Shown piece after piece: positions 1 to 64,000 of a DNA stretch of 64,000 nucleotides. A model generated the notes under the pieces. The model did not search any database. It was given only the letters and a program-made list of their open reading frames with translations, and had not been told where the DNA came from. A program made the translations under genes and the position numbers. Location of the stretch: the NCBI RefSeq assembly GCF_026547205.1, contig NZ_CP106877.1, positions 636,001-700,000 on the forward strand, written 5' to 3'. How positions within the stretch are numbered: the stretch's first letter is position 1; every line of letters begins with the position of its first letter. This DNA comes from Fervidibacillus halotolerans. Lineage in GTDB: Bacteria > Bacillota > Bacilli > Bacillales > Caldibacillaceae.

Positions 1-652
1 TGCGCCACCTTCATCTAAAAGGAATTCAAATCAAATGCCCCTTGATTTTAAGGTTTCGGCTATAGCCTTTGCCCTCATTTCTCCACCAATTTCTTCATCG
101 AATCCGAACATAAAATATAGGTCCCTCGCCGGTTGAAAGTTTTCATGGAGTAAATATTGGACGGTTTCAAAAAGGGCGATGACACTTCCTTTATCATCTA
201 ATGTTCCCCCACCCCAAATGATGCCATCTTTTACTTTTCCACTAAACGGCACTCTTCCTAATCGGCTTCCGTCCCTTCTAAAACGGGAACCACATCGTAA
301 TGTGCTGTAAGCCAAATCGGTTTTTTCACCGAATCTTCCCCTTTCCATTTGAGAAGTAAAGCATATTGATTAATCATCTCTACTTCCAATCTTTCAAAAC
401 AAGGGGGTAAGTATTTTTTATAAAATCTAGGAATTGTTTAAATGGTTCGGGTTCAAAAAGAGTTTGATCTTCATAAGAAATGGTTTTATATGTAATTCCC
501 TCTGATAAGTGGGAAACGGCAGCGTCGTCATCTAAAAAAACAGTTGTTTAAACGGGAGTCGGTTGTTTAGAATGAACTGTTAGGGCATTGAAAAGGGTAA
601 TGCTGAAAAAGATACCGATTATAGCAAGGATAGAAAAAATCGCTATTTTCAT
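1..652 (-). pseudogene. M20-family metallopeptidase (carboxypeptidase-like), broken and cut by the window edge
   Basis: Minus-strand reading from 652 starts with a hydrophobic signal/anchor (MKIAIFSILAIIGIFF). Fragments of an M20 zinc peptidase follow in changing frames: an AHYDVVPV stretch, then GGGTLDDKGS, which carries metal-ligand residues, then FDEEIGGE with the catalytic/ligand glutamates. The frame is interrupted by a stop after the leader (around 553), by another near 410, by a frame change near 345, and by a TGA at 31-33. After that TGA the family motif LDEGGA continues to the window edge. Length, order and motifs fit a secreted or membrane-anchored Cps1-like carboxypeptidase. With at least three disruptions it is not expected to be functional. 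Confidence 0.8.
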
Positions 653-919
653 CAGATTTCATTCTCCCAATCATTCATTGATTTAATCGATTCTACAATT
701 TATGAAGGATGAAAAAAACAAAAATATGCGTGGAAAACAAAATGAAATTCATAATCGATTTAGTTGCTAAATATTGATCTTGCTTCTAGATGATTCGTCC
801 TTTCATCCATATTAAAGGATTAATGAATAAAAAAAAGAAAATTTCTAATTAATAAAAATTGTACGTCTATGTTTTTTCTTGTCAATAAGTTCATTCATGA
901 ATGGGAGAAAGTAATCGTT

Positions 920-1171
920 TTATTCAGCCCGATTTAATAAATGATTTAATAGCCTTTCATGATCCTCAAAAAACTGTTTCATTAATCGATAATGTCCGGT
1001 TTCCTCCAAAGTCGTTTCCACAATTCCTTCTTCTGTAAATTCGATTATCGTTGAATTGGGATAGGCCATGATGATCGGTGAATGGGTGGCGATAATGAAT
1101 TGGGAGCCTTGTTGGACGAGTTCATCGATTCGTGCAAGCATGGACAATTGACGAGGGGGAGAAAGGGCTAA
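920..1171 (-). pseudogene. C-terminal remnant of an AAA/ABC-type ATPase
   Basis: The surviving frame contains SPPRQLSMLARIDEL (signature-like region) followed by QFIIATHSPIIMAYPN, the Walker-B-following histidine-switch region of SMC/ABC-like predicted ATPases (COG3910 type). The family continues far upstream with a Walker A domain, which is absent here. The recognisable frame runs back to about 1171, exactly where a GTGGGTC hairpin repeat begins, so the 5' part was lost at the repeat boundary. There is no start codon with a ribosome binding site. A TTG at 1147 or ATG at 1141 would give only a fragment. Confidence 0.7.
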
Positions 1172-1172
1172 A

Positions 1173-1222
1173 GTGGGTCAAAGGAACCGAAGTGGGTCAA
1201 AGGAACCGGAACCTCGACCCAC
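1173..1222 (-). repeat. GTGGGTC hairpin repeat (REP-like), one and a half copies
   Basis: Read on the minus strand, the right part is GTGGGTCGAGG, loop TTCCGGTT, then CCTTTGACCCAC, an imperfect hairpin. A second partial copy (CGGTTCCTTTGACCCAC) follows. The same element occurs in plus orientation at 30403, 43803, 45522 and 48073. This copy lies immediately next to the truncated ATPase remnant. Confidence 0.8.
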
Positions 1223-1334
1223 AATTTTGTAAAAAAAAGATTAAAACGGTTAACTCTTTCAACTTGATGTGGTATTCTAAACAATATTCATTTGAAATGC
1301 TCGAAGATTTAAAGACAAAAGGAAGTATATAATA

Positions 1335-1793
1335 ATGAAAGAAATAGTCGTGTTCCGATGCAATGAGGAAATCGATGCACCGATCGATGTCGTTTTTCAA
1401 TATTTAAATGAAGATGAAAAAATAAAATTATGGAATCCATTACTAATCGAGAACTTATATGAAGAAAATCGAAATGATCAGGCACAGCCAAAGCCTTCGG
1501 GAAAATTTAAAACTGTACAAAAAATTGGAAATCATAAAATTACGGTAGATGTTGAATTAAAGGAATATAACCCACCCTATAAAGTGGTACTCCAATCCCA
1601 TTCGAAAGAGGGAATTAGTATTACGAAATATTATTTATCCAAAAAGGATACGAAAACCCATCTATTTGTGGAAGAATCGATTATTCCGAGCAATTTATGG
1701 TATAAACTTGTGGCAAAATTGTTTAGTAAAGCAGGGCTTATTCCTTTTAAAAAGCAATATAAAAATTTAAAACTGTACGTTGAAACACTATGA
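1335..1793 (+). CDS. SRPBCC (START-like) family protein
   Basis: This 152-residue protein opens with a strand-helix pattern (RCNEEIDAPIDVVFQYLNEDEKIKLWNPLL) typical of the SRPBCC helix-grip fold, where a conserved W/NP turn follows the first helices. Later alternating strands (KITVDVELKEYNPPYKVVLQS) and a long C-terminal helix complete the fold. Members bind hydrophobic ligands in a central cavity; the ligand here cannot be told. AGGAAG lies about 10 bases before the ATG. It stands alone, with a small membrane protein 80 bases downstream. It is cytoplasmic, with no signal peptide. Confidence 0.75.
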   Translation: MKEIVVFRCNEEIDAPIDVVFQYLNEDEKIKLWNPLLIENLYEENRNDQAQPKPSGKFKTVQKIGNHKITVDVELKEYNPPYKVVLQSHSKEGISITKYYLSKKDTKTHLFVEESIIPSNLWYKLVAKLFSKAGLIPFKKQYKNLKLYVETL

Positions 1794-1875
1794 ATCACTC
1801 TGTACATACATAGGGATCCATTGTTTATCCATTCTAGTCAAAAAAAAAGTATCACACTTTCAGGGGGAAAAGAGG

Positions 1876-2034
1876 ATGAACGAACAATTTTACGTAGGAT
1901 GGGGTACATTAGCATTAATTAATGCAGGTATTGCACAAGGAAAAAACCGTAGTGGTCTAAATTGGTTTTTGCTTTCATTGTTATTAGGACCGATCGCGAC
2001 GTTTATTTTAGTTGCCTTTATGGAGAAAAAATGA
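1876..2034 (+). CDS. small membrane protein, about 52 aa
   Basis: The frame is open further upstream, but the ATG at 1876 is the likely start because CAGGGGGAAAAGAGG precedes it. The product (MNEQFYVGWGTLALINAGIA, then QGKNRSGLNWFLLSLLLGPIATFILVAFMEKK) has two hydrophobic segments joined by a short polar loop, so it should be a small hairpin membrane protein. Similar approximately 50-residue proteins are common in Bacillaceae without assigned function. The role is unknown. The reading frame and start are fairly secure. Confidence 0.65.
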   Translation: MNEQFYVGWGTLALINAGIAQGKNRSGLNWFLLSLLLGPIATFILVAFMEKK

Positions 2035-2118
2035 ACGGGTAATGGTTGAAAAAGTGTTGTAACATAAAAATTGAATCACTAATGAATTGAAAAATATACA
2101 TCCCCACTCTGGACCGTT

Positions 2119-2682
2119 TTAGTAACTCCACATTTTTTGGACATCATTTGTAATTAGAACTTCTACACCGTGGGGGTGTTTCTTTTTTAATTTTCCAAAT
2201 ACGCGGGCACTCATATCAATTTTTGGAATCAGATCTTTCGCAATCTCTTCATCAACGGTTCCAATCAATTGATAGTTGCTGTCATACACCCCAACGGTAG
2301 CGACCTTATTTCCTTCTTTCATAATATGGTCGATATAAACATATAGTCGATCGTTCACATTCATTTTCGCCAATTGTTCCGCTTTTAGATCCTTCGATAT
2401 ATCCTTTATATGAACGATTTTGTGTACATACGGTTCCGTCAAATTCCATCCGCAGTTATTACAAAGTTTATGAAGACTATTTTTGTTCACATAATTTCGT
2501 TTACGGCAACGTTCACAAGTCATGTATGTGTAGTCTGCCTGTTGTATTTTTGAATTTGGATTTGAGAAAAGTCGGTTCGTTGGATCATCCACTGCTTTTT
2601 TCCGTTTTCTGATGAAAATCATCGTTATAAATACAATAAGAAAAACAATGAGAATACTGACACCTACGATATATTTTGTCAC
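2119..2682 (-). CDS. membrane-anchored zinc-ribbon protein of unknown function
   Basis: At 187 residues it has one N-terminal transmembrane helix (residues about 4-24, then a KRKK stop-transfer), so the bulk is probably cytoplasmic. Residues about 55-78 form a zinc ribbon, CERCRKRNYVNKNSLHKLCNNCGW, shown here only to mark its two CxxC pairs (CERC and CNNC). The remaining 110 residues alternate strands and helices and contain DRLYVYIDHIM and LIGTVDEEIA; no known domain was recognised. The gene is monocistronic and convergent with the small membrane gene upstream. An AT-rich 370-base region separates it from the divergent DUF1292 gene. Confidence 0.6.
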   Translation of the reverse strand: MTKYIVGVSILIVFLIVFITMIFIRKRKKAVDDPTNRLFSNPNSKIQQADYTYMTCERCRKRNYVNKNSLHKLCNNCGWNLTEPYVHKIVHIKDISKDLKAEQLAKMNVNDRLYVYIDHIMKEGNKVATVGVYDSNYQLIGTVDEEIAKDLIPKIDMSARVFGKLKKKHPHGVEVLITNDVQKMWSY

Positions 2683-3050
2683 TTGACTCCCCTCCTAACA
2701 CATTTATTTTCTATATGTAATCGTGCTAAAATCGATTTACATTTTTATTAAAAGAAACCGTTTTCATTATATACTTATTATAACATGAAAATAAAATTGA
2801 CAAAGGTTTCCTTTTCATACAATTATGTGAAAAGAAAATGGAATATTGAAAAAAACCAAAAAACACCATAATTTGGAATAGAAATCCAGTGATACCATCC
2901 TTTTTTAAACGAAAAAATCGGTAGCCCCTTTTGATTTGGAAAAGATCCTGATCCTATTTTGGACTTAGCTAAATTTTTAAAAAATACATGTTCATCCTAT
3001 CTTTGGATAAAATAGACATGATTGAAGCTAGTTGAATGGAGGGGTAGTCA
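2683..3050. other. divergent intergenic region, AT-rich
   Basis: This 368-base gap separates two divergent genes and should hold both promoters. A strong ribosome binding site (GGAGGGG at about 3040) serves the plus-strand gene. No RNA gene or repeat was recognised. Confidence 0.4.
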
Positions 3051-3323
3051 ATGGAAGAAATCGAAATTGGTGAAGTGTTTACAATTACTGATGAAAATGA
3101 TGAAGAACAGGAAGTGGAAGTGATCGCAAAGGCAACGATTGATGGAACCGTTTATGTCGCTGTTAGTTTTGTTGAGGACCTCGATGATGAAGATTCAGAT
3201 GAAGATATTGACGTATTTTTCTTGAAAATGGATGAAGAAGGAGATTTGGAAGAACTAGATACGGAAGAGGAGTATGAAAAAGTATTTCAAGTGTTTGATG
3301 AAATGTTTGAAGATGTTGAATGA
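3051..3323 (+). CDS. DUF1292 family acidic protein
   Basis: The 90-residue product is very acidic (a run of D/E around residues 45-55 and a C-terminus ending in FEDVE) and begins MEEIEIGEVFTITDENDEEQ, the N-terminal pattern of Firmicutes DUF1292 proteins (YrzB-like, usually 85-105 residues). The family has no established biochemical role. GGAGGGG lies 9 bases before the ATG, predicting strong translation. A good intrinsic terminator follows 13 bases after the stop, so the gene is a single transcription unit. Confidence 0.8.
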   Translation: MEEIEIGEVFTITDENDEEQEVEVIAKATIDGTVYVAVSFVEDLDDEDSDEDIDVFFLKMDEEGDLEELDTEEEYEKVFQVFDEMFEDVE

Positions 3324-3336
3324 TTTTCAAAATATG

Positions 3337-3383
3337 GAACCTTTTTCAGTGGAAATGATGTAACCTGAAAAAGGTTCTTTTTT
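3337..3383 (+). terminator. rho-independent terminator after the DUF1292 gene
   Basis: GAACCTTTTTCAG (3337-3349) is the exact complement of CTGAAAAAGGTTC (3365-3377), and the hairpin is followed by TTTTTTAT. Confidence 0.9.
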
Positions 3384-3566
3384 ATCCCCTTTAGGAGACG
3401 CAATTTCTTTTGTTTCATGCACTTAGAATTGGCATACAGTTATGAAATTTTTAAGTATATGTATATTGTGTACATTCGCTCATTTTATTCGATTCCTTGT
3501 TAAAATAGATAAAAAGGAACTTCAGGGGAAATATACGTTGCAGGTTCATTTGAAGGTAGTGAAAAA

Positions 3567-3911
3567 ATGGCGGTGTTTTCTTTTATGAGTGGGAAGTTTC
3601 ATTCCTTGAAGAAACTAGGTGACCGAGTAAACGAACATTCACCATACAAAAGGGAAGATATATACATTTGATTCCTATTCAATCGAATTGTTTCCAAAAA
3701 ATATATGGTTTATTGTTACTTTAGATATCCAAAAAAATGATAAAGTTCAGTACTATTGTAATATACGCATGTTACCTGTTTTTTCAAACAATGAAATAAA
3801 CTTGATTGTGATCTCCGTACCGTCGATGGTTAATGGTTAATTGTTGTAGATGGGTCTATTCAGTGCAAAGAAAATTCCATATCCTTTAAAAAACGCGTAA
3901 AAAATCTTTAA
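3567..3911 (+). pseudogene. frameshifted remnant, possibly DUF402-like
   Basis: Three coding-like segments run in different frames. The first, MAVFSFMSGKFHSLKK onward, ends in a stop at about 3669. The second (3664-3840) reads TFDSYSIELFPKNIWFIVTL and continues with VQYYCNIRMLPVF. The third (3837-3911) reads LIVVDGSIQCKENSISFKK. The order W-x-I-x-x-x then QYYCNI then LIVVDG recalls DUF402 nucleotidase-like proteins (NtdP/YgaC type: YYCN followed by IDYDLDI). At least two indels separate the pieces, so this is a dead gene if the assignment holds. The family call is tentative. Confidence 0.4.
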
Positions 3912-4008
3912 ATGAGCTTCTATAAAAATAGAAGAAAATCATTTTCCTTTCACACATATATGAAAAGAATAGGAAATGGAAGGATTAAGAAATAGAAGGG
4001 AGGAAAAT

Positions 4009-4206
4009 ATGTTTAAGAGTCGTTTTAAATTTGAATTGAAATGACCAAGATTGTTCTTGGAGACCGTACGATTTATAGATCCATTGACGGAACGAAGGGC
4101 ACGATTAAACATTCCAATTTTTGTCCAAAACGTTATACATAGGAAGAAACAAAAATATTATTGATCCGTTATAAAACGTTCAAGGGAAGAAGAGTCTTTT
4201 TATTTT
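4009..4206 (+). pseudogene. short remnant with a strong ribosome binding site
   Basis: GAAGGGAGG at 3995-4003 leads to an ATG at 4009, but the frame (MFKSRFKFELK) stops after 11 codons. An overlapping frame continues FIDPLTERRARLN and stops near 4171. A good start signal followed by immediate frame breaks suggests a decayed gene rather than a functional peptide. The family was not recognised. Confidence 0.25.
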
Positions 4207-4221
4207 AAAGGAAGTGAAATC

Positions 4222-4863
4222 ATGGGGAAAAGGAAAACGAAGTATTATGTAGTCTGGGTAGGGAAAAAGACAGGTATTTTTTCATCTTGGGATGAATGTA
4301 AACAACATGTATTAGGAGTATCCGAAGCAAAGTATAAGTCATTTTCATCTTTGGAAGAGGCAAAACAAGCTTACCATAATGGTTGGGAGAAATACTACGG
4401 GGTTTCAAAGGAGAATAAACGATCGCAACAAATAGCTGTTCCGGAAAATAAGGAGAAGACATATATTGAAGAGAGTATATGTGTAGATGCGGCATGTAGC
4501 GGGAATCCCGGACAAATGGAATACAAAGGAGTATACACGAAAACTGGAAAAGTATTGTTTCACTACGGCCCGATTCTTGGAACAAATAACATTGGAGAAT
4601 TTTTAGCAATCGTTCACGCCCTATCCTTTTTAAAGAAGTATAGAAAAGATAATCCGATTTATTCAGACTCCGTAACAGCGATGAAATGGGTGAGAGCGAA
4701 AAAAGCAAATACTACCTTAATTAGAAATAAAGATACCGAACGGGTATGGAAACTTATTGAAAGGGCAGAACTATGGCTCCAAACGAACGACTACAATAAC
4801 CCAATTCTTAAATGGGAGACAGACATATGGGGTGAAATTAAGGCGGATTTCGGGCGGAAATAG
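4222..4863 (+). CDS. rnhA: ribonuclease H (viroplasmin-type N-domain plus RNase HI domain)
   Basis: The 213-residue protein cleaves RNA in RNA-DNA hybrids. Residues 5-55 form the caulimovirus-viroplasmin hybrid-binding domain (KYYVVWVGKKTGIFSSWDEC). Residues 82-213 are the RNase H fold. All four metal ligands are present: D89 in CVDAACSGNPG, E126 in TNNIGEFLAIVHAL, D149 in IYSDS, and D209 in KADFGRK. The layout and C-terminus closely match the well-known Bacillus halodurans enzyme, with a slightly longer linker. AAGGAAGTG precedes the ATG. Mrr follows 83 bases downstream on the same strand. Confidence 0.9.
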   Translation: MGKRKTKYYVVWVGKKTGIFSSWDECKQHVLGVSEAKYKSFSSLEEAKQAYHNGWEKYYGVSKENKRSQQIAVPENKEKTYIEESICVDAACSGNPGQMEYKGVYTKTGKVLFHYGPILGTNNIGEFLAIVHALSFLKKYRKDNPIYSDSVTAMKWVRAKKANTTLIRNKDTERVWKLIERAELWLQTNDYNNPILKWETDIWGEIKADFGRK

Positions 4864-4946
4864 AATCTACATTCAATTTAATTATGATTTAAAAATTCGT
4901 TCTAGTAATATAATGAATGTAACAAGATTTGAAAGAGGTGTATTCA

Positions 4947-5870
4947 ATGACTATACCAGACTATCAAAGTTTTATGCTACCTTTTTTAAAAATTTTAGGA
5001 GATGGACGGAAACATAGTTTGAGGGAAATAAAAACGATATTAGCTAAAGAATGTAATCTTTCCGAAGAAGATATAAAAGAGTTATTACCTAGCGGAAGAC
5101 AATCAAAATTTGAAAACCGCGTTGGTTGGGCAAGGACATATTTAAAAAAAGCATGTCTTCTAGAAAATGTTGGGAGAGGAGAGTTTGTTATAACTCAACG
5201 AGGGCTAGATGTTTTAAAAAGTAATCCTGAATATATAGATGTTAAATTTCTAGAGCAATTTCCTGAATTTATTGAGTTTAGAAATATTAAACATCCAAAT
5301 AAACAGAATGGGCTGAAAGAAACGAAACCAAATATTCATGATATAGATGAAACTCCTGAAGAAATTCTTGAATCAAGTTATCATACTTTAAGACAAGAAT
5401 TAGCAAACGAATTGTTGGAACGTGTAAAACAGTGTTCCCCATCATTTTTTGAGAAACTCGTCATCGACTTATTAGTGGCAATGGGATATGGTGGTTCAAG
5501 AAATGATGCGGGTCAAGCCATTGGAAAAAGTGGTGATGAAGGTATAGATGGTATTATTAAAGAAGATAAACTTGGATTGGATGTGGTTTACATCCAAGCA
5601 AAGCGTTGGGATAATTCGGTGGGACGTCCGATTGTCCAAGCATTTGCAGGCAGTTTGGAAGGTAAAAGAGCAAGAAAAGGGGTTTTTATTACTACGTCAA
5701 GATTCACAAAAGAAGCAAGAGACTATGTAAAAGTCATAGAGAAAAAAATCGTTTTAATTGATGGAGAAAGACTTGCTCAATTAATGATCGATCATGATAT
5801 TGGTGTTTCTGAACAAGCAAGATACATTATTAAAAGAATTGATACGGACTATTTTGGTGATGATGTTTAA
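4947..5870 (+). CDS. mrr: Mrr-type restriction endonuclease (type IV)
   Basis: The product has an N-terminal Mrr winged-helix region (residues about 1-95, including a QSKFENRVGWARTYLKKA stretch), an acidic linker, and a C-terminal Mrr catalytic domain starting at FFEKLVIDLLVAMGYGG. The PD-(D/E)xK core is intact: D201 in GDEGIDG, and Q217-x-K219 in VYIQAKRW. Family members cut modified (usually methylated) foreign DNA. The start at 4947 is chosen because GAAAGAGGTG precedes it; a TTG at 4929 is in frame but lacks a good site. There is no methyltransferase or partner gene, consistent with a stand-alone type IV system. Confidence 0.88.
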   Translation: MTIPDYQSFMLPFLKILGDGRKHSLREIKTILAKECNLSEEDIKELLPSGRQSKFENRVGWARTYLKKACLLENVGRGEFVITQRGLDVLKSNPEYIDVKFLEQFPEFIEFRNIKHPNKQNGLKETKPNIHDIDETPEEILESSYHTLRQELANELLERVKQCSPSFFEKLVIDLLVAMGYGGSRNDAGQAIGKSGDEGIDGIIKEDKLGLDVVYIQAKRWDNSVGRPIVQAFAGSLEGKRARKGVFITTSRFTKEARDYVKVIEKKIVLIDGERLAQLMIDHDIGVSEQARYIIKRIDTDYFGDDV

Positions 5871-6227
5871 ATTGTAATAATCTTTAATCTATGTAATCAT
5901 AGGAAAAACTAAAATTCGAAAATTATTTAATCATTGTTTGATGTACGTTATAGAAAGGGATTTTAGATGCATATGTACTTACTATATTTTAGGATAAAAA
6001 ATAATTCATTTTAAGAAATGACCAATGAATGTTTATTTACCATTGGCATTGCAAAACATTTAAAAAAAGAGCCTGTATTGATTATACTTCAAATTTTGGA
6101 ATGTGAAGTGTGATAAACATAAACGAACTTTCTTGCGGTAATCTGATTGGAAATGGTTTTGTTGAGGTTATCATGTTTTTCTCTGGAAAATATGGTGATA
6201 AACCTTAAATATAAGGAGGTGATTTAA
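5871..6227. other. intergenic region with a leader hairpin before yyaL
   Basis: No gene is visible in this 357-base AT-rich stretch. Just before the ribosome binding site of the next gene, GGTTATCA (6166-6173) can pair with TGATAAACC (6196-6204) with one bulge, and inner TTTTTC/GAAAA pairs extend the stem. It lacks a T-run, so it is not an obvious terminator and could stabilise the leader. Confidence 0.35.
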
Positions 6228-8288
6228 ATGGCAAACAACCGAAAACCAAACCAACTGATCCATGAAAAATCCCCTTATCTTTTGCAACATGCGTATCAAC
6301 CTGTCGACTGGTATCCATGGGGGAAAGAAGCCTTTGAAAAGGCAAAAAGGGAAAATAAACCACTACTTGTGAGCATCGGCTATTCAACTTGCCATTGGTG
6401 TCACGTGATGGCCCGTGAAACCTTTGAAGATGAAGAAGTGGCAAACATATTAAATGAACGGTTTGTGGCGGTAAAAGTTGATCGGGAGGAGCGCCCGGAC
6501 ATTGATTCCATCTATATGAAAGTATGTCAAATGCTCACCGGTCAAGGAGGTTGGCCCCTTCACGTATTTATCACACCGGATCAAAAACCGTTTTATGCCG
6601 GTACGTATTTTCCAAAGGAGAGTCGTTTCGGTCGTCCAGGGTTTGTCGATGTGTTGTTACAATTGTCTCAAATTTATCACCATGAACAAGAAAAGATCGA
6701 AAAGACGACAACAAGAATTGTGGAAGCAATCCATCAAAAGGCGAACCGAAATAAAAAAGGGGAGCTGAAATCCTCAGTTCTTCATCAGGCATTCCATCAA
6801 CTATCCAATCTGTTTGACCCAATTTATGGTGGCTTTGGTCAAGCACCGAAATTTCCCACACCGCATATGTTACAGTTTTTACTTAAATATTACGTATGGA
6901 CAAAGGATGAACATGCCTTATATATGGTGAATAAAACACTTATGCAATTGCGTAAGGGAGGAATTTGGGATCATATTGGCTTTGGGTTTTCAAGATATTC
7001 GACAGATCCCATGTGGTTAGTTCCCCATTTTGAAAAAATGTTGTATGATAACGCCCTTTTACTGTATACATTTTCAGAGGCTTATCAGCTGACAAAAAAT
7101 CCACAATATCAAAGGATTGCCGAACAAATCATTACATTTATTGGAAGGGATATGCAACATGAATCGGGTGCTTTTTTTTCTGCAATTGATGCAGATTCCG
7201 ATGGGGAAGAGGGGAAGTTTTACGTTTGGACAAAACAGGAAATCATCGAAATTCTCGGGCAAGAACTCGGTGAAACCTTTTGTCACGTGTACGGTATAAC
7301 GGAAGATGGGAATTTTGAAGGGAAAAATATACCGAATCTAATTTTTACGAATAAAGAAAAATTGGCAAAATACAATCAAAAATCGTTGAAAGACCTCGAA
7401 TGGAAACTGGAACAAGCGAGGAAACTCCTTTTAGAAAAACGAAGTCAAAGACCGTTCCCCCTTGTGGATGATAAAGTACTCACTGGATGGAATGCTCTCA
7501 TGATCGCTGCCCTTGCAAAAGCTGGAGCGGCTTTCGATCAGGAATCCTATATCCAAATGGCGAAAAGGGCGCTCGATTTTATCGAGCATCGGTTAATTGT
7601 CGATGGAAGGGTCATGGTACGTTATCGGGATGGTGAAGTGAAACAAAAGGCGTTCATCGACGAGTATGCATATCTTCTTTGGGCGTATATCGAAATGTAT
7701 GAAGGGACATTTGATATAACGTATTTGCATAAAAGTAAACAACTTGTAAAAAAAATGATGGATCTTTTTTGGGATCAAGAAAGTGGTGGCTTTTTCTTTA
7801 CAGGTACTGATTGTGAGACAATGCTTGTTAAAGAAAAAGAAATTTATGATGGTGCACTTCCTTCAGGAAATAGTGTAGCGGCTTTTTCCTTTTTGAAATT
7901 GAGCAGACTAACAGGGAATATAGATTTATATAAAAGAGTTCAAGGAATGTATTCTGTATTTAAGGAAGAAGTGGAACAAAACCCAATTGGTCATACCTTT
8001 TTCTTACAAACTATTTTAATGGAACAATTTCCACCAAAGGAAGTTGTCATTATTGGTTCGAAACATTGTAATAAAAGAAAGAAATTATTGAAACAAATCC
8101 AGCAAGCGTATACTGTTAACCTATTTTCATTAGTAGTGGAAGATCCAAAAGATTTGGAACAGGTGGCTGAATTTGCCAAACATTATCGTCCAATCAATGA
8201 AAAAACGACGGTTTTTATATGTGAAAATTTTGCCTGTCAACAACCAACGACCAATATAGAAGAAGTTCGTACATTCTTGAACGTATAA
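6228..8288 (+). CDS. yyaL: thioredoxin-domain protein YyaL (SPATA20 family)
   Basis: This 686-residue protein has the DUF255 thioredoxin-like domain at residues 5-165, with the family motif [11 protein letters not shown] and the redox pair C55-H-W-C58 in [17 protein letters not shown] six-hairpin (alpha/alpha) glycosidase-like or epimerase-like toroid then fills residues 200-680. Length and order match Bacillus subtilis YyaL and human SPATA20. The molecular activity is not established. AAGGAGGTG 8 bases before the ATG gives a strong site. It is followed 239 bases later by the pseudouridine kinase gene, with its own promoter-like sequence in between. Confidence 0.9.
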
Positions 8289-8404
8289 AATGGGATGTTT
8301 TATAACTGCACTTGTTCAATTTCCATTTAATAGTAAATAAATGGAAATCTCGCCCTTGAACGTCAGCTTAGGGCAACTTTTCTCGTCATACAATGAAAAA
8401 CAAC

Positions 8405-8433
8405 TTGTATTGTCTTTTCAAATGGTGTACAAT
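8405..8433 (+). promoter_or_regulatory. candidate sigma-A promoter of psuK-psuG
   Basis: TTGTAT (8405-8410) and TACAAT (8428-8433) are separated by exactly 17 bases. The -10 is near consensus and the -35 is partial. Two perfect inverted repeats lie just downstream. Confidence 0.5.
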
Positions 8434-8446
8434 TTAAACATGAGTT

Positions 8447-8470
8447 CATTAAACAAACAATTGTTTAATG
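8447..8470 (+). promoter_or_regulatory. candidate operator 1 of psuK-psuG
   Basis: CATTAAACAA (8447-8456) is an exact inverted repeat of TTGTTTAATG (8461-8470) around a 4-base centre. It starts about 14 bases after the predicted -10, a position suited to repression. Confidence 0.5.
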
Positions 8471-8484
8471 GCAAAAATCGGTTC

Positions 8485-8501
8485 GTTCGTTTTAAACGAA
8501 C
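8485..8501 (+). promoter_or_regulatory. candidate operator 2 of psuK-psuG
   Basis: GTTCGTTT (8485-8492), one central T, then AAACGAAC (8494-8501) form a perfect odd-centred palindrome between the putative promoter and the psuK start. It differs in sequence from operator 1, so two regulators, or one regulator and an RNA feature, are possible. Confidence 0.45.
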
Positions 8502-8526
8502 TAAATCCAACACGGAAGGGAAGGCT

Positions 8527-9627
8527 ATGAACGAAAAGGAACGGCAAATATTCGAATTGATTCAAGGAAATCCGTATATTACACAAAATGAATTGGCACA
8601 AAAGTTGCAATTATCAAGGCCGGCTGTGGCAAATTATATTTCTTCTTTAATGAAAAAGGGATATATTGTCGGCAGAGCTTATATCGTCAAAGAAGATGGG
8701 AAAATCGTCTGTCTAGGCGGTGCGAATGTGGATAAAAAGATGGTCATTCAAGGGAAAATGCAAATGTACACGTCCAATCCGGTTAAGTCCTATAAAACGG
8801 CGGGTGGAGTCGCTCGGAATGTGGCAGAAAATTTGGGCCGGCTCGGCGTAAACGTATCCCTCATTACCGCTTTCGGAGACGATTCGGAAGGTAAATGGTT
8901 ATTAGAAGAATCGGAAAGATGGATGGATATTACCCCATCTTGGACCGTTCCCAACGCATCTACTGGGAATTACACGGCTGTTTTAAGTAATGAAGGAGAA
9001 ATGATTTTGGCCCTGGCGGATATGGATATATATGACCAAGTTGATTTTTCCTTTATCGACTCCCGTTGGAACTTTATCGGCTCATCTTCATACGTTTTTT
9101 TGGATACGAATTTTCCAAAAGAAACGATCGAAAAAACGATTGAACGATGTAATCAAGAAAACATTCGACTTTGTGTCAACCTCGTTTCGGCACCGAAGGC
9201 AAAAAAATTGCCGGATGAGCTCCATGGGATTACGTTACTGATTGCCAATCGGGATGAAGTAGAAGCAATCACCGGATTTAATCTCGAAATCCAATTGGAA
9301 GAAGCTGTATCCCAACTATTGAAAAGGGGTGTCGAACAGATGATTATCACCTTTGGAAAGGAAGGAGTTCGTTATTTTTCCCAATCTGAGGGTAGCGGCC
9401 ACCTTCCTGCTCCAAATGTCGATGTAAAAGATGTAACTGGAGCGGGGGATTCTCTGGCTTCAGGTGTCCTTTATGCATTGAACAAACAAAAGGATTTAAA
9501 AACTGCTTGCCGTTACGGACTCGCTTCTTCCTACATCACGTTACAATCGAATGACACCGTTGCGAGAGAATTAAATGGAGCATATCTTGAAAAAATTTAT
9601 ACAGAGCTATTCGAAAAAAATGATTGA
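8527..9627 (+). CDS. psuK: pseudouridine kinase with N-terminal winged helix (PfkB family)
   Basis: It phosphorylates pseudouridine to pseudouridine 5'-phosphate, which PsuG then splits. Residues 1-57 are a winged HTH (QNELAQKLQLSRPAVANYISSLMKKGYIVGRAY), an arrangement common in Firmicutes members of this kinase group. Residues 62-360 are a PfkB kinase, with the N-terminal LGGANVDKK motif and the C-terminal DVTGAGDSLASG motif carrying the catalytic Asp. Start 8527 follows GGAAGGGAAG; an upstream in-frame extension to 8341 has no site and overlaps the promoter. PsuG follows 87 bases later. The HTH and two leader palindromes suggest self-regulation, which is inference. Confidence 0.88.
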   Translation: MNEKERQIFELIQGNPYITQNELAQKLQLSRPAVANYISSLMKKGYIVGRAYIVKEDGKIVCLGGANVDKKMVIQGKMQMYTSNPVKSYKTAGGVARNVAENLGRLGVNVSLITAFGDDSEGKWLLEESERWMDITPSWTVPNASTGNYTAVLSNEGEMILALADMDIYDQVDFSFIDSRWNFIGSSSYVFLDTNFPKETIEKTIERCNQENIRLCVNLVSAPKAKKLPDELHGITLLIANRDEVEAITGFNLEIQLEEAVSQLLKRGVEQMIITFGKEGVRYFSQSEGSGHLPAPNVDVKDVTGAGDSLASGVLYALNKQKDLKTACRYGLASSYITLQSNDTVARELNGAYLEKIYTELFEKND

Positions 9628-9714
9628 TTGGGATTAAAGATTCATCCAATCGTGCAAAAGGAATCAAACCTTTCCTAAAGGAATAACACACTGAAGAAAG
9701 AAGGAGCATGGAAA

Positions 9715-10632
9715 ATGGATTTGCAAAAATGGATCGTTTACTCAAAGGAAGTACAAGAAGCAAAAGAACAAGGTCGACCGATTGTAGCATTAGAATCAAC
9801 GATCATCTCCCATGGGATGCCGTACCCCGCAAATGTGGAAACGGCTCTTGCAGTCGAAGAGATTATTCGCGAAAAAGGTGCAACACCTGCCACTATCGCA
9901 ATTATCGAGGGGAAGATTCATATTGGCTTAACAAAGGATGAAATTGAATTTTTAGCTAATTCTTCAAACATTGAAAAGGCGAGTCGGAGAGATTTACCTT
10001 ACTTACTTATGAAAGGAAAACACGGAGCAACAACGGTCGCAGCAACGATGATTTGTGCAGCACTTGCGGGAATTAAAATTTTTGCAACCGGGGGGATCGG
10101 TGGGGTTCACCGGGGCGCAGAAACGACGATGGATATTTCAGCGGATTTGGAAGAGCTGGCCAATACGAACGTTGCTGTAGTTTGTGCCGGAGCAAAATCG
10201 ATTCTTGATCTCGGTTTAACGTTGGAATATTTGGAAACAAAAGGTGTACCTGTTGTCGGATACAAAACGGACGTTTTACCAGCCTTTTACACTCGGACAA
10301 GTCCGTACCCTGTCGACTACCGAATTGACTCTCCGATCGAATTAGCAAAGATGATCGAGACAAAATGGGGACTCGGATTAAACGGTGGAATTCTTATTAC
10401 GAATCCGATTCCGGAAGAACATTCCTTGGAAGAATCATTCATTAATGGAATTATCGAAAAAGCATTGGAAGAAGCGAAAAAAGAAAAGATTCATGGAAAA
10501 AAAGTCACCCCATTCTTATTAAGTCGTGTAAAGGATCTAACGGAAGGAAAGAGTTTGGTTGCCAACATTGCGTTAGTGAAAAACAACGCCCGACTCGCCG
10601 CTGAAATTGCTGTCAATTTCACGAAGGAATGA
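9715..10632 (+). CDS. psuG: pseudouridine-5'-phosphate glycosidase
   Basis: It cleaves the C-glycosidic bond of pseudouridine 5'-phosphate to uracil and ribose 5-phosphate (reversible). The 305-residue sequence is full length and shows the family blocks: [14 protein letters not shown] with the catalytic Glu, [13 protein letters not shown] with the Schiff-base Lys, [14 protein letters not shown], and the C-terminal NPIPEEHSL. The ATG at 9715 follows AAGGAG at 9701; a nearer ATG at 9708 is out of frame. It is cotranscribed with psuK and ends at a terminator. Together the two genes give nucleoside salvage from RNA turnover. Confidence 0.95.
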
Positions 10633-10660
10633 TAAAAGTATATGACCTGGTTTCTGTCAA

Positions 10661-10696
10661 AAAAACGTCCTCCGATTATAGTTGGAGGACGTTTTT
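10661..10696. terminator. bidirectional terminator between psuG and the convergent TetR operon
   Basis: AAAAACGTCCTCC (10661-10673) pairs perfectly with GGAGGACGTTTTT (10684-10696). Flanking A and T runs let it work on both strands. Confidence 0.9.
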
Positions 10697-10746
10697 CCCG
10701 TATAAACAATGGAAGGTTGAAAATTAATTAAGGATATTACGTAAAA

Positions 10747-11391
10747 TTATTTCATTCCATTAATGATGATTTGGACAACTTGTTCAATTTCGTTGTCAAT
10801 AGGTGTATCTTCATTGTTTTGGAGAAACATGTGGGTAAAGAAAAACCCGAAAATGATGGTAAAAGCCGTTCTTGTCAAAATTTCTGATGGAATAGATTGC
10901 GTGATTTCCCCTTTTTCTTGAAATCGCTTGATGGCATCATTAATCCGTTTTAATACATTTTGTTCAAACAAAACTTTTACCTCTTGTTGAAACGGTTCAG
11001 TATAAACAAATTCCTTTACTAATATTTGAAAATATTCCTTGCTTTCTTTAAAAAATTCATACCGATTTTTTATCAAAGCGCGGAAAAAGGATTCAGGGGA
11101 ATCCCCGTATGAAGCTAACATTTCTGAAAAAACATCTTCCGAAAGTGGTGGCAACGATTCTTTTAAAAAAGGGAGAAGAATCGAACGCAATAATTTTTCC
11201 TTCGTCTGGAAATGACGGAAAATCGTTCCTTCTGCAACATCGGCTTTTTTCGCAATTTCGCTCGTTGATGTGTTTGCGTATCCCTTTTCTGCAAACAGTT
11301 GTGCGGCAGCTTGAAGGACCCGCTGTTTTTTATCCGTCGTTTTCGTTTTTTTAGAATATTTAACGATTTCTTCCATTAAGCTGTGATTCAA
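10747..11391 (-). CDS. TetR/AcrR family transcriptional regulator
   Basis: The 214-residue product has a TetR HTH at residues 22-68 (RVLQAAAQLFAEKGYANTST, then EIAKKADVAEGTIFRHFQTKE) and an all-helical ligand domain. The TTG start at 11391 is preferred because AAAAGGGGGC sits about 9 bases upstream; the later ATG (MEEIVKY) has no site. It is the last gene of a three-gene operon after an ABC-2 permease and its ATPase. It most likely represses that operon through the inverted repeat at 13205-13218, relieved by an exported compound (inference). Confidence 0.88.
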   Translation of the reverse strand: MNHSLMEEIVKYSKKTKTTDKKQRVLQAAAQLFAEKGYANTSTSEIAKKADVAEGTIFRHFQTKEKLLRSILLPFLKESLPPLSEDVFSEMLASYGDSPESFFRALIKNRYEFFKESKEYFQILVKEFVYTEPFQQEVKVLFEQNVLKRINDAIKRFQEKGEITQSIPSEILTRTAFTIIFGFFFTHMFLQNNEDTPIDNEIEQVVQIIINGMK

Positions 11392-11406
11392 GAATGAAGC
11401 CCCCTT

Positions 11407-12462
11407 TTAAAGCTTTCGATATTTTTTCAAGGCGAATAAGTTTAACGTAATAAAAATGAAAGCAAACGCCAGTAAAATGAGAAGATCTCCTTGAATATCG
11501 GATAAACCATTTCCTTTATACATAACTTCTTTCAACGCGTCTCCTCCATAGTACATCGGGAAAAATTTTGCTAACACTTGTACCCATTCTGCCATCCCGT
11601 CAAAAGGAATAATGCCGGAGAAAAAGATTTGCGGGATGATTACGACAGGAATGAATTGAACCATTTGGAATTCCGACTCGGCAAAGGCAGATAAAAGTGT
11701 ACCGAGGGAAAGGGCGACGAGTGCTAGAAGGACATTTATGAGCAATACGTCCCAAATCGATCCTACTAAAACGATATCTAAAACCGTTATACCATAAATG
11801 ACGACAAACACCGTTTGTAAAACAGCAAAAATACCATAACCGGTTAAATATGCCGTTAAAATTTCCCATCTTCGAATTGGAGTAGACATCATTTTATCTA
11901 AAGTTCCGGATGTTCGTTCCTTTAAAAATCCGATTCCAGAGATTAAAAATACGAAAAAGAAGACGAAAAATCCAATTAAAATTGGGCTTAAAACATCGAA
12001 AAATTCTGTATCCTCATCACCAAAAATATAAACGGTTTCCATATTGAGTTGAGGGAGTTCCATATTGTTCATTTGTCCCATTGCTTGCTGTTGCGTGGAA
12101 CTGGCCAATATTTGATTGACTTTTGCATAAAGTGAACGGGCGGTTAATGGATCATCATTGTGCAAAATTAACGTAAAGTTTGTACCGTCCATTTGAAGTA
12201 AGCCGTCTAAATCCTCTTTTATAACGAGATCTTTCAATCCCTCTGTCTTTTCGAATTCTTGAATGGAAAAATTTCCTTCTTCCTGTTCGATAATCTGTTC
12301 ATTGACATTTACGACACCGAGATTTATGTCCGTCGATTCGGTGGTAAAAATGATGTACATAAGGGATAAAATGAGAAGGGGGGCGATAAAAAGAAGTGCC
12401 AATGTCCGTTTATCCCTGACCATTTCTCGTATAATTCTACGGATTAAAGCGGTAACCCTCAT
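11407..12462 (-). CDS. ABC-2 type transporter permease
   Basis: The 351-residue membrane subunit has one N-terminal transmembrane helix (residues about 20-40), a long extracytoplasmic segment, and five to six C-terminal helices starting near residue 160 (ILIGFFVFFFVFLISGIGFL). The cytoplasmic coupling sequence KERTSGTLDKMMSTPIRRWEI is the usual ABC2_membrane_3 signature. It overlaps the upstream ATPase gene by four bases (ATGA), so translation is coupled. Such exporters move drugs, antimicrobial peptides or lipids; the substrate is not evident. Confidence 0.88.
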   Translation of the reverse strand: MRVTALIRRIIREMVRDKRTLALLFIAPLLILSLMYIIFTTESTDINLGVVNVNEQIIEQEEGNFSIQEFEKTEGLKDLVIKEDLDGLLQMDGTNFTLILHNDDPLTARSLYAKVNQILASSTQQQAMGQMNNMELPQLNMETVYIFGDEDTEFFDVLSPILIGFFVFFFVFLISGIGFLKERTSGTLDKMMSTPIRRWEILTAYLTGYGIFAVLQTVFVVIYGITVLDIVLVGSIWDVLLINVLLALVALSLGTLLSAFAESEFQMVQFIPVVIIPQIFFSGIIPFDGMAEWVQVLAKFFPMYYGGDALKEVMYKGNGLSDIQGDLLILLAFAFIFITLNLFALKKYRKL

Positions 12463-13181
12463 TTTTCATCCCTCCCTGCAAGTAAAAATACACGATCGAA
12501 ATTTTCCGTCCTATATACTTGTTTCAGTTCCTTTGGCGTACCTTGTGCGATCAGTTTACCATTTCTTACCATTGTAATCGAATCACATTTTTCCGCTTCG
12601 TCCATCACATGGGTTGTAATTATAATCGTTCTTCCTTCCTCTTTTAACCGAAACAATTCATCCCAAATTTGTAGTTTTAATTCAGGATCGATTCCCACAG
12701 TCGGTTCGTCTAAAATCAACAAATTTGGATTATGAACTAGTGCGATAGCTAAAGATAGTCGCCGTTTCATCCCTCCGGAATAGGCTGACACCTTTTTTGA
12801 AAGGTCTTCCGTTAAGTTGACGAGATTTGCTACATAATCGATCCGGTCATTCATTTCTCCTTTTTTTAATTTAAACAAGGAACCGAAAAAACGTAAATGT
12901 TCCAAACCTGTTAAATTTTCATATAGGGCATCTGATTGGGCCATGAAGCCGATTTTTTGCAAAACCTGTAAATTAGGCATTCTTTCATTAAATACGTTTA
13001 CAAATCCTCGTTCAGGTGTTTCCATTCCAGCGACGAGCTTTACAATCGTTGTTTTCCCAGCACCGGACGGACCGATTAATCCGTGAATTGCTCCTTCTTG
13101 AACAGATAATTGAATATGATCTAATACGGTTTTTTTTCCATATTTTTTTTTGACCTTTTCCATTTGGACAGCTTGATTCAT
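12459..13181 (-). CDS. ABC transporter ATP-binding protein
   Basis: This 240-residue NBD contains Walker A GPSGAGKTT, the Q-loop region MAQSDALYENLTG, the signature YSGGMKRRLSLA, Walker B LLILDEPTVGID and the switch His in TTHVMDEAEKC. It powers the permease encoded immediately downstream. It is the first gene of the ATPase-permease-TetR operon, with a strong promoter and palindrome just upstream. AGGAGGGG precedes the ATG. Confidence 0.92.
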   Translation of the reverse strand: MNQAVQMEKVKKKYGKKTVLDHIQLSVQEGAIHGLIGPSGAGKTTIVKLVAGMETPERGFVNVFNERMPNLQVLQKIGFMAQSDALYENLTGLEHLRFFGSLFKLKKGEMNDRIDYVANLVNLTEDLSKKVSAYSGGMKRRLSLAIALVHNPNLLILDEPTVGIDPELKLQIWDELFRLKEEGRTIIITTHVMDEAEKCDSITMVRNGKLIAQGTPKELKQVYRTENFDRVFLLAGRDEK

Positions 13182-13204
13182 GAAATCCCCTCCTATATAA
13201 AAAG

Positions 13205-13251
13205 TGAGTACTTACTCATTTAATTTTAATACCGTAGAAGTACTTTGTCAA
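13205..13251 (-). promoter_or_regulatory. sigma-A promoter with TetR-type operator for the ABC-TetR operon
   Basis: On the minus strand TTGACA (13251-13246), a 17-base spacer and TAAAAT (13228-13223) form a near-consensus promoter. TGAGTA-CT-TACTCA (13205-13218) lies right at the expected transcription start, the usual place for a TetR operator. The regulator encoded at the end of the operon is the natural candidate binder. Confidence 0.75.
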
Positions 13252-13379
13252 CACGGTAAAGTGTAAAGGCAGGTTCGGGTAAATCAAGTGTTCTTTATTC
13301 GGGAGATGGAAAGGGAATGATGTAATTTAAGGGAAAAAGGGAAATGAGCGTTTTGAATAAAAAAGATACCTTTTTCTTC

Positions 13380-14003
13380 TTACAAATCCAATAGTTTATA
13401 TTTTTGAGCCATCTTCAGCCATTCGCTTTTATTTTTTGTACCGAGTTTTTTGCTAATGCTTCGTCTATGGTTTTCCACAGTTCGAATACTAATATGCATC
13501 GTTTCTGCGATTTCCTTTTGTGTATATCCTTTTACCGTTAGAATGAAAACTTCCTGTTCCCTGGGTGATAAAGGAAATTTCCAATTGTCATCTTCTTTTA
13601 TCGGTTGATTGGTATACAATTTTCCATTAACAATTTTCTCCCCTTTAAGAATCGATTGAAGGTAATGAATAATTTCATCGCTTTTGAATCGTTTCACTAA
13701 ATAACCATCTGCTCCGTATTCCATCGCTTTCATTTGGTATTCCACTTCATCGTACATGGAAAAAATAACGATTTTTGCTTTCGGTAGAATGCCTCTTAAT
13801 TCTTTTAACGTTAGGAGACCGTCCAGTCCATCTGGCATGGAAAGATCCAGTAAAACGAGATCGAAGGAATTTTGAAATGCCTTTTGAATCGCCTCTCTAC
13901 CTTCTGATGCAAATTTGAGCGATTGAATAGGGAAGGCATCTTTTAATAAGAGCGCCAGTCCTTCACGAACAATTTCATGGTCATCAACGATTAATACATT
14001 CAT
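13380..14003 (-). CDS. NarL/LuxR-family response regulator
   Basis: The 207-residue protein has a receiver domain (residues 1-120) with the acidic pair D7-D8 and phospho-acceptor D53 in LVLLDLSMPDG, and a C-terminal LuxR HTH (residues 143-200: LSPREQEVFILTVKGYTQKE followed by IAETMHISIRTVENH). It overlaps the kinase gene by four bases and is surely its partner. Its target genes are not visible. The downstream ABC operon has its own promoter 130 bases away. Confidence 0.93.
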   Translation of the reverse strand: MNVLIVDDHEIVREGLALLLKDAFPIQSLKFASEGREAIQKAFQNSFDLVLLDLSMPDGLDGLLTLKELRGILPKAKIVIFSMYDEVEYQMKAMEYGADGYLVKRFKSDEIIHYLQSILKGEKIVNGKLYTNQPIKEDDNWKFPLSPREQEVFILTVKGYTQKEIAETMHISIRTVENHRRSISKKLGTKNKSEWLKMAQKYKLLDL

Positions 14004-15028
14004 TCTTTAATCTCCTTTCTAATTGTAATAAATCCTTCCACTCGAGTGGGACCCCCTATTTCTGTTATCCACTTTATATCGCCCTCGAGCATTTTTACCC
14101 GTTCCAACATATGTTGCATGCCGAGTCCGTGGCCTTTCGAATGTTGTGGATGGAAACCACTCCCATTGTCGGAAATTTGGAAATAGATGTTTTCATCGTC
14201 AATGGTTCCGTAAAGTTCAATGGTAATTTCAGTCGCTTTTCCGTGGCGGACGGCATTTGTTACCGCTTCTTGGATGACTCGAAAAAGATGCAATGAACTT
14301 TCGTTATCCAATTTATCTTCATTGAGTACGTTATATTTTATATGAAAATTCACATGATAAAGCTTTTTCCAGTCGTCAATGGATGAACGTAAAGCCGCTT
14401 CGAAACTTAAATAATCGAACATATTCGGTCGCAAAATTTTCGTTAACGATTGGATATTTTCGACCGTTTTCTCCATTACCGAATATAATTTTTCTAGTCG
14501 TTCGCTTTTTTTCTCATCATCGATTTTCCGTTTTAATAAATCTAATCCTAGAAAAATACTGTAAATATTTTGCCCAATATGGTCATGAAGTTCCCGTGCA
14601 ATTCGTTTTCGTTCCATTTCTTGCGCTCGAATCGTTTCGTGTATTAATAACTCTTGGGTTTTTACTTTTTCAAGATGACTTTCCAAACTCGGATTGGATA
14701 TTTGGAGTACTTGATACGTATTTTCATCCATTTTCAATTTGGTCATTGACATGTCGAAATCCGCATCTGAATCCACGTAATTTGGCATATGGGAACGAAA
14801 GCTGGGCAATGGATTGTCGCTAGCGAGAATGCATCGTTCCTCTCCCTCTTGGACTTGTCGCAATTGGCAGTAGCTACAATAGGGAACGTTTCCCCCCTTT
14901 TTCCATCCAGTAATTTCAATCGCCTTTTGATTCATATAATGAATTTTTCGATTTTGATCCATGATGACGATACCGATGGGGAGTTGGTCGATTACTTGTC
15001 GAAAGTTCGTTCTGTCCATTTTATTCAC
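14000..15028 (-). CDS. PAS-domain sensor histidine kinase (NarX/DesK type) with a Cys cluster
   Basis: Cytoplasmic, with no transmembrane helix. Residues 8-112 form a PAS domain (FRQVIDQLPIGIVIMDQNRK). It carries C51-x2-C54-x11-C66, a spacing like the first three of the four Fe-S ligands in the oxygen sensor NreB; the fourth Cys is missing (A69 at that place). Residues 130-200 hold the HisKA_3 helix with the phospho-His in RELHDHIGQN (H148). The C-terminal HATPase has NAVRHG and DNGSGF. Redox or metal sensing is plausible. The sulfide:quinone oxidoreductase lies just upstream on the same strand. Ligand and Fe-S binding are not shown. Confidence 0.88.
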   Translation of the reverse strand: MNKMDRTNFRQVIDQLPIGIVIMDQNRKIHYMNQKAIEITGWKKGGNVPYCSYCQLRQVQEGEERCILASDNPLPSFRSHMPNYVDSDADFDMSMTKLKMDENTYQVLQISNPSLESHLEKVKTQELLIHETIRAQEMERKRIARELHDHIGQNIYSIFLGLDLLKRKIDDEKKSERLEKLYSVMEKTVENIQSLTKILRPNMFDYLSFEAALRSSIDDWKKLYHVNFHIKYNVLNEDKLDNESSLHLFRVIQEAVTNAVRHGKATEITIELYGTIDDENIYFQISDNGSGFHPQHSKGHGLGMQHMLERVKMLEGDIKWITEIGGPTRVEGFITIRKEIKE

Positions 15029-15212
15029 CTTCGTATTATAAAAATCGATTCAATATTCATTTTATCAAAAGAAAGAGGCATAAGATATGAGAAATCAAGG
15101 GAAAGAACATCATTGTGGAAAATATTTGTGTACAGGAGAGAACATTATTTTTAACAGGTAAGTTTCTTTCATTTATAACGTCATGAATTCGTATATTTGT
15201 GATGAATTTTTA

Positions 15213-15262
15213 CCAAAAAAAAGAGGATTCGAAAAGGGGAAATAAGCCCCTTTACAGAATCC
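15213..15262 (-). terminator. terminator of the sqr operon
   Basis: On the minus strand GGATTC and AAAGGGG pair with CCCCTTT and GAATCC (stem between 15225 and 15262), followed by CTCTTTTTTTTGG. It lies 40 bases after the small gene that follows sqr. Confidence 0.8.
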
Positions 15263-15302
15263 CACGAAAATTAACAGTGGTCATTTGATAAACGGAATGA
15301 GC

Positions 15303-15443
15303 CTACTTTTCATGTTTAGGTGGAAATTGGGATACACGCAAGATTTTTGAATTCAATCGAATAAAACGATAAAATTGGTAAATTTTACATTTTCTTAAAA
15401 ACAACGTCTTTTTCGTCGGTTTCATTTCATTGCTTAATTGCAT
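15303..15443 (-). CDS. 46-aa basic protein downstream of sqr, unknown function
   Basis: This small frame starts at an ATG preceded by CGGAGG at 9 bases, begins 19 bases after the sqr stop, and is followed by a terminator, so it looks like the second gene of the sqr operon. The product starts MQLSNEMKPTKKTLFLRKC, continues KIYQFYRFIRLNSKILRVSQ and ends PPKHEK. It is strongly basic with one Cys and no membrane segment. No family was recognised. Translation signals and operon position support reality more than the length does. Confidence 0.6.
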   Translation of the reverse strand: MQLSNEMKPTKKTLFLRKCKIYQFYRFIRLNSKILRVSQFPPKHEK

Positions 15444-15462
15444 CTTTCCAAACCTCCGATCT

Positions 15463-16884
15463 TTATTCTGGAATGAAACTCCAACCGGGATTACCTTTCA
15501 TTTTATAAATAAACATCGTGTGTAGCGTTCGTTTAATCCATGCGCCAGCAAGTCCGATTTCTAAACCGGATGCTTTTAAATCACGTCCGTAATCTGGATA
15601 TCTTTCATAATCTGGTACGACAGGATACATGATAATCGATGCGGCAGAACCGTTCCAAATCGATTTTCCAATGGAAGCGATACAAGCGCCGGGCATTTCT
15701 GCCATCGATTCCTTATGACTAGGCTCCCTTCCTTCAATCATATCTACGATGTTTAGGGCTGCAACTTTACCAATGATACCCGAAGCCATTCCCGTTCTAG
15801 GAAGTGTAGCGGTAATGACTGTTCCATTTTTCGTCGTGTGAGGCTTCGAAACAGATCCAGGTGGTGCAAAGGCAATCCCTGCTGCAAACATATTTTTGTA
15901 ATAGGGGGATTGATACGTCCTCGGCCAATCGGATGCCTTTAACTCTTCCCAAGGTTTTCCGTAATTTCCGTCCACTTTTAAAAACCCTGCCGGATTGGTT
16001 AGTCGATCCGTTATATCCTGTCCATCCTTATCGATATATTTAATTTTCGTTCCTTTAAATTGAGGGATCAGCATCGCAAAATCAAATTCCGTTTCGCCAA
16101 ATTCACCATCGTAATTTTCCCAGTACACTTTTCCTTTTTCTACTTTTTTCACGGCTGTCTGTACTTGATAGTAAATATTTTGTTCTGCAAAAAGGGATTT
16201 CATAAATTGTTCCGATTTCATAATGTAACCGTGTTTGGAAGCGCATACACCGCCAACCCCAAGATCTCCCAACTGAGGTTCATTGGAAATCCACATAATT
16301 TTCGCCCGATCCCGTAATCCACGTTTAACAAGATCGTTATGAATATTCGTAATGTATTCAAGGGCAGCACCTTGGCACGTTGCTTGTCCGTGTCCTGTTC
16401 CGACTAATATTTTTACTTTTTCACCTTTTTCCATTCGTTTTACTTGTTCTAAATATGCATCTCGAGCAAGTTTTGCGTGATGAATATTACAAATGGAATG
16501 GCTATTTCCTTCATCAGGACCTAATCCTTCTGTCCCTTCAAAATTTAAATGGGGTCCTGTTGCGTTAATCACATAATCGTAATCGACCTTTTGAATTTCT
16601 CCATCCTTTGTTTCAATCGTAACATATTGATCGTCTGGATGAATGGATCTTGCCCATGCTTGGATGAAATTAATCCCCTTTTTCTGTAATACAGGTGCAA
16701 GTTCAAACATCACTTTTTCCGGTTTCATCCGGTCGATACCTACCCATACGAGGGAGGGAATGTAGGTGAATCTCGGCCATGGACTGATCATCGTAACATT
16801 ATGTTTAGCACCGAGTTTCTTTTTTAAGTAAAGGGCGGCGGTTTGACCGGAAAATCCAGCTCCGATCACTACTACTTTTGCCAT
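15463..16884 (-). CDS. sqr: sulfide:quinone oxidoreductase (FAD-dependent)
   Basis: A membrane-associated flavoprotein that oxidises sulfide to polysulfide or persulfide and feeds the quinone pool. The 473-residue sequence has the FAD motif VVVIGAGFSGQTAA at the N-terminus and a second dinucleotide region near GTGHGQATC. Conserved Cys candidates for the persulfide shuttle are C132, C170 and C401, with C214 nearby. The C-terminal amphipathic tail (WIKRTLHTMFIYKMKGN) is typical for membrane binding. The ATG at 16884 follows AAAGGAGAG; an upstream in-frame extension lacks a site. A related FAD oxidoreductase cannot be excluded, but the Cys pattern favours SQR. Confidence 0.82.
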   Translation of the reverse strand: MAKVVVIGAGFSGQTAALYLKKKLGAKHNVTMISPWPRFTYIPSLVWVGIDRMKPEKVMFELAPVLQKKGINFIQAWARSIHPDDQYVTIETKDGEIQKVDYDYVINATGPHLNFEGTEGLGPDEGNSHSICNIHHAKLARDAYLEQVKRMEKGEKVKILVGTGHGQATCQGAALEYITNIHNDLVKRGLRDRAKIMWISNEPQLGDLGVGGVCASKHGYIMKSEQFMKSLFAEQNIYYQVQTAVKKVEKGKVYWENYDGEFGETEFDFAMLIPQFKGTKIKYIDKDGQDITDRLTNPAGFLKVDGNYGKPWEELKASDWPRTYQSPYYKNMFAAGIAFAPPGSVSKPHTTKNGTVITATLPRTGMASGIIGKVAALNIVDMIEGREPSHKESMAEMPGACIASIGKSIWNGSAASIIMYPVVPDYERYPDYGRDLKASGLEIGLAGAWIKRTLHTMFIYKMKGNPGWSFIPE

Positions 16885-16914
16885 AAATGCTCTCTCCTTT
16901 ATTCGATAGATTAA

Positions 16915-16930
16915 ATACCACATAGGGTAT
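16915..16930 (-). promoter_or_regulatory. candidate CsoR/CstR-like operator before sqr
   Basis: ATACC-ACATAG-GGTAT (16915-16930) is an inverted repeat about 30 bases upstream of the sqr start. Its ATACC...GGTAT arms resemble operators of the CsoR/CstR family, and CstR senses persulfides in other Firmicutes. No such regulator is encoded in the window. Confidence 0.4.
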
Positions 16931-16934
16931 AAAG

Positions 16935-16963
16935 AAGATAAAATAATACATGTATTATTTCAA
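16935..16963 (-). promoter_or_regulatory. sqr promoter with 20-bp perfect palindrome
   Basis: A minus-strand promoter can be read as TTGAAA (16963-16958), a 17-base spacer and TATCTT (16940-16935). The spacer and the start of the -35 are covered by a perfect 20-base palindrome, AAATAATACATGTATTATTT (16941-16960). A protein bound here would occlude the promoter. Confidence 0.5.
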
Positions 16964-17223
16964 ATACCTTACAATTAAAAAATAGCACGATTTTCAAAAA
17001 TATAGAAAGAGATTTGTACTGTTTTTGAAAAAATTAGGGGATTTCACTTAATTAAAAATAGAATAATTGAAAAAATGATGGAAACTTTTTGACAATAACA
17101 TGGCGATACCTTTGAATTCCTTTTTTCCATGGAATTTCGATGGAATGGTATAATGAAAAAGGATAAATAAGGAAAAGTCGTGTATATCATCGAATGAATA
17201 ATGAATGTAGAGGTTTGGAGAAT

Positions 17224-17919
17224 ATGGAATACGGTCAAAATGAGGTTGGTACCTTTATGCATCGGGTGAACCGTTTTATAGCGGAGGTAAGTATTCGGGG
17301 GAAGATTGAAAGGGTTCACGTGAAAAATACAGGACGGTTAAAGGAATTGCTAATAGAAGGTGCAACGGTTTTATTAGAAGAGGCTGATCATCCGAATCGG
17401 AAAACGAAATATTCCCTCGTTACGGTGAAAAAGGGAGACAAATGGGTAAATATCGATTCACAGGCACCGAACATCGTTGTATACGATGCTTTAATGAATA
17501 AAAAAATAAAAGAGTTTTCTTCGCTGGACATTTTTCGCGTGAAAAAAGAAGTTTATTTTAAAAAGTCACGTTTTGATCTGTTTTTTCAAGGGGAAAAGAC
17601 GAGAGGTTTTATCGAAATAAAAGGTGTCACCCTTGAAAATAACGGGGTTGCCATGTTTCCCGATGCACCGACTGTCCGAGGAACGAAACATATTTATGAA
17701 ATGGTGGAAGCGGTGGAGGAAGGATATATAGGGATTTTGTTTTTCCTCATTCAAATGGATGGATGCCGTGTCTTTTCTCCCAATAAAAGGATGGACCCGT
17801 CCTTTACAAAGGCCTTACTTGAAGCAAGGGAAGCAGGCGTTCACATCCTCGCCTACGACTCGATTGTTACAGAAAAAGGATTGACGATTGGAAAATCCAT
17901 TGGAGTTCAAATCGAATAA
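17224..17919 (+). CDS. sfsA: SfsA family DNA/RNA nuclease-like protein
   Basis: Full-length SfsA (231 residues from the chosen start), with an N-terminal OB-like region (HVKNTGRLKELLIEGATVLLE) and a C-terminal restriction-endonuclease-like core: SRFDLFF, then FIEIKGVTL with the E-x-K pair, then FPDAPTVRGTKH. First described as sugar fermentation stimulation protein A in E. coli; a nuclease role is inferred from the PD-(D/E)xK fold. ATG 17224 is preferred (GAGG at 17209, TTGGAG at 17214); an ATG at 17194 has no site. Divergent from sqr. Confidence 0.9.
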   Translation: MEYGQNEVGTFMHRVNRFIAEVSIRGKIERVHVKNTGRLKELLIEGATVLLEEADHPNRKTKYSLVTVKKGDKWVNIDSQAPNIVVYDALMNKKIKEFSSLDIFRVKKEVYFKKSRFDLFFQGEKTRGFIEIKGVTLENNGVAMFPDAPTVRGTKHIYEMVEAVEEGYIGILFFLIQMDGCRVFSPNKRMDPSFTKALLEAREAGVHILAYDSIVTEKGLTIGKSIGVQIE

Positions 17920-18403
17920 ATTGAAATAGCCCCAATGCAATTAAAAAAATAATATTTAGTTATAAGAACCTTTCTAGTATATTTTTCCATTTCCTTCGTT
18001 TTCGTATATTTTTCTTTTTTCCGTTTATCATAATAAGCGAAGGGAAATACCGATAAAAAAATGGGGTGTTTGCCATAGACCATTTACTCGTTTGTAAAGG
18101 AAGTTTGAATGTAATCGATTGAACACTCCCATTGGAGTAAAAGGATCAACGAACGATTACCATTGAGAAAATGTTTAATCGAAGTTGAATCAAATCGATG
18201 CATCATGCGTCATCCCCATGATCCATTTCCCTTCATAGGAGCAAGGTCGAGTATGGCCTTGCTCTTTTCCTTTTTATCAGAAGGGAAAATATCAGCTCGT
18301 TATAAAAATATTCCTGATACAAGTAAGGAACACTTTAATCAGGAACATCGATGGAAAGGCCATTCCTTTCGTTCAGGAGAAGAATGTAATGGAATCTATC
18401 TAT
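17920..18403 (+). other. intergenic region ending in a terminator
   Basis: No convincing gene is seen. An open frame from 18163 (85 codons) has no ribosome binding site and runs through the terminator hairpin at 18239-18264, so it is probably not expressed. Confidence 0.4.
18239..18270 (+). terminator. rho-independent terminator
   Basis: GAGCAAGG (18239-18246) pairs with CCTTGCTC (18257-18264), followed by TTTTCCTTTTT. It is oriented for plus-strand transcripts, presumably sfsA. Confidence 0.75.
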
Positions 18404-18895
18404 TTATGAAAAAAGATTGATCGGAGGAAGGCAGGAAATGGAGCAGAAACAGGAAGGGTCCACTTTTATATATATTCCTGTTCGATATAAATCTTTTACA
18501 TTTTCACAATCGATTTGTTCGTATGGATTACATGCTTCCATTGAACAACTACAATCATCTTCATGTTTGAAAGCTAACAATTCTAAAATGGCACAATCCT
18601 TTTTCAATCCTTTGATTCGAAATAGAAAGGTTGTAAAGCAGTGGTATTTTACTTCATTGCAACATTTGCACCGAAATGTCGTTACCCCATCGGATTTAAA
18701 TGGACATCCGTCCTTCGTATACAGGATAAAGGGAATTGTATTTTTTCGCTTTACACTCGGATTTAACAATTCGTTAATCGCAACTTCGCAACCATTTTTA
18801 CAAATTTCTTCACTTTCCCTTTGATACTGAAGGATTTCCTTTAATGTATCCCTTACACATTCGTAACAACTGATCGGGGAATTTTTCATTTCCAT
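18404..18895 (-). CDS. CotY/CotZ (ExsY) family spore coat protein
   Basis: A Cys-rich (18 Cys in 163 residues) structural protein of the outer spore coat/crust. It follows the CotY/CotZ template throughout: a Cys-anchored helix CYECVRDTLKEILQYQ, then CKNGCEVAINELLNPS, the diagnostic TIPFILYTKDG, FTTFLFRIKGLKKDCAILELL, and the C-terminal IYIKVDPSCFCSISCLPP. CotY-like proteins self-assemble into disulfide-linked lattices around the spore, made in the mother cell. GAAAGGAGTC precedes the ATG. The next upstream minus-strand gene, 142 bases away, is another Cys/His-rich putative coat protein. Which paralogue (CotY or CotZ) cannot be decided. Confidence 0.88.
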   Translation of the reverse strand: MEMKNSPISCYECVRDTLKEILQYQRESEEICKNGCEVAINELLNPSVKRKNTIPFILYTKDGCPFKSDGVTTFRCKCCNEVKYHCFTTFLFRIKGLKKDCAILELLAFKHEDDCSCSMEACNPYEQIDCENVKDLYRTGIYIKVDPSCFCSISCLPPINLFS

Positions 18896-19037
18896 AGACT
18901 CCTTTCGTTGCTTCCCTTTTTCAAATTAGACCGGATTTTCCGGATCATTCATTTTGAAAGAAGGAAGATTTATTAAACAATTGACAACATGAATGTGAAT
19001 CGGTGCGAAGGTAAGTGGCACAAGTAATCATATCCGA

Positions 19038-19436
19038 TTAGAAAGAGTCGATCCAATCGTTTCTATTTCGACATTTCCGTTTGGCGTCACAATGACAATG
19101 GCAATCACATCGTCGTTTTTTGCATTTTTTCTTATTGCAGTCAATCTTTTTATGTTTTTCTTCCATTAGGAGAATCATCACGATCTCTTTTAATATGATT
19201 TTTCGAAGGGTTTGATCAATGAATTCGAATAGTTGTAAAAGAGCCTTTTCGTCTTTATGGGAGGAGTTTTTAATCAGCATCGCTTCGGCTTCGAGGACTT
19301 TGGCTAGGGATTGTTCCATATTTGCAATGGATTTGATAAAAGAATGGTGATCGCTTTTATTCCTGTGCTTTAGTAGTGATTGATCTTCTAAGAAATCATC
19401 GAACAACTGACTTGGTTGGCGTTTTCGTTCGTTCAT
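19038..19436 (-). CDS. putative spore-surface protein with ME-LA/KEI helical module and Cys/His tail
   Basis: The 132-residue product has a helical module (FIKSIANMEQSLAKVLEAEA and later LRKIILKEIVMILLMEEK). The module resembles that of the two other small proteins of this locus (23007-23186 and the end of 24703-25404) and the helical segments of Bacillus exosporium collagen-like proteins. The C-terminus is basic and Cys/His-rich (KKKCKKRRCDCHCHCD), suiting metal binding or disulfide cross-linking. GAGGTG precedes the ATG. A sporulation-type -10 lies upstream and the CotY/Z gene downstream. The coat assignment rests on context and composition. Confidence 0.6.
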   Translation of the reverse strand: MNERKRQPSQLFDDFLEDQSLLKHRNKSDHHSFIKSIANMEQSLAKVLEAEAMLIKNSSHKDEKALLQLFEFIDQTLRKIILKEIVMILLMEEKHKKIDCNKKKCKKRRCDCHCHCDAKRKCRNRNDWIDSF

Positions 19437-19468
19437 CCCATTTCACCTCAAAAAACTGGAATCATTGT

Positions 19469-19497
19469 ATTGTATGCTTGGTGAAATAAGAACGTAT
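19469..19497 (-). promoter_or_regulatory. candidate sigma-E-type promoter
   Basis: On the minus strand CATACAAT (19476-19469) matches the sigma-E -10 consensus. ATA (19497-19495) lies 18 bases upstream in place of the -35, slightly long for the class. It sits 33 bases before the putative coat gene. Confidence 0.4.
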
Positions 19498-19727
19498 AAA
19501 CGGTTACCCCACATTTTGCAATGTCTTTCTTTACTGTCAAAACTCGAGTTTTTTTCACACATATATTGTGAATCATTCGGTTCTATAGAGAGGAATTTGC
19601 TGCAAACGATTGAATCAAATTGGCTTCTTGAATCCCTTGCTAGGCAAAATCGATGTAGGTGTCTAAAACGATCGGTTCGAATCATGGGATTTCTATCATT
19701 TAAAAAAGGAAGCCGACGGGAAAATAT

Positions 19728-20618
19728 TTAGAAGGGGATTCCAAATTTATTCATAAACCAATCGTCATCATACGTTCGTTTTTCAAAATATCTTTTTCTT
19801 TGTTCCAGCACATCACTTTTTAATAGTTCGCGAATGATTTGGTCTGGATTGGAATGTTTGATCTGTTTTTTACATTTTTCGATTCTTTTTTCATTAAAAT
19901 GACTATAGGCCATTCGCATGAAATTGTAATATACATCATCCCACGTGAAATGAAATGGAACCTCACTTCCTTTACGGAAAACGTGCTGAATTTTGACGTG
20001 GGGAATGACTGCACAACGATAGCCGAACAACCAAAGTTTCAAAGATATTTCATCATCATTTCTTCCCCAAACGCGAAACCCCCGATCAAAACCGCCAATA
20101 TCATCAAAGGTACTTTTTTTCATTGCTAAGCATCCTGCAGCTAAAAGGGGAGATTCAAACATTTTCCGTTTTGGTCCGTTCCATTTCACCTCTAAATTTT
20201 CGTTCCACGTATACCCATAGCCAATTGCTTGAGGATTTTTCGCGTTGGCAATTCCCGGATTCGTCGCGTCTGCCAATTTTTTTTCAATGGGATACAGTAG
20301 GCGATCGATCCAATACGGTTCAAAAAAAAGATGGGCATCGCAAAAGATGACGAATTTTCCCTTCGCCCGTTCAGCCCCAATATTCCTTGCCATCGCAACC
20401 CCCACATTGTCAGTAAACAAAACGTGAATCCGTTCGTCTTTATTCTTTCTTAGAAAATCACAACATCCGTCTGTTGAATGGTCATCGACGACAATGACTT
20501 CAAATGGGTATCGGGTTTTTGATTCAAATAAAGATTGAATGGTATTTTGAATATGAATACCTTCATTTTTCACGGGGATAATGATTGAAACGAGACCTCT
20601 TTTTTGTTTTTGATTCAA
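19728..20618 (-). CDS. family 2 glycosyltransferase resembling polypeptide GalNAc-transferases
   Basis: The 296-residue GT-A enzyme has SIIIPVKNEGIHIQNTIQSL, a VVDDHST nucleotide site, and the metal motif D94-A-H96 in FVIFCDAH. DxH is typical of eukaryotic polypeptide N-acetylgalactosaminyltransferases. It also has the matching acceptor region GGFDRGFRVWGRNDDEISLKLW and HVFRK (residues 212-216). The TTG at 20618 is the likely start because AAAGGGGGAG lies 5 bases upstream; an in-frame TTG at 20651 has no site. It is the third of three minus-strand glycosyltransferase genes in a spore-surface locus. It probably glycosylates a coat protein or starts a glycan; donor sugar unknown. Confidence 0.8.
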   Translation of the reverse strand: MNQKQKRGLVSIIIPVKNEGIHIQNTIQSLFESKTRYPFEVIVVDDHSTDGCCDFLRKNKDERIHVLFTDNVGVAMARNIGAERAKGKFVIFCDAHLFFEPYWIDRLLYPIEKKLADATNPGIANAKNPQAIGYGYTWNENLEVKWNGPKRKMFESPLLAAGCLAMKKSTFDDIGGFDRGFRVWGRNDDEISLKLWLFGYRCAVIPHVKIQHVFRKGSEVPFHFTWDDVYYNFMRMAYSHFNEKRIEKCKKQIKHSNPDQIIRELLKSDVLEQRKRYFEKRTYDDDWFMNKFGIPF

Positions 20619-20662
20619 AAGGACTCCCCCTTTTCCGTTCACTAGTTTCAATTACTAATGGA

Positions 20663-21592
20663 TTAATAAGATTGTAAAATATCCTCAACCATCTTTACGA
20701 ATTGTTTCACCCTTACTTCCGTGGAATGGTTTTTGCGTATAAATTCATAACCTTCGTCGGTAATCCTTTGTCGTTCTTTATCATTCTTCAAGTAATATTC
20801 AGCCTGTTCGAGGAAATTCGTTTCATCGATGGCGACAAAGTTTTTACCTGGGATAAAGCCTAAATCACGGAGTTCGTTACTATATGGAGCAAGCAGTAAC
20901 GTTTTACATGCGGGAGCTTCGAAATATTTTAAAATCGGATATTGGAAGATGGAATCACAAGTAAAAAAGATCTTTGCTTTGTTCAATTCCCTAGCATATC
21001 TTTCCCTTACAAAACCTTTCTGTTTTTTATCCATATATCGGGATGGGGGAGGCGGATGGTAGGTAAAGTTCGGATTATCTTTCAACGTTTCTTTTATTTT
21101 ATATCGAAGGGGATAGATCGATTTACTAATGGTTCCCATCATCAATAGATCGATTTCTTTCTTTTGATTGTAATCTTTATATAGATCCGTCGGTACATGC
21201 TGGGGTAACCATTTCATTCGATCGGAAAGTTCAGGAAATCGCCGATAAAAACTGTCTCGATAAACGGAAAAAATATGTTGTACATTGTCTTCCTTTACAG
21301 CCTTTCGAAATTGGTGGAGGTTGTGCAAGTCCATGACATAGACGCCAAAAGGGATGTGTAACGAATTTAATCCAGTAATTGGGGGACAAATTAACGGGTT
21401 AGACCGATAGTACATAATTAATATAAAATCCGGTTGAACTCGAAGTTTTTTTAAAATTTCATGGATGTTTCCCTCATTATGCCAAATGACAAGGTTTGTT
21501 ATTTTAGCCAATTCTCGTGCGAAATAATATTGTTTCGGGTTGTTCCACTTACGAAAATCACGCATAATTAATAGCAAATTCAATTTTTTCAA
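20663..21592 (-). CDS. CgeB-like glycosyltransferase
   Basis: The 309-residue product has a GT-B layout: an N-terminal Rossmann half (LNLLLIMRDFRKWNNPKQYY) and a C-terminal half with FFTCDSIFQYPILKYFEAPACKT, then the donor-site acidic region and the helix LRDLGFIPGKNFVAID. The C-terminal block resembles the glycosyl transferase family 1 domain of the spore maturation protein CgeB. It lacks signal or membrane segments. A 207-base gap with a hairpin separates it from the upstream GT4 gene. The GT2 gene starts 44 bases after its stop. It probably builds a spore-surface glycan; substrate unknown. Confidence 0.75.
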   Translation of the reverse strand: MKKLNLLLIMRDFRKWNNPKQYYFARELAKITNLVIWHNEGNIHEILKKLRVQPDFILIMYYRSNPLICPPITGLNSLHIPFGVYVMDLHNLHQFRKAVKEDNVQHIFSVYRDSFYRRFPELSDRMKWLPQHVPTDLYKDYNQKKEIDLLMMGTISKSIYPLRYKIKETLKDNPNFTYHPPPPSRYMDKKQKGFVRERYARELNKAKIFFTCDSIFQYPILKYFEAPACKTLLLAPYSNELRDLGFIPGKNFVAIDETNFLEQAEYYLKNDKERQRITDEGYEFIRKNHSTEVRVKQFVKMVEDILQSY

Positions 21593-21714
21593 ATTCTATT
21601 CGCCTTCCTTTGTTTGTGAGTAGGGAGGGGATCTATTTCTTACAACATATCTAAATATGTTCTTTTGAATCAAATTGAACAAAGTTTAAGGAATAAATGA
21701 AAGCAGTGGGGAAA

Positions 21715-21751
21715 TTAGATTACCAATGATGTTTTTCAATGGCTAATCTAA
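21715..21751 (-). promoter_or_regulatory. hairpin in the gap between two glycosyltransferase genes
   Basis: TTAGATTA plus CCA on one side pairs with TGG plus TAATCTAA on the other (21715-21751). The downstream run is only TTTCCCC, so it is a weak terminator at best and may attenuate or stabilise the transcript. Confidence 0.4.
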
Positions 21752-21799
21752 CATTTAAACCGTTGCAAAAAAATGTTCCCATTCTTTCCAACAAACTTC

Positions 21800-22681
21800 T
21801 CACGCCCAGTTTTTAACAATGGTTTTTCGAATTTCAATGGCCATTTTTTCTTTTACACTTTGATGGCGCATGATATATTGGATTGCTTTTCGAAATGCTG
21901 CAGGAGTTCGATCGACAATCATTCCGTTTTGATATGATTTGATAAGTTCAGGAACAATTCCCACTTTTGTTGAGATAATCGGAACTCCGCATGCAGCGGC
22001 TTCAAATACAGGTAGTGGTATGTGTTCTGATCGGCTTGCACAGAGAAAACAATCAAGCCCTTGATAATACGTAATCATTTCATCTCGGGAAACGAAATGT
22101 TCTGTTTTTGTACGGATATCAAGTTTCACCGGGAGGCCTAATAATGCTTTTTCAACAATATGATAACCTTTCAATTCGTTATCTTTTGATGATCCAACCC
22201 ATCCAACGGTGAAAACGGGATTCTCCTTCCGTTGCTTTAACGGTTTGAATTGATGAATATCCACACCGACCCGAGTTTTATGAACTGGACGATATCGGCT
22301 GAAACGTTCGACAAATTCATCACTAGCTGTATTGACTGCCCTTAGTCCCTTGAAAAACTGTAAAAATTTTTTTGACAATTGTTGATTTTGATTTTGGAAA
22401 AACCGAAATTGCCTTTCAGATGAGATGCCTGCTACGAGTTTATTCAAGGGGATTCCTTTCTGATAAAGGGAATGGGCCATAATCACCGCCATCGGATAAA
22501 TAAATTCGTACTGGTTCGCATCTTCCTTTTGTACTTCATGTTGATATTTTATATCTAATTGAACCCGGTTAGAGGGCATGGCCATCATATCCCGAGCATG
22601 GTGATCAAACGCCCAACCTGGTACATCTGGAACGAGTAATATTTTTCGAATATTTTCCCTTTCCTTTGTCATCCTCTTCAT
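21800..22681 (-). CDS. family 4 glycosyltransferase (GT-B)
   Basis: The 293-residue protein begins KILLVPDVPGWAFDHHARDM and carries the GT4 catalytic signature in its C-terminal half: VGWVGSSKDNELKGYHIVEK followed by EHIPLPVFEAAACGVPIIST, the E-x7-E nucleotide-sugar site. No membrane segment. It is the first gene of the minus-strand glycosyltransferase group and is 325 bases from the terminator of the dehydrogenase operon. The sequence SSERQFRFFQ in the acceptor half is not diagnostic. Acceptor and donor are unknown; a role in spore-surface glycan assembly follows from neighbours. Confidence 0.82.
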   Translation of the reverse strand: MKRMTKERENIRKILLVPDVPGWAFDHHARDMMAMPSNRVQLDIKYQHEVQKEDANQYEFIYPMAVIMAHSLYQKGIPLNKLVAGISSERQFRFFQNQNQQLSKKFLQFFKGLRAVNTASDEFVERFSRYRPVHKTRVGVDIHQFKPLKQRKENPVFTVGWVGSSKDNELKGYHIVEKALLGLPVKLDIRTKTEHFVSRDEMITYYQGLDCFLCASRSEHIPLPVFEAAACGVPIISTKVGIVPELIKSYQNGMIVDRTPAAFRKAIQYIMRHQSVKEKMAIEIRKTIVKNWA

Positions 22682-23006
22682 CCTTTGCTATCCTTTTGTC
22701 TCGCTAGTTTATACTATTCAGTGGGTATAAGTTGTTGCAGTTCATTATCCCAAATCAAAGGAAAAAAGGCGGAAAATAAACGGTCTGATTGCGATCGATT
22801 CAAATAACAATTTTTTTCGATGAAAGATCTGTTCGTTGGAATCGATTTTGTTTGGCGAGTTCTTTCTTTAAGAGTAAAAAAAGGTGTCTCAACCCCCGAA
22901 AAGGGAAGGGAAAAGACACCTGAATATGGAGAACATAGTCATCATTCCTTTGAGCAAAAGTTCGATATAGGAGATAGATATTTATACATGTTTTTCTATT
23001 ATTTCA
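22682..23006 (-). other. intergenic region between two minus-strand units
   Basis: It contains the terminator of the dehydrogenase operon (22874-22921) and presumably the promoter of the glycosyltransferase group nearer 22700. A plus-strand open frame at 22820 has no start signal and crosses the terminator. Confidence 0.4.
22874..22921 (-). terminator. terminator of the UDP-sugar dehydrogenase/small coat protein operon
   Basis: Minus strand AGGTGTCT (22921-22914) pairs with AGACACCT (22889-22882), followed by TTTTTTT. Confidence 0.8.
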
Positions 23007-23186
23007 TTACTCTAAAGATAGAGCTTCATCTAATAGCAACTCTAAAATAATTTCTTTTTTTATAATTAAGCGTAAGATTGCTTCGATTTGCTCCGGTGTA
23101 CCATAAGCATTCGCTGCTTCTAAAGCTGCAGCCAACGCCCCTTCCATTTGTGCAATTGCGTCGATTAAATTTTCCTTCCCATTCAT
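23007..23186 (-). CDS. 59-aa ME-LA/KEI helical module protein, spore-surface candidate
   Basis: This short gene starts at an ATG preceded by AAGGAGAG, 16 bases after the stop of the dehydrogenase gene, and ends before a terminator. The product is almost only the helical module: LIDAIAQMEGALAAALEAAN, then YGTPEQIEAILRLIIKKEII and LELLLDEALSLE. It matches the C-terminal 50 residues of the Thr-Pro-rich coat protein at 24703-25404 (I-x2-ME-x-ALA-x2-L, YG, LII-x-KEI-x-L-x-LL). It may be a docking or oligomerisation partner of that protein. No function is known. Confidence 0.75.
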   Translation of the reverse strand: MNGKENLIDAIAQMEGALAAALEAANAYGTPEQIEAILRLIIKKEIILELLLDEALSLE

Positions 23187-23202
23187 CAGTTTTCTCTCCT
23201 TT

Positions 23203-24465
23203 TCATATAATCGAGTTGTTTGGAGTGGTAGACTTAAACTTTTTTAATGCATTTTTCGGATCGATAACCTTTCTTGCATGTTTCAAAATGAATTCGTACG
23301 GAAGCATTCGGTGATCGGTTAAGATTAATGTGCAATCCGACTCCTTTAATTTTTCCTCTGAAATGGTAGAGGAGTGGAGAAGGTGATTTTCAATATGAAT
23401 AAAAGGAACATACGGATCATGGTACGTGATGGATGCTCCTAATTTGACCAAACGCTCAATGATTTCTATCGCTTTTGATTCACGAATGTCATTCACATCC
23501 CTTTTATACGTAACGCCGATGATAAAAAGCTTTGATTTCGATAACGGTTTGTTTAAAGCTGCTGTTACTTTATGAATGATGTAATCAGGCATTTCCTTGT
23601 TGATCATTTCTGCACTTTCAATCATGGTCAAACGTTTTCCAATCATCTCTGCTTTCCATCTCAAAAAAACAGGATCGACAGGAATACAATGTCCTCCTGC
23701 ACCAATACCCGGTTCAAAAGGTGTAAAGCCAAAGGGTTTTGTTTTACATGCTTCAATGACTTCCCACGGATCGAGATTCATTTTTTCACACAACATGGCC
23801 ATTTCATTAATAAATGAAATGTTGATCAATCTTTGTGCGTTTTCGATCAGTTTTGCCATTTCAGCAGCCTTCGGACTGGATACTGGAACGATTTTCCGAA
23901 AGACGGTTCGATACAATGATTGCGCCTTTTTTGTACAAACATCGGTTACCCCTCCGATGATTTTTGGAATCTCTTCAGGCAAATATGTTTTTTGTCCCGG
24001 ATCGATTCGTTCGGGAGAATAGGCTAAATAAAAATCTTTACCGACAATAAATCCTCTGCTTTCAATTTTAGGCATAATGATTTCTTCTGTCGTTCCCGGA
24101 TAAGTAGAACTTTCTAAAATCATCAGTTGATCTTTGTTTAAATAGGGTAAACAGGAACAGACGGCTTCGTCAATGTAAGAAATATTTGGTTCTCCTTCTT
24201 TTGTCAAAGGAGTCGGAACACATAAAATGATTGTTTCTGCCTCTTTTACAAAAGAAAAGGAAGAATCGACATGGAAACGGTTCGATGCCCGAATCGATTG
24301 AAGATCGTCACTTTCCACATCACTGATAAAACTTTTTCCTTGTTTGATTAAATTGATTTTATTTTTGTCTGTATCGATTCCATAGACGGTGTGTCCTTTT
24401 TTATGAAATAAAAGTGCCAAGGGTAAACCGACGTAGCCTAGACCGATAATGGCGACTTTTGCCAA
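23203..24465 (-). CDS. nucleotide-sugar dehydrogenase (UDP-GlcNAc/ManNAc 6-dehydrogenase type)
   Basis: An NAD-dependent four-electron oxidation of a UDP-hexose(amine) to the uronate. The 420-residue protein has the N-terminal NAD motif GLGYVGLPLAL, the middle AYSPERIDPG and ENAQRLINISFINEMA helices, the catalytic C260 in GIGAGGHCIPVDP, and a C-terminal UDP-binding domain with VTYKRDVNDIRESKA. GHCIPVDP and the overall pattern fit the TviB/WbpA group better than UDP-glucose dehydrogenases. Start is TTG 24465 after GAAGGTG; a longer frame to 24603 is unsupported. It probably supplies an acidic sugar for the spore-surface glycan. Confidence 0.85.
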   Translation of the reverse strand: MAKVAIIGLGYVGLPLALLFHKKGHTVYGIDTDKNKINLIKQGKSFISDVESDDLQSIRASNRFHVDSSFSFVKEAETIILCVPTPLTKEGEPNISYIDEAVCSCLPYLNKDQLMILESSTYPGTTEEIIMPKIESRGFIVGKDFYLAYSPERIDPGQKTYLPEEIPKIIGGVTDVCTKKAQSLYRTVFRKIVPVSSPKAAEMAKLIENAQRLINISFINEMAMLCEKMNLDPWEVIEACKTKPFGFTPFEPGIGAGGHCIPVDPVFLRWKAEMIGKRLTMIESAEMINKEMPDYIIHKVTAALNKPLSKSKLFIIGVTYKRDVNDIRESKAIEIIERLVKLGASITYHDPYVPFIHIENHLLHSSTISEEKLKESDCTLILTDHRMLPYEFILKHARKVIDPKNALKKFKSTTPNNSII

Positions 24466-24611
24466 ATTGAGTTCACCTTCTTTCTTGGTAAACAATATAT
24501 GGACATCGACATGTGAGGGAAACGGCGAAAGCGGAAGGGAAGATAGGCATGTTTTTAACGGGATGAAAAGATTAGTGAAAATAGGGAACCTCCCTATGAC
24601 CATTCGTCCAA

Positions 24612-24638
24612 ACCCCTTTTTGGAAAGGACATATTTTG
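24612..24638 (+). promoter_or_regulatory. sigma-K-type promoter of the Thr-Pro coat protein gene
   Basis: AC (24612-24613), exactly 16 bases, then CATATTTT (24630-24637) fit the sigma-K consensus AC-N16-CATAnnnT, the late mother-cell factor that drives coat genes. It lies 65 bases before the start codon. Confidence 0.6.
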
Positions 24639-24702
24639 TATTGAAGGGACAGATTTATAGGGGAGATTGCTTGAAAAAACGGAAAAAGAAGGAGAGTGAC
24701 AT

Positions 24703-25404
24703 ATGGTTTGTAATGCGACATTAACCGGTTCCGTAGAGGGATTCCCCTTATCTGCAACCGTGACCACAGAAGTGATCAATAGTGGTCAAAGTATTCGGTT
24801 TGAAGTGACGAATTTGACGCCTGGAACGTTAATTGATGAGTTTTTTATTGAGTTGGATGGCCCCTTTTTGAATGGATTAATGATGGGGATTGGAACGGAG
24901 GAGGATTGGTATTTCGAGTCAGACCCGGACTTTATAACACCTGCTTCCTGTGGCCAGTTCCGTTACAAATTTGGAACGAATGTACCGGACGCGAGGATTG
25001 CCTTTAATCAAACGGCTACCTTTTTTTTAGCAGCACCGATTCCCGGGACGTTTACAGAAGATGTACTAGATGGAGAACAGGCATGTGTTCGTGTTCAACA
25101 AGTTGGACCAAACGGGGAATTAAGCGGATGCGCCTGTGGTCCGTACAATTGTCTAGAGCCGACTCCAACCCCCACACCGACACCAGCGCCCACACCAACT
25201 CCCACACCTAGTCCACCTATATTGGATTGTCCAATGATGGAATCCATTATCGATATGGAAGCTGCCCTAGCAGAAACGTTAAATATCTTTGTACAGTACG
25301 GCGATTTGGATGCCTTAACGAGAGTAACGAAATTAATCATCGAGAAGGAAATTTTACTAGGATTGTTAGCGAATCGATGCTCCCAAATGGAAGAAGATGG
25401 ATAG
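24703..25404 (+). CDS. Thr-Pro-rich spore-surface protein with C-terminal helical module
   Basis: A 233-residue, three-part protein. Residues 1-150 are a predicted beta-sandwich (SIRFEVTNLTPGTLIDEFFI and similar alternating strands) with six Cys in all and no signal peptide. Residues 153-172 are a TP/AP repeat (PTPTPTPTPAPTPT), a mucin-like, potentially O-glycosylated linker. Residues 178-225 are the ME-LA/KEI module shared with two neighbours. AAGAAGGAGAG precedes the ATG, and a sigma-K-like promoter lies upstream. Absence of a secretion signal fits mother-cell synthesis and assembly onto the spore. Adjacent sugar genes suggest it is the glycosylated product. Confidence 0.7.
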   Translation: MVCNATLTGSVEGFPLSATVTTEVINSGQSIRFEVTNLTPGTLIDEFFIELDGPFLNGLMMGIGTEEDWYFESDPDFITPASCGQFRYKFGTNVPDARIAFNQTATFFLAAPIPGTFTEDVLDGEQACVRVQQVGPNGELSGCACGPYNCLEPTPTPTPTPAPTPTPTPSPPILDCPMMESIIDMEAALAETLNIFVQYGDLDALTRVTKLIIEKEILLGLLANRCSQMEEDG

Positions 25405-25668
25405 GATGAATGTAAATAATTTAGTGAAGATGTATAAAAACGTTGAACCTTTGCAGCCTTTTATATGATTTTTTGAGAGAAAAGTTGACGGCTTATGGAA
25501 TGTGATAAAAATTGGTGATCAGTTCAATTAGGCGGACATGCAAACATCATCATTTTAAAATGATCAATTTTGACAAATGAATTTGTTTTAAAAAAGTTTC
25601 CATACACGTGGATGTATATAAAAAATTCCAACCATTACAAAGAAAGCTAAGAATTTGGAGGAAATCTC

Positions 25669-26691
25669 ATGGGAATCATCGTAACGGGTTGTGCGGGTTT
25701 TATCGGGTTTCATTTAACGAAGCGTTTACTGAAAGATGGAAATTGGGTAATCGGCATCGATAATATGAATGATTATTATGATCCTTCTTTAAAGGAGAAA
25801 CGATTAGCTCAGCTTTTACCCTATGAAACATTCACTTTTTTTCAAATAGATCTAGAAAATAAAAAAGGTTTGGAAAACATATTCGATACATTTAAACCGG
25901 AAGTCGTCATTAATCTCGGAGCCCAAGCAGGTGTTCGGTACAGTTTGGAAAATCCACAAAGTTATATTGACTCCAATATGACCGGATTTTTAAATATTTT
26001 AGAAGAAAGTAAACGATTAAAAGTCAAACATTTGATTTATGCTTCCTCTAGTTCGGTATACGGATTGAATAAAAAGATGCCTTTTCGAACGAGTGATCGA
26101 GTTGACCATCCGATTAGTATCTATGCTGCAACGAAACGGGCGAATGAATTATTTGCCCACGCCTATAGTTATTTGTACAATTTGCCAACGACTGGACTTC
26201 GTTTTTTTACTGTTTATGGGCCGTGGGGAAGGCCGGACATGGCATTGTTCCGTTTTACAGAGGCAATCTTTCAAGGAGAGACAATCCAACTGTATAATTA
26301 TGGAAATATGAAAAGGGATTTTACTTACATCGATGATATTGTGGAAGCGATCGTACGATTGATTCCTCAAGCCCCAGTCGAAAGAAAAGAAAAGGAATTA
26401 TCAACTTCACAGGTCAGTGTCGTCCCATTCCGCTTATACAATATCGGTAATAATCAACCGGTGAAATTAATGGAATTGATTCATGCAATTGAAGAATATT
26501 TGGGTAAAAAAGCAATAATCCAATATTTGCCTTTGCAACCAGGGGATGTACCGGAAACATATGCGGATGTCGATGATTTGTATGAAACGATCGACTTCCG
26601 TCCCAAAACATCTGTCAAAGAAGGGGTTCGTAAATTTATCGACTGGTATTTGGAATTTAAAAGGGAGAAGAACATCGATCGTAACGACTAG
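25669..26691 (+). CDS. NAD-dependent sugar epimerase, UDP-glucuronate 4-epimerase-like
   Basis: The 340-residue extended SDR has the N-terminal NAD motif TGCAGFIGFHL and catalytic Y-x3-K in SIYAATKRANE preceded by the Ser of ASSSSVYG. Family residues NMNDYYDPSLKEKRL and FTVYGPWGRPDMA are typical of UDP-glucuronate/UDP-glucose 4-epimerases. It would convert the uronate made by the neighbouring dehydrogenase to its galacto form. TTGGAGG precedes the ATG. Plus-strand, 264 bases after the Thr-Pro coat gene, and followed by a terminator-type hairpin at 26847. Confidence 0.82.
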   Translation: MGIIVTGCAGFIGFHLTKRLLKDGNWVIGIDNMNDYYDPSLKEKRLAQLLPYETFTFFQIDLENKKGLENIFDTFKPEVVINLGAQAGVRYSLENPQSYIDSNMTGFLNILEESKRLKVKHLIYASSSSVYGLNKKMPFRTSDRVDHPISIYAATKRANELFAHAYSYLYNLPTTGLRFFTVYGPWGRPDMALFRFTEAIFQGETIQLYNYGNMKRDFTYIDDIVEAIVRLIPQAPVERKEKELSTSQVSVVPFRLYNIGNNQPVKLMELIHAIEEYLGKKAIIQYLPLQPGDVPETYADVDDLYETIDFRPKTSVKEGVRKFIDWYLEFKREKNIDRND

Positions 26692-26846
26692 TTGAATAGA
26701 CACACTTAATTAATTAAGAGATGGTTAATAAAATTACCGAATAAAAAATGAAAACGTGTAAACAAAAATTGATAAAATGAAACAAACGAAACATTGATTT
26801 CAAGAGAATGGGATGTAAAAAGGCAAATTCCAATAATTTATATATA

Positions 26847-26884
26847 GGGGAGAGCCGATTTTTTCGGCGCTCTTCCTTTTTTTG
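26847..26884 (+). terminator. rho-independent terminator
   Basis: GGAGAGC-CGA (26849-26858) pairs with TCG-GCGCTCTTCC (26864-26876) with one bulge, followed by TTTTTTTT. It closes the spore-surface locus on the plus strand. Confidence 0.75.
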
Positions 26885-27072
26885 GTTGGGAATAAAGAAA
26901 CATAGAAAAATTAAGAAACAAATTGTTATTTTTCGAAAACGTGTTATGATGAATAACAGGGCAATAAATTGCGATTTAGGACGTTTGTGAAGTACGGGAA
27001 GGAGCGGTTTTTGAAATGATTATTTGAACATTAATTTTTCAAAAAATTAATTATTTTCCCCAAAAGGGAGGG

Positions 27073-28011
27073 ATGATGTTGTTAGACGTGGTGAATTTAT
27101 CAAAGAGGTTTAAACATGTTCAAGCGGTGAAAGAAGTGAACATGCATATTCAACAGGGTGAAATTATCGGGTTACTCGGACCAAATGGGGCGGGTAAGTC
27201 GACAACCATTTCGATGATTTCCACTTTACTGAAACCGACTGGCGGAGATGTATATTTTAATGGTAAAAGTATTATTAAAGACCCGAAATCCATCCGTAGA
27301 AAATTAGGTGTCGTCCCACAGGAAATTGCTTTGTATCTTGATTTGACAGCGGAAGAAAACTTGCAATTTTTCGGTAAAATAAATGGAATAAAGGGTAAGA
27401 AATTAAAATCGCGAATTGAAGAAGTATTAGAATGGATTGGCTTAGCGGAACGAAGGAAAGATGTGGTAAAAAAATTTTCCGGTGGTATGAAAAGAAGGCT
27501 GAATATCGGTGTTGCTCTTTTACACGAGCCTGAAATCATTATTATGGATGAACCAACAGTCGGTATCGATCCCCAATCTCGGAATTATATTTTAGAAACG
27601 GTTAGACGGCTCAATCAACAGAAAGGCATGACTGTTTTGTACACGAGTCATTATATGGAGGAAGTCGAATATTTATGTGATCGAATTTACATAATGGATC
27701 AGGGGGAAGTTATCGCTTCTGGAACGAATGAAGAATTAAAGGACATCCTTTCATCAGAACAAACGATTACTATTCAAGTAGAGCGATTACATAAATCCTT
27801 TATCGATGCTCTAATTGCTGATTCTGCATTAAAGAAAGTTGATAACAGAGATAAAACGGTAACGGTTATTGCTCCAAAGAAATACCCTTTCTTCAAAAAA
27901 ATTACCGGTTATGCAGAACAAACAGAAACATCCCTCGTATCCGTGGAAGTAAAGGCACCGACTTTGGAGGATGTTTTTCTCCACTTAACGGGTCGTGCCT
28001 TAAGGGATTAA
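27073..28011 (+). CDS. ABC transporter ATP-binding protein (LnrL/YfiL-like)
   Basis: The 312-residue subunit has Walker A GPNGAGKST, signature FSGGMKRRLNIG, Walker B IIIMDEPTVGID, switch His in YTSHYMEEVEYL, and a 90-residue C-terminal extension typical of drug and antibiotic exporters. It heads a three-gene operon with two ABC-2 permeases, the arrangement of the linearmycin exporter LnrLMN of B. subtilis. AAAGGGAGGG ends right at ATG 27073, so ATG 27076 or TTG 27079 may be the true start. No cognate two-component system is adjacent. Confidence 0.88.
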   Translation: MMLLDVVNLSKRFKHVQAVKEVNMHIQQGEIIGLLGPNGAGKSTTISMISTLLKPTGGDVYFNGKSIIKDPKSIRRKLGVVPQEIALYLDLTAEENLQFFGKINGIKGKKLKSRIEEVLEWIGLAERRKDVVKKFSGGMKRRLNIGVALLHEPEIIIMDEPTVGIDPQSRNYILETVRRLNQQKGMTVLYTSHYMEEVEYLCDRIYIMDQGEVIASGTNEELKDILSSEQTITIQVERLHKSFIDALIADSALKKVDNRDKTVTVIAPKKYPFFKKITGYAEQTETSLVSVEVKAPTLEDVFLHLTGRALRD

Positions 28012-28021
28012 AAAGGAGGGG

Positions 28022-29290
28022 ATGGACATGATCGGACAATTTATAAAAAAGGATTTGTTGATGCTCATTCGAAATCGAAATGAACTCCTCATTTTATTAT
28101 TAATGCCCCTCGTATTAATTTCCATCCTCGGTTTCGCCTTAGGTGGTTTTATTAGTGGTGGAAATTCGACGTTTCATGCGAAGGTTGCCATTGTCGATTA
28201 TGGAAATGAACAAAGGGATATGGAAATATTCAAGGAACAGTTGCAGTCGTTGCCATTGGCTAGTGAAGCGAAAAATGAAATTGCTGAAGGGTTGGAAAAT
28301 TTTCGTCCGATACGAATATTAATCGATGAGATGTTCGGAAGTGAGGAGCTGAAGCAAATTATTCAACTAGAACAGGTTTCTCCTGAACAAGTGGATCGGA
28401 TAAAAAAGGAAGATGAATATTCAGCAATTATTGAAATCCCCGAGAAATTTACATATCACGTCTTTACTTCTGCTTTTCTAGGTGAAAAGAATGAAAAGGC
28501 AAAGCTATTATTATATAAAAATGAAGGACGTCAAATTTCGTCGCAAATCGTTGAGGAAGTATTAGAACAATTTCAAAGGCAATTATCTAATGTAACGGTG
28601 ATCGGAAAGAGCGGAATTGATCCGGAAGCGGTGGTTGAAACAGTTTCAGGATCGATTGAAACGGTATTAAAGAGGAAACCGATAAATTCCATTGCTTATT
28701 ATACGGTAGGAATGAATGTGTTTTTTATTATGTTTGTTGCTTCTACCATTAGTTCATTTGCGTACCGAGAAAAACGATTACAAGTGTTTAATCGGATTTT
28801 ATTAACGAATGTTTCTCGATGGTTTTATTTTTTCGGGATTGTTTTTTCAACAATTTTCATCGCTTTACTGCAACAAATTATCTTGTATGGCATATCGACA
28901 ATTGTTTTTCAAGTACGCTGGGAAAATGTTTTAGCATTTTTGGTTATCAATATGACTCTTAGTTTTGCAATCGGAGGATTTAGTGCGCTTCTTACATCAA
29001 TGAACTTCCGATTAGATTCTGAAAATGCATCTAATGTTTTCAACAGCATTATCGTGACGCTGTTCGCCCTTCTTGGAGGAAGTTTTTTACCGATTAGTAG
29101 TTTTTCACCAATGTTGAATTTGATAGGGAATTTGACTCCAAACGGTGCAGGCATGACAGCTTTATTAAAATTGCTGCAAGGATATGAATGGGGAGATATA
29201 TATATTTATGTCGTATATTTATTGGTGATTGGATTCGTCCTTTTAGCTGTGGCGGTAATGCTTTTTCCTAAGAGGAGGGCTGAAATATGA
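28022..29290 (+). CDS. ABC-2 permease (LnrM/YfiM-like)
   Basis: This 422-residue permease has one N-terminal transmembrane helix (residues about 20-45, ELLILLLMPLVLISILGFAL), a 190-residue extracytoplasmic domain and about five C-terminal helices from residue 230 (VGMNVFFIMFVASTISSFAY). The coupling sequence REKRLQVFNRILLTNVSRW follows. It starts 10 bases after the ATPase stop with AGGAGGGG as site, and overlaps the second permease by four bases. It likely forms a heterodimeric channel with the next gene product. Substrate unknown. Confidence 0.85.
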   Translation: MDMIGQFIKKDLLMLIRNRNELLILLLMPLVLISILGFALGGFISGGNSTFHAKVAIVDYGNEQRDMEIFKEQLQSLPLASEAKNEIAEGLENFRPIRILIDEMFGSEELKQIIQLEQVSPEQVDRIKKEDEYSAIIEIPEKFTYHVFTSAFLGEKNEKAKLLLYKNEGRQISSQIVEEVLEQFQRQLSNVTVIGKSGIDPEAVVETVSGSIETVLKRKPINSIAYYTVGMNVFFIMFVASTISSFAYREKRLQVFNRILLTNVSRWFYFFGIVFSTIFIALLQQIILYGISTIVFQVRWENVLAFLVINMTLSFAIGGFSALLTSMNFRLDSENASNVFNSIIVTLFALLGGSFLPISSFSPMLNLIGNLTPNGAGMTALLKLLQGYEWGDIYIYVVYLLVIGFVLLAVAVMLFPKRRAEI

Positions 29291-30396
29291 TTGCCATTTT
29301 ACAGACAAAATTTCGATTACTTTTGAAAAAACCGCTCATGTTTATTGGTATGACTGGAATGGGTTTATTATTTGCCTTCTTTCTAGGTATGGGACAGTAT
29401 TCAAAAATGATGGTACCCGTCTTTTCAAATATAGAGAATTTAGAAAAAACGGAGATTTGGGAACAACTACAGGAATCTGAATCCATTGCGTTCTACATTG
29501 TGTCTGAAAAAGAAGCGAAGCGGGCAGTTAGTGAAGGAAAAGTAGAGGCAGCCGTTTCCCTTTCAGAAGATTCATATGAAATATTCGTTGTCTCAGGAAC
29601 TCCGAATGTTCAGTTCATTCAGCATTATATTCATTCGATTTATTCGGATATTTTATTGAAAGAAAATATTCGAAAAGAATGGAAAAATGATGAAGATGGT
29701 GCAGAAGCTTTAATTAATCAACTTGAACAGGTGCGAGAGAATCCCTTATTTCAAATTCAAACAGGGACGTTTCAAATGGAAAATAGTTTTGTTTATGACA
29801 ATCGTTTACAGTCCCTTTTTGGCATGTCCCTTTTTTTCGTCATTTACACGATCGCTTTCAACGTGGTTCATATTTTACAAGAAAAAACGGAAAAAGTATG
29901 GGATCGAATGATTTTGTCACCCCTTCGGAAATGGGAAATGTATACGGGGAATTTGCTTTATAGTTTCCTAATTGGATACGTTCAAGTCGTATTGATCTTT
30001 ACCGTATTTAAATATTTAACGGGTGTAAATTTCTACGGCGGTTTTGGAAAAACACTCCTTCTTTTAATCCCGTATGTGTTTGCGATCATCGCCCTGTCGA
30101 TGTTTATCGTAAGTGTTGTGAAAAATATACAGCAATATAACGCAATTATACCATTCATTTCTGTAAGTATGGCGATGCTCGGGGGAGCCTATTGGCCATT
30201 AGAAATTGTTTCCTCACCGATTTTGTTGACATTATCGAAATTTGTACCGATTACATACGGAATGGAATCGTTGAAAGGAGCAACGGTTTACGGGGCATCT
30301 TTAAATGAATTGATTGAACCTGTCAGCATTCTTATACTCATGGGTGTCCTATTTATTAGTTTGGGTATCGGTTTGATCGAACGCCGAAGCGAATAA
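29287..30396 (+). CDS. ABC-2 permease (LnrN/YfiN-like)
   Basis: The second permease of the operon (369 residues) has the same topology: one helix near residues 17-36, a long outer segment, then helices from residue 175 (LFGMSLFFVIYTIAFNVVHIL). The cytoplasmic LQEKTEKVWDRMILSPLRKWEM is the ABC-2 coupling motif. It overlaps the previous gene by four bases, so expression is coupled. The stop is followed within 7 bases by a GTGGGTC hairpin repeat and then a shared terminator. Confidence 0.85.
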   Translation: MIAILQTKFRLLLKKPLMFIGMTGMGLLFAFFLGMGQYSKMMVPVFSNIENLEKTEIWEQLQESESIAFYIVSEKEAKRAVSEGKVEAAVSLSEDSYEIFVVSGTPNVQFIQHYIHSIYSDILLKENIRKEWKNDEDGAEALINQLEQVRENPLFQIQTGTFQMENSFVYDNRLQSLFGMSLFFVIYTIAFNVVHILQEKTEKVWDRMILSPLRKWEMYTGNLLYSFLIGYVQVVLIFTVFKYLTGVNFYGGFGKTLLLLIPYVFAIIALSMFIVSVVKNIQQYNAIIPFISVSMAMLGGAYWPLEIVSSPILLTLSKFVPITYGMESLKGATVYGASLNELIEPVSILILMGVLFISLGIGLIERRSE

Positions 30397-30402
30397 GCGA
30401 AG

Positions 30403-30435
30403 GTGGGTCGAGGTTCCGGTTCCTTTGGCCCACTT
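30403..30435 (+). repeat. GTGGGTC hairpin repeat, single copy
   Basis: GTGGGTCGAGG, loop TTCCGGTT, CCTTTGGCCCAC form a stem with G-T pairs and one bulge. It starts 7 bases after the permease stop codon. There is no T-run, so it is not a canonical terminator. Confidence 0.8.
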
Positions 30436-30446
30436 ATTTACGAAGA

Positions 30447-30473
30447 AAGGGGCTGTACTTTTGACAGCCCCTT
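30447..30473. terminator. bidirectional terminator between the ABC operon and the convergent dehydrogenase
   Basis: AAGGGGCTGT (30447-30456) is the exact complement of ACAGCCCCTT (30464-30473). T-runs are poor on both sides. Confidence 0.65.
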
Positions 30474-30479
30474 CGTATG

Positions 30480-31520
30480 TTAGTCGTTTGAAATAATGAC
30501 TTTCATCGCTTCGTTTTTCGATGCATTTTTAAATACTTCATACGCTTCTAAAATTTGGTCAAAGGTAAAACGATGGGTAATTAATTGCTCCGGTTGTAAT
30601 TTCTTTGAAGTGACGGTTTTTAATAACATTGGTGTCGTATTCGTGTTAACGAGCCCGGTTGTTAATGTAATGTTGGAGATCCATAATTTTTCAATATGGA
30701 ATTCGACTGGTTTTCCGTGAACACCGACGTTGGCTAAGAATCCACCTGGTTTTACAATTTCTTGGCAAATGTCGAAGGTCGCCGGAATTCCGACCGCTTC
30801 AATAGCCACATCGACTCCTTTTCCTTCGGTTAATTCCATAATTTTTTCAACTGCTTTTCCATCGCTACTATTGACCGTTTTCGTGGCGCCAAATTTACGG
30901 GACATTTCTAGCCGGTTGTCATCTAAGTCAACCATAATAATTTCCGCAGGAGAATAGAATTGGGCAGTTAAAAGAGCAGCCATTCCAACCGGTCCTGCAC
31001 CGATAATTGCAACCGTTTGTCCCGGTTGTACTTGTCCATTTAAAACACCAATTTCAAATCCCGTCGGCAAAATATCGCTTAACATAACGAGTGCTTCTTC
31101 ATCAGCACCTTCCGGAATATGATAGAGGCTATTGTCACCGTGGGGGATTCGAACATATTCAGCTTGCGTACCATCGATCAAATGGCCTAAAATCCAACCT
31201 CCGTCTTCGCAATGGGCATATAAACCTTTTTTACAATTTTCACATTTTCCGCAGGATGTAATACAGGAAATGAGTACTCGGTCACCTTTTTTGAAGTTTT
31301 TCACGCCATCACCGACTTCTTCGACAACTCCGACTCCTTCATGACCTAGAGTTCTGCCTTTCGTAACAGCGGGAACGTCACCGGATAAAATGTGGAGGTC
31401 GGTACCACAAATGGTCGTCTTCGTTATTCGGACGATCACATCCGTCGGTTTTTCAATTTTCGGGATCGGCTTTTCTACTACTTCTTTTTTTCCTGGTTCC
31501 ACAAACGTTAGTGCTTTCAT
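30480..31520 (-). CDS. zinc-dependent alcohol dehydrogenase
   Basis: A 346-residue medium-chain dehydrogenase. The catalytic zinc site is ICGTDLHIL and LGHEGVGVVEEVGDGV; the structural zinc site is the four Cys in CGKCENCKKGLYAHC. The NAD(P) site is VAIIGAGPVGMAALL. D-rich VDLDDNR after beta-2 suggests NAD preference. Substrate is not determined by sequence; close families include secondary-alcohol, butanediol/threonine-type dehydrogenases. GGAGGAG precedes the ATG. Monocistronic. Confidence 0.88.
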   Translation of the reverse strand: MKALTFVEPGKKEVVEKPIPKIEKPTDVIVRITKTTICGTDLHILSGDVPAVTKGRTLGHEGVGVVEEVGDGVKNFKKGDRVLISCITSCGKCENCKKGLYAHCEDGGWILGHLIDGTQAEYVRIPHGDNSLYHIPEGADEEALVMLSDILPTGFEIGVLNGQVQPGQTVAIIGAGPVGMAALLTAQFYSPAEIIMVDLDDNRLEMSRKFGATKTVNSSDGKAVEKIMELTEGKGVDVAIEAVGIPATFDICQEIVKPGGFLANVGVHGKPVEFHIEKLWISNITLTTGLVNTNTTPMLLKTVTSKKLQPEQLITHRFTFDQILEAYEVFKNASKNEAMKVIISND

Positions 31521-31946
31521 TTGCTCATCTCCTCCATAATTAAATATTTAACTGATTATAAAAATCAGTAGATCACAGAAAGAGTAAGGAAAAATTTTTA
31601 AAATAGATTTTGTAATCGCTTTAATAATAGGTAAACACTGTTATAGTGTGAAACCGCTTTCTTCCATACTTATAGATTTTATGTTTGTAACGGGTTTTAT
31701 AGTAATAAGGAAATAAATCAACTAACCATTGAAAGATGAATGGAAAAACATAGTAGGGATTGATGAAGGTTTACTTTAAACTAGGAAGATGATTTAAGAA
31801 TTCGTAATTTCTAAAATAAAGTATACTGGAAGAGAAATGTAAAATCAATATATATGTGAAAAATTTCACAATAAAAATTTCGACATTTTTCGACTTTCAT
31901 ACGACAAAAGCTTATTTATATGTTAAAAAAGGAGATATATTCACAT
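31521..31946. other. AT-rich intergenic region
   Basis: Upstream of the dehydrogenase; it should contain its promoter. No open frame with start signals, repeat or RNA gene was recognised in this stretch. Confidence 0.35.
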
Positions 31947-32149
31947 TTGAAGAACTTAGTTTTGAATTTGCATTTTTTTACAAACGGAATTCGTTATGGG
32001 TTGTTTAGTAATGATTGGAAAGAAGTGGATAAAAAAGAACCGACGTAATTGTCGAGTTCTTAAAAGAGGATGAAGATGAAGGACTTTTCTATTATTTTTT
32101 CGTTATTACTAGACGGGAAGACGATAAACTACAGAAACTATTAACCTAA
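31947..32149 (+). pseudogene. frameshifted small gene, unknown family
   Basis: AAAGGAGA at 31927-31934 precedes a TTG at 31947. The frame reads MKNLVLNLHFFTNGIRYGLF and on to DWKEVDKKEPT, and stops at 32046 after 33 codons. A shifted frame beginning at 32048 continues naturally (IVEFLKEDEDEGLFYYFFVI and on) to a TAA at 32147. A single indel near 32045 would join them into one protein of about 66 residues. The tail overlaps the end of the convergent amidotransferase gene by four bases. Confidence 0.4.
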
Positions 32150-32889
32150 CTCAATTTGTTAATGTACGCCATTTTCATAAAATTGTCGAGAATGATTGCA
32201 TTGTTCGGATACAGTTTTAAAGAACGGGCGATTTGGGAAGTATCGATTTGGAATTGATTTTGAAATTGATCATTGTAATATTCAAGCAATGTTTCAAATT
32301 CTTGACCGGTAAATTCAGGATGAAATTGGGTACCGAAACAACCGAGATCTTGATTTTCAAAAGCGTTGATAAACTGCATCCCTTCTTTTTTCACTTCGGA
32401 CAAAAGGAAAAGGGAATCATTTTGAATTTGGTTGTAATGGAAAGCGTATGCATAAAAATGATCCGCCACGTTTTCAAACAAAGGAGAAGGATGGCAAAGG
32501 GTAACCGGTTTTTCACCAATTTGGGGTTCATGTAAAAATTTCACAGACCCCGGTTGAATCACTTCACTAATAAGTTGTGCACCAAAACAAATGCCAAACA
32601 GGAATGTTTTTTCGCAAACCGGTTTTTGTTTATTGCTTTCGATGATTTTTCCTATAAATTTTTTCGTTTCGATTAACCACTTTTCTTGTGCAAAAACTTC
32701 CGTCATGCCTCCGGAAATGATGATCGGTTTCCCATTCGGAATCGATTGAAGTTCCCTGTACTGTTCCTTTAGCGGAATGACCTTCGTCGAATATCCAAAT
32801 GTCTGTAACCGGTCAACGATTGGCTTTGCATATCCTTCCTTTCGATGATTTATATATCCAGTCGATTCCAATACGTATACGTCAAACAT
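32146..32889 (-). CDS. class I glutamine amidotransferase-like protein
   Basis: The 247-residue cytosolic protein has the nucleophile elbow GICFGAQ with the catalytic Cys and the FHPEF motif with catalytic His and Glu, as in GuaA/PuuD-type class I GATase domains. ISGGMTEVF replaces the usual oxyanion PGG. No synthetase domain is fused, so the acceptor is unknown; stand-alone members include gamma-glutamyl hydrolases and biosynthetic subunits. AGGAGG lies before the ATG. Neighbours give no pathway hint. Confidence 0.8.
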   Translation of the reverse strand: MFDVYVLESTGYINHRKEGYAKPIVDRLQTFGYSTKVIPLKEQYRELQSIPNGKPIIISGGMTEVFAQEKWLIETKKFIGKIIESNKQKPVCEKTFLFGICFGAQLISEVIQPGSVKFLHEPQIGEKPVTLCHPSPLFENVADHFYAYAFHYNQIQNDSLFLLSEVKKEGMQFINAFENQDLGCFGTQFHPEFTGQEFETLLEYYNDQFQNQFQIDTSQIARSLKLYPNNAIILDNFMKMAYINKLS

Positions 32890-32952
32890 CGGTTTCCTCC
32901 TAAATATCGTTAAATATGTCTTTTTATACTGTATTGAAATTGAAAGGGGAGA

Positions 32953-33684
32953 TCAAACCAAGTTTGACGTGTCAATGGGAACTATACATCGGTATCGTTT
33001 TACTAATGATATGTTTCCGATTACCGAACAATATAGCCAAATCAACGAAAAAGATGGATTCCAACATAATCCAAAACGAATGGAATCCCTCTTATAATAT
33101 TCATAGATTCCGAAAAGAAACGGAGCTTGAATAGCAACAAGATTAATCATGAAATTATTATTCAATATTGCCTTTGGATTGATTGTACGTAAAATAAAGA
33201 TACAAATTATCGATACTATCAAATAATCAGAAAAGGTTCGGACAAACCGAATGGCCGTTAGTAAGTGAAAACGAAACAAATTGGTTACGGGCAGCTCATT
33301 TTTTTTCGAAATTGAATGATTTTGTTTTGAAATTAGGAAAAATTGGAAAGAAATCCGATCTAATAAATAAAGGAATAGCCAAATTAAGCAAATGAATAGA
33401 AAAATGAGAGCAAAAACGAATATCCATCGATTTTGAATGTCAATAAAAATCCAAGAAAAATATTCGGAAAACAAAAGGATTCTAACTACTTGAACCAATA
33501 TGTATACGTAGATGAAAGAAAGGTTCCACCTGTTTCCTTTGTCTGTAATGAATGCTGAAGAAACGAATAGGAAGATATTAAAAAACTTCCCAACAATTAT
33601 CCCAAACAATACTGATGATAAAAAATAGAAAATACCTTTGACAAATGAAATGTCCATACTAATCCAAAATGTGAGCGAGTACAT
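32953..33684 (-). pseudogene. multi-pass membrane protein, probably N-terminally broken
   Basis: The frame encodes about six hydrophobic helices (FVKGIFYFLSSVLFGIIVGK, FVFALIFLFICLIWLFLYLL and others), with no recognised family. The ATG at 33684 has no ribosome binding site. The same frame continues upstream with plausible coding sequence (ENPINGLKSSELFLSLERK, then ILSILIIPY) as far as a TGA at 33787-33789, and beyond that with LNKAPNTMVPWI. The gene therefore seems to have lost its start or gained a stop; an ABC-2-like permease is one possibility. Expression is doubtful. Confidence 0.4.
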
Positions 33685-33889
33685 AATATATGGAATAATG
33701 AGGATACTTAAAATCTTTCGTTCTAATGAAAGAAATAATTCGCTAGATTTTAACCCATTTATTGGGTTTTCAATATTCTTTGTTTCTCAAATCCAAGGTA
33801 CCATTGTGTTTGGTGCTTTATTGAGTATAGGAACTGCTTATATTTATTATAATCTTATAACAAAAACCTTCTATATACCAAAATCATGA

Positions 33890-34264
33890 TAAATCCTCCT
33901 AGAATAGACGAATTAATATTTATAATAAACTGAAAAATCAATTTATAAATATAATACTATAAAATTCGGAAAGTAAAATCAAAACATCCGTATTTATCCA
34001 TTATTTCTTTATTCTTCTAAAGTTATAAAATATTACCTATTACAATTATGGTGGAATACATTTTATAAGAGGATGAATCGATTGAACTAAACCTAATTAA
34101 CTCTCATATAGAAATCACTATTGGTTATTAGAAAACAGAAATAGTTCCTAAACTTTATCTTTGGAAAAATAGATTATCTAAATCCAACTGTTTTTTATAT
34201 AAAAATGATTGTTTTTTATTTTTATTAGGGTATAAAATGGTAAATAAGAAAGGGAGGGATTATT
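33890..34264. other. AT-rich intergenic region before pepF
   Basis: No gene recognised; very AT-rich and probably holding the pepF promoter. AAAGGGAGGG at 34250-34259 is the pepF ribosome binding site. Confidence 0.35.
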
Positions 34265-36076
34265 TTGAAATACAATAACACTTGGGATTTGGAGGCCATA
34301 TTTCCTGGAGGTACGAAATCCCCGGAACTTAAAGCGAAACTCGAATCGATCAAGGAACAAATGAAAGATTATGAAAAACTTATTCAAAATTTCGATGTTT
34401 CGAATGACGGATTGGCCCGTTCGTTAAAAACTATTATTAAACAATACGAGATGATTGAAAAAGGACTTGGCCAATGTTCTACATTTGTCACCATGTGGCA
34501 ATCAGCATACATGAATGATGAATATGCCAATGTTGCACTTGGTCAAGTGATGATGATTTACAGTGAATTACAAAAAATGACAACTACTTTGGAGAAAAAA
34601 CTCGTAGCCATTTCTGATGATGATTGGGAAAAATTGTTTGAAGATACGGAATTGAAAATTGTTTCCTTTGCTTTGAATGAAATCCGGGATCAAGCAAAGC
34701 GTCTGCTTTCGGAAAACGAGGAAAAAATTATTACCGAACTAAATAAAGATGGAATTCATGCGTGGAGTCAATTGTACGATACGGTCGTTTCCATCATGAA
34801 AATTCCGTTTACAGACAAAGATGGCAATCAAACGGAATTATCCGTTGGTCAGGCGATGAACCGGATGTATTCGGATCCAGATCCAGCCGTACGGAAACAA
34901 CTGTTTGACAATTGGGAAGCAGAATGGACGAAATATGCACCGATTTTCGCTGATACGTTAAACCATTTAAACGGTTACCGGTTAACGGTGCAAAATCTCC
35001 ACGATCGGAAAGACTTTTTAGAAGAACCCCTTGAATACAATCGGATGACAAAAGAAACGTTAGATGCGATGTGGACAGCGGTTGCCAATAACAAACAACC
35101 CTTCGTCGACTTTTTGAATCAAAAGGCTAAAGTTTTAGGTATGGAAAAGTTGGCATGGCAAGATGTGGATGCACCAGTCAATGTCGGTGATATGAAACTG
35201 AAACAATTTACATATGATGAAGCGTGCGATTTTATTATCGAGCATTTTTCAAGTTTTGGTCCGAAACTATCAAATTTTGCAAAACATGCATTAGAAAACC
35301 GTTGGGTGGAAGCGGAAGACCGGCCAAACAAACGTCCAGGTGGCTATTGTACGAGTTTACCGGAATGGAAAGAGTCACGAATTTTTATGACGTTTACCGG
35401 TTCTTCCAGCGATGTAAGTACGTTGGCTCATGAACTTGGGCATGCTTTCCATAGTCACGTAATGAGGGATTTGCCTACATTGAATCAAAATTATGCGATG
35501 AATGTGGCAGAAACCGCAAGTACCTTCGCCGAAACGATTATTGGAAATGCGACGGTGGCAGCCGCTCAAACGAAGGAAGAAAAGATCTCGTTGTTAAATG
35601 CAAAATTGGAAAATGCAACGGCGATGTTTTTAAATATTCATGCCCGATTCTTGTTTGAAAAAGCCTTTTATGAAGAAAGGAAAAAGGGAATTGTCTCCGA
35701 GCAACGGTTGAATGAATTAATGTTAAATGCGCAAAAAGAAGCCTATAAAGACAGTTTAGCTACTTACCATCCGCATTTTTGGTGTAGCAAATTGCATTTC
35801 TTTATCGATAGTGTTCCGTTCTATAATTTCCCGTATACGTTCGGCTATTTGTTCAGTCTTGGTATTTATGCGGAATATTTAAAACAGCCTGAAGGATTTG
35901 AAGAAAAATATATCGCCTTGTTGAAAGATACCGGGTCGATGAAAGTGGAACAATTGGCGATGAAACATTTAGGTGTCGATTTGACGAAACCGGACTTTTG
36001 GGAAGCAGGCATTAAACTTGCAGCAAAGGATGCAGAGGAATTTATCCGATTGACGGAAGAATATGTTCGAAAATAA
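34265..36076 (+). CDS. pepF: oligoendopeptidase F family M3 metallopeptidase
   Basis: A cytosolic zinc peptidase (603 residues) that cuts short oligopeptides. The active-site motif is HELGHAFHSH (zinc ligands His-His with the catalytic Glu between), and the third ligand Glu lies in NVAETASTFAE. The long helical N-terminal half (residues 1-200) and Y-rich C-terminus (FYNFPYTFGYLFSLGIYAEY) fit the PepF/M3B clan. The start is a TTG preceded by GGGAGGG at 6 bases. Single gene with a terminator 75 bases downstream. Confidence 0.93.
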   Translation: MKYNNTWDLEAIFPGGTKSPELKAKLESIKEQMKDYEKLIQNFDVSNDGLARSLKTIIKQYEMIEKGLGQCSTFVTMWQSAYMNDEYANVALGQVMMIYSELQKMTTTLEKKLVAISDDDWEKLFEDTELKIVSFALNEIRDQAKRLLSENEEKIITELNKDGIHAWSQLYDTVVSIMKIPFTDKDGNQTELSVGQAMNRMYSDPDPAVRKQLFDNWEAEWTKYAPIFADTLNHLNGYRLTVQNLHDRKDFLEEPLEYNRMTKETLDAMWTAVANNKQPFVDFLNQKAKVLGMEKLAWQDVDAPVNVGDMKLKQFTYDEACDFIIEHFSSFGPKLSNFAKHALENRWVEAEDRPNKRPGGYCTSLPEWKESRIFMTFTGSSSDVSTLAHELGHAFHSHVMRDLPTLNQNYAMNVAETASTFAETIIGNATVAAAQTKEEKISLLNAKLENATAMFLNIHARFLFEKAFYEERKKGIVSEQRLNELMLNAQKEAYKDSLATYHPHFWCSKLHFFIDSVPFYNFPYTFGYLFSLGIYAEYLKQPEGFEEKYIALLKDTGSMKVEQLAMKHLGVDLTKPDFWEAGIKLAAKDAEEFIRLTEEYVRK

Positions 36077-36149
36077 CTTTAAGAATTATACTTCCATTGG
36101 ATAAAGGAAGAGACAACAGGAACAAATCAATATATTTTTAAATGTCAAG

Positions 36150-36183
36150 AAAACCCTTCGTACTGTTTATGAAGGGTTTTTCG
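36150..36183 (+). terminator. pepF terminator
   Basis: AAAACCCTTC (36150-36159) pairs with GAAGGGTTTT (36171-36180), with a short T-run. Confidence 0.85.
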
Positions 36184-36407
36184 TTTCACCCGAAGAAATA
36201 TCCGTGTTCATAGATTTATAATGATGTTCTTCTTTCCAAGGAATTTAAAAGCTTTCAAATATCGTTTTCACGACGGATCATTACATCCTAGGATTCAATG
36301 AGATCATTACATTCATGCTTTGGTATGAAGATTTATTAAATAAAATAAATTCATTTTGCAACAAAAATCTTGCAAAATGAATTTGCCAGTGATAAAATAA
36401 AACTACA

Positions 36408-36550
36408 TTGTATTGCAAGTTAGATTTGGAACAATTGAATACTCATTATTATTTTTTAAACCAAACCTTGCAATGCAAGATAGTTTGTGTTAAGTTGTAT
36501 ATGGATTGTCTATTTTTTTACTCATATAACTTGCAATGCAATATAGTTTG
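36408..36550 (+). promoter_or_regulatory. three direct repeats before padR module 1, candidate PadR operators
   Basis: A 20-base motif, TTGCAATGCAAgATAGTTTG, recurs at 36468-36487 and 36531-36550, with a diverged copy at 36408-36428 (TATTGCAAGTTAGATTTG). Spacings are 60 and 63 bases, about six helical turns. The core TTGCA-A-TGCAA is an odd-centred palindrome. The last copy ends one base before the padR ribosome binding site. Confidence 0.6.
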
Positions 36551-36563
36551 GGGAGGTGTCTTC

Positions 36564-36884
36564 GTGAATTCAAGCCAAATGCTAAAGGGAATTTTGGAAG
36601 GATGTTTGTTAGCTGTTATTGCAAAAGGAGAAACGTATGGTTATGAAATGATTGAAAAATTGCAAACGTACGGATTTTCGATGGTGAAGGAAGGAAGCAT
36701 TTACCCACTTCTTTTACGAATGCGCAAAGGAAAACTTGTTGAAGTGAAAGAAAAATCGTTGCCATCCGGTGGGCCTCCTCGGAAGTATTATACGATTACT
36801 AAACGGGGGTTGGAAGAGCTTGAAGTGTTTAAAAAAAATTGGGCGGATGTTTCCAATGCCGTGGATAATGTATTAAAAAACTAA
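36564..36884 (+). CDS. PadR family transcriptional regulator (module 1)
   Basis: The 106-residue protein starts at a GTG with GGGAGGTG upstream; the open frame to 36408 runs through the operator repeats and is not coding. It holds the PadR winged helix: LKGILEGCLLAVIAKGETYG, then SIYPLLLRMRKGKLVEVKEK, and PPRKYYTITKRGLEELEVF. It is followed 13 bases later by a membrane protein with an N-terminal HAAS-like helical pair, the usual PadR partner in Firmicutes. The three upstream repeats are its likely binding sites (autoregulation). Confidence 0.88.
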   Translation: MNSSQMLKGILEGCLLAVIAKGETYGYEMIEKLQTYGFSMVKEGSIYPLLLRMRKGKLVEVKEKSLPSGGPPRKYYTITKRGLEELEVFKKNWADVSNAVDNVLKN

Positions 36885-36897
36885 AGGGGGAAAAAAT

Positions 36898-37662
36898 ATG
36901 CAACTGTCTAAAAAAAGTGAACAGTTTTTGGAAAATTTACGATTGTATTTAGTAACGAGTGGAAAAAAAGATAAGGAAATTAACGACATTGTGAACGAAT
37001 TGGAAGACCATTTACGGGAAGCAGAAAAAAGAGGAAAGAATGTGGATAAAATCATCGGTCGTTCTCCAAAGGAATATATGGAAAATTTGGCTGGAGAGAT
37101 GACAACGGACCACAAAATGATTATGAAAATCTTGCCGGTTTTTCTTATCGGATTTTGCGCCTTTATTGCTTTAGGAGATTTGATCAAGGAAGGTATTCGT
37201 TATACTTGGCTTGAATTGATTGGGTATCCAGTCACTGTATTGATTCTCTTAAGTATTATAATCGTATCGATTAAAGGGATGGCCGCAAACCAAATCGGTG
37301 AAAAAGCCCAGTTAATCATCATGTCCATGTTAGTGTTATTACAAATTGGTTCTTTTATAACACTTATATTTTTAAAAGATCAATTTGGCCCTCCAGTTTT
37401 CATTTTGAATGAAGTAGGAAATTGGATCGTAGGGATTATAGCAAGCCTTGTATTAATCACTATTAGTATTTGGTCAAAAACATGGACTCCAATTTTTCTC
37501 CCCTTTGCCGTATATGTTCCGGAAGTCGTACTAGAGCTAGATTGGATTGCCGAACGAACTGGATGGAGTGAAGTAACGAATGTGTTCGTTTCTACGGGTA
37601 TTACGTTCGGGCTGATCCTCATCTATATCCTCATCGTTTTCAGAACACTTAAACAGAAATAG
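36898..37662 (+). CDS. HAAS-domain membrane protein (module 1)
   Basis: Residues 1-70 form the charged helical HAAS-type domain (SEQFLENLRLYLVTSGKKDKEI, then NELEDHLREAEKRGK). Residues 80-250 carry six or so transmembrane helices. Such proteins sit next to PadR regulators and are thought to interact with or respond to the same stimulus; the biochemical role is not established. GGGGGAAAAA precedes the ATG. A terminator follows directly. A second, related pair lies at 44163-45517. Confidence 0.75.
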   Translation: MQLSKKSEQFLENLRLYLVTSGKKDKEINDIVNELEDHLREAEKRGKNVDKIIGRSPKEYMENLAGEMTTDHKMIMKILPVFLIGFCAFIALGDLIKEGIRYTWLELIGYPVTVLILLSIIIVSIKGMAANQIGEKAQLIIMSMLVLLQIGSFITLIFLKDQFGPPVFILNEVGNWIVGIIASLVLITISIWSKTWTPIFLPFAVYVPEVVLELDWIAERTGWSEVTNVFVSTGITFGLILIYILIVFRTLKQK

Positions 37663-37667
37663 AAGAA

Positions 37668-37693
37668 AAACCGCGTTTTGCGGTTTTTTTAAC
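37668..37693 (+). terminator. terminator of padR module 1
   Basis: AAACCGC (37668-37674) pairs with GCGGTTT (37680-37686), followed by TTTT. Confidence 0.8.
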
Positions 37694-37844
37694 AGGATTG
37701 CTTTTCCAACAAATGACTTTTTTGTTAATTTTTCAAAAACCATTGCTTCATTTTGAAAATATTGGTACGGTTGAATTGGAAAATTCTAACTAATAGTATG
37801 TTTCTAAAAGAAGGGAAATTCATTTTTGTGAGAATATGCTTTGA

Positions 37845-37891
37845 AATAAAAAAGCCCGGTAGTTAGATGAGATGTTCTAACTAGTCGGGGC
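37845..37891 (-). terminator. terminator of the PTS operon
   Basis: On the minus strand GCCCCGACTAGTTAG pairs with CTAACTACCGGGC (one bulge), followed by TTTTTTA. Confidence 0.8.
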
Positions 37892-37932
37892 AAAATCTGC
37901 AAATTGTATTTGTATTAAAGACATTTTAACAA

Positions 37933-38679
37933 TTATAAGTCATAACGATAATGAATACTTTCTTTATATTGTTCGAATAATTTCTTATTTTGCTCATCTC
38001 CACCGTCTAAGTTTGCACTATAAAAAATTGGTGGAGGATTGACTCCTTGATGGACTAAGTTTCTCACTACTTCTACGACAATAGTATTAACAATAGCTGC
38101 GCCAATGACAGTTGATGTCGGTCCGATCTTTTGGGGTACACCTTCTATTTCACATGTAGCATCTCCAATGTCCCCATGGTTATCGATTACGACATCAGAT
38201 ATCTCATACAAATTTTTCCCCGATTCGTGGCGGGAGGAAACGGATCGAGAATAGGCAAGATTTGTTATGGAAATGGTTGAAACACCTTTTTTTCGTGCTT
38301 CCATTGCTAATTCTATTGTTACTGGATTACGTCCTGATACCGAATGAAGGATTAACACATCACCCTCAGTAAAGGGCGTTTTTTTTGCCAATATAGTTCC
38401 ATAACCTAGAAGCCGTTCTAACCTGGAAGTATGGGTTATCGGTTCTGTATCTAACATCAAGTCACGGGCAAAGATGGGATTTATATTTATCAACCCTCCT
38501 GCTCGATAAAATAATTCTTGTGTTAAAATTCCTGCATGGCTTGCTCCAAAGGCGAATATAGAGTGCTTTTTTAAAATAGCTTCTGTAATCATTTCTACAG
38601 ATTGACGAATAGCATCTTTTTCATATTTTTCTACCGTATCTAAAATTTTTCTAATTCGGTTTAAGTATTCGAACATCAA
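37933..38679 (-). CDS. SIS-domain phosphosugar-binding protein (UPF0309 type)
   Basis: The 248-residue protein has a SIS fold with IFAFGASHAGILTQELFYRAGG (sugar-phosphate loop) and LILHSVSGRNPVTIELAMEA, plus IGPTSTVIGAAIVN near the C-terminus. UPF0309-like members are predicted phosphosugar isomerases or binding proteins. It is the last gene of a PTS operon, overlapping the IIC gene by four bases, so it probably acts on the phosphorylated sugar that the transporter delivers. An amino-sugar 6-phosphate is a reasonable guess, not shown. Confidence 0.8.
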   Translation of the reverse strand: MMFEYLNRIRKILDTVEKYEKDAIRQSVEMITEAILKKHSIFAFGASHAGILTQELFYRAGGLININPIFARDLMLDTEPITHTSRLERLLGYGTILAKKTPFTEGDVLILHSVSGRNPVTIELAMEARKKGVSTISITNLAYSRSVSSRHESGKNLYEISDVVIDNHGDIGDATCEIEGVPQKIGPTSTVIGAAIVNTIVVEVVRNLVHQGVNPPPIFYSANLDGGDEQNKKLFEQYKESIHYRYDL

Positions 38680-39941
38680 CCTATCACTCCTGAGAATAAA
38701 TCCGCAATTAATTTTGCAATGGGACCAAATAGTGAGAAATCATTTCCTCCGAATACTAGCAACCAATTTTGAATGGTATCATTATAAATCATAACAGAAA
38801 TCCCCATGATTAATACCATAAATATGGATGCGACAAATGTACCAATAATTGCACCACGAATACCACCTTGTCCTTCACCGATGACTGCAGCGGAACCGCA
38901 TTCAAAGAACGACGTAACTACTAGAGGAATTAAAATTACACCGAAAACATTGAAGGAATTTGCAATGATAATCATTACAGTAGAAGTAATCATAGCTACA
39001 ATAAAACCGATTATGACTGCATTTGGTCGATAGTTGAAAATGATTGGGCAGTCGAATGCTGGAATCGAACCGGGAATAACCTTTTCAGAAATACCTTGGA
39101 AGGCAGGAATGATTTGGTTGATTAATAAACGCACACCATATAACATAATTAACAAACCTGCAGCAAAAGTAATAGCTTGTTTTAGTGATAAGAAGAACAT
39201 GTTTTCTCCTTCACTTACAATACTAGGTGCAATGATAGTAACGACAATGTACATAATAAAAATGACTATACCACCTGTTACAGAAATTTCACGGAAGAAT
39301 GACAGACTTTGAGGTAATTTGATATCTTCTGTAGAATGTTCTTTGTTCCCAAATTTTCGAGCAACGATTCCAGAAATAATGCTTAAAATACCAGTTGGAT
39401 GTCCTATCAAAAATGATTTGTCTCCCGTTACATCCCAGACGAACTTTCTCATAATCCAAGGCATGAATGACCAATATAAAGCTGATGTTACTGCACCAAA
39501 GATCACTAGTGGCATTCCGGAAAGTCCACCTTCAACACCTGCTGCAACGAAAATGAAGGGGAACCACCAAAGCATATGACCAGTTAGAAAAATCGTTTTA
39601 ACCTTTGAAAATCGAGCGATGAGAAGATGTAAAATTAATCCTAAAAACATTGCTAGCCCTACGTCTCCACCATAACTTGAGGTAAATGTTGCATCATTAA
39701 GAGATTCACCTACAGACGTTGAACCAGTAATTGCCTCTTGAAAAGCTGAGTTAATTGGTGCAATTGTTCCAGCGACCAATCCAACACCAGTGTCAAGAAT
39801 AAACATTCCGAAAGCTGCAAGGAACGCTCCTTTTACAATGTCGGCAATATTTTTCCGTTGAACGATTAAACCGATGGCTGCGATCAAGCCTAACAGTACT
39901 GGGGGATTTCGTAAAATGTTTGTAGTGATAAATTCCATCAT
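38676..39941 (-). CDS. ascorbate-type PTS permease, EIIC component
   Basis: A 421-residue integral membrane transporter of the SgaT/UlaA class, with about eleven hydrophobic segments, an N-terminal FITTNILRNPPVLLGLIAAIGL motif region and the conserved cytoplasmic CPIIFNYRPNAVIIGF loop. FDTGVGLVAG-like residues (LDTGVGLVAGTIAP) near residue 50 match the class. It transports a sugar together with the soluble IIA and IIB encoded upstream. Substrate is not ascorbate by default; no ula catabolic genes are present here. GGAGGTATG lies before the start. Confidence 0.87.
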   Translation of the reverse strand: MMEFITTNILRNPPVLLGLIAAIGLIVQRKNIADIVKGAFLAAFGMFILDTGVGLVAGTIAPINSAFQEAITGSTSVGESLNDATFTSSYGGDVGLAMFLGLILHLLIARFSKVKTIFLTGHMLWWFPFIFVAAGVEGGLSGMPLVIFGAVTSALYWSFMPWIMRKFVWDVTGDKSFLIGHPTGILSIISGIVARKFGNKEHSTEDIKLPQSLSFFREISVTGGIVIFIMYIVVTIIAPSIVSEGENMFFLSLKQAITFAAGLLIMLYGVRLLINQIIPAFQGISEKVIPGSIPAFDCPIIFNYRPNAVIIGFIVAMITSTVMIIIANSFNVFGVILIPLVVTSFFECGSAAVIGEGQGGIRGAIIGTFVASIFMVLIMGISVMIYNDTIQNWLLVFGGNDFSLFGPIAKLIADLFSGVIG

Positions 39942-39959
39942 TTTTGCATACCTCCTTTT

Positions 39960-40235
39960 TTATTGATTTTCTAAAAATTGATTAATAGCTTGTTCTACTT
40001 CTTTTTGATCCATATACTTTTTAATTCCAAAAACTGGACATTTTAATGTTTGTTTTAAATCCATTGCTATTTCTGGACTTGTAAAAACCGCATCTGCTTC
40101 CATACCTTTTACGGATGTCAAGTCAGTATTTTGTACTTCACAATTAATGTTTCGAGCACGACAAACTTTTTCTATCGTCATTTTCAGCACCATAGATGAT
40201 CCAACACCAAAACCACAAACAGCTAAAAATTTCAT
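39960..40235 (-). CDS. PTS EIIB component, ascorbate/lactose-like fold
   Basis: A 91-residue phosphocarrier with the phosphocysteine loop VCGFGVGSSM (Cys7 as acceptor). It passes phosphate from IIA to the sugar entering through the IIC product. It lies between IIA (four-base overlap) and IIC (18 bases), in the order regulator-IIA-IIB-IIC-SIS. AAAGGAGG precedes the ATG. Confidence 0.88.
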   Translation of the reverse strand: MKFLAVCGFGVGSSMVLKMTIEKVCRARNINCEVQNTDLTSVKGMEADAVFTSPEIAMDLKQTLKCPVFGIKKYMDQKEVEQAINQFLENQ

Positions 40236-40687
40236 GATATTCCTCCTTTTAATAACAATTGATAAATTTCATCTGTATTTCCATTTAAGATCACATCAAA
40301 ATTTTCCTGTTCCATCATCAATTTTGTAATTTCACTCAATGCTTGTAAATGGCTTGATGAATCATAGGCTGCCAACACTAAAAATACTTTAACTGGATGA
40401 CCTAATAAATCGACTGGTTCTGTAAGAGTTAAAAGAGCCATTCCGCTTTTGTTAACACCGATTCCTGGTTGTGCATGGGGAAGAGCAAAGTAATCATTTA
40501 AAACAATGTAGGGACCATTTGTATAAACATTTTTGATCATATTATCGATATATTTCTTTTCGATCACCCCCTTTTTAAGTAATGGTCTACTAGCAATCTT
40601 TATAGCTTCTTCCCAGTTTTTTACTCGTTCCTCATGTTGTAAATGGTCTTTTGGTAAAAATTTAGTTAACATTTCATTTTCCTCCAT
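40232..40687 (-). CDS. PTS EIIA component (fructose/mannitol-type fold)
   Basis: A 151-residue PtsN-like domain with the phospho-His in DYFALPHAQPGIGVNKSG. It receives phosphate from HPr and passes it to the IIB component encoded next. It overlaps both neighbours (the regulator by 14 bases, IIB by four), indicating one tightly coupled operon. Confidence 0.88.
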   Translation of the reverse strand: MEENEMLTKFLPKDHLQHEERVKNWEEAIKIASRPLLKKGVIEKKYIDNMIKNVYTNGPYIVLNDYFALPHAQPGIGVNKSGMALLTLTEPVDLLGHPVKVFLVLAAYDSSSHLQALSEITKLMMEQENFDVILNGNTDEIYQLLLKGGIS

Positions 40688-42647
40688 AACAAGCTTGTGT
40701 GAGAAAATATTGATAAATTTCTTTTGAAGATTTTTTTATAAACACTTGTTCAATTTTTTCACGACTTGAAAGTAAGTCATTAATTTGCACAAGAATAGGT
40801 CCTACTAATTCTTTGTCTTCTTTTGCAATGGATAAGAGTAAAATAACATCTACACGTTTTTTACCCCACACGATTTTTTTTTCATTAACTAAAATAGATA
40901 GTTTAGTTTTATGTACATATTCTGGGTTCCCGTGTGGGATGGCAACACCGAACTCAAAAGCAGTAGATGATAATTTTTCTCGTAAATATAATGATTTACG
41001 ATATCGTGGATCAACAATATTTTTCTCCTCTAATTTTGTTATTAAAAAATTTAACACCATGTTCATCGAACTCATAGATTGATTAGAATAGATTAAATCG
41101 ATATCCAAAATATTAATGATTTCAAAATTATTTTTGTATGGTTTAATTTTACTAAGAATTGTTTCAGTATCAGTAGAGTTAGCGATAACCTGAGATAGGT
41201 GAAGCAATTCTTGGTCACTTGGGATGGGAGAAAGATGAAAGACATTATGTTGTTCCTCGTTATCCATCTCGATTGGGACTGTGGTAATGATATAATCATA
41301 GGCTTGTAGATTATATGAGTCTATTTCGTTAGAAGAGGTGATTTCATAAACAAACATCCCTGGAACAAATTTTCGCAATCTTTCTTCTAATAATTTCCAT
41401 GTGACAAGACCAGTCGGACAGACAATTAAGATTTTTTTTAAACTAGTATTTCTTTCAAGGGCAGATTGAAAATGAACGAGAATAAAACCAATCTCATCTT
41501 CGGGTAAGTGGATGTTTAATTCCTGTTCAAAGTCGATAAGAACAAACCAAGTAATGTTAAACATTAAAGAGTACTGTCTTTTTATTTCACTAAGAAGAGG
41601 ATTTTTTAACTGAATCCCGTGATCTAAACGGTATATCATCGGAATAATATGATTAAGCAGATTAGTAAATAGTTTTTTATCGTTATTTAAATCTATATTA
41701 ACTACATTACTGAATCGTTTAATGAGTCGTTTAACGGCTCGATGGTATCGATCTTTTCCTACATACCAAATAATTGGAGTGATTCCGTTTGCAACTAAAT
41801 TTTCATTTAAATAAATAAGTTCGTTTTTCGTAAAATTAATCTTTAAGACGCTTTTGATTTTGTCAGCAATTTCGCTAGCTATATAATAATTTTCCAACTC
41901 TTGGATTTTTTCAAGAATTGAGCCTTTATATGCTTCAATGTGTTTGTTTAGTTGATTCCTCTTACAAAGGATGAAAAGAGTATTGTATAGATTGATACTA
42001 TAATGATTGTCTAACTTATGTTTTGTAGCTATATTAAATATTAAATTAAAGGATGTTTGTAAGATTACAGGATTAATTTCGTCTGTTTTTAGTAAAAAAT
42101 GATGGTATTCATTAAGATAGGCCGGGTATCGATTATATTCTAATTTAAATTTTTCCAAATATAGTTTTTTCATTAACGATTGGATAGCGCTTTCATATCC
42201 GGAAATATAAGTCCCAGAATTATCATATTCAAGTCGAACATGCACTTTATTGCATAAATTTTTAATCCACTTAAAGTCACTTGCGATGGAAGAACGACTT
42301 ACCCTAAAGGTTGCTGCTAATTGGTTATAGGAAAGTTTTTTCCCATCTATTAACGATTGTAAAATCGTGATTTTTCTTTGTAACGGTGTCAAGTCAATTT
42401 GGGATAATTGGTCCAAGTGGTTCAGTAATTTTTGCTTTTGCGACTTTGAACCTATAAGTATGATTCCTTTATTCGGTCTCTTATCAAGTCTACATAAGGA
42501 GCGTTTAACAACATCCTCCAGTTGTTTTAAATCGGAATGGATGGTCCTTTCAGATACGTCTAAAAGTTCAGCATAATGTCTAGTTGAAACATATTTGCCA
42601 TTTTCTATCAATTTTTTCAGTAATACAGCTTGTCTTTTTGAAACCAT
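40674..42647 (-). CDS. PRD-domain PTS transcriptional activator (BglG/MtlR/ManR type)
   Basis: The 657-residue regulator has an N-terminal DeoR-type HTH (residues 1-60: YAELLDVSERTIHSDLKQLE), a second Mga-like HTH (about 85-140: LSYNQLAATFRVSRSSIASD), two PRDs (about 190-400), an EIIB-like domain (ILIVCPTGLVTWKLL) and a C-terminal EIIA-like domain with a His in VAIPHGNPEYVHKT. Phosphorylation of these by the PTS couples operon activation to sugar supply. It is the first gene of the operon it most likely activates. GGGGGATTG precedes the ATG. Confidence 0.88.
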   Translation of the reverse strand: MVSKRQAVLLKKLIENGKYVSTRHYAELLDVSERTIHSDLKQLEDVVKRSLCRLDKRPNKGIILIGSKSQKQKLLNHLDQLSQIDLTPLQRKITILQSLIDGKKLSYNQLAATFRVSRSSIASDFKWIKNLCNKVHVRLEYDNSGTYISGYESAIQSLMKKLYLEKFKLEYNRYPAYLNEYHHFLLKTDEINPVILQTSFNLIFNIATKHKLDNHYSINLYNTLFILCKRNQLNKHIEAYKGSILEKIQELENYYIASEIADKIKSVLKINFTKNELIYLNENLVANGITPIIWYVGKDRYHRAVKRLIKRFSNVVNIDLNNDKKLFTNLLNHIIPMIYRLDHGIQLKNPLLSEIKRQYSLMFNITWFVLIDFEQELNIHLPEDEIGFILVHFQSALERNTSLKKILIVCPTGLVTWKLLEERLRKFVPGMFVYEITSSNEIDSYNLQAYDYIITTVPIEMDNEEQHNVFHLSPIPSDQELLHLSQVIANSTDTETILSKIKPYKNNFEIINILDIDLIYSNQSMSSMNMVLNFLITKLEEKNIVDPRYRKSLYLREKLSSTAFEFGVAIPHGNPEYVHKTKLSILVNEKKIVWGKKRVDVILLLSIAKEDKELVGPILVQINDLLSSREKIEQVFIKKSSKEIYQYFLTQACYGGK

Positions 42648-43022
42648 TTCAATCCCCCTTCCATTCCTCTATTATAATTATATAATTTTTTCACAATTTT
42701 AAGAAGAACAGGAATGTTAGTTTTAAATGTTGAAATCAGCTGAACACCTATTGCTTATTATAGTAATTTATTAATTATCTTATTTTTGTTCAAATCTTTA
42801 GTTAACTGCTTAAATAGGCATATTTCTTCTCAAAATTTTTCAAGTCTGTTGAAAATACTTTTCATTAATGATTAGATATCACGAATAATACTAAAAATTG
42901 ATTACTGCTAAGCAAAAATTGAATATGAAGCTGACTGAATATATTTTCGAATAATTTTAAAATGGTAAAAAAACAAAAAACTGGTATAGTATTAAGTAAA
43001 GTAGATTGAAAGGAGGCGTCCC
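42648..43022. other. divergent intergenic region
   Basis: AT-rich; contains a TATAAT-like sequence on the minus strand near 42671-42676 suited to the PTS operon, but no convincing -35 at normal spacing. AAAGGAGGC at 43010-43018 serves the next plus-strand gene. Confidence 0.35.
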
Positions 43023-43802
43023 ATGGTTTTAAAAAAGGTGACGGATCACCTCGGTCGTTTAGTTGAATTTTCCTATCCTCCAAAACGGATCATTTCAATC
43101 GTTCCAGCAATTACCCATACCCTTTATACACTACAACTACAGCCATTCATCGTCGGAAGAACGCGCTACTGTATTTTCCCGAAAGAAATGGTCAATAAAG
43201 CAGAGATTGTTGGAGGAACAAAACGTATTTTTCTTGAAAAAATTCGTTCTCTCCAACCGGATCTTATTTTTGCTGAAAAAGAAGAAAATACGAAGGAAAT
43301 CGTCGAACAATTAGAAAAAGATTTTCCAGTTTATGTCGCAGAAGTACAATCCGTTGCAGATGTGTATAAATTAATCAATGACTTAGGGGAATTAACGGAT
43401 CGGAAAAGGGAGGCACAAAATCTCCGTTCAGCGATTGAAAGTCACATCCAATCTATGCCGAATCAACATGGGAAAAGGATCGCCTATGTCATTTGGAAAA
43501 ATCCGTACATGGTCGTCGGGAAAAATACGTATATTCATTCCCTTCTAAATGAACTAGGATTTGTTAACGCTTTTTCTTCATTTGATGGAAGATACCCGGT
43601 CGTGGCGGAAGAAGATTTTAAAAAAGCTCAACTCGATGAATTGTTTTTAGCGACTGAACCGTTTCCCTTTGAAGAAGAGCATGTGAAGGCATTTCAAAAA
43701 ATGTTACCGAATGTGAAGGTGAGGTTGATTAATGGTGAAATGTTTTGGTACGGGCCGAAAATGATTGAAGCGGTAGACTATTTTCAAACGATTTTCAAAT
43801 AA
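43023..43802 (+). CDS. BtuF-like helical-backbone metal/cobalamin-binding protein without signal peptide
   Basis: The 259-residue protein has the two-lobe periplasmic-binding fold of the TroA/BtuF class: RIISIVPAITHTLYTLQL, PDLIFAEKEENTKEIVEQLE, a long backbone helix (DLGELTDRKREAQNLRSAIE) and the second lobe with YVIWKNPYMVVG. Unlike transport receptors it has no signal peptide or lipobox, and no permease is adjacent. Similar orphan cytosolic proteins in Bacillaceae are annotated as cobalamin-binding; function is uncertain. GAAAGGAGG precedes the ATG. The stop codon is directly followed by a hairpin-repeat array. Confidence 0.75.
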   Translation: MVLKKVTDHLGRLVEFSYPPKRIISIVPAITHTLYTLQLQPFIVGRTRYCIFPKEMVNKAEIVGGTKRIFLEKIRSLQPDLIFAEKEENTKEIVEQLEKDFPVYVAEVQSVADVYKLINDLGELTDRKREAQNLRSAIESHIQSMPNQHGKRIAYVIWKNPYMVVGKNTYIHSLLNELGFVNAFSSFDGRYPVVAEEDFKKAQLDELFLATEPFPFEEEHVKAFQKMLPNVKVRLINGEMFWYGPKMIEAVDYFQTIFK

Positions 43803-43942
43803 GTGGGTCAAGGTTCCGGTGGGTCAAGGTTCCGGTTCTTTTGGTTCACTTACTTCCAGGAAATGGTGGGCCAAGGTTCCGGTTCTTTTGGTTCACTTAC
43901 TTCCAGGAAATGGTGGGCCAAGGTTCCGGTTCCCTTGGCCCA
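43803..43942 (+). repeat. GTGGGTC hairpin array, three units plus a partial
   Basis: A 16-base partial copy is followed by two full 47-base units and a terminal one. Units begin GTGGGYCAAGGTTCCGG and include TTCACTTACTTCCAGGAAATG as spacer. The last unit has the perfect stem TGGGCCAAGG / CCTTGGCCCA. The array starts at the first base after the preceding stop codon. Confidence 0.9.
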
Positions 43943-44113
43943 TTTTCTAGAAGTTATTTCATTAAGAAAGTTCCAGTTCCTTCCTTTTACTTGTTTCTAA
44001 AATGAACGAATGTTGGTTGCCACAATTTCTTTTTCAAGAACATGTTGAAGCAATGCGCCTTCCTTTTATGGAAGGTTTTTTCAATTCATTTGAAAGTAAT
44101 CAATAATATGCAT

Positions 44114-44143
44114 TTGACAATAATGTGTAATACACAGTATTAT
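44114..44143 (+). promoter_or_regulatory. sigma-A promoter with palindrome, padR module 2
   Basis: TTGACA (44114-44119), an 18-base spacer and TATTAT (44138-44143). The spacer contains TGTGTA-A-TACACA (44124-44136), a perfect odd-centred palindrome and a candidate PadR operator. Confidence 0.75.
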
Positions 44144-44162
44144 ACGTGTAGGAGGTTTTTTT

Positions 44163-44504
44163 ATGGTTCCAAAAAAGGATGAAGACTTGTATCAAAGTTT
44201 ATTGCATGAATTGCGGCGGGGGACGATCGTTCTCACCGTTCTTAGCCAATTACAAACGCCTCAATATGGTTATTCCCTCGTTATGCTTCTTGAAAAAAAG
44301 GGGATTCCCGTTGAAGCGGGAACATTGTATCCTCTGTTGAGGAGATTAGAAAAACAAACCCTTTTGGAAAGTAGTTGGCAAACGGATACATCGAAGCCGA
44401 GAAAATATTATCAATTAAGTGAAACTGGAAAAAAAGTCTACGAAAATCTTCGAAATGATTGGTTTCAAATGGTAAAAAATATGGATGAACTTTTAAAAGG
44501 ATAG
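44163..44504 (+). CDS. PadR family transcriptional regulator (module 2)
   Basis: A 113-residue winged-helix regulator: RRGTIVLTVLSQLQTPQYGY, EAGTLYPLLRRLEKQTLLES, and SKPRKYYQLSETGKKVYENL. AGGAGG lies 8 bases before the ATG, and the promoter palindrome is placed for autorepression. The partner membrane protein starts 12 bases after the stop. Compared with module 1, the promoter elements are different, so the two modules likely answer to different signals. Confidence 0.9.
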   Translation: MVPKKDEDLYQSLLHELRRGTIVLTVLSQLQTPQYGYSLVMLLEKKGIPVEAGTLYPLLRRLEKQTLLESSWQTDTSKPRKYYQLSETGKKVYENLRNDWFQMVKNMDELLKG

Positions 44505-44515
44505 GATTGATTAAA

Positions 44516-45517
44516 ATGGATTATATAAATCGGTACATATATGCCGTGACGAAATATTTTTCGGGAAAACAGCGAGAGGAGATTGAAAAAGAACTGCGGG
44601 CGAACATTATGGATATGATTGAACAACAACAAGGGCCGGAACTGTTTGAAGAAAAAGTAAAGCAAGTTCTATTGAAATTAGGAGATCCAGAAAACATTGC
44701 GGATGGTTATCGAGGTACGAAACGGTATTTGATCGGTCCGAATTATTATGACACATATATTCTTGTTCTTAAAATTGTTATAGCATCTGTGTTCGTCGGT
44801 ATTTCGCTCGCTGTACTCGTAGAAAATCTTTTTATCAGCGGAAATCAAATCGGTCAAGTTATGGAAAATTACGTTTCCCTTGTCTTTTCCGGAGTTTTGC
44901 AAGCTTTTACTTGGACGACGGTTGCCTTTTTTATCATTGAACGTAAAAATCGTTTTGCAAGCCACCTCACACAAAAAAGAGAATGGGATTTATCGAAACT
45001 GCCTGCCATCCCTCATAACAAAGCAATCATTTCTTTTGCGGATGCGATCGCAACAATCGTAGTGACGACGGTTGTTTATACGATTGTTATTACGATTATT
45101 TTTTCTGATCCGGAACTGATTGCCGCATATGTTCAAGGTGACAATGGAACGGTTGTCATTCCCGTTTTTCATACTGACGTTTTACAAGGGTATAAATTTT
45201 TTATTTTGACCGTATTTATGATGAGTATTTTAAAGGCGTTATTAAAATTGTATTACCGAAAATGGACAGTTTCCCACGCTGTCATTCACAGTGTGCTCAC
45301 TGCTTTGGTTACAATTATTACTTTAGTGATCCTTTTAGATTCCACTGTATGGAATGCGAATTTCGCAACGGAAATTGATAGTCTGGTGAATTGGTCAATT
45401 GATTTCCCATTATTTTGGAAAAGAGTCAAACAGTCGATTGTTGCGGTGGTTGCCATTGTTGGTTTCACGCAAATTATCGTTGCCCTATATAAAGCATTTC
45501 GCTATCGATCGGCATGA
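44516..45517 (+). CDS. HAAS-domain membrane protein (module 2)
   Basis: The 333-residue product has a charged helical N-terminal domain (YFSGKQREEIEKELRANIMD) and about eight hydrophobic segments after residue 85. It matches module 1 in architecture (PadR then HAAS membrane protein) though it is longer. ATG 44516 is preferred, with AGGA 9 bases upstream; a TTG at 44507 is in frame. Both sides of the module carry nearly identical GTGGGTC arrays. Role unknown. Confidence 0.75.
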   Translation: MDYINRYIYAVTKYFSGKQREEIEKELRANIMDMIEQQQGPELFEEKVKQVLLKLGDPENIADGYRGTKRYLIGPNYYDTYILVLKIVIASVFVGISLAVLVENLFISGNQIGQVMENYVSLVFSGVLQAFTWTTVAFFIIERKNRFASHLTQKREWDLSKLPAIPHNKAIISFADAIATIVVTTVVYTIVITIIFSDPELIAAYVQGDNGTVVIPVFHTDVLQGYKFFILTVFMMSILKALLKLYYRKWTVSHAVIHSVLTALVTIITLVILLDSTVWNANFATEIDSLVNWSIDFPLFWKRVKQSIVAVVAIVGFTQIIVALYKAFRYRSA

Positions 45518-45521
45518 ATAA

Positions 45522-45645
45522 GTGGGTCAAGGTTCCGGTTCTTTTGGTTCACTTACTTCCAGGAAATGGTGGGTCAAGGTTCCGGTTCTTTTGGTTCACT
45601 TACTTCCAGGAAATGGTGGGTCAAGGTTCCGGTTCCCTTGGCCCA
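45522..45645 (+). repeat. GTGGGTC hairpin array, three units
   Basis: Two full 47-base units and a terminal unit, nearly identical to the array at 43803-43942 and in the same orientation. It begins five bases after the stop codon of the HAAS protein gene and ends before the convergent adenine deaminase gene. Confidence 0.9.
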
Positions 45646-45651
45646 TTTCTG

Positions 45652-47388
45652 TTATTCATCCACCGCAATTTTAATATGTTGAAAAGTGGTAGTATCAAAA
45701 AGACCTAAATCTGTAATTTTAAGTTCTGGTATGACGGGCAAGCTTAAAAACGAAAGGGTTAGAAAAAGGTTAAAATGCCGGTGTTTGCTTACTTCAAATA
45801 GAGCACGGTTTACATCAAACAATTGATTGGCGACAGTTTCATAATTTTGGTCTGACATAAGGCCGCCGATCGTAAGTGGTAATGTGGAGATTGGTTTTCC
45901 GTCCTTAACAACGACAAGACCGCCGCCGATTTCCTGCATCTTTTGGATGGCATAAATCATATCCTCATCATTTGTACCGGCAACAATTAAGTTATGGGAA
46001 TCATGAGCTACGGTTGTAGCAATGGCACCGTTCGTTAATCCTAGTCCTTTCACGATGGCAAGTCCGATATTACCGGTGTTTTTATGTCGTTCGAGCAAAG
46101 CGAGTTTTGCCAAGTTCTTTTCAGAAGAAGGGATGAAGCGTTCTCCATCGGTAGGAACTTTCATTAAACGTTTTATCGTTTCGATTTGATTCGGAATGAC
46201 TTCGATTACATGGGCTTTTTGATTATTTTTCACATGGATGGCTAAATCTTTTTTTGTAAGCTGATTACTATTTAGGTGGATGGAATTTGTTGCAAATTTA
46301 AATCGCTGTTCACTGGAGTCTAATCTTAAATATTGACCGTTTTTTGCAATTAATTTTCCAGCTTTATATACTTCTTCAATGGTTAACGTTTTTAAATCTT
46401 CGATAATCAAAAAATCTGCCGTAAATCCGGGTGCAATGGCTCCTTTTTGTTTTAGACCGAAACATTGGGCAGCGTTGATTGATGCCATTTGAATCGCAAT
46501 TAGGGGATCGAGACCGTTTTTTACAGCGAACCGAATATTGTAGTCGATGCTTCCTTCTTCAATCAGGTCGTCCAAATGCTTGTCATCTGTACAAAATAAA
46601 CAACGGTGACTGTTTTTTTCATTGACAACGCTGATTAAATCAGGCAAATTTTTTGCGACAGAACCTTGCCGAATCATGACATACATTCCGCGTGAGAGCC
46701 GATCTTTCATTTGTTCTTTCGTCACACATTCGTGATCCGTTTGAATTCCAGCGGCTCTATATACGTTGATGCCTTCAAAGTCTAGACCAGCTCCGTGTCC
46801 GTCAATATGATAAGGAGAAGCGGATATGAGTTTATCTATCATCCGATCTTCCAAGTTTTCAACACCGGGGTAATCCATAACTTCCGCAAGTCCGAGTACG
46901 CGGGGATGGTTATAGAAAGGTTTTAATTCTTCATCATTTAGTACTGCACCTGCGTTTTCAAATGGAGTAGCTGGGACTGAAGAGGGGAGCATACAAAACA
47001 CATCTAAATCTAAGTTCTCTGAGTCCTCTAACATAAAGGAGATACCTTCTGTTCCTGTGACGTTTGCGATTTCATGTGGATCGATGATGACGGTTGTTAT
47101 ACCATGGGGAAGGACCACTTTTGCAAATTCTTTTGGTGTTACCATGGAGGATTCGATGTGGACATGGGCATCAATGAAGCCTGGAACAATGAACTTACTT
47201 TCAGCATCAATAACTTCCTTTCCCACGTATTTTCCGATTCCACAAATGACTCCATCCGCAATGGCGATATCTCCATGAATAACCTCTAAATTAAAAACGT
47301 CGATAATTTTCCCATTTTTAATGACAAGATCTGCGGGGATTTGCCTACTAGCTACTTGAATTCTTTTTCTTAATTGATTTTTGTTCAT
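45652..47388 (-). CDS. ade: adenine deaminase
   Basis: Converts adenine to hypoxanthine plus ammonia (purine salvage). The 578-residue amidohydrolase has the metal-binding DAHVHIESSM, IDPHEIANVTG, and CTDDKHLDDLIEEG motifs, with the C-terminal family domain ending near FNLFLTLSFLSLPVIPELKI. AAAAGGAAAA precedes the ATG. The 5' leader holds a purine riboswitch whose J3/1 sequence is of guanine type. Since hypoxanthine is recognised by the same class, product feedback is likely (inference). Confidence 0.95.
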   Translation of the reverse strand: MNKNQLRKRIQVASRQIPADLVIKNGKIIDVFNLEVIHGDIAIADGVICGIGKYVGKEVIDAESKFIVPGFIDAHVHIESSMVTPKEFAKVVLPHGITTVIIDPHEIANVTGTEGISFMLEDSENLDLDVFCMLPSSVPATPFENAGAVLNDEELKPFYNHPRVLGLAEVMDYPGVENLEDRMIDKLISASPYHIDGHGAGLDFEGINVYRAAGIQTDHECVTKEQMKDRLSRGMYVMIRQGSVAKNLPDLISVVNEKNSHRCLFCTDDKHLDDLIEEGSIDYNIRFAVKNGLDPLIAIQMASINAAQCFGLKQKGAIAPGFTADFLIIEDLKTLTIEEVYKAGKLIAKNGQYLRLDSSEQRFKFATNSIHLNSNQLTKKDLAIHVKNNQKAHVIEVIPNQIETIKRLMKVPTDGERFIPSSEKNLAKLALLERHKNTGNIGLAIVKGLGLTNGAIATTVAHDSHNLIVAGTNDEDMIYAIQKMQEIGGGLVVVKDGKPISTLPLTIGGLMSDQNYETVANQLFDVNRALFEVSKHRHFNLFLTLSFLSLPVIPELKITDLGLFDTTTFQHIKIAVDE

Positions 47389-47404
47389 TTTTCCTTTTTC
47401 CCTT

Positions 47405-47437
47405 CTGTAATAAACTCAAACACGTTGAGTTTGACAG
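47405..47437 (-). terminator. ligand-dependent hairpin of the ade leader
   Basis: On the minus strand AAACTCAA, loop CGTG, TTTGAGTTT, extended by CTGT/ACAG outside. The T-run is short. Its 5' arm (GTCAAACT, 47435-47428) is the exact complement of AGTTTGAC (47470-47463) in the aptamer, so the hairpin and the alternative pairing exclude each other, as in transcription-control riboswitches. Confidence 0.6.
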
Positions 47438-47452
47438 AGAGATGTGGTGCTA

Positions 47453-47525
47453 TTCTCCCGTAGTCAAACTATTTCCGGTAGTTTGGTAGAGACGTTTGGA
47501 CCTTATTTCCAAACTTATACGAGAA
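47453..47525 (-). promoter_or_regulatory. purine riboswitch aptamer (guanine/hypoxanthine type) upstream of ade
   Basis: Read on the minus strand: P1 TTCTC...GAGAA, GTATAAG, P2 GTTTGGA/TCCAAAC, J2/3 GTCTCTACC, P3 AAACTA/TAGTTT with L3 CCGGAAA, and J3/1 GACTAC. These match the purine aptamer core. The base that decides specificity is C (GACTA), so guanine or hypoxanthine is the expected ligand, not adenine. Confidence 0.93.
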
Positions 47526-47549
47526 CGCGTTTCGTATTTTTAATTAATG

Positions 47550-47578
47550 ATTATACGGGTTATTTTATAAGAAAGCAA
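47550..47578 (-). promoter_or_regulatory. ade promoter
   Basis: Minus strand TTGCTT (47578-47573), 17-base spacer, TATAAT (47555-47550), about 25 bases upstream of the aptamer. Confidence 0.75.
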
Positions 47579-47778
47579 GAATGAAGGTGAATTTTTTAAC
47601 AGCTATATTTCTATATGCTTTGAAAAATGGAAATGGAATGTAAGTTGAGTAAAGAACGATTTTGGATATTGATATAGATTTAGAACGATTATATGATTAT
47701 GATATTGATAGATGGGAAATTTAAAGAATAGAAAAGTATAATTATTTAATAATTCACATATTGACAAAGGTGGGTTAA

Positions 47779-48054
47779 ATGATGAATTTCGATTCAACGG
47801 TTCATCTTCATATTGGTTACTATGAAGATTCTGTTGACTTAGAAGCTATTGCATATAAACTTCTAAATGAAGATAAATGGATTGTCTTTTTGAATGACGA
47901 CCAAGACGTTTCATTACTCGAAGGTGTATTACATCAATACGATTATTATGACCAGCTCGGTTATCGAATATTTGATATTCAGACGAAAGATTTAACTTAC
48001 GAAAGAGGATCGAAGTTGTTTAAAGACTGGCTAAAAAGCCGTAACGTTATTTAA
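47779..48054 (+). CDS. hypothetical protein, 91 aa
   Basis: A small acidic cytosolic protein. AAAGGTGGG lies 7-10 bases before two adjacent ATGs (47779, 47782). The sequence alternates strands and helices (STVHLHIGYYEDSVDLEAIA, KWIVFLNDDQDVSLLEGVLH, YRIFDIQTKDLTYERGSKLF) with no family that I recognise. The next gene is separated by a hairpin repeat. A ribosome binding site and a coding-like composition support reality. Confidence 0.6.
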   Translation: MMNFDSTVHLHIGYYEDSVDLEAIAYKLLNEDKWIVFLNDDQDVSLLEGVLHQYDYYDQLGYRIFDIQTKDLTYERGSKLFKDWLKSRNVI

Positions 48055-48072
48055 CGAAAAATGACGAGTTAA

Positions 48073-48117
48073 GTGGGTCAAGGTTCCGGTTCTTTTGGTT
48101 CACTTCTTTTGGTTCAC
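48073..48117 (+). repeat. GTGGGTC hairpin repeat, degenerate copy
   Basis: GTGGGTCAAGG, TTCCGGTT, CTTTTGGTTCAC, then a second CTTTTGGTTCAC half. It starts 18 bases after the stop codon of the preceding gene. Confidence 0.85.
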
Positions 48118-48216
48118 TTTCCGAAAATTGGTAGATCAATGCTACGGCTCCTTTTTCCTGTGGTATAATACTTAAGAGCATTTTACAAATTAAGAAGGGT
48201 TGTGAAGAAATAGTAC

Positions 48217-48927
48217 ATGGAAACCATTTTATTTGATGTGGATGATACGTTATACGATCAATTACAACCATTTCAACAGGCTTTTCATTCGGTTTTTCCG
48301 AATTTGACGGATATACCGATCGAAAAATTGTATGTTTCTAGTAGAAGGCATGGGGAACAATTGTTTAATAAAAGCGAAAGGGGAGAAATTTCATTACTGG
48401 ATTTGCACATTCATCGAATTACGGCCGCCTTTCGTGATTTTAACATCGAGATTGAAGATGAAAAAGCAGTTCAATTTCAAAAGGTGTACGAAAAGGCACA
48501 AAAACAGATTACCATTTTTCCAGAAATCGCCCGTTTATTCGATTTACTAAAGGAAAATAAAAAGCAAATGGGTATTTTAACCAATGGTCCTTATCAACAC
48601 CAATTGATGAAAGTCCATCGACTTGGATTAACTAAATGGATACCAATGGAGAATATTTTTGTATCCGAAGCGATAGGGAGTGCCAAACCAGATCCGCAAA
48701 GTTTTCAAATTGTCGAACAAAAGATGCAGATAGACAAGGAAAAAACCGTATATATTGGCGATTCCTTTGAAAATGATATGATTGGAGCGAAACGGGTCGG
48801 TTGGAGTGCAATATGGTTGAATCACCGCATGCGAAAACTACGCGAAACATCCGTTACGCCTGATAAAATTGTCCATAGTCCTGAAGAATTACTAAAGTAT
48901 GTAGTAACAAATTATTTGTGTTCATAA
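48217..48927 (+). CDS. HAD-superfamily hydrolase
   Basis: The 236-residue phosphatase has all four HAD motifs: nucleophile Asp and general acid in FDVDDTLYD, motif II Thr in MGILTNGPY, Lys of motif III in SAKPDPQSF, and acidic motif IV in YIGDSFENDMIGAKRVG. A helical cap (residues 15-85) places it in the YjjG/YfnB subclass (subfamily I), often nucleotide or phosphoglycolate-like phosphatases. GAAGGG precedes the ATG at 16 bases, a weak site. Substrate not decidable. Confidence 0.88.
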   Translation: METILFDVDDTLYDQLQPFQQAFHSVFPNLTDIPIEKLYVSSRRHGEQLFNKSERGEISLLDLHIHRITAAFRDFNIEIEDEKAVQFQKVYEKAQKQITIFPEIARLFDLLKENKKQMGILTNGPYQHQLMKVHRLGLTKWIPMENIFVSEAIGSAKPDPQSFQIVEQKMQIDKEKTVYIGDSFENDMIGAKRVGWSAIWLNHRMRKLRETSVTPDKIVHSPEELLKYVVTNYLCS

Positions 48928-49136
48928 CCGATCCGATTTGAATGGATGGTTCTTAAAATGTCCACTTTCTATAGAGAAAAAAATCGTTCGTTATATGTGT
49001 GACATTATGTTTATTATTTAACATGCTTTTAAATAATTATTGAGTCCTTGATACATTGGAAGTAAAAAGGGTAAACGAAATAGAAATCTCAACTTTTGAA
49101 TTAGCTGAAAATTAATCCATTTTTTTGAATAAAAAA

Positions 49137-49158
49137 GGCCTTGCTAACATGCAGGGCC
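49137..49158. terminator. bidirectional terminator between HAD gene and hut operon
   Basis: GGCCTTGC (49137-49144) pairs with GCAGGGCC (49151-49158) with one G-T pair. T-runs exist on both sides. Confidence 0.85.
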
Positions 49159-49249
49159 AATTTTTTTACGACATATTCGAACGTTCATTTAAGTAATATG
49201 AGGGGATACTTCATGCCTTCGTTTAAAAATTACTTTTTCCAACTGCTTG

Positions 49250-50587
49250 TTACAGCAATAAATATGCAATTGGTGTGGTGATTAGAATCGTTAAAACCGT
49301 CCGTTCAAACCAAATGAAAACCATTTTCGATATGCTAATCGGGATTTCCGTCGACAAAATTACAGGTACAACGGCAGAGAAAAAGATAATAGAAGATACG
49401 CTAACAACGCCAATAACGAATTTCGTAATGAGTGCTGCATCTACGACTAGAAGAGCTGGCAGAAACATTTCGGCAATCCCCATAGATGCAGCTTTGGCGG
49501 CCAAAGAAGCATCTGGAAGTTGGACAAGCCAAGTGAACGGGTAGAATATATACCCAATCAAATCGAACACAGGTGTATATTCTGCTAACACGAGTCCAAG
49601 AAGCCCGATCGACATAATGGAAGGAAGAATGGACGTTGTCATTAAATATCCATCTTTCAAATGAATCCAGACAGTTTTAACAAAATTGCTAGATTTTCTA
49701 GATACCTCCATTGCTTGGTTCCAGGCTTCTTTCATTCGGTGTTTTTTGATTACCTCTTCGGGATTCCCATCCATATTGTTAAAGTAGCCGTTGCTCATGT
49801 TTCTTAATGGATGCAATCTAACGGTAATAGCCGTCACAAAAAAGGTTACGAATAAAGTCACCCAAAAATACGTATTCCAAATTTCCATTAAGTCTAATGT
49901 TTTAGCAACAACGATCATAAAGGTAGCTGATACGGTAGAAAATCCGGTTGCAATAATGGCTGCTTCTTTAATTGAATATTTCCCTTCTTTAAATATACGG
50001 TTCGTAATTAACAAGCCGATTGAATAACTACCGACGAAGGAGGCAACTGCATCGATGGCAGATCTTCCAGGTGTTTTCCAAATCGGCCGCATGATCGGTT
50101 GCATAATTACTCCGATAAATTCTAATAAACCGTATCCTGTCAATAATGAAAGGAATACAGCACCGATTGGGACGAGTACGCCTACGGAAGCGACGAGACT
50201 ATTGAAAAGAAATGGTCCCATATCTGGTTCGAAAAGCCATTTAGGTCCGATTTCAAATACGATCAAGGATGCTACAACTAAGCCGATGATTTTAAAAATT
50301 GATAGGACAACATGAACCCCATCCTTTTTCCAATTTCCTTGAATAAAAGGATGTATTGCTCCAAAGGCAATGGTTACCAATAAATAAAAGGGGACCGCTT
50401 CAGGAAATGTATTTCGAATCCATGTGACGATGTGGTCTAAGGGAATCGATGAACGGTTATTTAATGTAATCGGAACGAAAAACATAAAAATTCCAATAAG
50501 ACTGAATATAATAAACTTGAAAAAGGGAATTACTGAAGACGGTTTTCCACTTTTTAACTCTGGCACCCCTGTTTGAATCTGATCCAT
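49250..50587 (-). CDS. YjiH family membrane protein (nucleoside-recognition/GATE domains)
   Basis: The 445-residue integral membrane protein has about ten helices and two GATE-type segments (near residues 130-190 with SFVGSYSIGLLITNRIFKEG, and 360-400). Family members are probable transporters or gates of unknown substrate. AAGGGATGATG precedes the ATG. It is the last gene after hutG-hutU-hutI with a 205-base gap. As no histidine permease (HutM) is present, it is a candidate for histidine or intermediate transport, inferred from position only. Confidence 0.8.
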   Translation of the reverse strand: MDQIQTGVPELKSGKPSSVIPFFKFIIFSLIGIFMFFVPITLNNRSSIPLDHIVTWIRNTFPEAVPFYLLVTIAFGAIHPFIQGNWKKDGVHVVLSIFKIIGLVVASLIVFEIGPKWLFEPDMGPFLFNSLVASVGVLVPIGAVFLSLLTGYGLLEFIGVIMQPIMRPIWKTPGRSAIDAVASFVGSYSIGLLITNRIFKEGKYSIKEAAIIATGFSTVSATFMIVVAKTLDLMEIWNTYFWVTLFVTFFVTAITVRLHPLRNMSNGYFNNMDGNPEEVIKKHRMKEAWNQAMEVSRKSSNFVKTVWIHLKDGYLMTTSILPSIMSIGLLGLVLAEYTPVFDLIGYIFYPFTWLVQLPDASLAAKAASMGIAEMFLPALLVVDAALITKFVIGVVSVSSIIFFSAVVPVILSTEIPISISKMVFIWFERTVLTILITTPIAYLLL

Positions 50588-50792
50588 TTCATCATCCCTT
50601 TTGTTTCAATATTATTCAAATGTAAACATGCAAACATACCCCTTTAAAAATTGCAGATAAATTACGAAAGATTCCAATCTATTCCTGTATGTTCGAAACT
50701 AACAAGATTCATTATGAAAAAGAGCGGTTTGTTTACGTCCCATATCAAGAAAAATGGATAGGTTTTAAAGTATATTTTACAATTAAATGCGG

Positions 50793-52070
50793 CTAAATGA
50801 TTAGTTTTCCTCCTTCGACAACTACCTTGCCCCGTTTAATGACCGTATCCACATGATTCATTCCGTATTGATAGGACAAAAATAAGTAATTTGGCACATT
50901 GAAGATGACAATATCGGCCTGTTTTCCTTTTTCTAAACTTCCAACGGTTTTTGCCCGATCAATGGCATGGGCGGCATTTATGGTCGCTGCAGTAATCGTT
51001 TCTTCCGGCGTCATCCCCATTTTCAAGCAGCCTAAATTCATAATAAAAGGTAAGGAAATGGTAGGGGACGAACCTGGATTGGAATCGGTCGATAAAGCAA
51101 CGGCTACACCGGCATCGATGATTTTTCGTGCAGGGGCAAATTCTGCCATTAAGAAAAAGGCTGTACCGGGAAGGAGTACGGCAATCGTATTTGTTTTTGC
51201 GAGTGCATGAATCCCTTCATCGGATGCTTTCAAAAGATGGTCGGCGGAAATAGCCCCGATTTGAGCAGCCAATTGTGCACCGCCTAAAGGTTCAATTTCA
51301 TCCGCATGGATTTTTGGCTGCAGTCCGTAACGTTTTCCTGCCTCCAATATTCGTCTCGATTGTTCAGGAGTAAAAACCCCTTTTTCACAAAAAACATCGT
51401 TAAATTCGGCTAATTTCCGTTCAGCAACTACAGGTAGCATCCTTTGAATAATTTCATCCACATAACGATCCGGGTCGTTTTCGTATCGTTTCGGTATAGC
51501 GTGGGCGCCCATAAATGTGGGAACAATATCGATTGGATGATTTTTTCGCAATTCATCAATTACTTCAAGCTGTTTGAGTTCCTGCTCTAACGTTAGTCCG
51601 TATCCACTTTTTATTTCAACGGTCGTCACTCCATAAAGTAAAAAGGTGTCTAATCTCCTTTTTGTTTCTTCATAGAGCGTATGGAAATCAGCTTTTTGGG
51701 TGGCAACGGTCGTTGCGTGAATCCCGCCACCAGCTTCCATAATTTCCATATATGATTTCCCTTCCAAACGCATAACATATTCCTTTTCCCTTGAACCTGC
51801 ATAGACGAGGTGGGTGTGGGGATCTACAAGACCCGGGGTAACGATCTTTCCCTTCGCATCGATTACTTGGGCCTGATTAATGTCATCCGTATATTTTTCT
51901 CGGATGAAATCATCTTCTCCGACGGCTAAAATGATTCCATCTTCCACAAGAATGCTTCCGTTTTCGATAATTTGGAGGTGCCTCATTTCATCTTTTTTTG
52001 CTGGTTTTTCTGAATGATTGGTCGTTGTGATTATTTGGGCGGCGTTTTTAATATATAGAATGTGATTCAT
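50793..52070 (-). CDS. hutI: imidazolonepropionase
   Basis: Third step of histidine degradation: hydrolyses 4-imidazolone-5-propionate to N-formimidoyl-L-glutamate. The 425-residue amidohydrolase has the metal motif DPHTHLVYAGSRE, a His/Glu pair in HADEIEPLGGAQLA and the catalytic STDSNPGSSPTIS. ATG 52070 is chosen (AAAGGAAG at 8 bases); a GTG at 52079 is in frame. It follows hutU by about 130 bases. Confidence 0.95.
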   Translation of the reverse strand: MNHILYIKNAAQIITTTNHSEKPAKKDEMRHLQIIENGSILVEDGIILAVGEDDFIREKYTDDINQAQVIDAKGKIVTPGLVDPHTHLVYAGSREKEYVMRLEGKSYMEIMEAGGGIHATTVATQKADFHTLYEETKRRLDTFLLYGVTTVEIKSGYGLTLEQELKQLEVIDELRKNHPIDIVPTFMGAHAIPKRYENDPDRYVDEIIQRMLPVVAERKLAEFNDVFCEKGVFTPEQSRRILEAGKRYGLQPKIHADEIEPLGGAQLAAQIGAISADHLLKASDEGIHALAKTNTIAVLLPGTAFFLMAEFAPARKIIDAGVAVALSTDSNPGSSPTISLPFIMNLGCLKMGMTPEETITAATINAAHAIDRAKTVGSLEKGKQADIVIFNVPNYLFLSYQYGMNHVDTVIKRGKVVVEGGKLII

Positions 52071-52198
52071 CTGACACACTTCCTTTACAATGGAATTTCC
52101 AAATATGCTTCAAATTGAACGCCTTAAACATATAATTTAATTGATTATTAATCTAAAGATTTATCCATCTTTTTTATATACGATTTTAAAGTTACAAA

Positions 52199-53863
52199 TT
52201 AATTTGTATCATCATTTAACATCGGAATGTGTACACCTTTTTCTTTTGCTGTTTTGATCGCCAGTTCATATCCAGCATCAACATGTCTTGCAATACCCAT
52301 TCCTGGATCTGTTGTCAGAACCCGTTCCAACCGTTTTTCCGCCTCTTTCGTTCCATCGGCAACGACGACCATTCCGGCATGGATGGAATAGCCCATTCCG
52401 ACTCCACCACCGTGATGGACGCTTACCCAACTCGCACCGGATACGGCATTAATTAAGGCGTTTAATATCGGCCAATCTGCCACCGCATCGCTTCCGTCTT
52501 TCATCCCTTCCGTTTCCCGGTTAGGAGATGCAACGGAACCCGAGTCTAAGTGGTCTCGACCGATGACAATCGGTGCTTTTATTTCACCGGAAGCTACTAA
52601 ATCGTTAATGATTTTTCCGAATTTTGCCCGTTCCCCATAACCGAGCCAACAAATCCGTGCAGGTAATCCTTGAAATTGAATTTTTTCTCTTGCCATCCGA
52701 ATCCATTTCGTTAAGTGTTCGTTGTCGTGAAATTCCCGTAAAATGACTTCATCGGTTTTATAAATATCCTCTGGGTCTCCGGATAAGGCTACCCAACGGA
52801 AGGGACCTTTCCCTTCACAAAACTGTGGGCGGATAAAAGCAGGGACAAATCCAGGAAACTGAAAGGCATTTTCTACTCCTTCATCCTTTGCCACTTGTCG
52901 GATATTGTTTCCGTAATCGAATGTAACTGCACCTTTTTCTTGCATTGTAAGCATTGCTTGTACGTGGGTTGCGATGCTTTTTTTCGCCAGTTTCACATAT
53001 TTTTCTGGATTTTCTCTTCTTAGTTCTTTTGCTTCTTCAATGGAATATCCACTGGGAATATAACCATTTAAAGGATCATGGGCAGAGGTTTGGTCCGTTA
53101 AGACATCTGGAATAAAGCCTTGTTTAATCATTTCCGGTAATATGTCCGCCGCATTTCCTAATAGACCGATGGATAAGGGCTGCCCTTTTGCTGCTGCGTC
53201 CTTTGCCATTTCGATCGCCTTGGACAAACGATCTGTATAAGTATCCAAATATTTCGTTTTCAATCTCCGTTCGATTCGCACAGGATCCACTTCGATTACA
53301 ATGGCAACCCCATCATTCATCGTAACAGCGAGGGGTTGAGCTCCACCCATTCCTCCGAGACCAGCAGTAACGGTAATTTTTTCCTTTAATGATCCGTGAA
53401 AATGTTGCCTAGCCAGCTCTGCAAAGGTTTCATAGGTACCTTGAACGATTCCTTGGCTTCCGATGTAAATCCAGCTTCCGGCTGTCATTTGTCCGTACAT
53501 CATGAGTCCTTTTTTATCCAACTCATGGAAATGTTCCCATGTTGCCCAAGCAGGGACGAGATTGGAATTGGCAATTAATACCCTTGGTGCATCTGTATGG
53601 GTCCGAAAAACAGCTACCGGCTTACCTGATTGAATGAGCAATGTTTCGTCGTTTTCTAAGTTTTTCAACTCTCGAACGATTGCTTCATACGCTTTCCAAT
53701 TGCGAGCAGCCTTTCCAATTCCCCCATAGACAATAAGTTCTTCCGGTTTTTCTGCAACTTCTGGATTTAAGTTGTTGTTGAGCATACGTAAAGCTGCTTC
53801 TTGAATCCAACCTTTTGTATGCAGTTTCTTCCCTCTAAATTGTTCTACGGTCGGTAACGTCAT
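52199..53863 (-). CDS. hutU: urocanate hydratase
   Basis: Second step of histidine degradation: urocanate to imidazolonepropionate, with NAD as a bound electrophile. The 554-residue sequence is full length and carries [20 protein letters not shown] near residue 170, the region for NAD binding, and [19 protein letters not shown] with the conserved C-terminal residues. The active-site Cys is found in [21 protein letters not shown] precedes the ATG. It lies between hutG and hutI. Confidence 0.97.
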
Positions 53864-54073
53864 TTTAAAAAACCCCTTTCATTCTTCATTCGTTTGCTAC
53901 TACTCGTATAGAATCCATGAAAGACTAGATTGGTACCCATATGTTTTTATTTTCAACACGTATGGGATTGACGAACGGTTTGGTTTTTACGATTTGAAAA
54001 ACATAAAACCTATAAAGGATATTTATGAATTTTTCCATTTGTTCCCCCTTTTCCCGATGTGACGTTTAAACCA

Positions 54074-55021
54074 TTACGTACTACGGTTATGAATGAAATC
54101 CGCAATCAGTAAAGATGCGAGTTTTGCCGTTTTTCCGCTTTCATCAGTTACCGGATTAACTTCAGATATGTCAAAGCTAAGTAGGTTTGGTAAACGGGCA
54201 ATCATTCGAAGCAATTTTCGAACAGTTTTCGGGTGTAAACCAAAGGGAGAAGGTGCACTAACACCAGGTGCATAAGAACTATCGATGGCATCAAAACATA
54301 AAGTTAAAAAAACATAATCGTGTCGATTGGCAAATTGTTGGATTTTTTCAAATGTCACATCGAAATGATCGACTTCTTCTTCTAATAAATATTTACAGTT
54401 ATATTTTTCAGCAGTTTGAAATAGTTTTTCCGTATTTCCAAATCGTTGAATACCGAGAACAAAATAATCTACTTTCCCATCCTCCTCAAGGATTTGTCGA
54501 AACATTGTGCCTGAGGACGGTTTTTTACCTTCTCGAAGGTCAAAATGGGCGTCGATATTGATAATTCCAATAGTTGGTGCATCACCTAAGAAGGACCTGA
54601 CCCCTAAATAATGTCCGTAAGCGGTTTCATGTCCGCCACCAAGTATAAGTGGAAACACATCCCGTTGGAGTAAATGTTGAATCGTTTTTCCTAATTCGTG
54701 CTGAGCAGCTTCCAAACGATCCTTTTCACACGCAATATTTCCAAGATCAAAAAGGGATAGGGGAGTATTTGGAACTGGAATTTGAGCGAAAAATTTGCGG
54801 ATTTCATCGGGTGCCTGCTTTGCACCTACTCGTCCTTGATTTCGACGAACGCCTTCGTCACTTTCAAAACCGAGAATACCGATTTTCGTTTTCCCATCCC
54901 TTTCTTGAGGTGGGAATTGTTCCAATGAAAAGCATTGAACCATTTGAAAATAGCGCCAATAAGGTGGACTTTCTCCATCAAGTCGTCCCGTCCATAAGCT
55001 TTTATTCGGTGGTCGATATAT
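54074..55021 (-). CDS. hutG: formimidoylglutamase, apparently starting at ATA
   Basis: Last step of the pathway: N-formimidoyl-L-glutamate to glutamate and formamide. The ureohydrolase fold has its Mn ligands in GGGHETAYGH, NIDAHFDLR and FDAIDSSYAPG. The first canonical start, ATG 54943, would drop 26 conserved residues. Upstream in the same frame is YRPPNKSLWTGRLDGESPPY, the usual N-terminus of Bacillus HutG, beginning at ATA (55021-55019) with GAGGTG 7 bases before it. So the start is either ATA or a lost ATG. With the longer form the protein is 315 residues, the normal length. Confidence 0.88.
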   Translation of the reverse strand: MYRPPNKSLWTGRLDGESPPYWRYFQMVQCFSLEQFPPQERDGKTKIGILGFESDEGVRRNQGRVGAKQAPDEIRKFFAQIPVPNTPLSLFDLGNIACEKDRLEAAQHELGKTIQHLLQRDVFPLILGGGHETAYGHYLGVRSFLGDAPTIGIINIDAHFDLREGKKPSSGTMFRQILEEDGKVDYFVLGIQRFGNTEKLFQTAEKYNCKYLLEEEVDHFDVTFEKIQQFANRHDYVFLTLCFDAIDSSYAPGVSAPSPFGLHPKTVRKLLRMIARLPNLLSFDISEVNPVTDESGKTAKLASLLIADFIHNRST

Positions 55022-55068
55022 GACGATTCACCTCTCAAAAAATCTTAATATATTCAACTTTTAAAAAT

Positions 55069-55098
55069 ATTATAGTTTATATATGATAGAAATACCAA
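55069..55098 (-). promoter_or_regulatory. hut operon promoter
   Basis: Minus strand TTGGTA (55098-55093), 18-base spacer and TATAAT (55074-55069), about 50 bases upstream of the HutG frame. Confidence 0.65.
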
Positions 55099-55117
55099 TA
55101 TCCTTTGCCAATGGATT

Positions 55118-55134
55118 TATAGATAAAAGCTATA
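55118..55134 (-). promoter_or_regulatory. LysR-type regulator box of the hut promoter
   Basis: TATAG-N7-CTATA (55118-55134) is a perfect inverted repeat containing T-N11-A. It is centred about 64 bases upstream of the expected hut transcription start, the standard LysR activation-site position. Confidence 0.6.
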
Positions 55135-55316
55135 AATTTACATCGATTTGACTATTGTTTCATTTTTATCAAATAGGTTTAACAATAAGTACTTAATTAT
55201 ATTGATGTTAACGAATGAAACTGTAAGTGCCCTATGTATATTCAAAACACCACCACTTTTGACTATAAGTGTACGGAATTGGTCGATGTCACAATCTCAA
55301 AGGAAGGAGAAATGAG

Positions 55317-56204
55317 ATGGAAATTAGATATTTAAACTATTTTGTCGTAGTAGCAGAAAAAAGAAGTTTTACGAAGGCTGCAGAGCAATTACATATTTCT
55401 CAACCTTCTTTAAGTAGTGCAATAAAAAATATGGAGAAGTCTCTCGATTTGAAACTCATTGAACGATCAACGAAGGAATTTCGGTTAACAGAGGAGGGAG
55501 AGTTATTATATCAAGAAGCAAAGAAACTGATTCGGCATCACGAAAATGTTTTAAATGAACTGGAAAATGTAAAAAAAAGCGGAGTAGGCGAATTTTCGAT
55601 CGGATTAATCGAAAGTTCTATGCTATGGTTACCGGATCTTTTAAATCAATTTAAGGAAAATTTTCCTCACGTAAAAGTAAAATTATTAGAAGTTCTTAGT
55701 TTGGAAGAGGTAGAAGAGGCGTTATGGAATTATGAGATCCATTTGGCCATTACGAACCAGTTTATCCATCGGGAGGAGATTGAAACTGCTCCCGTTTATC
55801 GGGAAAGGCTCGTCGCGTTATTCCCTCCGCAACATCCCCTGACAGAAAAACCGTATATTCATTTATCGGATTTGGCGGAGGAGCCCTTTATCGTTAGTCG
55901 TGAAGGCTTTCAAACACGGGAAGATATTTTAAAGGCTTTCCGTGAAGTTGGGATTGTACCGAATATCCAATTTGAAATCGAACGTTTTGAAACCGCGACA
56001 CGACTTGTTGAAGAAAACTTAGGGGTTACAATGATCCCAGAAAACTATGTGAAATATGCGAAAAGTTTATCAGCAAATGCAAGACCAATTCAAGATTTTC
56101 CGTTGCTCCGTACCGTATATTTAGCCTTTGAAAAAAACAGGTATTTACCTCCGACTGCTTCAGGTTTTATCGATTTAGTGAAAAATTATTTTGAAAAAGA
56201 TTAG
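55317..56204 (+). CDS. LysR family transcriptional regulator, probable hut activator
   Basis: The 295-residue protein starts at the ATG after AAGGAAGGAGAAATG; an upstream in-frame extension to 55269 lacks a site. Residues 1-60 are the LysR HTH (NYFVVVAEKRSFTKAAEQLH, SQPSLSSAIKNMEKSL). Residues 90-290 are the periplasmic-binding-like effector domain. It is divergent from hutG, with a LysR box at the hut promoter. This contrasts with B. subtilis, where HutP controls hut by antitermination. Its inducer is probably urocanate or histidine (inference). Confidence 0.85.
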   Translation: MEIRYLNYFVVVAEKRSFTKAAEQLHISQPSLSSAIKNMEKSLDLKLIERSTKEFRLTEEGELLYQEAKKLIRHHENVLNELENVKKSGVGEFSIGLIESSMLWLPDLLNQFKENFPHVKVKLLEVLSLEEVEEALWNYEIHLAITNQFIHREEIETAPVYRERLVALFPPQHPLTEKPYIHLSDLAEEPFIVSREGFQTREDILKAFREVGIVPNIQFEIERFETATRLVEENLGVTMIPENYVKYAKSLSANARPIQDFPLLRTVYLAFEKNRYLPPTASGFIDLVKNYFEKD

Positions 56205-56707
56205 AGGAAAGGATTTTTTCCATTGTCTGGAGTTCGCATATGAAATGTTACAGTTTCAATCGATTCATAATGAAATTAACAAACGGGAAAAAGATTTTTA
56301 ATGGGAAGGGTGAACGAGAAAAATCGTACCCTTTTTTATTTTTGTAATGTTCTTGGATTCAAAAGAGATGGAAAACATTTGGAGGATTCATCCTTTACAG
56401 TTGTTACAACGAGGGAAAGGTTCGGTTCGCAAAAAATATATAGCTACGTTTTATTCCCTTTTTTGTAAACTTAACTTAACGTAATAAACTTTACAAAAAA
56501 TAGAGAATATTACATAAATTACATAGGTACTTTGTCCTGTTTTTTAATAAAAGTGTTAAATCGACTCGACATGCGTTGATATAATTTGCAAAAATCAGTA
56601 CGATAAAGTTGGGTTTATTCGCTGGGATTTGTCGATTTATCGGTTCTTAATGAAGATTTAGACGATTGATGCTACAAATCCTTTAATTGAAAAATGGAGG
56701 AGTTTCC
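56205..56707 (+). other. intergenic region between lysR and the CAP-domain gene
   Basis: It holds the lysR terminator at 56306 and then about 360 AT-rich bases. These contain no gene, repeat or RNA I could recognise. Confidence 0.4.
56306..56342 (+). terminator. terminator of the lysR gene
   Basis: AAGGGT with inner ACGA (56306-56316) pairs with TCGT/ACCCTT (56324-56333), followed by TTTTATTTTT. Confidence 0.8.
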
Positions 56708-57580
56708 ATGCGTACGAATAGGAGAAAGTTTTTAATCATATTCGGAATCGGTCTTTTCGGATTAATTCTTTTAATTAATTTTCAAGGTGTGAAATTATTT
56801 GAAGGGACCTATGCATCTACCAATATTGTTGAAACAAACGGAGAAAATGGATCGAATCGGGAAGATTATGAAATTCATGTTCATGCAACGAAGCCAGAAA
56901 GACTCGATTACCTTGAATTTTCATCGGAAACCTTTTTCGGGTCCAATTCGAAAAAGGATGAGGTAAAAGAAAAAGAGGAAAAGGATAAAAAAGTAGTAGA
57001 AAACGATAAAAACGGTGATGAAAAAGTTGAAGAAAAAAAGAAGGAGGATATCGTTGAGCCCCAGAAAAAAATAGAAATAAAGGAAGATGAGAAAACGGCT
57101 CAAAAACAACCAACAGAAAAGAAAAATTCAAGTGAAAGTGAGACGAAACAAAAGGAAGAGAAAGTAGAAAAACAAAAAACAACATCCGATCTATCTTATG
57201 AATTAAACGAATTTGAACGTGAAGTCGTTAGACTAACAAATGTGGAAAGGGATAAACAAGGGTTGTCGAACTTGCAAGTGGATCCTTCTTTAAGCTATGT
57301 AGCCAAGAAAAAGTCGGAGGATATGGTGAATAATAAGTACTTTTCTCACACGAGTCCCGTTTACGGATCATTTTTTGATCTACTAGACCATTTTGGAATC
57401 GATTATACATATGCAGGTGAAAACCTGGCCTACGGATTTCCAACACCGGAACAAGTCGTATCTGCTTGGATGAATAGTGAAGGGCACCGGAAAAATATTT
57501 TGAACCCTAAGTATACTCATATTGGCATCGGTTATGTTTCAACAGGGCATTATTGGACGATGCATCTCATTCGTAAATAA
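56708..57580 (+). CDS. CAP/SCP-domain extracellular protein (YkwD-like)
   Basis: The 290-residue protein has an N-terminal basic stretch and hydrophobic signal/anchor (residues 9-28, FLIIFGIGLFGLILLINFQG). A Lys/Glu-rich low-complexity linker (residues about 75-150, KEKEEKDKKVVENDKNGDE) follows. The C-terminal CAP domain (165-290) has the conserved His/Glu residues in YFSHTSPVYGSFF, AGENLAYGFPTPEQVVSAWMNSEGHRKNIL (split here for length: GENLAYG and SEGHRKNIL), and HIGIGY. Bacillus YkwD-type proteins are secreted or wall-associated. AATGGAGGAG precedes ATG 56708; the upstream start at 56687 is unsupported. Molecular role not established. Confidence 0.88.
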   Translation: MRTNRRKFLIIFGIGLFGLILLINFQGVKLFEGTYASTNIVETNGENGSNREDYEIHVHATKPERLDYLEFSSETFFGSNSKKDEVKEKEEKDKKVVENDKNGDEKVEEKKKEDIVEPQKKIEIKEDEKTAQKQPTEKKNSSESETKQKEEKVEKQKTTSDLSYELNEFEREVVRLTNVERDKQGLSNLQVDPSLSYVAKKKSEDMVNNKYFSHTSPVYGSFFDLLDHFGIDYTYAGENLAYGFPTPEQVVSAWMNSEGHRKNILNPKYTHIGIGYVSTGHYWTMHLIRK

Positions 57581-57739
57581 AGGGAAAGAAAGGGGGACAT
57601 CTATTTACCCTTAAGGTGGTTGAACATTTCTTTTCGTTAAATAGCACTGAAAACCTATGGATTTCATGCTATGATAAAAATATCGTAGAACCAATGATCT
57701 TCCCAGAATCCGTTCATTTTTTTAAGGAGGTTATTTGTA

Positions 57740-57889
57740 ATGAAAATATTGCAGACGTTACTCGTTATTGTCGCTGCCCTTTTTTTAATCAAATTGATGT
57801 TAAAATTATTGTTCGGAATTATCTCCGTAATTGTCAATCTTATCATTGTCATTGGGGTAATTTACTTTATTTGGAAAATTTTCTCTTGA
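57740..57889 (+). CDS. small hydrophobic membrane protein, 49 aa
   Basis: AAGGAGG lies 9 bases before the ATG and a terminator follows 3 bases after the stop. The product (MKILQTLLVIVAALFLIKLM, LKLLFGIISVIVNLIIVIGV, IYFIWKIFS) is two hydrophobic helices with few charges, so a membrane peptide. It overlaps a longer spurious frame. Unknown function; could be a toxin-like or stress membrane peptide, or a housekeeping small protein. No antitoxin RNA was recognised. Confidence 0.7.
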   Translation: MKILQTLLVIVAALFLIKLMLKLLFGIISVIVNLIIVIGVIYFIWKIFS

Positions 57890-57891
57890 AT

Positions 57892-57919
57892 CCGGGGAAG
57901 TGACAGCCTCGGTTTTTTT
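57892..57919 (+). terminator. terminator after the small membrane protein
   Basis: CCGGGG (57892-57897) pairs with CCTCGG (57907-57912, one G-T), followed by TTTTTTT. Confidence 0.8.
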
Positions 57920-58098
57920 ATAAGCTTTCATTGGGAGAGTTTTCCTTTTTAATGAAAAAAGAATCTAGTACAACTGGAATTTCATCGATTAATAATTCGT
58001 TTCAATTTGATGTGTAGTAGGGATATTTTTCTTCGTCAAAAAAATAACGACAGACTTTTCATAATATTTTTAATTAACAAACTGATAAGGGGGATTAT

Positions 58099-58725
58099 AT
58101 GTTAGATAAAAATGGATTTGATCAATGGGCGGTGGAGTATGACTTAACTGTCCGAAAGAGTGAAGAAGGCAATTCCTATCCTTTTGCCGGGTATGAAAGG
58201 ATTTTACAAACGATTTACGAGAAAGCAATGGAAAAAAGAAATTCAAAAATATTGGATATCGGTTTTGGCACTGGACAACTTACAACACGACTTTATAAAA
58301 GTGGGCAGCGTATTTATGGGATTGATTTTTCTCGAAAGATGATTTCTATCGCGAAGGAAAAAATGCCTGAAGCACATCTAATCGAATGGGATTTGTCGAT
58401 GGGATTACCAGATGTCGTTAAAGAACATCGGTATGATACGATTATTAGTACGTACACATTACATCATTTTACCGACGAAAAAAAGATCTCCCTTTTAAAA
58501 GAATTCCTAAGCTTATTGACACCAGATGGAAAAATCCTAATTGGAGATATTGCCTTTAAAAGTCGCAAACAGTTGGAAATGTGTCGAATGAATCATATCG
58601 CCCACTGGGATGATGAAGAATATTATTTCGTGATCGATGAGCTGAAACCGGCCTTTAACACAATGGGCAATTTTGAATTCATCCCAATCTCCTATTGTGG
58701 TGGGGTACTTGTAATAAGTAAATAA
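58099..58725 (+). CDS. class I SAM-dependent methyltransferase
   Basis: The 208-residue protein has the Rossmann motif I ILDIGFGTGQLTTRLY, the acidic end of strand 2 in GIDFSRKMI, motif II-like DTIISTYTLHHF and motif III SLLTPDGKILIGDIAF. It is UbiE/YrrT-like and probably acts on a small molecule; the acceptor is not evident. AAGGGGGA precedes the ATG. Monocistronic between two intergenic regions. Confidence 0.85.
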   Translation: MLDKNGFDQWAVEYDLTVRKSEEGNSYPFAGYERILQTIYEKAMEKRNSKILDIGFGTGQLTTRLYKSGQRIYGIDFSRKMISIAKEKMPEAHLIEWDLSMGLPDVVKEHRYDTIISTYTLHHFTDEKKISLLKEFLSLLTPDGKILIGDIAFKSRKQLEMCRMNHIAHWDDEEYYFVIDELKPAFNTMGNFEFIPISYCGGVLVISK

Positions 58726-59298
58726 TGTGAAGATCGTACGCTGACGATGAAACCCATTGCATCTGGTTATAAGTGCTTGGATCATTTTAAAAATCGTATT
58801 CTTATTACCAATCATTTCATAACCATAAAAAAGGTGTCCACAAAGTCCAACATAGGAAATAATTGAAGTTCCATTGGGGAGACTCCTGCGGGGAAAGCAC
58901 GAGCCTCGAGACCCCGCGGACAAGGAAGCTCGAGCCGTGCCATTGGATGCCCGTCCATCGATGGAACGAATCGCTTCAAACCGATTTTGGATGAATGAAC
59001 AACCTAATCCGATTACTTTTCACTGAAAAAAGTTACGAAATTATTCACCAATACGATTTGACAAAGAACCTGATAAAAAGCCATCGTTTTCAACGGTTGA
59101 AATAACTTCTTCCTTGAAGACGATGGACGTTTGTTGTATGGCTTCCACTTTTCATCATTTTTGAGATGAACGATTGGAAGGATATCTCCGAGTTGTAGGA
59201 ACTTTATTTATTGGTGAATAATAGGAAAACATTTCTTTAAGTGAAAATCATCGATCTCTTCGTTCTTTTTCTCCTTCACCAATCTGTTCAAATAAAAA
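58726..59298. other. intergenic region containing a Bacillus-type repeat
   Basis: No gene recognised. The centre (58868-58967) holds a GC-rich imperfect palindromic repeat; the flanks are ordinary AT-rich DNA. Confidence 0.4.
58868..58967 (+). repeat. GC-rich intergenic repeat of Bacillus type, 100 bp
   Basis: The stretch contains GGAGACTCCTGCGGGG, CGAGACCCCGCGG and GAAGCTCGAG, words seen in a repetitive palindromic element common in Bacillus intergenic regions. It is bounded by GTTCCAT and its complement ATGGAAC, and its GC content is far above its surroundings. It could be a decayed MITE-like or REP-like element. Confidence 0.65.
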
Positions 59299-59805
59299 CT
59301 ACAATAAAACGGAAAGATTTTTCCATCCATAGACGAATGAATGTAGGCGTTGTTTTCCAATCATTGTAATTTCTTTTCCAATACGTACACCGCCGAGTGA
59401 TTCATAAAAATATTTCGATGGATTTTCCTCTAACACAAGGACAATCATCCCTTTAAATCCCATTTTCAGGAAATCTTTTGCAAGCATATTTACGAGTTCT
59501 TTACCAATCCCTCGTTTTTGGTATTGTTGTAAAAGATAAATGGCATATAATTCCCCGTCATATCCTTCATATTGTTCCAAACGCTTTTTTCCACCACTTA
59601 TAAAACCGATGATTTCTCCATCTTCCTCGGCGACATAAGTAATTTTTTCAGTAATGGCTTTTTCAATCACGGATTTTCGCTTTTCATAGGAAAGTTGACG
59701 TAAAAAATCCTCTGAAACGATTCCTTTATATGTTGTACGCCAACTGTCCACTTGAACTTTAGCAACTCCCATAGCGTCTTCAGGGAGTGCCTTCCGAATC
59801 TTCAA
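59299..59805 (-). CDS. GNAT family N-acetyltransferase
   Basis: The 168-residue enzyme shows the GNAT fold: IRKALPEDAMGVAKVQVDSW at the N-terminus, the acetyl-CoA loop Q-x2-G-x-G in LLQQYQKRGIGKELVNML, and the C-terminal NPSKYFYESLGGVRIG. It transfers acetyl from acetyl-CoA to an unknown amine. AAAAAGGAGTG precedes the ATG. Alone, with no operon partner. Confidence 0.9.
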   Translation of the reverse strand: MKIRKALPEDAMGVAKVQVDSWRTTYKGIVSEDFLRQLSYEKRKSVIEKAITEKITYVAEEDGEIIGFISGGKKRLEQYEGYDGELYAIYLLQQYQKRGIGKELVNMLAKDFLKMGFKGMIVLVLEENPSKYFYESLGGVRIGKEITMIGKQRLHSFVYGWKNLSVLL

Positions 59806-60166
59806 AAAATCACTCCTTTTTCAAGTCTTTTTATTGTAGTAACGGGACATATTTTAAGGGATTCGACAATAATATGAGGAATCCCTTTCTCATTCAAAAA
59901 ATAGGCAATCGATAAGGGAATGGAAAAATCTAGTCTCTACAAATATTGACATAGAAAGAAATTCATTCATACGGATGCAACCATTTCGAACATAGGCAAC
60001 TATACGGTTTCACCTATAAGGAATGGAAAGGAGGGACAAAGTTTAACATTCAGTAAAAAAATAAAACTGTTCATTTGTATAATCCAAGGGGGTTTTCTTA
60101 AGCATATTAAAATGCGCAGGCCCCGATTCAGACAACTCATAGATTTGACGTTCCAAACGAAATCAT
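59806..60166. other. intergenic region between GNAT and LacI genes
   Basis: A short inverted GCAT...ATGC lies near 60102-60115; nothing else was recognised. It should hold the GNAT promoter. Confidence 0.3.
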
Positions 60167-61198
60167 TCATTCGGTTTTTCCAAATCCCGGTGCTATGCCC
60201 GTTGATTCCCGTACAATTAATTTCGATGTGAGTAATAATTCTTGAATCGGTTCATTCGGATTTTCCATTCGCCAAAAAAGCATATCCACTGCCCGTTTCC
60301 CGTAAAGATTTAAATCGATATCGACCGTCGTCGTTTTCGGCGAAGATAATTGGGACAACTGTCCGTTATCATAACTGCAAACCGAGACGTCTTTCGGGAT
60401 TTCCATTCCTAATTGTTTTAATGCGGACAAAACGAAGAAACCGAAACCATCGTTCACACAAAACCATGCGGTCGGTTGATTTTTGAGACTTCGAACGTAA
60501 CCTGCAACTTTTTCTTCCTCTTCAATAGCATTTTGGAATATAAATTCTTCCCTCGGTTCAATTCCATATTCCTTTAAGGCAAGTAGGTATCCTTCGTACC
60601 GTTCTTCATAACTTGGCGAATAATCGATTTTCCCAACAAAGGCAATATCCCGATGACCAAGTTCGATTAAATGTTGAACGGCTAAATAAGCTCCGAAACG
60701 GTTATTCGTTAAAATTGCATCCGCTTCTAAATTTGGATGATGATGATCAACTAAAACGGTAGGAATCCCAGTGTCCAGCACTTTTTGAATATATTTATTA
60801 CTAATATGTGAAATGATTAATATTCCATCTACCTTTTTTTGTTCAATAAAAGGGGGGAGAATTAACTTTTCCTTCTGTTCTTTGTTGATCGATTGAATAT
60901 GAAGATATTTTCCCTTTGCAGCGACTTCCCTTTCAATACTTAAAAAAATCTCCCCAAAAAAGTTTTTTAATGAAAAGGCTACATCGGATGCAATTAACCC
61001 AATACTACCCGTTCTTTTAGGTTGGGGATTGGATTTTTGCTGACCGACATACGTATAACCCATTTCTTTAGCAGTTTTAATGACTAAGCGACGTGTTTCT
61101 TCACTAACCCCTTCTTTTCCACGAAGGGCCTGGGATACGGAATTTTTAGAAATATTCAGTTTATCCGCAATATCTTGCATCGTTACTTTCTTTGACAT
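60167..61198 (-). CDS. LacI family transcriptional regulator
   Basis: The 343-residue repressor has the LacI HTH/hinge (MSKKVTMQDIADKLNISKNS, VSQALRGKEGVSEETRR) and a periplasmic-binding-like effector domain (IGLIASDVAFSLKNFFGEIF to TTVDIDLNLYGKRAVDMLFW). ATG 61198 is preferred; a GTG at 61210 is in frame without a site. It is divergent from the GH130 gene and probably represses the downstream glycoside genes until a mannoside or similar sugar binds. Confidence 0.9.
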   Translation of the reverse strand: MSKKVTMQDIADKLNISKNSVSQALRGKEGVSEETRRLVIKTAKEMGYTYVGQQKSNPQPKRTGSIGLIASDVAFSLKNFFGEIFLSIEREVAAKGKYLHIQSINKEQKEKLILPPFIEQKKVDGILIISHISNKYIQKVLDTGIPTVLVDHHHPNLEADAILTNNRFGAYLAVQHLIELGHRDIAFVGKIDYSPSYEERYEGYLLALKEYGIEPREEFIFQNAIEEEEKVAGYVRSLKNQPTAWFCVNDGFGFFVLSALKQLGMEIPKDVSVCSYDNGQLSQLSSPKTTTVDIDLNLYGKRAVDMLFWRMENPNEPIQELLLTSKLIVRESTGIAPGFGKTE

Positions 61199-61396
61199 TA
61201 ACAACACCACGATTCAATCATTTTTATTTTGTAAAGTTATTTAAAAAACAAGGATGAAATATTTATTAAATTGTAAACTAAAAAGTAATGTAAATTAATG
61301 CAATAAATCACATTACAAATATATATTTTCTATAAATAACATATTATTAATTACAAAATAATTCAAGGAAAATAAGAAAAAAATAACAAAATAATA

Positions 61397-61425
61397 TTGA
61401 CTTATTTGTCACTTGGATTAATAAT
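61397..61425 (+). promoter_or_regulatory. candidate promoter of the GH130 gene
   Basis: TTGACT (61397-61402), 17 bases, AATAAT (61420-61425). Around it, half-sites TTGTAA and TTACAA recur (61240-61530), possible LacI contacts though no perfect operator is seen. Confidence 0.5.
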
Positions 61426-61570
61426 ATAGTTAGGATGACAAATTCATAATTACTACTTTCCGGAATGTAGTTTGTAACCTTACTAAATTAATTTTGTAAC
61501 GTGATTACTTCTATGTTACTTATTAAATTATAAGAAATACGCAAATTAAAATGGGATAGAGGGATGACTT

Positions 61571-62635
61571 GTGAATATTAAACGCTTTCATGAAAACCCT
61601 TTAATAAAACCGAGTGATGTGAAACCTTATCATCCAGATCATGAAGTCATCGGTGTTTTTAATGCGGGTGTTGCCACATATAAAGGTGAAACGTTATTGC
61701 TTTTGAGAATTGCTGAAAGACCGATCAATCATAATCCAAATACGGTAAAAGTAAGTTTTATCGATTTTGAAAATCGAGATGGTCAATTGACCGTGGTCGA
61801 ATTGGATAAAAATGATCGTCGGTATGATTTTTCCGATCCAAGATCGATTTATTTTCATGATCCAAGAAGAATTGCTTATCTTACCTCTTTATCGTATATC
61901 CGCATTGCTCGAAGTAAAGATGGTAAATATTTTGAAATCGATGATAAACCGTTAATTTATCCGGAAAATGAGCAAGAATCATGGGGGATGGAAGATCCGC
62001 GTGTTACACAAATTGGTGATACGTATTACATCCAATATAGCTCGATTTCTCCGAACGGAATTGGTGTTGGATTAATTTCTACGAAAGATTTTATCCAATT
62101 CAAACGACTTGGAATGATGTTACATCCACAAAATAAAGATGTAGCAATTTTTCCTGAAAAAATCAACGGAAAATATTATGCTCTTCATCGCCCAGTTCCG
62201 AAAGACATTGGAACACCGGATATATGGTTAGCTGAATCAGATAATTTAATCTATTGGGGGAACCATCAATTTTTGTATGGTGTTAATGAAAACTCATGGG
62301 AAAATGGTAGGGTCGGCGGTGGAGCGGTACCGATTCGAACAGAAAAGGGCTGGTTAGCAATTTACCATGCTGCTGATCGAAATGACCGATATTGTTTAGG
62401 AGCCTTGTTATTAGATTTAAATGATCCTTCGAAAATTTTGGCGAAAACAGATGAACCAATATTAGAACCTGAAGCTCCTTATGAAAAGGAAGGGTTTTTC
62501 GGAAATGTCGTCTTTACTTGTGGGGTTACAAAAGACGGAGACGATTTAACGATTTATTACGGTGCAGCTGATGAATATATCGCAGGTGCAACGGTTAGTT
62601 TGGAAGAAATCATGTCCAACTTAAATTATCGATAA
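61571..62635 (+). CDS. GH130 family glycoside phosphorylase/hydrolase
   Basis: A five-bladed beta-propeller enzyme of 354 residues: FHENPLIKPSDVKPYHPD at the N-terminus, FNAGVATYKGETLLLLRIAE, the catalytic Asp in ESWGMEDPRVTQIGDTYYI, and GGGAVPIRTEKGWLAIYH. GH130 enzymes phosphorolyse or hydrolyse beta-mannosides, for example mannosyl-glucose or mannosyl-GlcNAc. The start is a GTG with AGAGGGATG upstream. The LacI gene is divergent and a sugar-binding lipoprotein follows, so a mannoside uptake and breakdown locus is likely. Confidence 0.92.
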   Translation: MNIKRFHENPLIKPSDVKPYHPDHEVIGVFNAGVATYKGETLLLLRIAERPINHNPNTVKVSFIDFENRDGQLTVVELDKNDRRYDFSDPRSIYFHDPRRIAYLTSLSYIRIARSKDGKYFEIDDKPLIYPENEQESWGMEDPRVTQIGDTYYIQYSSISPNGIGVGLISTKDFIQFKRLGMMLHPQNKDVAIFPEKINGKYYALHRPVPKDIGTPDIWLAESDNLIYWGNHQFLYGVNENSWENGRVGGGAVPIRTEKGWLAIYHAADRNDRYCLGALLLDLNDPSKILAKTDEPILEPEAPYEKEGFFGNVVFTCGVTKDGDDLTIYYGAADEYIAGATVSLEEIMSNLNYR

Positions 62636-63046
62636 TTCATGAATATATGAAGAATTCGATTTAGTTAAATCCAAAAAGAACCGATCATCGTTTTGTCCGT
62701 CCTACATTTCCGATTTTAATGAGGTCGGAATATGGGACGTTCAAAAATAAATAGCCCTTTACAATCATCTATTCATACAATGTGGATTAACGATTGATTT
62801 TGTTGACGGACAAACGGCAATTGGGTGAAGACAATCACAAGTTGCTTTACAAGGGTTGATTGGCGTTTGTCTATCAACTGTATTCAGGGCTTAAAACGCT
62901 TTCAATTGTTGTGCAATTTCAAAAAAGGAGTTGAAGGCAGTCACAAAATTCTTTGAATTCGTTTTCTTTAGCTATTGAATTGGTGTGAGCGGAATTGTGG
63001 TAGAAACAAAAGAAATTTCAATTAAAAAAGTAAGGGGGAAACAGTC
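62636..63046 (+). other. intergenic region upstream of the solute-binding protein
   Basis: About 410 bases without a recognised gene. A catabolite-response-like site lies at 62891-62904 and TAAGGGGGA at 63031-63039 is the ribosome binding site of the next gene. Confidence 0.4.
62891..62904 (+). promoter_or_regulatory. candidate cre/LacI-type operator
   Basis: TTAAAACGCTTTCA (62891-62904) fits the cre consensus TGWAANCGNTNWCA except for the second base. It lies about 140 bases before the sugar-binding protein gene and could be bound by CcpA or the local LacI regulator. Confidence 0.55.
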
Positions 63047-64000
63047 GTGAAAGGATTAAAAAAATTATTTGCTGTAATGCTTGTTTTACTCATTCCCTTA
63101 ACAGGTTGCCAAGGCAGTGGTGATGAAGCATCGGACGATTCCGAAAATGAAAACGTTGTAGAATTTGAATTTTGGGCAGCACCGAACCCTACCCAAGAAG
63201 CTTTTTGGAAGGGCATGGCTGAAGAATATATGAAGGAAAATAAAAATGTGAAAATCAATGTTTCACCGATGCCTGAAAGTCCATCATCGGAAGCGGGAAT
63301 TCAAGCTGCGATCGCTTCTGGAAGTGCACCTGCTGCTTCCGAAAACATTTCCCGTGGATTTGCTGCTCAATTGTCAGATAGCCAAGCGATTGTACCTCTC
63401 GATGAATTTGAAGGGTATGATGATTTAATCGCTAATCGAAATATGGAAGGCTCGATTGCTGGTTGGGAATTTGCTGATGGACATCAATATGTTTTACCGA
63501 TCTATTCAAATGCGATGATGTTTGCTTGGCGTTTAGATATTTTAAAAGAATTAGGTTATAAAGAACCGCCGAAAACATATAGCGAAGTTATTGAAGTAGG
63601 ACAAAAATTGAAAGAAAAATATCCAGACAAGTTCCTTTGGGCACGTGCGGATTTAGTCCAACCGACATGGTGGGCAAGATGGTTTGACTTTTTCATGATT
63701 TATAATGCAGCATCTGGTGGTGCGAATTTCACATCTGGTTCCGATTTTGTAGCTGACCGTGACGCGGGAATCAAAACATTAACCTTCTTTAAAGATTTAA
63801 ATGATAATGAATTAGTTTTAACTCGCGAAGCAACGGATCCCTTTGAAACAGGTATGTCCATTATGATGGATATCGGTCCTTGGACGTTCCCTTATTGGGC
63901 TGAAAAATTCCCAGAACTAAAATATAATGAAACTTACACATTATCCATGCCGCCTGTTCCAGATGATGTAAATCCAGCAGATTCAAAAACTTTTGCTGAT
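63047..64000 (+). CDS. extracellular solute-binding lipoprotein of an ABC sugar transporter (partial, runs off window)
   Basis: The start is a GTG after GGGGGAAACAGTC. Residues 1-21 are a lipoprotein signal (MKGLKKLFAVMLVLLIPLTG, then C21, in lipobox LTGC), so the protein should be anchored outside by lipid. The rest matches family 1 sugar-binding proteins: VVEFEFWAAPNPTQEAFWKGM, then SGSAPAASENISRGFAAQLS, FADGHQYVLPIYSNAMMFAW and QPTWWARWFDFFM. 318 codons are visible with no stop. Permease genes probably follow. Ligand likely a beta-mannoside by neighbour. Confidence 0.9.
   Translation, partial: MKGLKKLFAVMLVLLIPLTGCQGSGDEASDDSENENVVEFEFWAAPNPTQEAFWKGMAEEYMKENKNVKINVSPMPESPSSEAGIQAAIASGSAPAASENISRGFAAQLSDSQAIVPLDEFEGYDDLIANRNMEGSIAGWEFADGHQYVLPIYSNAMMFAWRLDILKELGYKEPPKTYSEVIEVGQKLKEKYPDKFLWARADLVQPTWWARWFDFFMIYNAASGGANFTSGSDFVADRDAGIKTLTFFKDLNDNELVLTREATDPFETGMSIMMDIGPWTFPYWAEKFPELKYNETYTLSMPPVPDDVNPADSKTFAD

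Follow-up and report, generated by a model that had tools for sequence, protein, structure and literature searches.

A gene cluster in a 64,000-nucleotide stretch of Fervidibacillus halotolerans DNA (contig NZ_CP106877.1, positions 636,001–700,000; the whole stretch is called the window below) is best explained, at a probability of roughly 60%, as a system for mucin-type O-glycosylation of a spore-surface protein in the mother cell. This reading is supported by a glycosyltransferase resembling polypeptide GalNAc-transferases and by Thr-Pro tracts encoded near its gene, as well as by the BMQ_0737 domains and sigma-K-like boxes of relatives, a plasmid of Cytobacillus spongiae and the precedent of SgtA.

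Gene content of the locus

The first-pass annotation had listed a CotY/Z protein and one with a Thr-Pro tract, along with enzymes of sugar metabolism: three glycosyltransferases, an epimerase and a UDP-sugar dehydrogenase. Pfam and NCBIfam matches, together with the tract itself, confirm this content, and all of these genes fall within positions 18404–26691 (Table 1).

Table 1. Features of the locus, in window coordinates
Feature	Position	Strand	Evidence or remark
CotZ-family spore outer-layer protein, 163 aa	18404..18895	-	PF10612, E 8.7e-32, 110.9 bits (cut-off 24)
132-aa protein: helical-hairpin module (~residues 33–95) and Cys/His/Lys-rich tail	19038..19436	-	module alignment
Sigma-K-like -10 box CATACAATA, upstream of 19038–19436	19468..19476	-	AC 17 bases further up (19494–19495)
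Polypeptide GalNAc-transferase-like glycosyltransferase; D105-A106-H107, H223	19728..20651	-	sequence, fold, motifs; start approximate
Glycosyltransferase, PF13524 type	20663..21592	-	PF13524, E 7e-17
Glycosyltransferase, GT4 type	21800..22681	-	PF00534, E 4e-20
59-aa stand-alone module protein	23007..23186	-	homologs of ~50% identity in other genera
Nucleotide-sugar 6-dehydrogenase	23203..24474	-	TIGR03026, 425 bits; start approximate, longest ORF from 24603
Thr-Pro protein, 233 aa	24703..25404	+	holds tract PTPTPTPTPAPTPTPTPSPP
N-terminal domain of Thr-Pro protein, residues 1–150	24703..25152	+	homologs in G243, G079
Thr-Pro tract, residues 153–172 (7 Thr, 1 Ser): proposed O-glycosylation sites	25159..25218	+	
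C-terminal helical-hairpin module of Thr-Pro protein, residues 176–230: proposed assembly domain	25228..25392	+	
NDP-sugar epimerase	25669..26691	+	PF01370, E 3.7e-54

Homologs of the other sugar genes are scattered among loci that carry the GalNAc-transferase-like enzyme: the PF13524-type glycosyltransferase has counterparts in L117 (52% identity) and L105 (38%), the GT4-type enzyme in L108 (45%) and the dehydrogenase in L104 and L117 (52% each). The nearest solved relative of the dehydrogenase is Cap5O (E 1.1e-64), and those of the epimerase are 5u4q (E 7e-136), 6zl6 (E 5e-42) and WbgU (E 5e-42).

A GalNAc-transferase-like enzyme

The product of 19728–20651 (hereafter the enzyme) is polypeptide-GalNAc-transferase-like by the homology and predicted fold of its catalytic domain; in animals, enzymes of this kind begin the sugar chains of mucins. 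A phmmer search against solved structures gave polypeptide GalNAc-transferase 2 as the best match (E 8e-19), and with a 16-row profile of the enzyme the 14 highest-ranking of 47 rows were polypeptide GalNAc-transferases (E down to 8e-29), bacterial chondroitin synthase being the next-best relative. Two control glycosyltransferases from enzyme loci gave no GalNAc-transferase rows (0 of 21 and 0 of 2). The AlphaFold2 model (pLDDT 90.8) superposes on residues 132–438 of human GalNAc-T2 (PDB code 6nqt) with a Z score of 32.0 and an r.m.s.d. of 2.4 Å over 282 residues; the first 29 of the 50 entries listed were GalNAc-transferases (Z 27.6–32.0; next entry 23.2), as were the best 50 rows listed by Foldseek. 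Residues 1–15 are poorly modelled, and the start of the gene is therefore approximate. D105, A106, H107 and H223 are invariant in all 16 aligned rows, and D105, H107 and H223 pair with identical residues of GalNAc-T2; they correspond to the metal-binding D-x-H motif and second histidine of polypeptide GalNAc-transferases. By eye, no signal or membrane segment was noticed.

The likeness to human GalNAc-T2 and family GT27 thus covers catalytic-domain sequence, predicted fold and the D-x-H and His positions. The GALNTs, according to PMC4202792, carry a C-terminal ricin-like lectin domain, whereas the 307-residue enzyme has no Pfam match to such a domain and its fold match stops at residue 438 of GalNAc-T2; we therefore file it as GT27-like rather than as a GALNT.

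The Thr-Pro protein and a shared helical module

In the 2.94 Mb genome the DNA pattern for (Thr-Pro)4 occurs once, in the tract of the 233-residue protein, and the reversed pattern not at all, so chance alone does not account for the tract. The protein belongs to no Pfam family, lacks a meaningful match in NCBIfam, gave no plasmid matches and contains none of the collagen-like G-X-Y repeats typical of BclA-like proteins. Its model is poor (pLDDT 47), with a mostly β N-terminal domain and C-terminal helices at 179–199 and 202–232, both predicted at low confidence. Homologs of the N-terminal domain were found in G243 and G079, with a weak partial one in G040. The G243 protein has the same domain order as the window protein but a Gly/Asn linker, and that of G079 has a PPPPPP linker, rich in proline and free of Thr repeats; in neither genome was the enzyme gene found at E ≤ 1e-20. 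In G079 the N-domain protein sits in an 11 kb stretch where BLASTP identifies an epimerase and a UDP-sugar dehydrogenase; a glycosyltransferase, a uridylyltransferase and a kinase-like protein were named there by visual inspection.

The C-terminal module recurs in the 59- and 132-residue proteins (BLASTP of the Thr-Pro protein module against the 59-residue protein: 36% identity, E 4e-7 for the pair). It matches no Pfam or NCBIfam family, and the three copies found genome-wide all lie in this locus. The 59-residue gene and the three-protein module had been absent from the first-pass annotation. Module proteins with Cys/His/Lys-rich parts also occur in L017, L018, L019, L052, L054, L055, L058 and L060; in the last of these, from G243, a PF10612 protein adjoins the module protein, as it does here.

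A profile of the module weakly matches residues 31–89 of PDB entry 9IHH, `Ex vivo spore-silk A-ENA fibers' (E 5.4e-4), and a member of the wider family matches it at E 7.5e-25; the Thr-Pro protein alone as query returned no 9IHH row. What aligns in this profile comparison is a helix-loop-helix segment. The window modules differ in being without the ~30-residue N-terminal stretch of 9IHH, whose MGMP.IP.. sequence is absent from the 59-residue protein and from the Thr-Pro protein module, and in that fusions of the module with a display domain or a Cys/His-rich tail also occur. The Pfam families of S-ENA and F-ENA (DUF3992, DUF4183) gave no match in the nine window proteins at E ≤ 0.1.

Recurrence in relatives

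Across 21 genomes the (Thr-Pro)4 pattern occurs once in each of four, always less than 6 kb from the enzyme gene. The shorter (Thr-Pro)3 pattern gave 23 matches against 18 for the reversed control, corresponding to 17 sites spread over 12 of 19 genomes. Eight of these sites, from seven genomes, are no more than 13.1 kb away from the enzyme gene where 0.12 would be expected, a limit chosen after the sites had been seen (four of the 17 sites lie within 6 kb); since two pairs share a genus, the seven genomes represent five genera. At all eight nearby sites the tract is read in frame, by coat-type ORFs or by the gene of the window protein, and of the nine remote ones four fall in short ORFs (67–129 residues) and five have no in-frame ORF.

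At the nearby sites, the Thr-Pro proteins of the six relatives (G008, G054, G080, G106, G139 and G184) all carry the curated domain of the BMQ_0737 family of morphogenetic coat proteins (NF052457; 74.7–89.2 bits, cut-off 71). A further case is plasmid NZ_CP089998 of Cytobacillus spongiae, which encodes the enzyme (46% identity) and, about 3 kb away, a BMQ_0737-domain ORF with a TPTPTPT tract; it also carries genes for a nucleotide-sugar dehydrogenase and for a protein annotated as CotE. Members of this coat-protein family thus bear Thr-Pro tracts near the enzyme gene in six relatives and on a plasmid, whereas the window protein is built from a different pair of domains, and NF052457 is not among its NCBIfam rows at E ≤ 0.1.

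Enzyme and coat-type or module ORFs lie within about 10 kb of each other in ten of the 18 loci outside this genome, and at 11–13 kb in three more genomes. A lack of conservation as a unit in any relative had been set beforehand as refuting the proposal; by that yardstick the gene set as a whole, a mosaic that no relative examined keeps as a unit, fails, and the combination of the enzyme with a Thr-Pro protein passes. This recurrence in distant relatives, as read from sequence, suggests a bacterial version of mucin glycosylation.

Candidate sporulation promoters

The first-pass annotation had also pointed to sporulation-type promoters. Within the window, one of nine upstream regions, that of 19038–19436, has a perfect sigma-K-like box; with one mismatch allowed there are four boxes in the nine regions against a shuffled mean of 5.06, and sigma-E-like boxes number 0 against 0.54, so the claim finds no statistical backing in the window itself. 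Across relatives, sigma-K-like boxes are enriched: with 22 of 278 control genes for comparison, they precede seven of 19 enzyme genes (shuffled mean 0.28; one-sided Fisher 0.0009), four of six neighbouring or N-domain surface proteins (0.17; 0.0007) and six of 25 module genes (0.47; 0.018). Together with CotZ here and the BMQ_0737 domain on the Thr-Pro proteins of relatives, these boxes support the spore setting that had been proposed.

Discussion

We propose that the enzyme would act at a late stage of sporulation, in the mother cell, and place the first sugar, perhaps a HexNAc, on threonines of the PTPTPT tract. The other two glycosyltransferases would then extend the chain; the dehydrogenase and epimerase may supply a uronic-type sugar for this step. 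The C-terminal hairpin may assemble with the 59- and 132-residue module proteins over a CotZ-containing outer layer, and the β domain would thereby be displayed on a sugar-stiffened stalk. The earlier proposal that the locus glycosylates its Thr-Pro tract is strengthened as to a candidate enzyme, by homology and modelling, and as to the proximity of that enzyme's gene to Thr-Pro coat proteins elsewhere; the modification itself stays a prediction. A precedent is SgtA of Clostridioides difficile, whose gene lies directly upstream of bclA3 and which, according to PMC7157674, adds O-GlcNAc to threonines of BclA3 peptides. The two systems are likened by gene arrangement, a glycosyltransferase gene beside that of a spore-surface protein, and by O-linkage to Thr, here a predicted one; SgtA modifies a collagen-like acceptor, and the acceptor proposed for the window enzyme is a Thr-Pro linker.

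Several observations weaken the mucin-type reading. The linkers of G243 and G079 are without Thr repeats, the Pro-rich stretch of the coat protein adjoining the enzyme gene in G141 (L103) is without Thr, and (Thr-Pro)3 matches are absent from the coat proteins encoded at L107, L109 and L111. Only seven of the 19 enzyme genomes have a nearby (Thr-Pro)3 site, with other Thr/Pro-rich linkers in two more (G026, G040), and at five of the 18 loci outside this genome the stretch examined showed no coat-type or module ORF and no Thr-Pro site lay nearby. The missing BMQ_0737 domain, the unenriched sigma-K-like boxes of the window and the weak link from module to A-ENA (E 5e-4) count in the same direction.

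The enzymes might instead build a crust-type spore-surface polysaccharide, the tract being a mere flexible spacer and the GalNAc-transferase-like enzyme acting on a glycan or lipid acceptor. We regard this as unlikely: the Thr-Pro tracts lie by the enzyme gene far above chance, both genomes with non-Thr linkers are without that gene, and the fold match is much closer to GalNAc-transferases (Z 32.0) than to chondroitin synthase (20.5), although the latter, a polysaccharide polymerase, is the next-best profile relative, and both the Gly/Asn linker of G243 and the G079 protein, set amid sugar genes with its non-Thr linker, would suit a spacer. The sps, ytdA-ytcABC and cge genes of Bacillus subtilis, to which PMC7439481 ascribes roles in crust morphology and surface properties, also favour such a polysaccharide; like our locus, they combine sugar-nucleotide genes with glycosyltransferase genes in the context of the spore surface, and the window locus differs in including CotZ and the GalNAc-transferase-like enzyme.

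A spore appendage, with the 59- and 132-residue proteins as A-ENA-like fibre or anchor subunits and the Thr-Pro protein, glycosylated or not, decorating the tip or sides, is a rather doubtful possibility that is compatible with the mucin-type explanation. It would account for the 9IHH matches and for the location of all three module copies found in this genome at this locus, and F-ENA follows a similar logic, its fibre domain being present also on anchor proteins (PMC11952670); against it stand the alignment that begins only at residue 31 of 9IHH and the poor Thr-Pro protein model, and the filament itself is putative. A chance grouping of ordinary coat and sugar genes with no common task would fit the mosaic gene set; the repeated association of the enzyme with coat-type or module ORFs makes it very improbable.

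Mucin-type glycosylation, our preferred reading, amounts to a testable claim on where such O-glycosylation occurs, involving cultivable organisms, a proposed acceptor motif and one bacterial enzyme that lacks a lectin domain. If true, it would supply an acceptor for spore-surface glycosyltransferases that are without one, provide a small enzyme with which mucin-type glycopeptides could be made in bacteria, and connect spore-surface display proteins with a helical module for which Pfam and NCBIfam have no model. In its fullest form, which we advance tentatively and at slightly less than even odds, the Bacillaceae relatives would have a true mucin-type pathway, with a mother-cell GT27-fold polypeptide HexNAc-transferase acting on coat Thr-Pro tracts, here on an A-ENA-like-anchored stalk; mucin-like stalks of spores and the mucins of animals would then share an enzyme family.

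Gene content of the locus

Every gene named in the first-pass annotation was found, and at the position assigned there; a gene for a 59-aa protein had been overlooked. The Thr-Pro tract described earlier also stands, with residues 153–172 of the 233-aa product (the Thr-Pro protein) reading PTPTPTPTPAPTPTPTPSPP and containing seven Thr and one Ser. Elsewhere in the window, an FAD/NAD-linked oxidoreductase resembling sulfide:quinone reductases adjoins a sensor histidine kinase-like ORF, both named by eye.

Coordinates of features in the window and in loci (L numbers) cut from genomes of relatives (G numbers)
Stretch	Genome	Coordinates	Feature
Window	F. halotolerans	14000-15028	Sensor histidine kinase-like ORF
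Window	F. halotolerans	15463-16923	Oxidoreductase
Window	F. halotolerans	19038-19436	132-aa module protein
Window	F. halotolerans	19728-20651	GT27-like glycosyltransferase (the enzyme)
Window	F. halotolerans	23007-23186	59-aa module protein
Window	F. halotolerans	24703-25404	Thr-Pro protein
L017		1827-1991	Module copy
L020	G149	8994-10865	Three-module protein
L029		1426-2223	Protein with Lys/Glu-rich tail
L033		973-1770	Protein with Lys/Glu-rich tail
L030		1033-1785	A-ENA-type domain with extension
L040		1030-1785	A-ENA-type domain with extension
L034		1748-2650	A-ENA-type domain with extension
L062	G176	3961-4269	Wider A-ENA-family gene
L062	G176	6687-7031	Wider A-ENA-family gene
L062	G176	7409-8260	DUF7164 protein
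L082		8155-8988	DUF7164 protein

The glycosyltransferase

The solved structures that best match the enzyme are polypeptide GalNAc-transferases (E = 8e-19), which also occupy the top 14 of 47 rows for a profile of 16 orthologs; for two control glycosyltransferases from the enzyme loci (the stretches around its orthologs) they make up 0 of 21 and 0 of 2 rows. The alignment used (A5) leaves out three of the 19 enzyme sequences (L115, L116 and L118), whose genus is still represented by three rows, and so has 16. With an AlphaFold2 model (pLDDT 90.8, pTM 0.88), GalNAc-transferases were 50 of the 50 Foldseek matches listed and the first 29 of the 50 VIA-align 2 entries listed (Z of 27.6–32.0; next entry 23.2), the best superposing at 2.4 Å over 282 residues on T2 residues 132–438. 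The D-A-H letters at 105–107 and H223, metal ligands in GalNAc-T2, are invariant in all 16 aligned rows. GalNAc-T enzymes favour Thr near Pro. On these sequence and model comparisons the enzyme may be called GT27-like, the suffix being kept because the lectin domain present in animal GalNAc-transferases is absent from it. Two genomes encode a DUF7164 protein, perhaps a partner enzyme, in the neighbourhood of the GalNAc-T-like gene (PF23741, E = 9e-58, for the L062 protein; the L082 protein was judged similar by eye).

Thr-Pro tracts near the enzyme gene

Orthologs of the enzyme are found in 19 of 259 genomes of the order at E ≤ 1e-50. A DNA pattern for (Thr-Pro)4, searched in these 19 genomes plus G079 and G243, matched once in each of four genomes and not in the remaining 17; in all four cases the enzyme gene is no more than 6 kb away, a four-in-four proximity with a chance of about 2e-10 under random placement. 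The reversed pattern gave three hits, all in G206. The (Thr-Pro)3 pattern gave 23 matches in 12 of the 19 enzyme genomes against 18 for its reverse, so that the count says little and the places matter. Merged by tract, by eye, the 23 matches form 17 distinct sites. Eight of these (seven genomes, five genera) have the enzyme gene at a distance of at most 13.1 kb, where 0.12 would be expected; this limit was chosen after the sites had been seen, and four satisfy 6 kb. In six relatives the protein at such a site has the tract in frame together with the BMQ_0737 morphogenetic spore coat domain (NCBIfam) above cut-off. Four of the nine remote sites fall in ORFs of 67–129 aa and five have no in-frame ORF of at least 60 aa. 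Chance placing of the tract is ruled out by the two pattern searches. Counter-examples to a fixed pairing are found in G141, G053, G004 and G206, where coat proteins near the enzyme have the BMQ_0737 domain and no (Thr-Pro)3 match.

A coat-type or module ORF lies within about 10 kb of the enzyme in ten of the 18 loci other than the window's own, six of the ten being profile seeds: the seeds of the coat and module profiles include genes of L082, L103, L104, L105, L106 and L112, which were thus found by construction. The NCBIfam BMQ_0737 cut-off is passed by the non-seeds L107, L109 and L111, and also by the L103, L105 and L106 proteins and the G139 gene. Three more of the 18 loci have a Thr-Pro coat ORF at 11–13 kb and five have neither, some of the stretches being shortened by contig ends. 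Other Thr/Pro-rich proteins adjoin the enzyme gene in two more loci, in G026 (VTTTPA repeats) and G040; their designation as coat-type is tentative because SPOCS, a rejected assignment for the C-terminal domain of these two proteins and of the G079 one, matched in Pfam only in G040 and below cut-off (21.8 versus 23.6). Outside the genome set, a Cytobacillus spongiae plasmid encodes the enzyme, a BMQ_0737-domain ORF with TPTPTPT, a nucleotide-sugar dehydrogenase and an annotated CotE.

The Thr-Pro protein itself gave nothing meaningful in Pfam or NCBIfam, weak rows only against solved structures (best E = 0.14) and no match among viral contigs and plasmids; its single-sequence AlphaFold2 model has a pLDDT of 47 and is therefore unsuited to a fold search. 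Its N-terminal domain occurs in four of 397 genomes of the order, its own included: G243 (26% identical at E = 4e-10 in that comparison, with the same domain–linker–module order), G079 (31%, E = 3e-11) and, as a weak, partial match, G040 (E = 2.2e-4). A search with this domain alone also hit G319, as a third genome, at E = 0.004 with internal stops, a hit that the profile dropped. The linker is Thr-Pro in the window protein, PPLTTKFPPVTTTQVPPVTT in G040, PPPPPP in G079 and Gly/Asn in G243. The enzyme is present in both genomes with Thr-rich linkers and absent from G079 and G243 at E ≤ 1e-20, a sample of four genomes that cannot establish a rule.

The helical-hairpin module

At its C-terminus the Thr-Pro protein shares ∼53 alignable residues with the 59-aa protein (pairwise E = 4e-7, 36% identity), and a family alignment places a segment of the 132-aa protein on the same helical hairpin. 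Direct BLASTP of the 59-aa against the 132-aa protein gave no match; their kinship follows from the family alignment and profile searches. In its own genome the module profile finds three copies at E ≤ 1, all within this locus. Matches occur at E ≤ 0.001 in 25 of 397 genomes of the order, and in 14 of 299 genomes of the class, which overlap in part with the 25. Strong members are present in nine relatives, including Oceanobacillus, Cytobacillus, Metabacillus and Sporolactobacillus records, and in seven of these a longer module protein, rich in Cys, His or Lys, adjoins a short one that either stands by itself or has additional domains fused to it; G311 and G243 have the two apart. Two of these fusions carry a match to the proprotein-convertase P-domain (PF01483), and in G243 a CotZ gene (PF10612, E = 1e-47) adjoins the longer protein.

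The module has no meaningful match in Pfam or NCBIfam. Its profile matches PDB entry 9IHH ('Ex vivo spore-silk A-ENA fibers') with E = 5.4e-4, and a member of the wider family matches the 9IHH chain with E = 7.5e-25. As the N-terminal stretch of 9IHH is absent from the window modules, we take the relationship to be one of probable distant kinship, not membership. The literature searched, mostly without subscription journals and bioRxiv, yielded nothing for 'spore-silk', for 'A-ENA' with 'spore' or for the motif string of the wider family.

Several other architectures were observed. The 623-aa protein of L020 has three tandem modules between other domains, one matching the P-domain, and the same 20 kb holds glycosyltransferases, an epimerase and a UDP-sugar dehydrogenase. 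The L030, L040 and L034 proteins, from one genus, continue from a wider A-ENA-type domain into a C-terminal extension that looks β-domain-like by eye; fusion to display domains is therefore not limited to the short module. Two 265-aa proteins (L029, L033) have a module-like N-terminus before their long tail. In G176, whose GalNAc-T-like enzyme is 61% identical to that of the window, the two A-ENA-family genes flank the enzyme gene and thus form a second link between such an enzyme and a fibre-like protein.

Spore setting and sugar supply

Sporulation-type promoters had been proposed for the locus, but the case for them in the window is weak: one perfect σK-like box lies upstream of the 132-aa protein gene, the near matches in the window do not exceed those in shuffled DNA, and the window scan taken by itself gave a negative result. 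Across the loci, a perfect box precedes seven of 19 enzyme genes (shuffled mean 0.28; one-sided Fisher test 0.0009), four of six surface-protein genes (0.17; 0.0007) and six of 25 module genes (0.47; 0.018), compared with 22 of 278 control genes (at least 150 aa, from the same loci, 22 in all). The module genes were hand-picked from loci, with at least one copy (L017) left out, and two are wider-family genes. The surface-protein genes are those of L082, L083, L103, L104, L105 and L106, with the G080, G106, G139 and G184 genes left out; L083 lies outside the enzyme loci, and L083 and L103 have no Thr tracts.

The nearest solved relative of the dehydrogenase is Cap5O (E = 1e-64); for the epimerase it is 5u4q (E = 7e-136), ahead of 6zl6 and WbgU. 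Read through the functions of Cap5O and WbgU, the pair points to uronic-type or HexNAc-type UDP-sugars, the product not being fixed. In relatives the gene set is a mosaic: among the 18 other enzyme loci, BLASTP finds a counterpart of the dehydrogenase in five (L104, L105, L108, L111 and L117), of the PF13524 enzyme (at least 38%) in two and of the GT4 enzyme (45%) in one.

Proposed mechanism

The main rival to glycosylation of the tract, as suggested in the first-pass annotation, is that the enzymes make a polysaccharide and that the Thr-Pro tract is a mere spacer. Spore-surface O-glycosylation is already known. Clostridioides difficile SgtA, encoded beside bclA3, places O-GlcNAc on Thr of BclA3 peptides (PMC7157674), and it serves as a working precedent. 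Metazoan-type O-GalNAc glycosylation is stated not to occur in bacteria in the abstract of PMC5504323. No bacterial GT27 or polypeptide GalNAc-transferase acting on spores was among the titles and abstract openings listed, drawn mostly from outside subscription journals and bioRxiv, or is mentioned in passages of PMC4202792, PMC8724618 and PMC13345888; nor did the literature matches listed, mostly without subscription journals, show a case in which Bacillaceae relatives pair Thr-Pro coat proteins with an initiating enzyme of GT27-like type. The best reading is O-glycosylation of the Thr-Pro tract in the mother-cell cytosol, where the GT27-like enzyme would glycosylate the tract, with the module possibly acting as an assembly domain.
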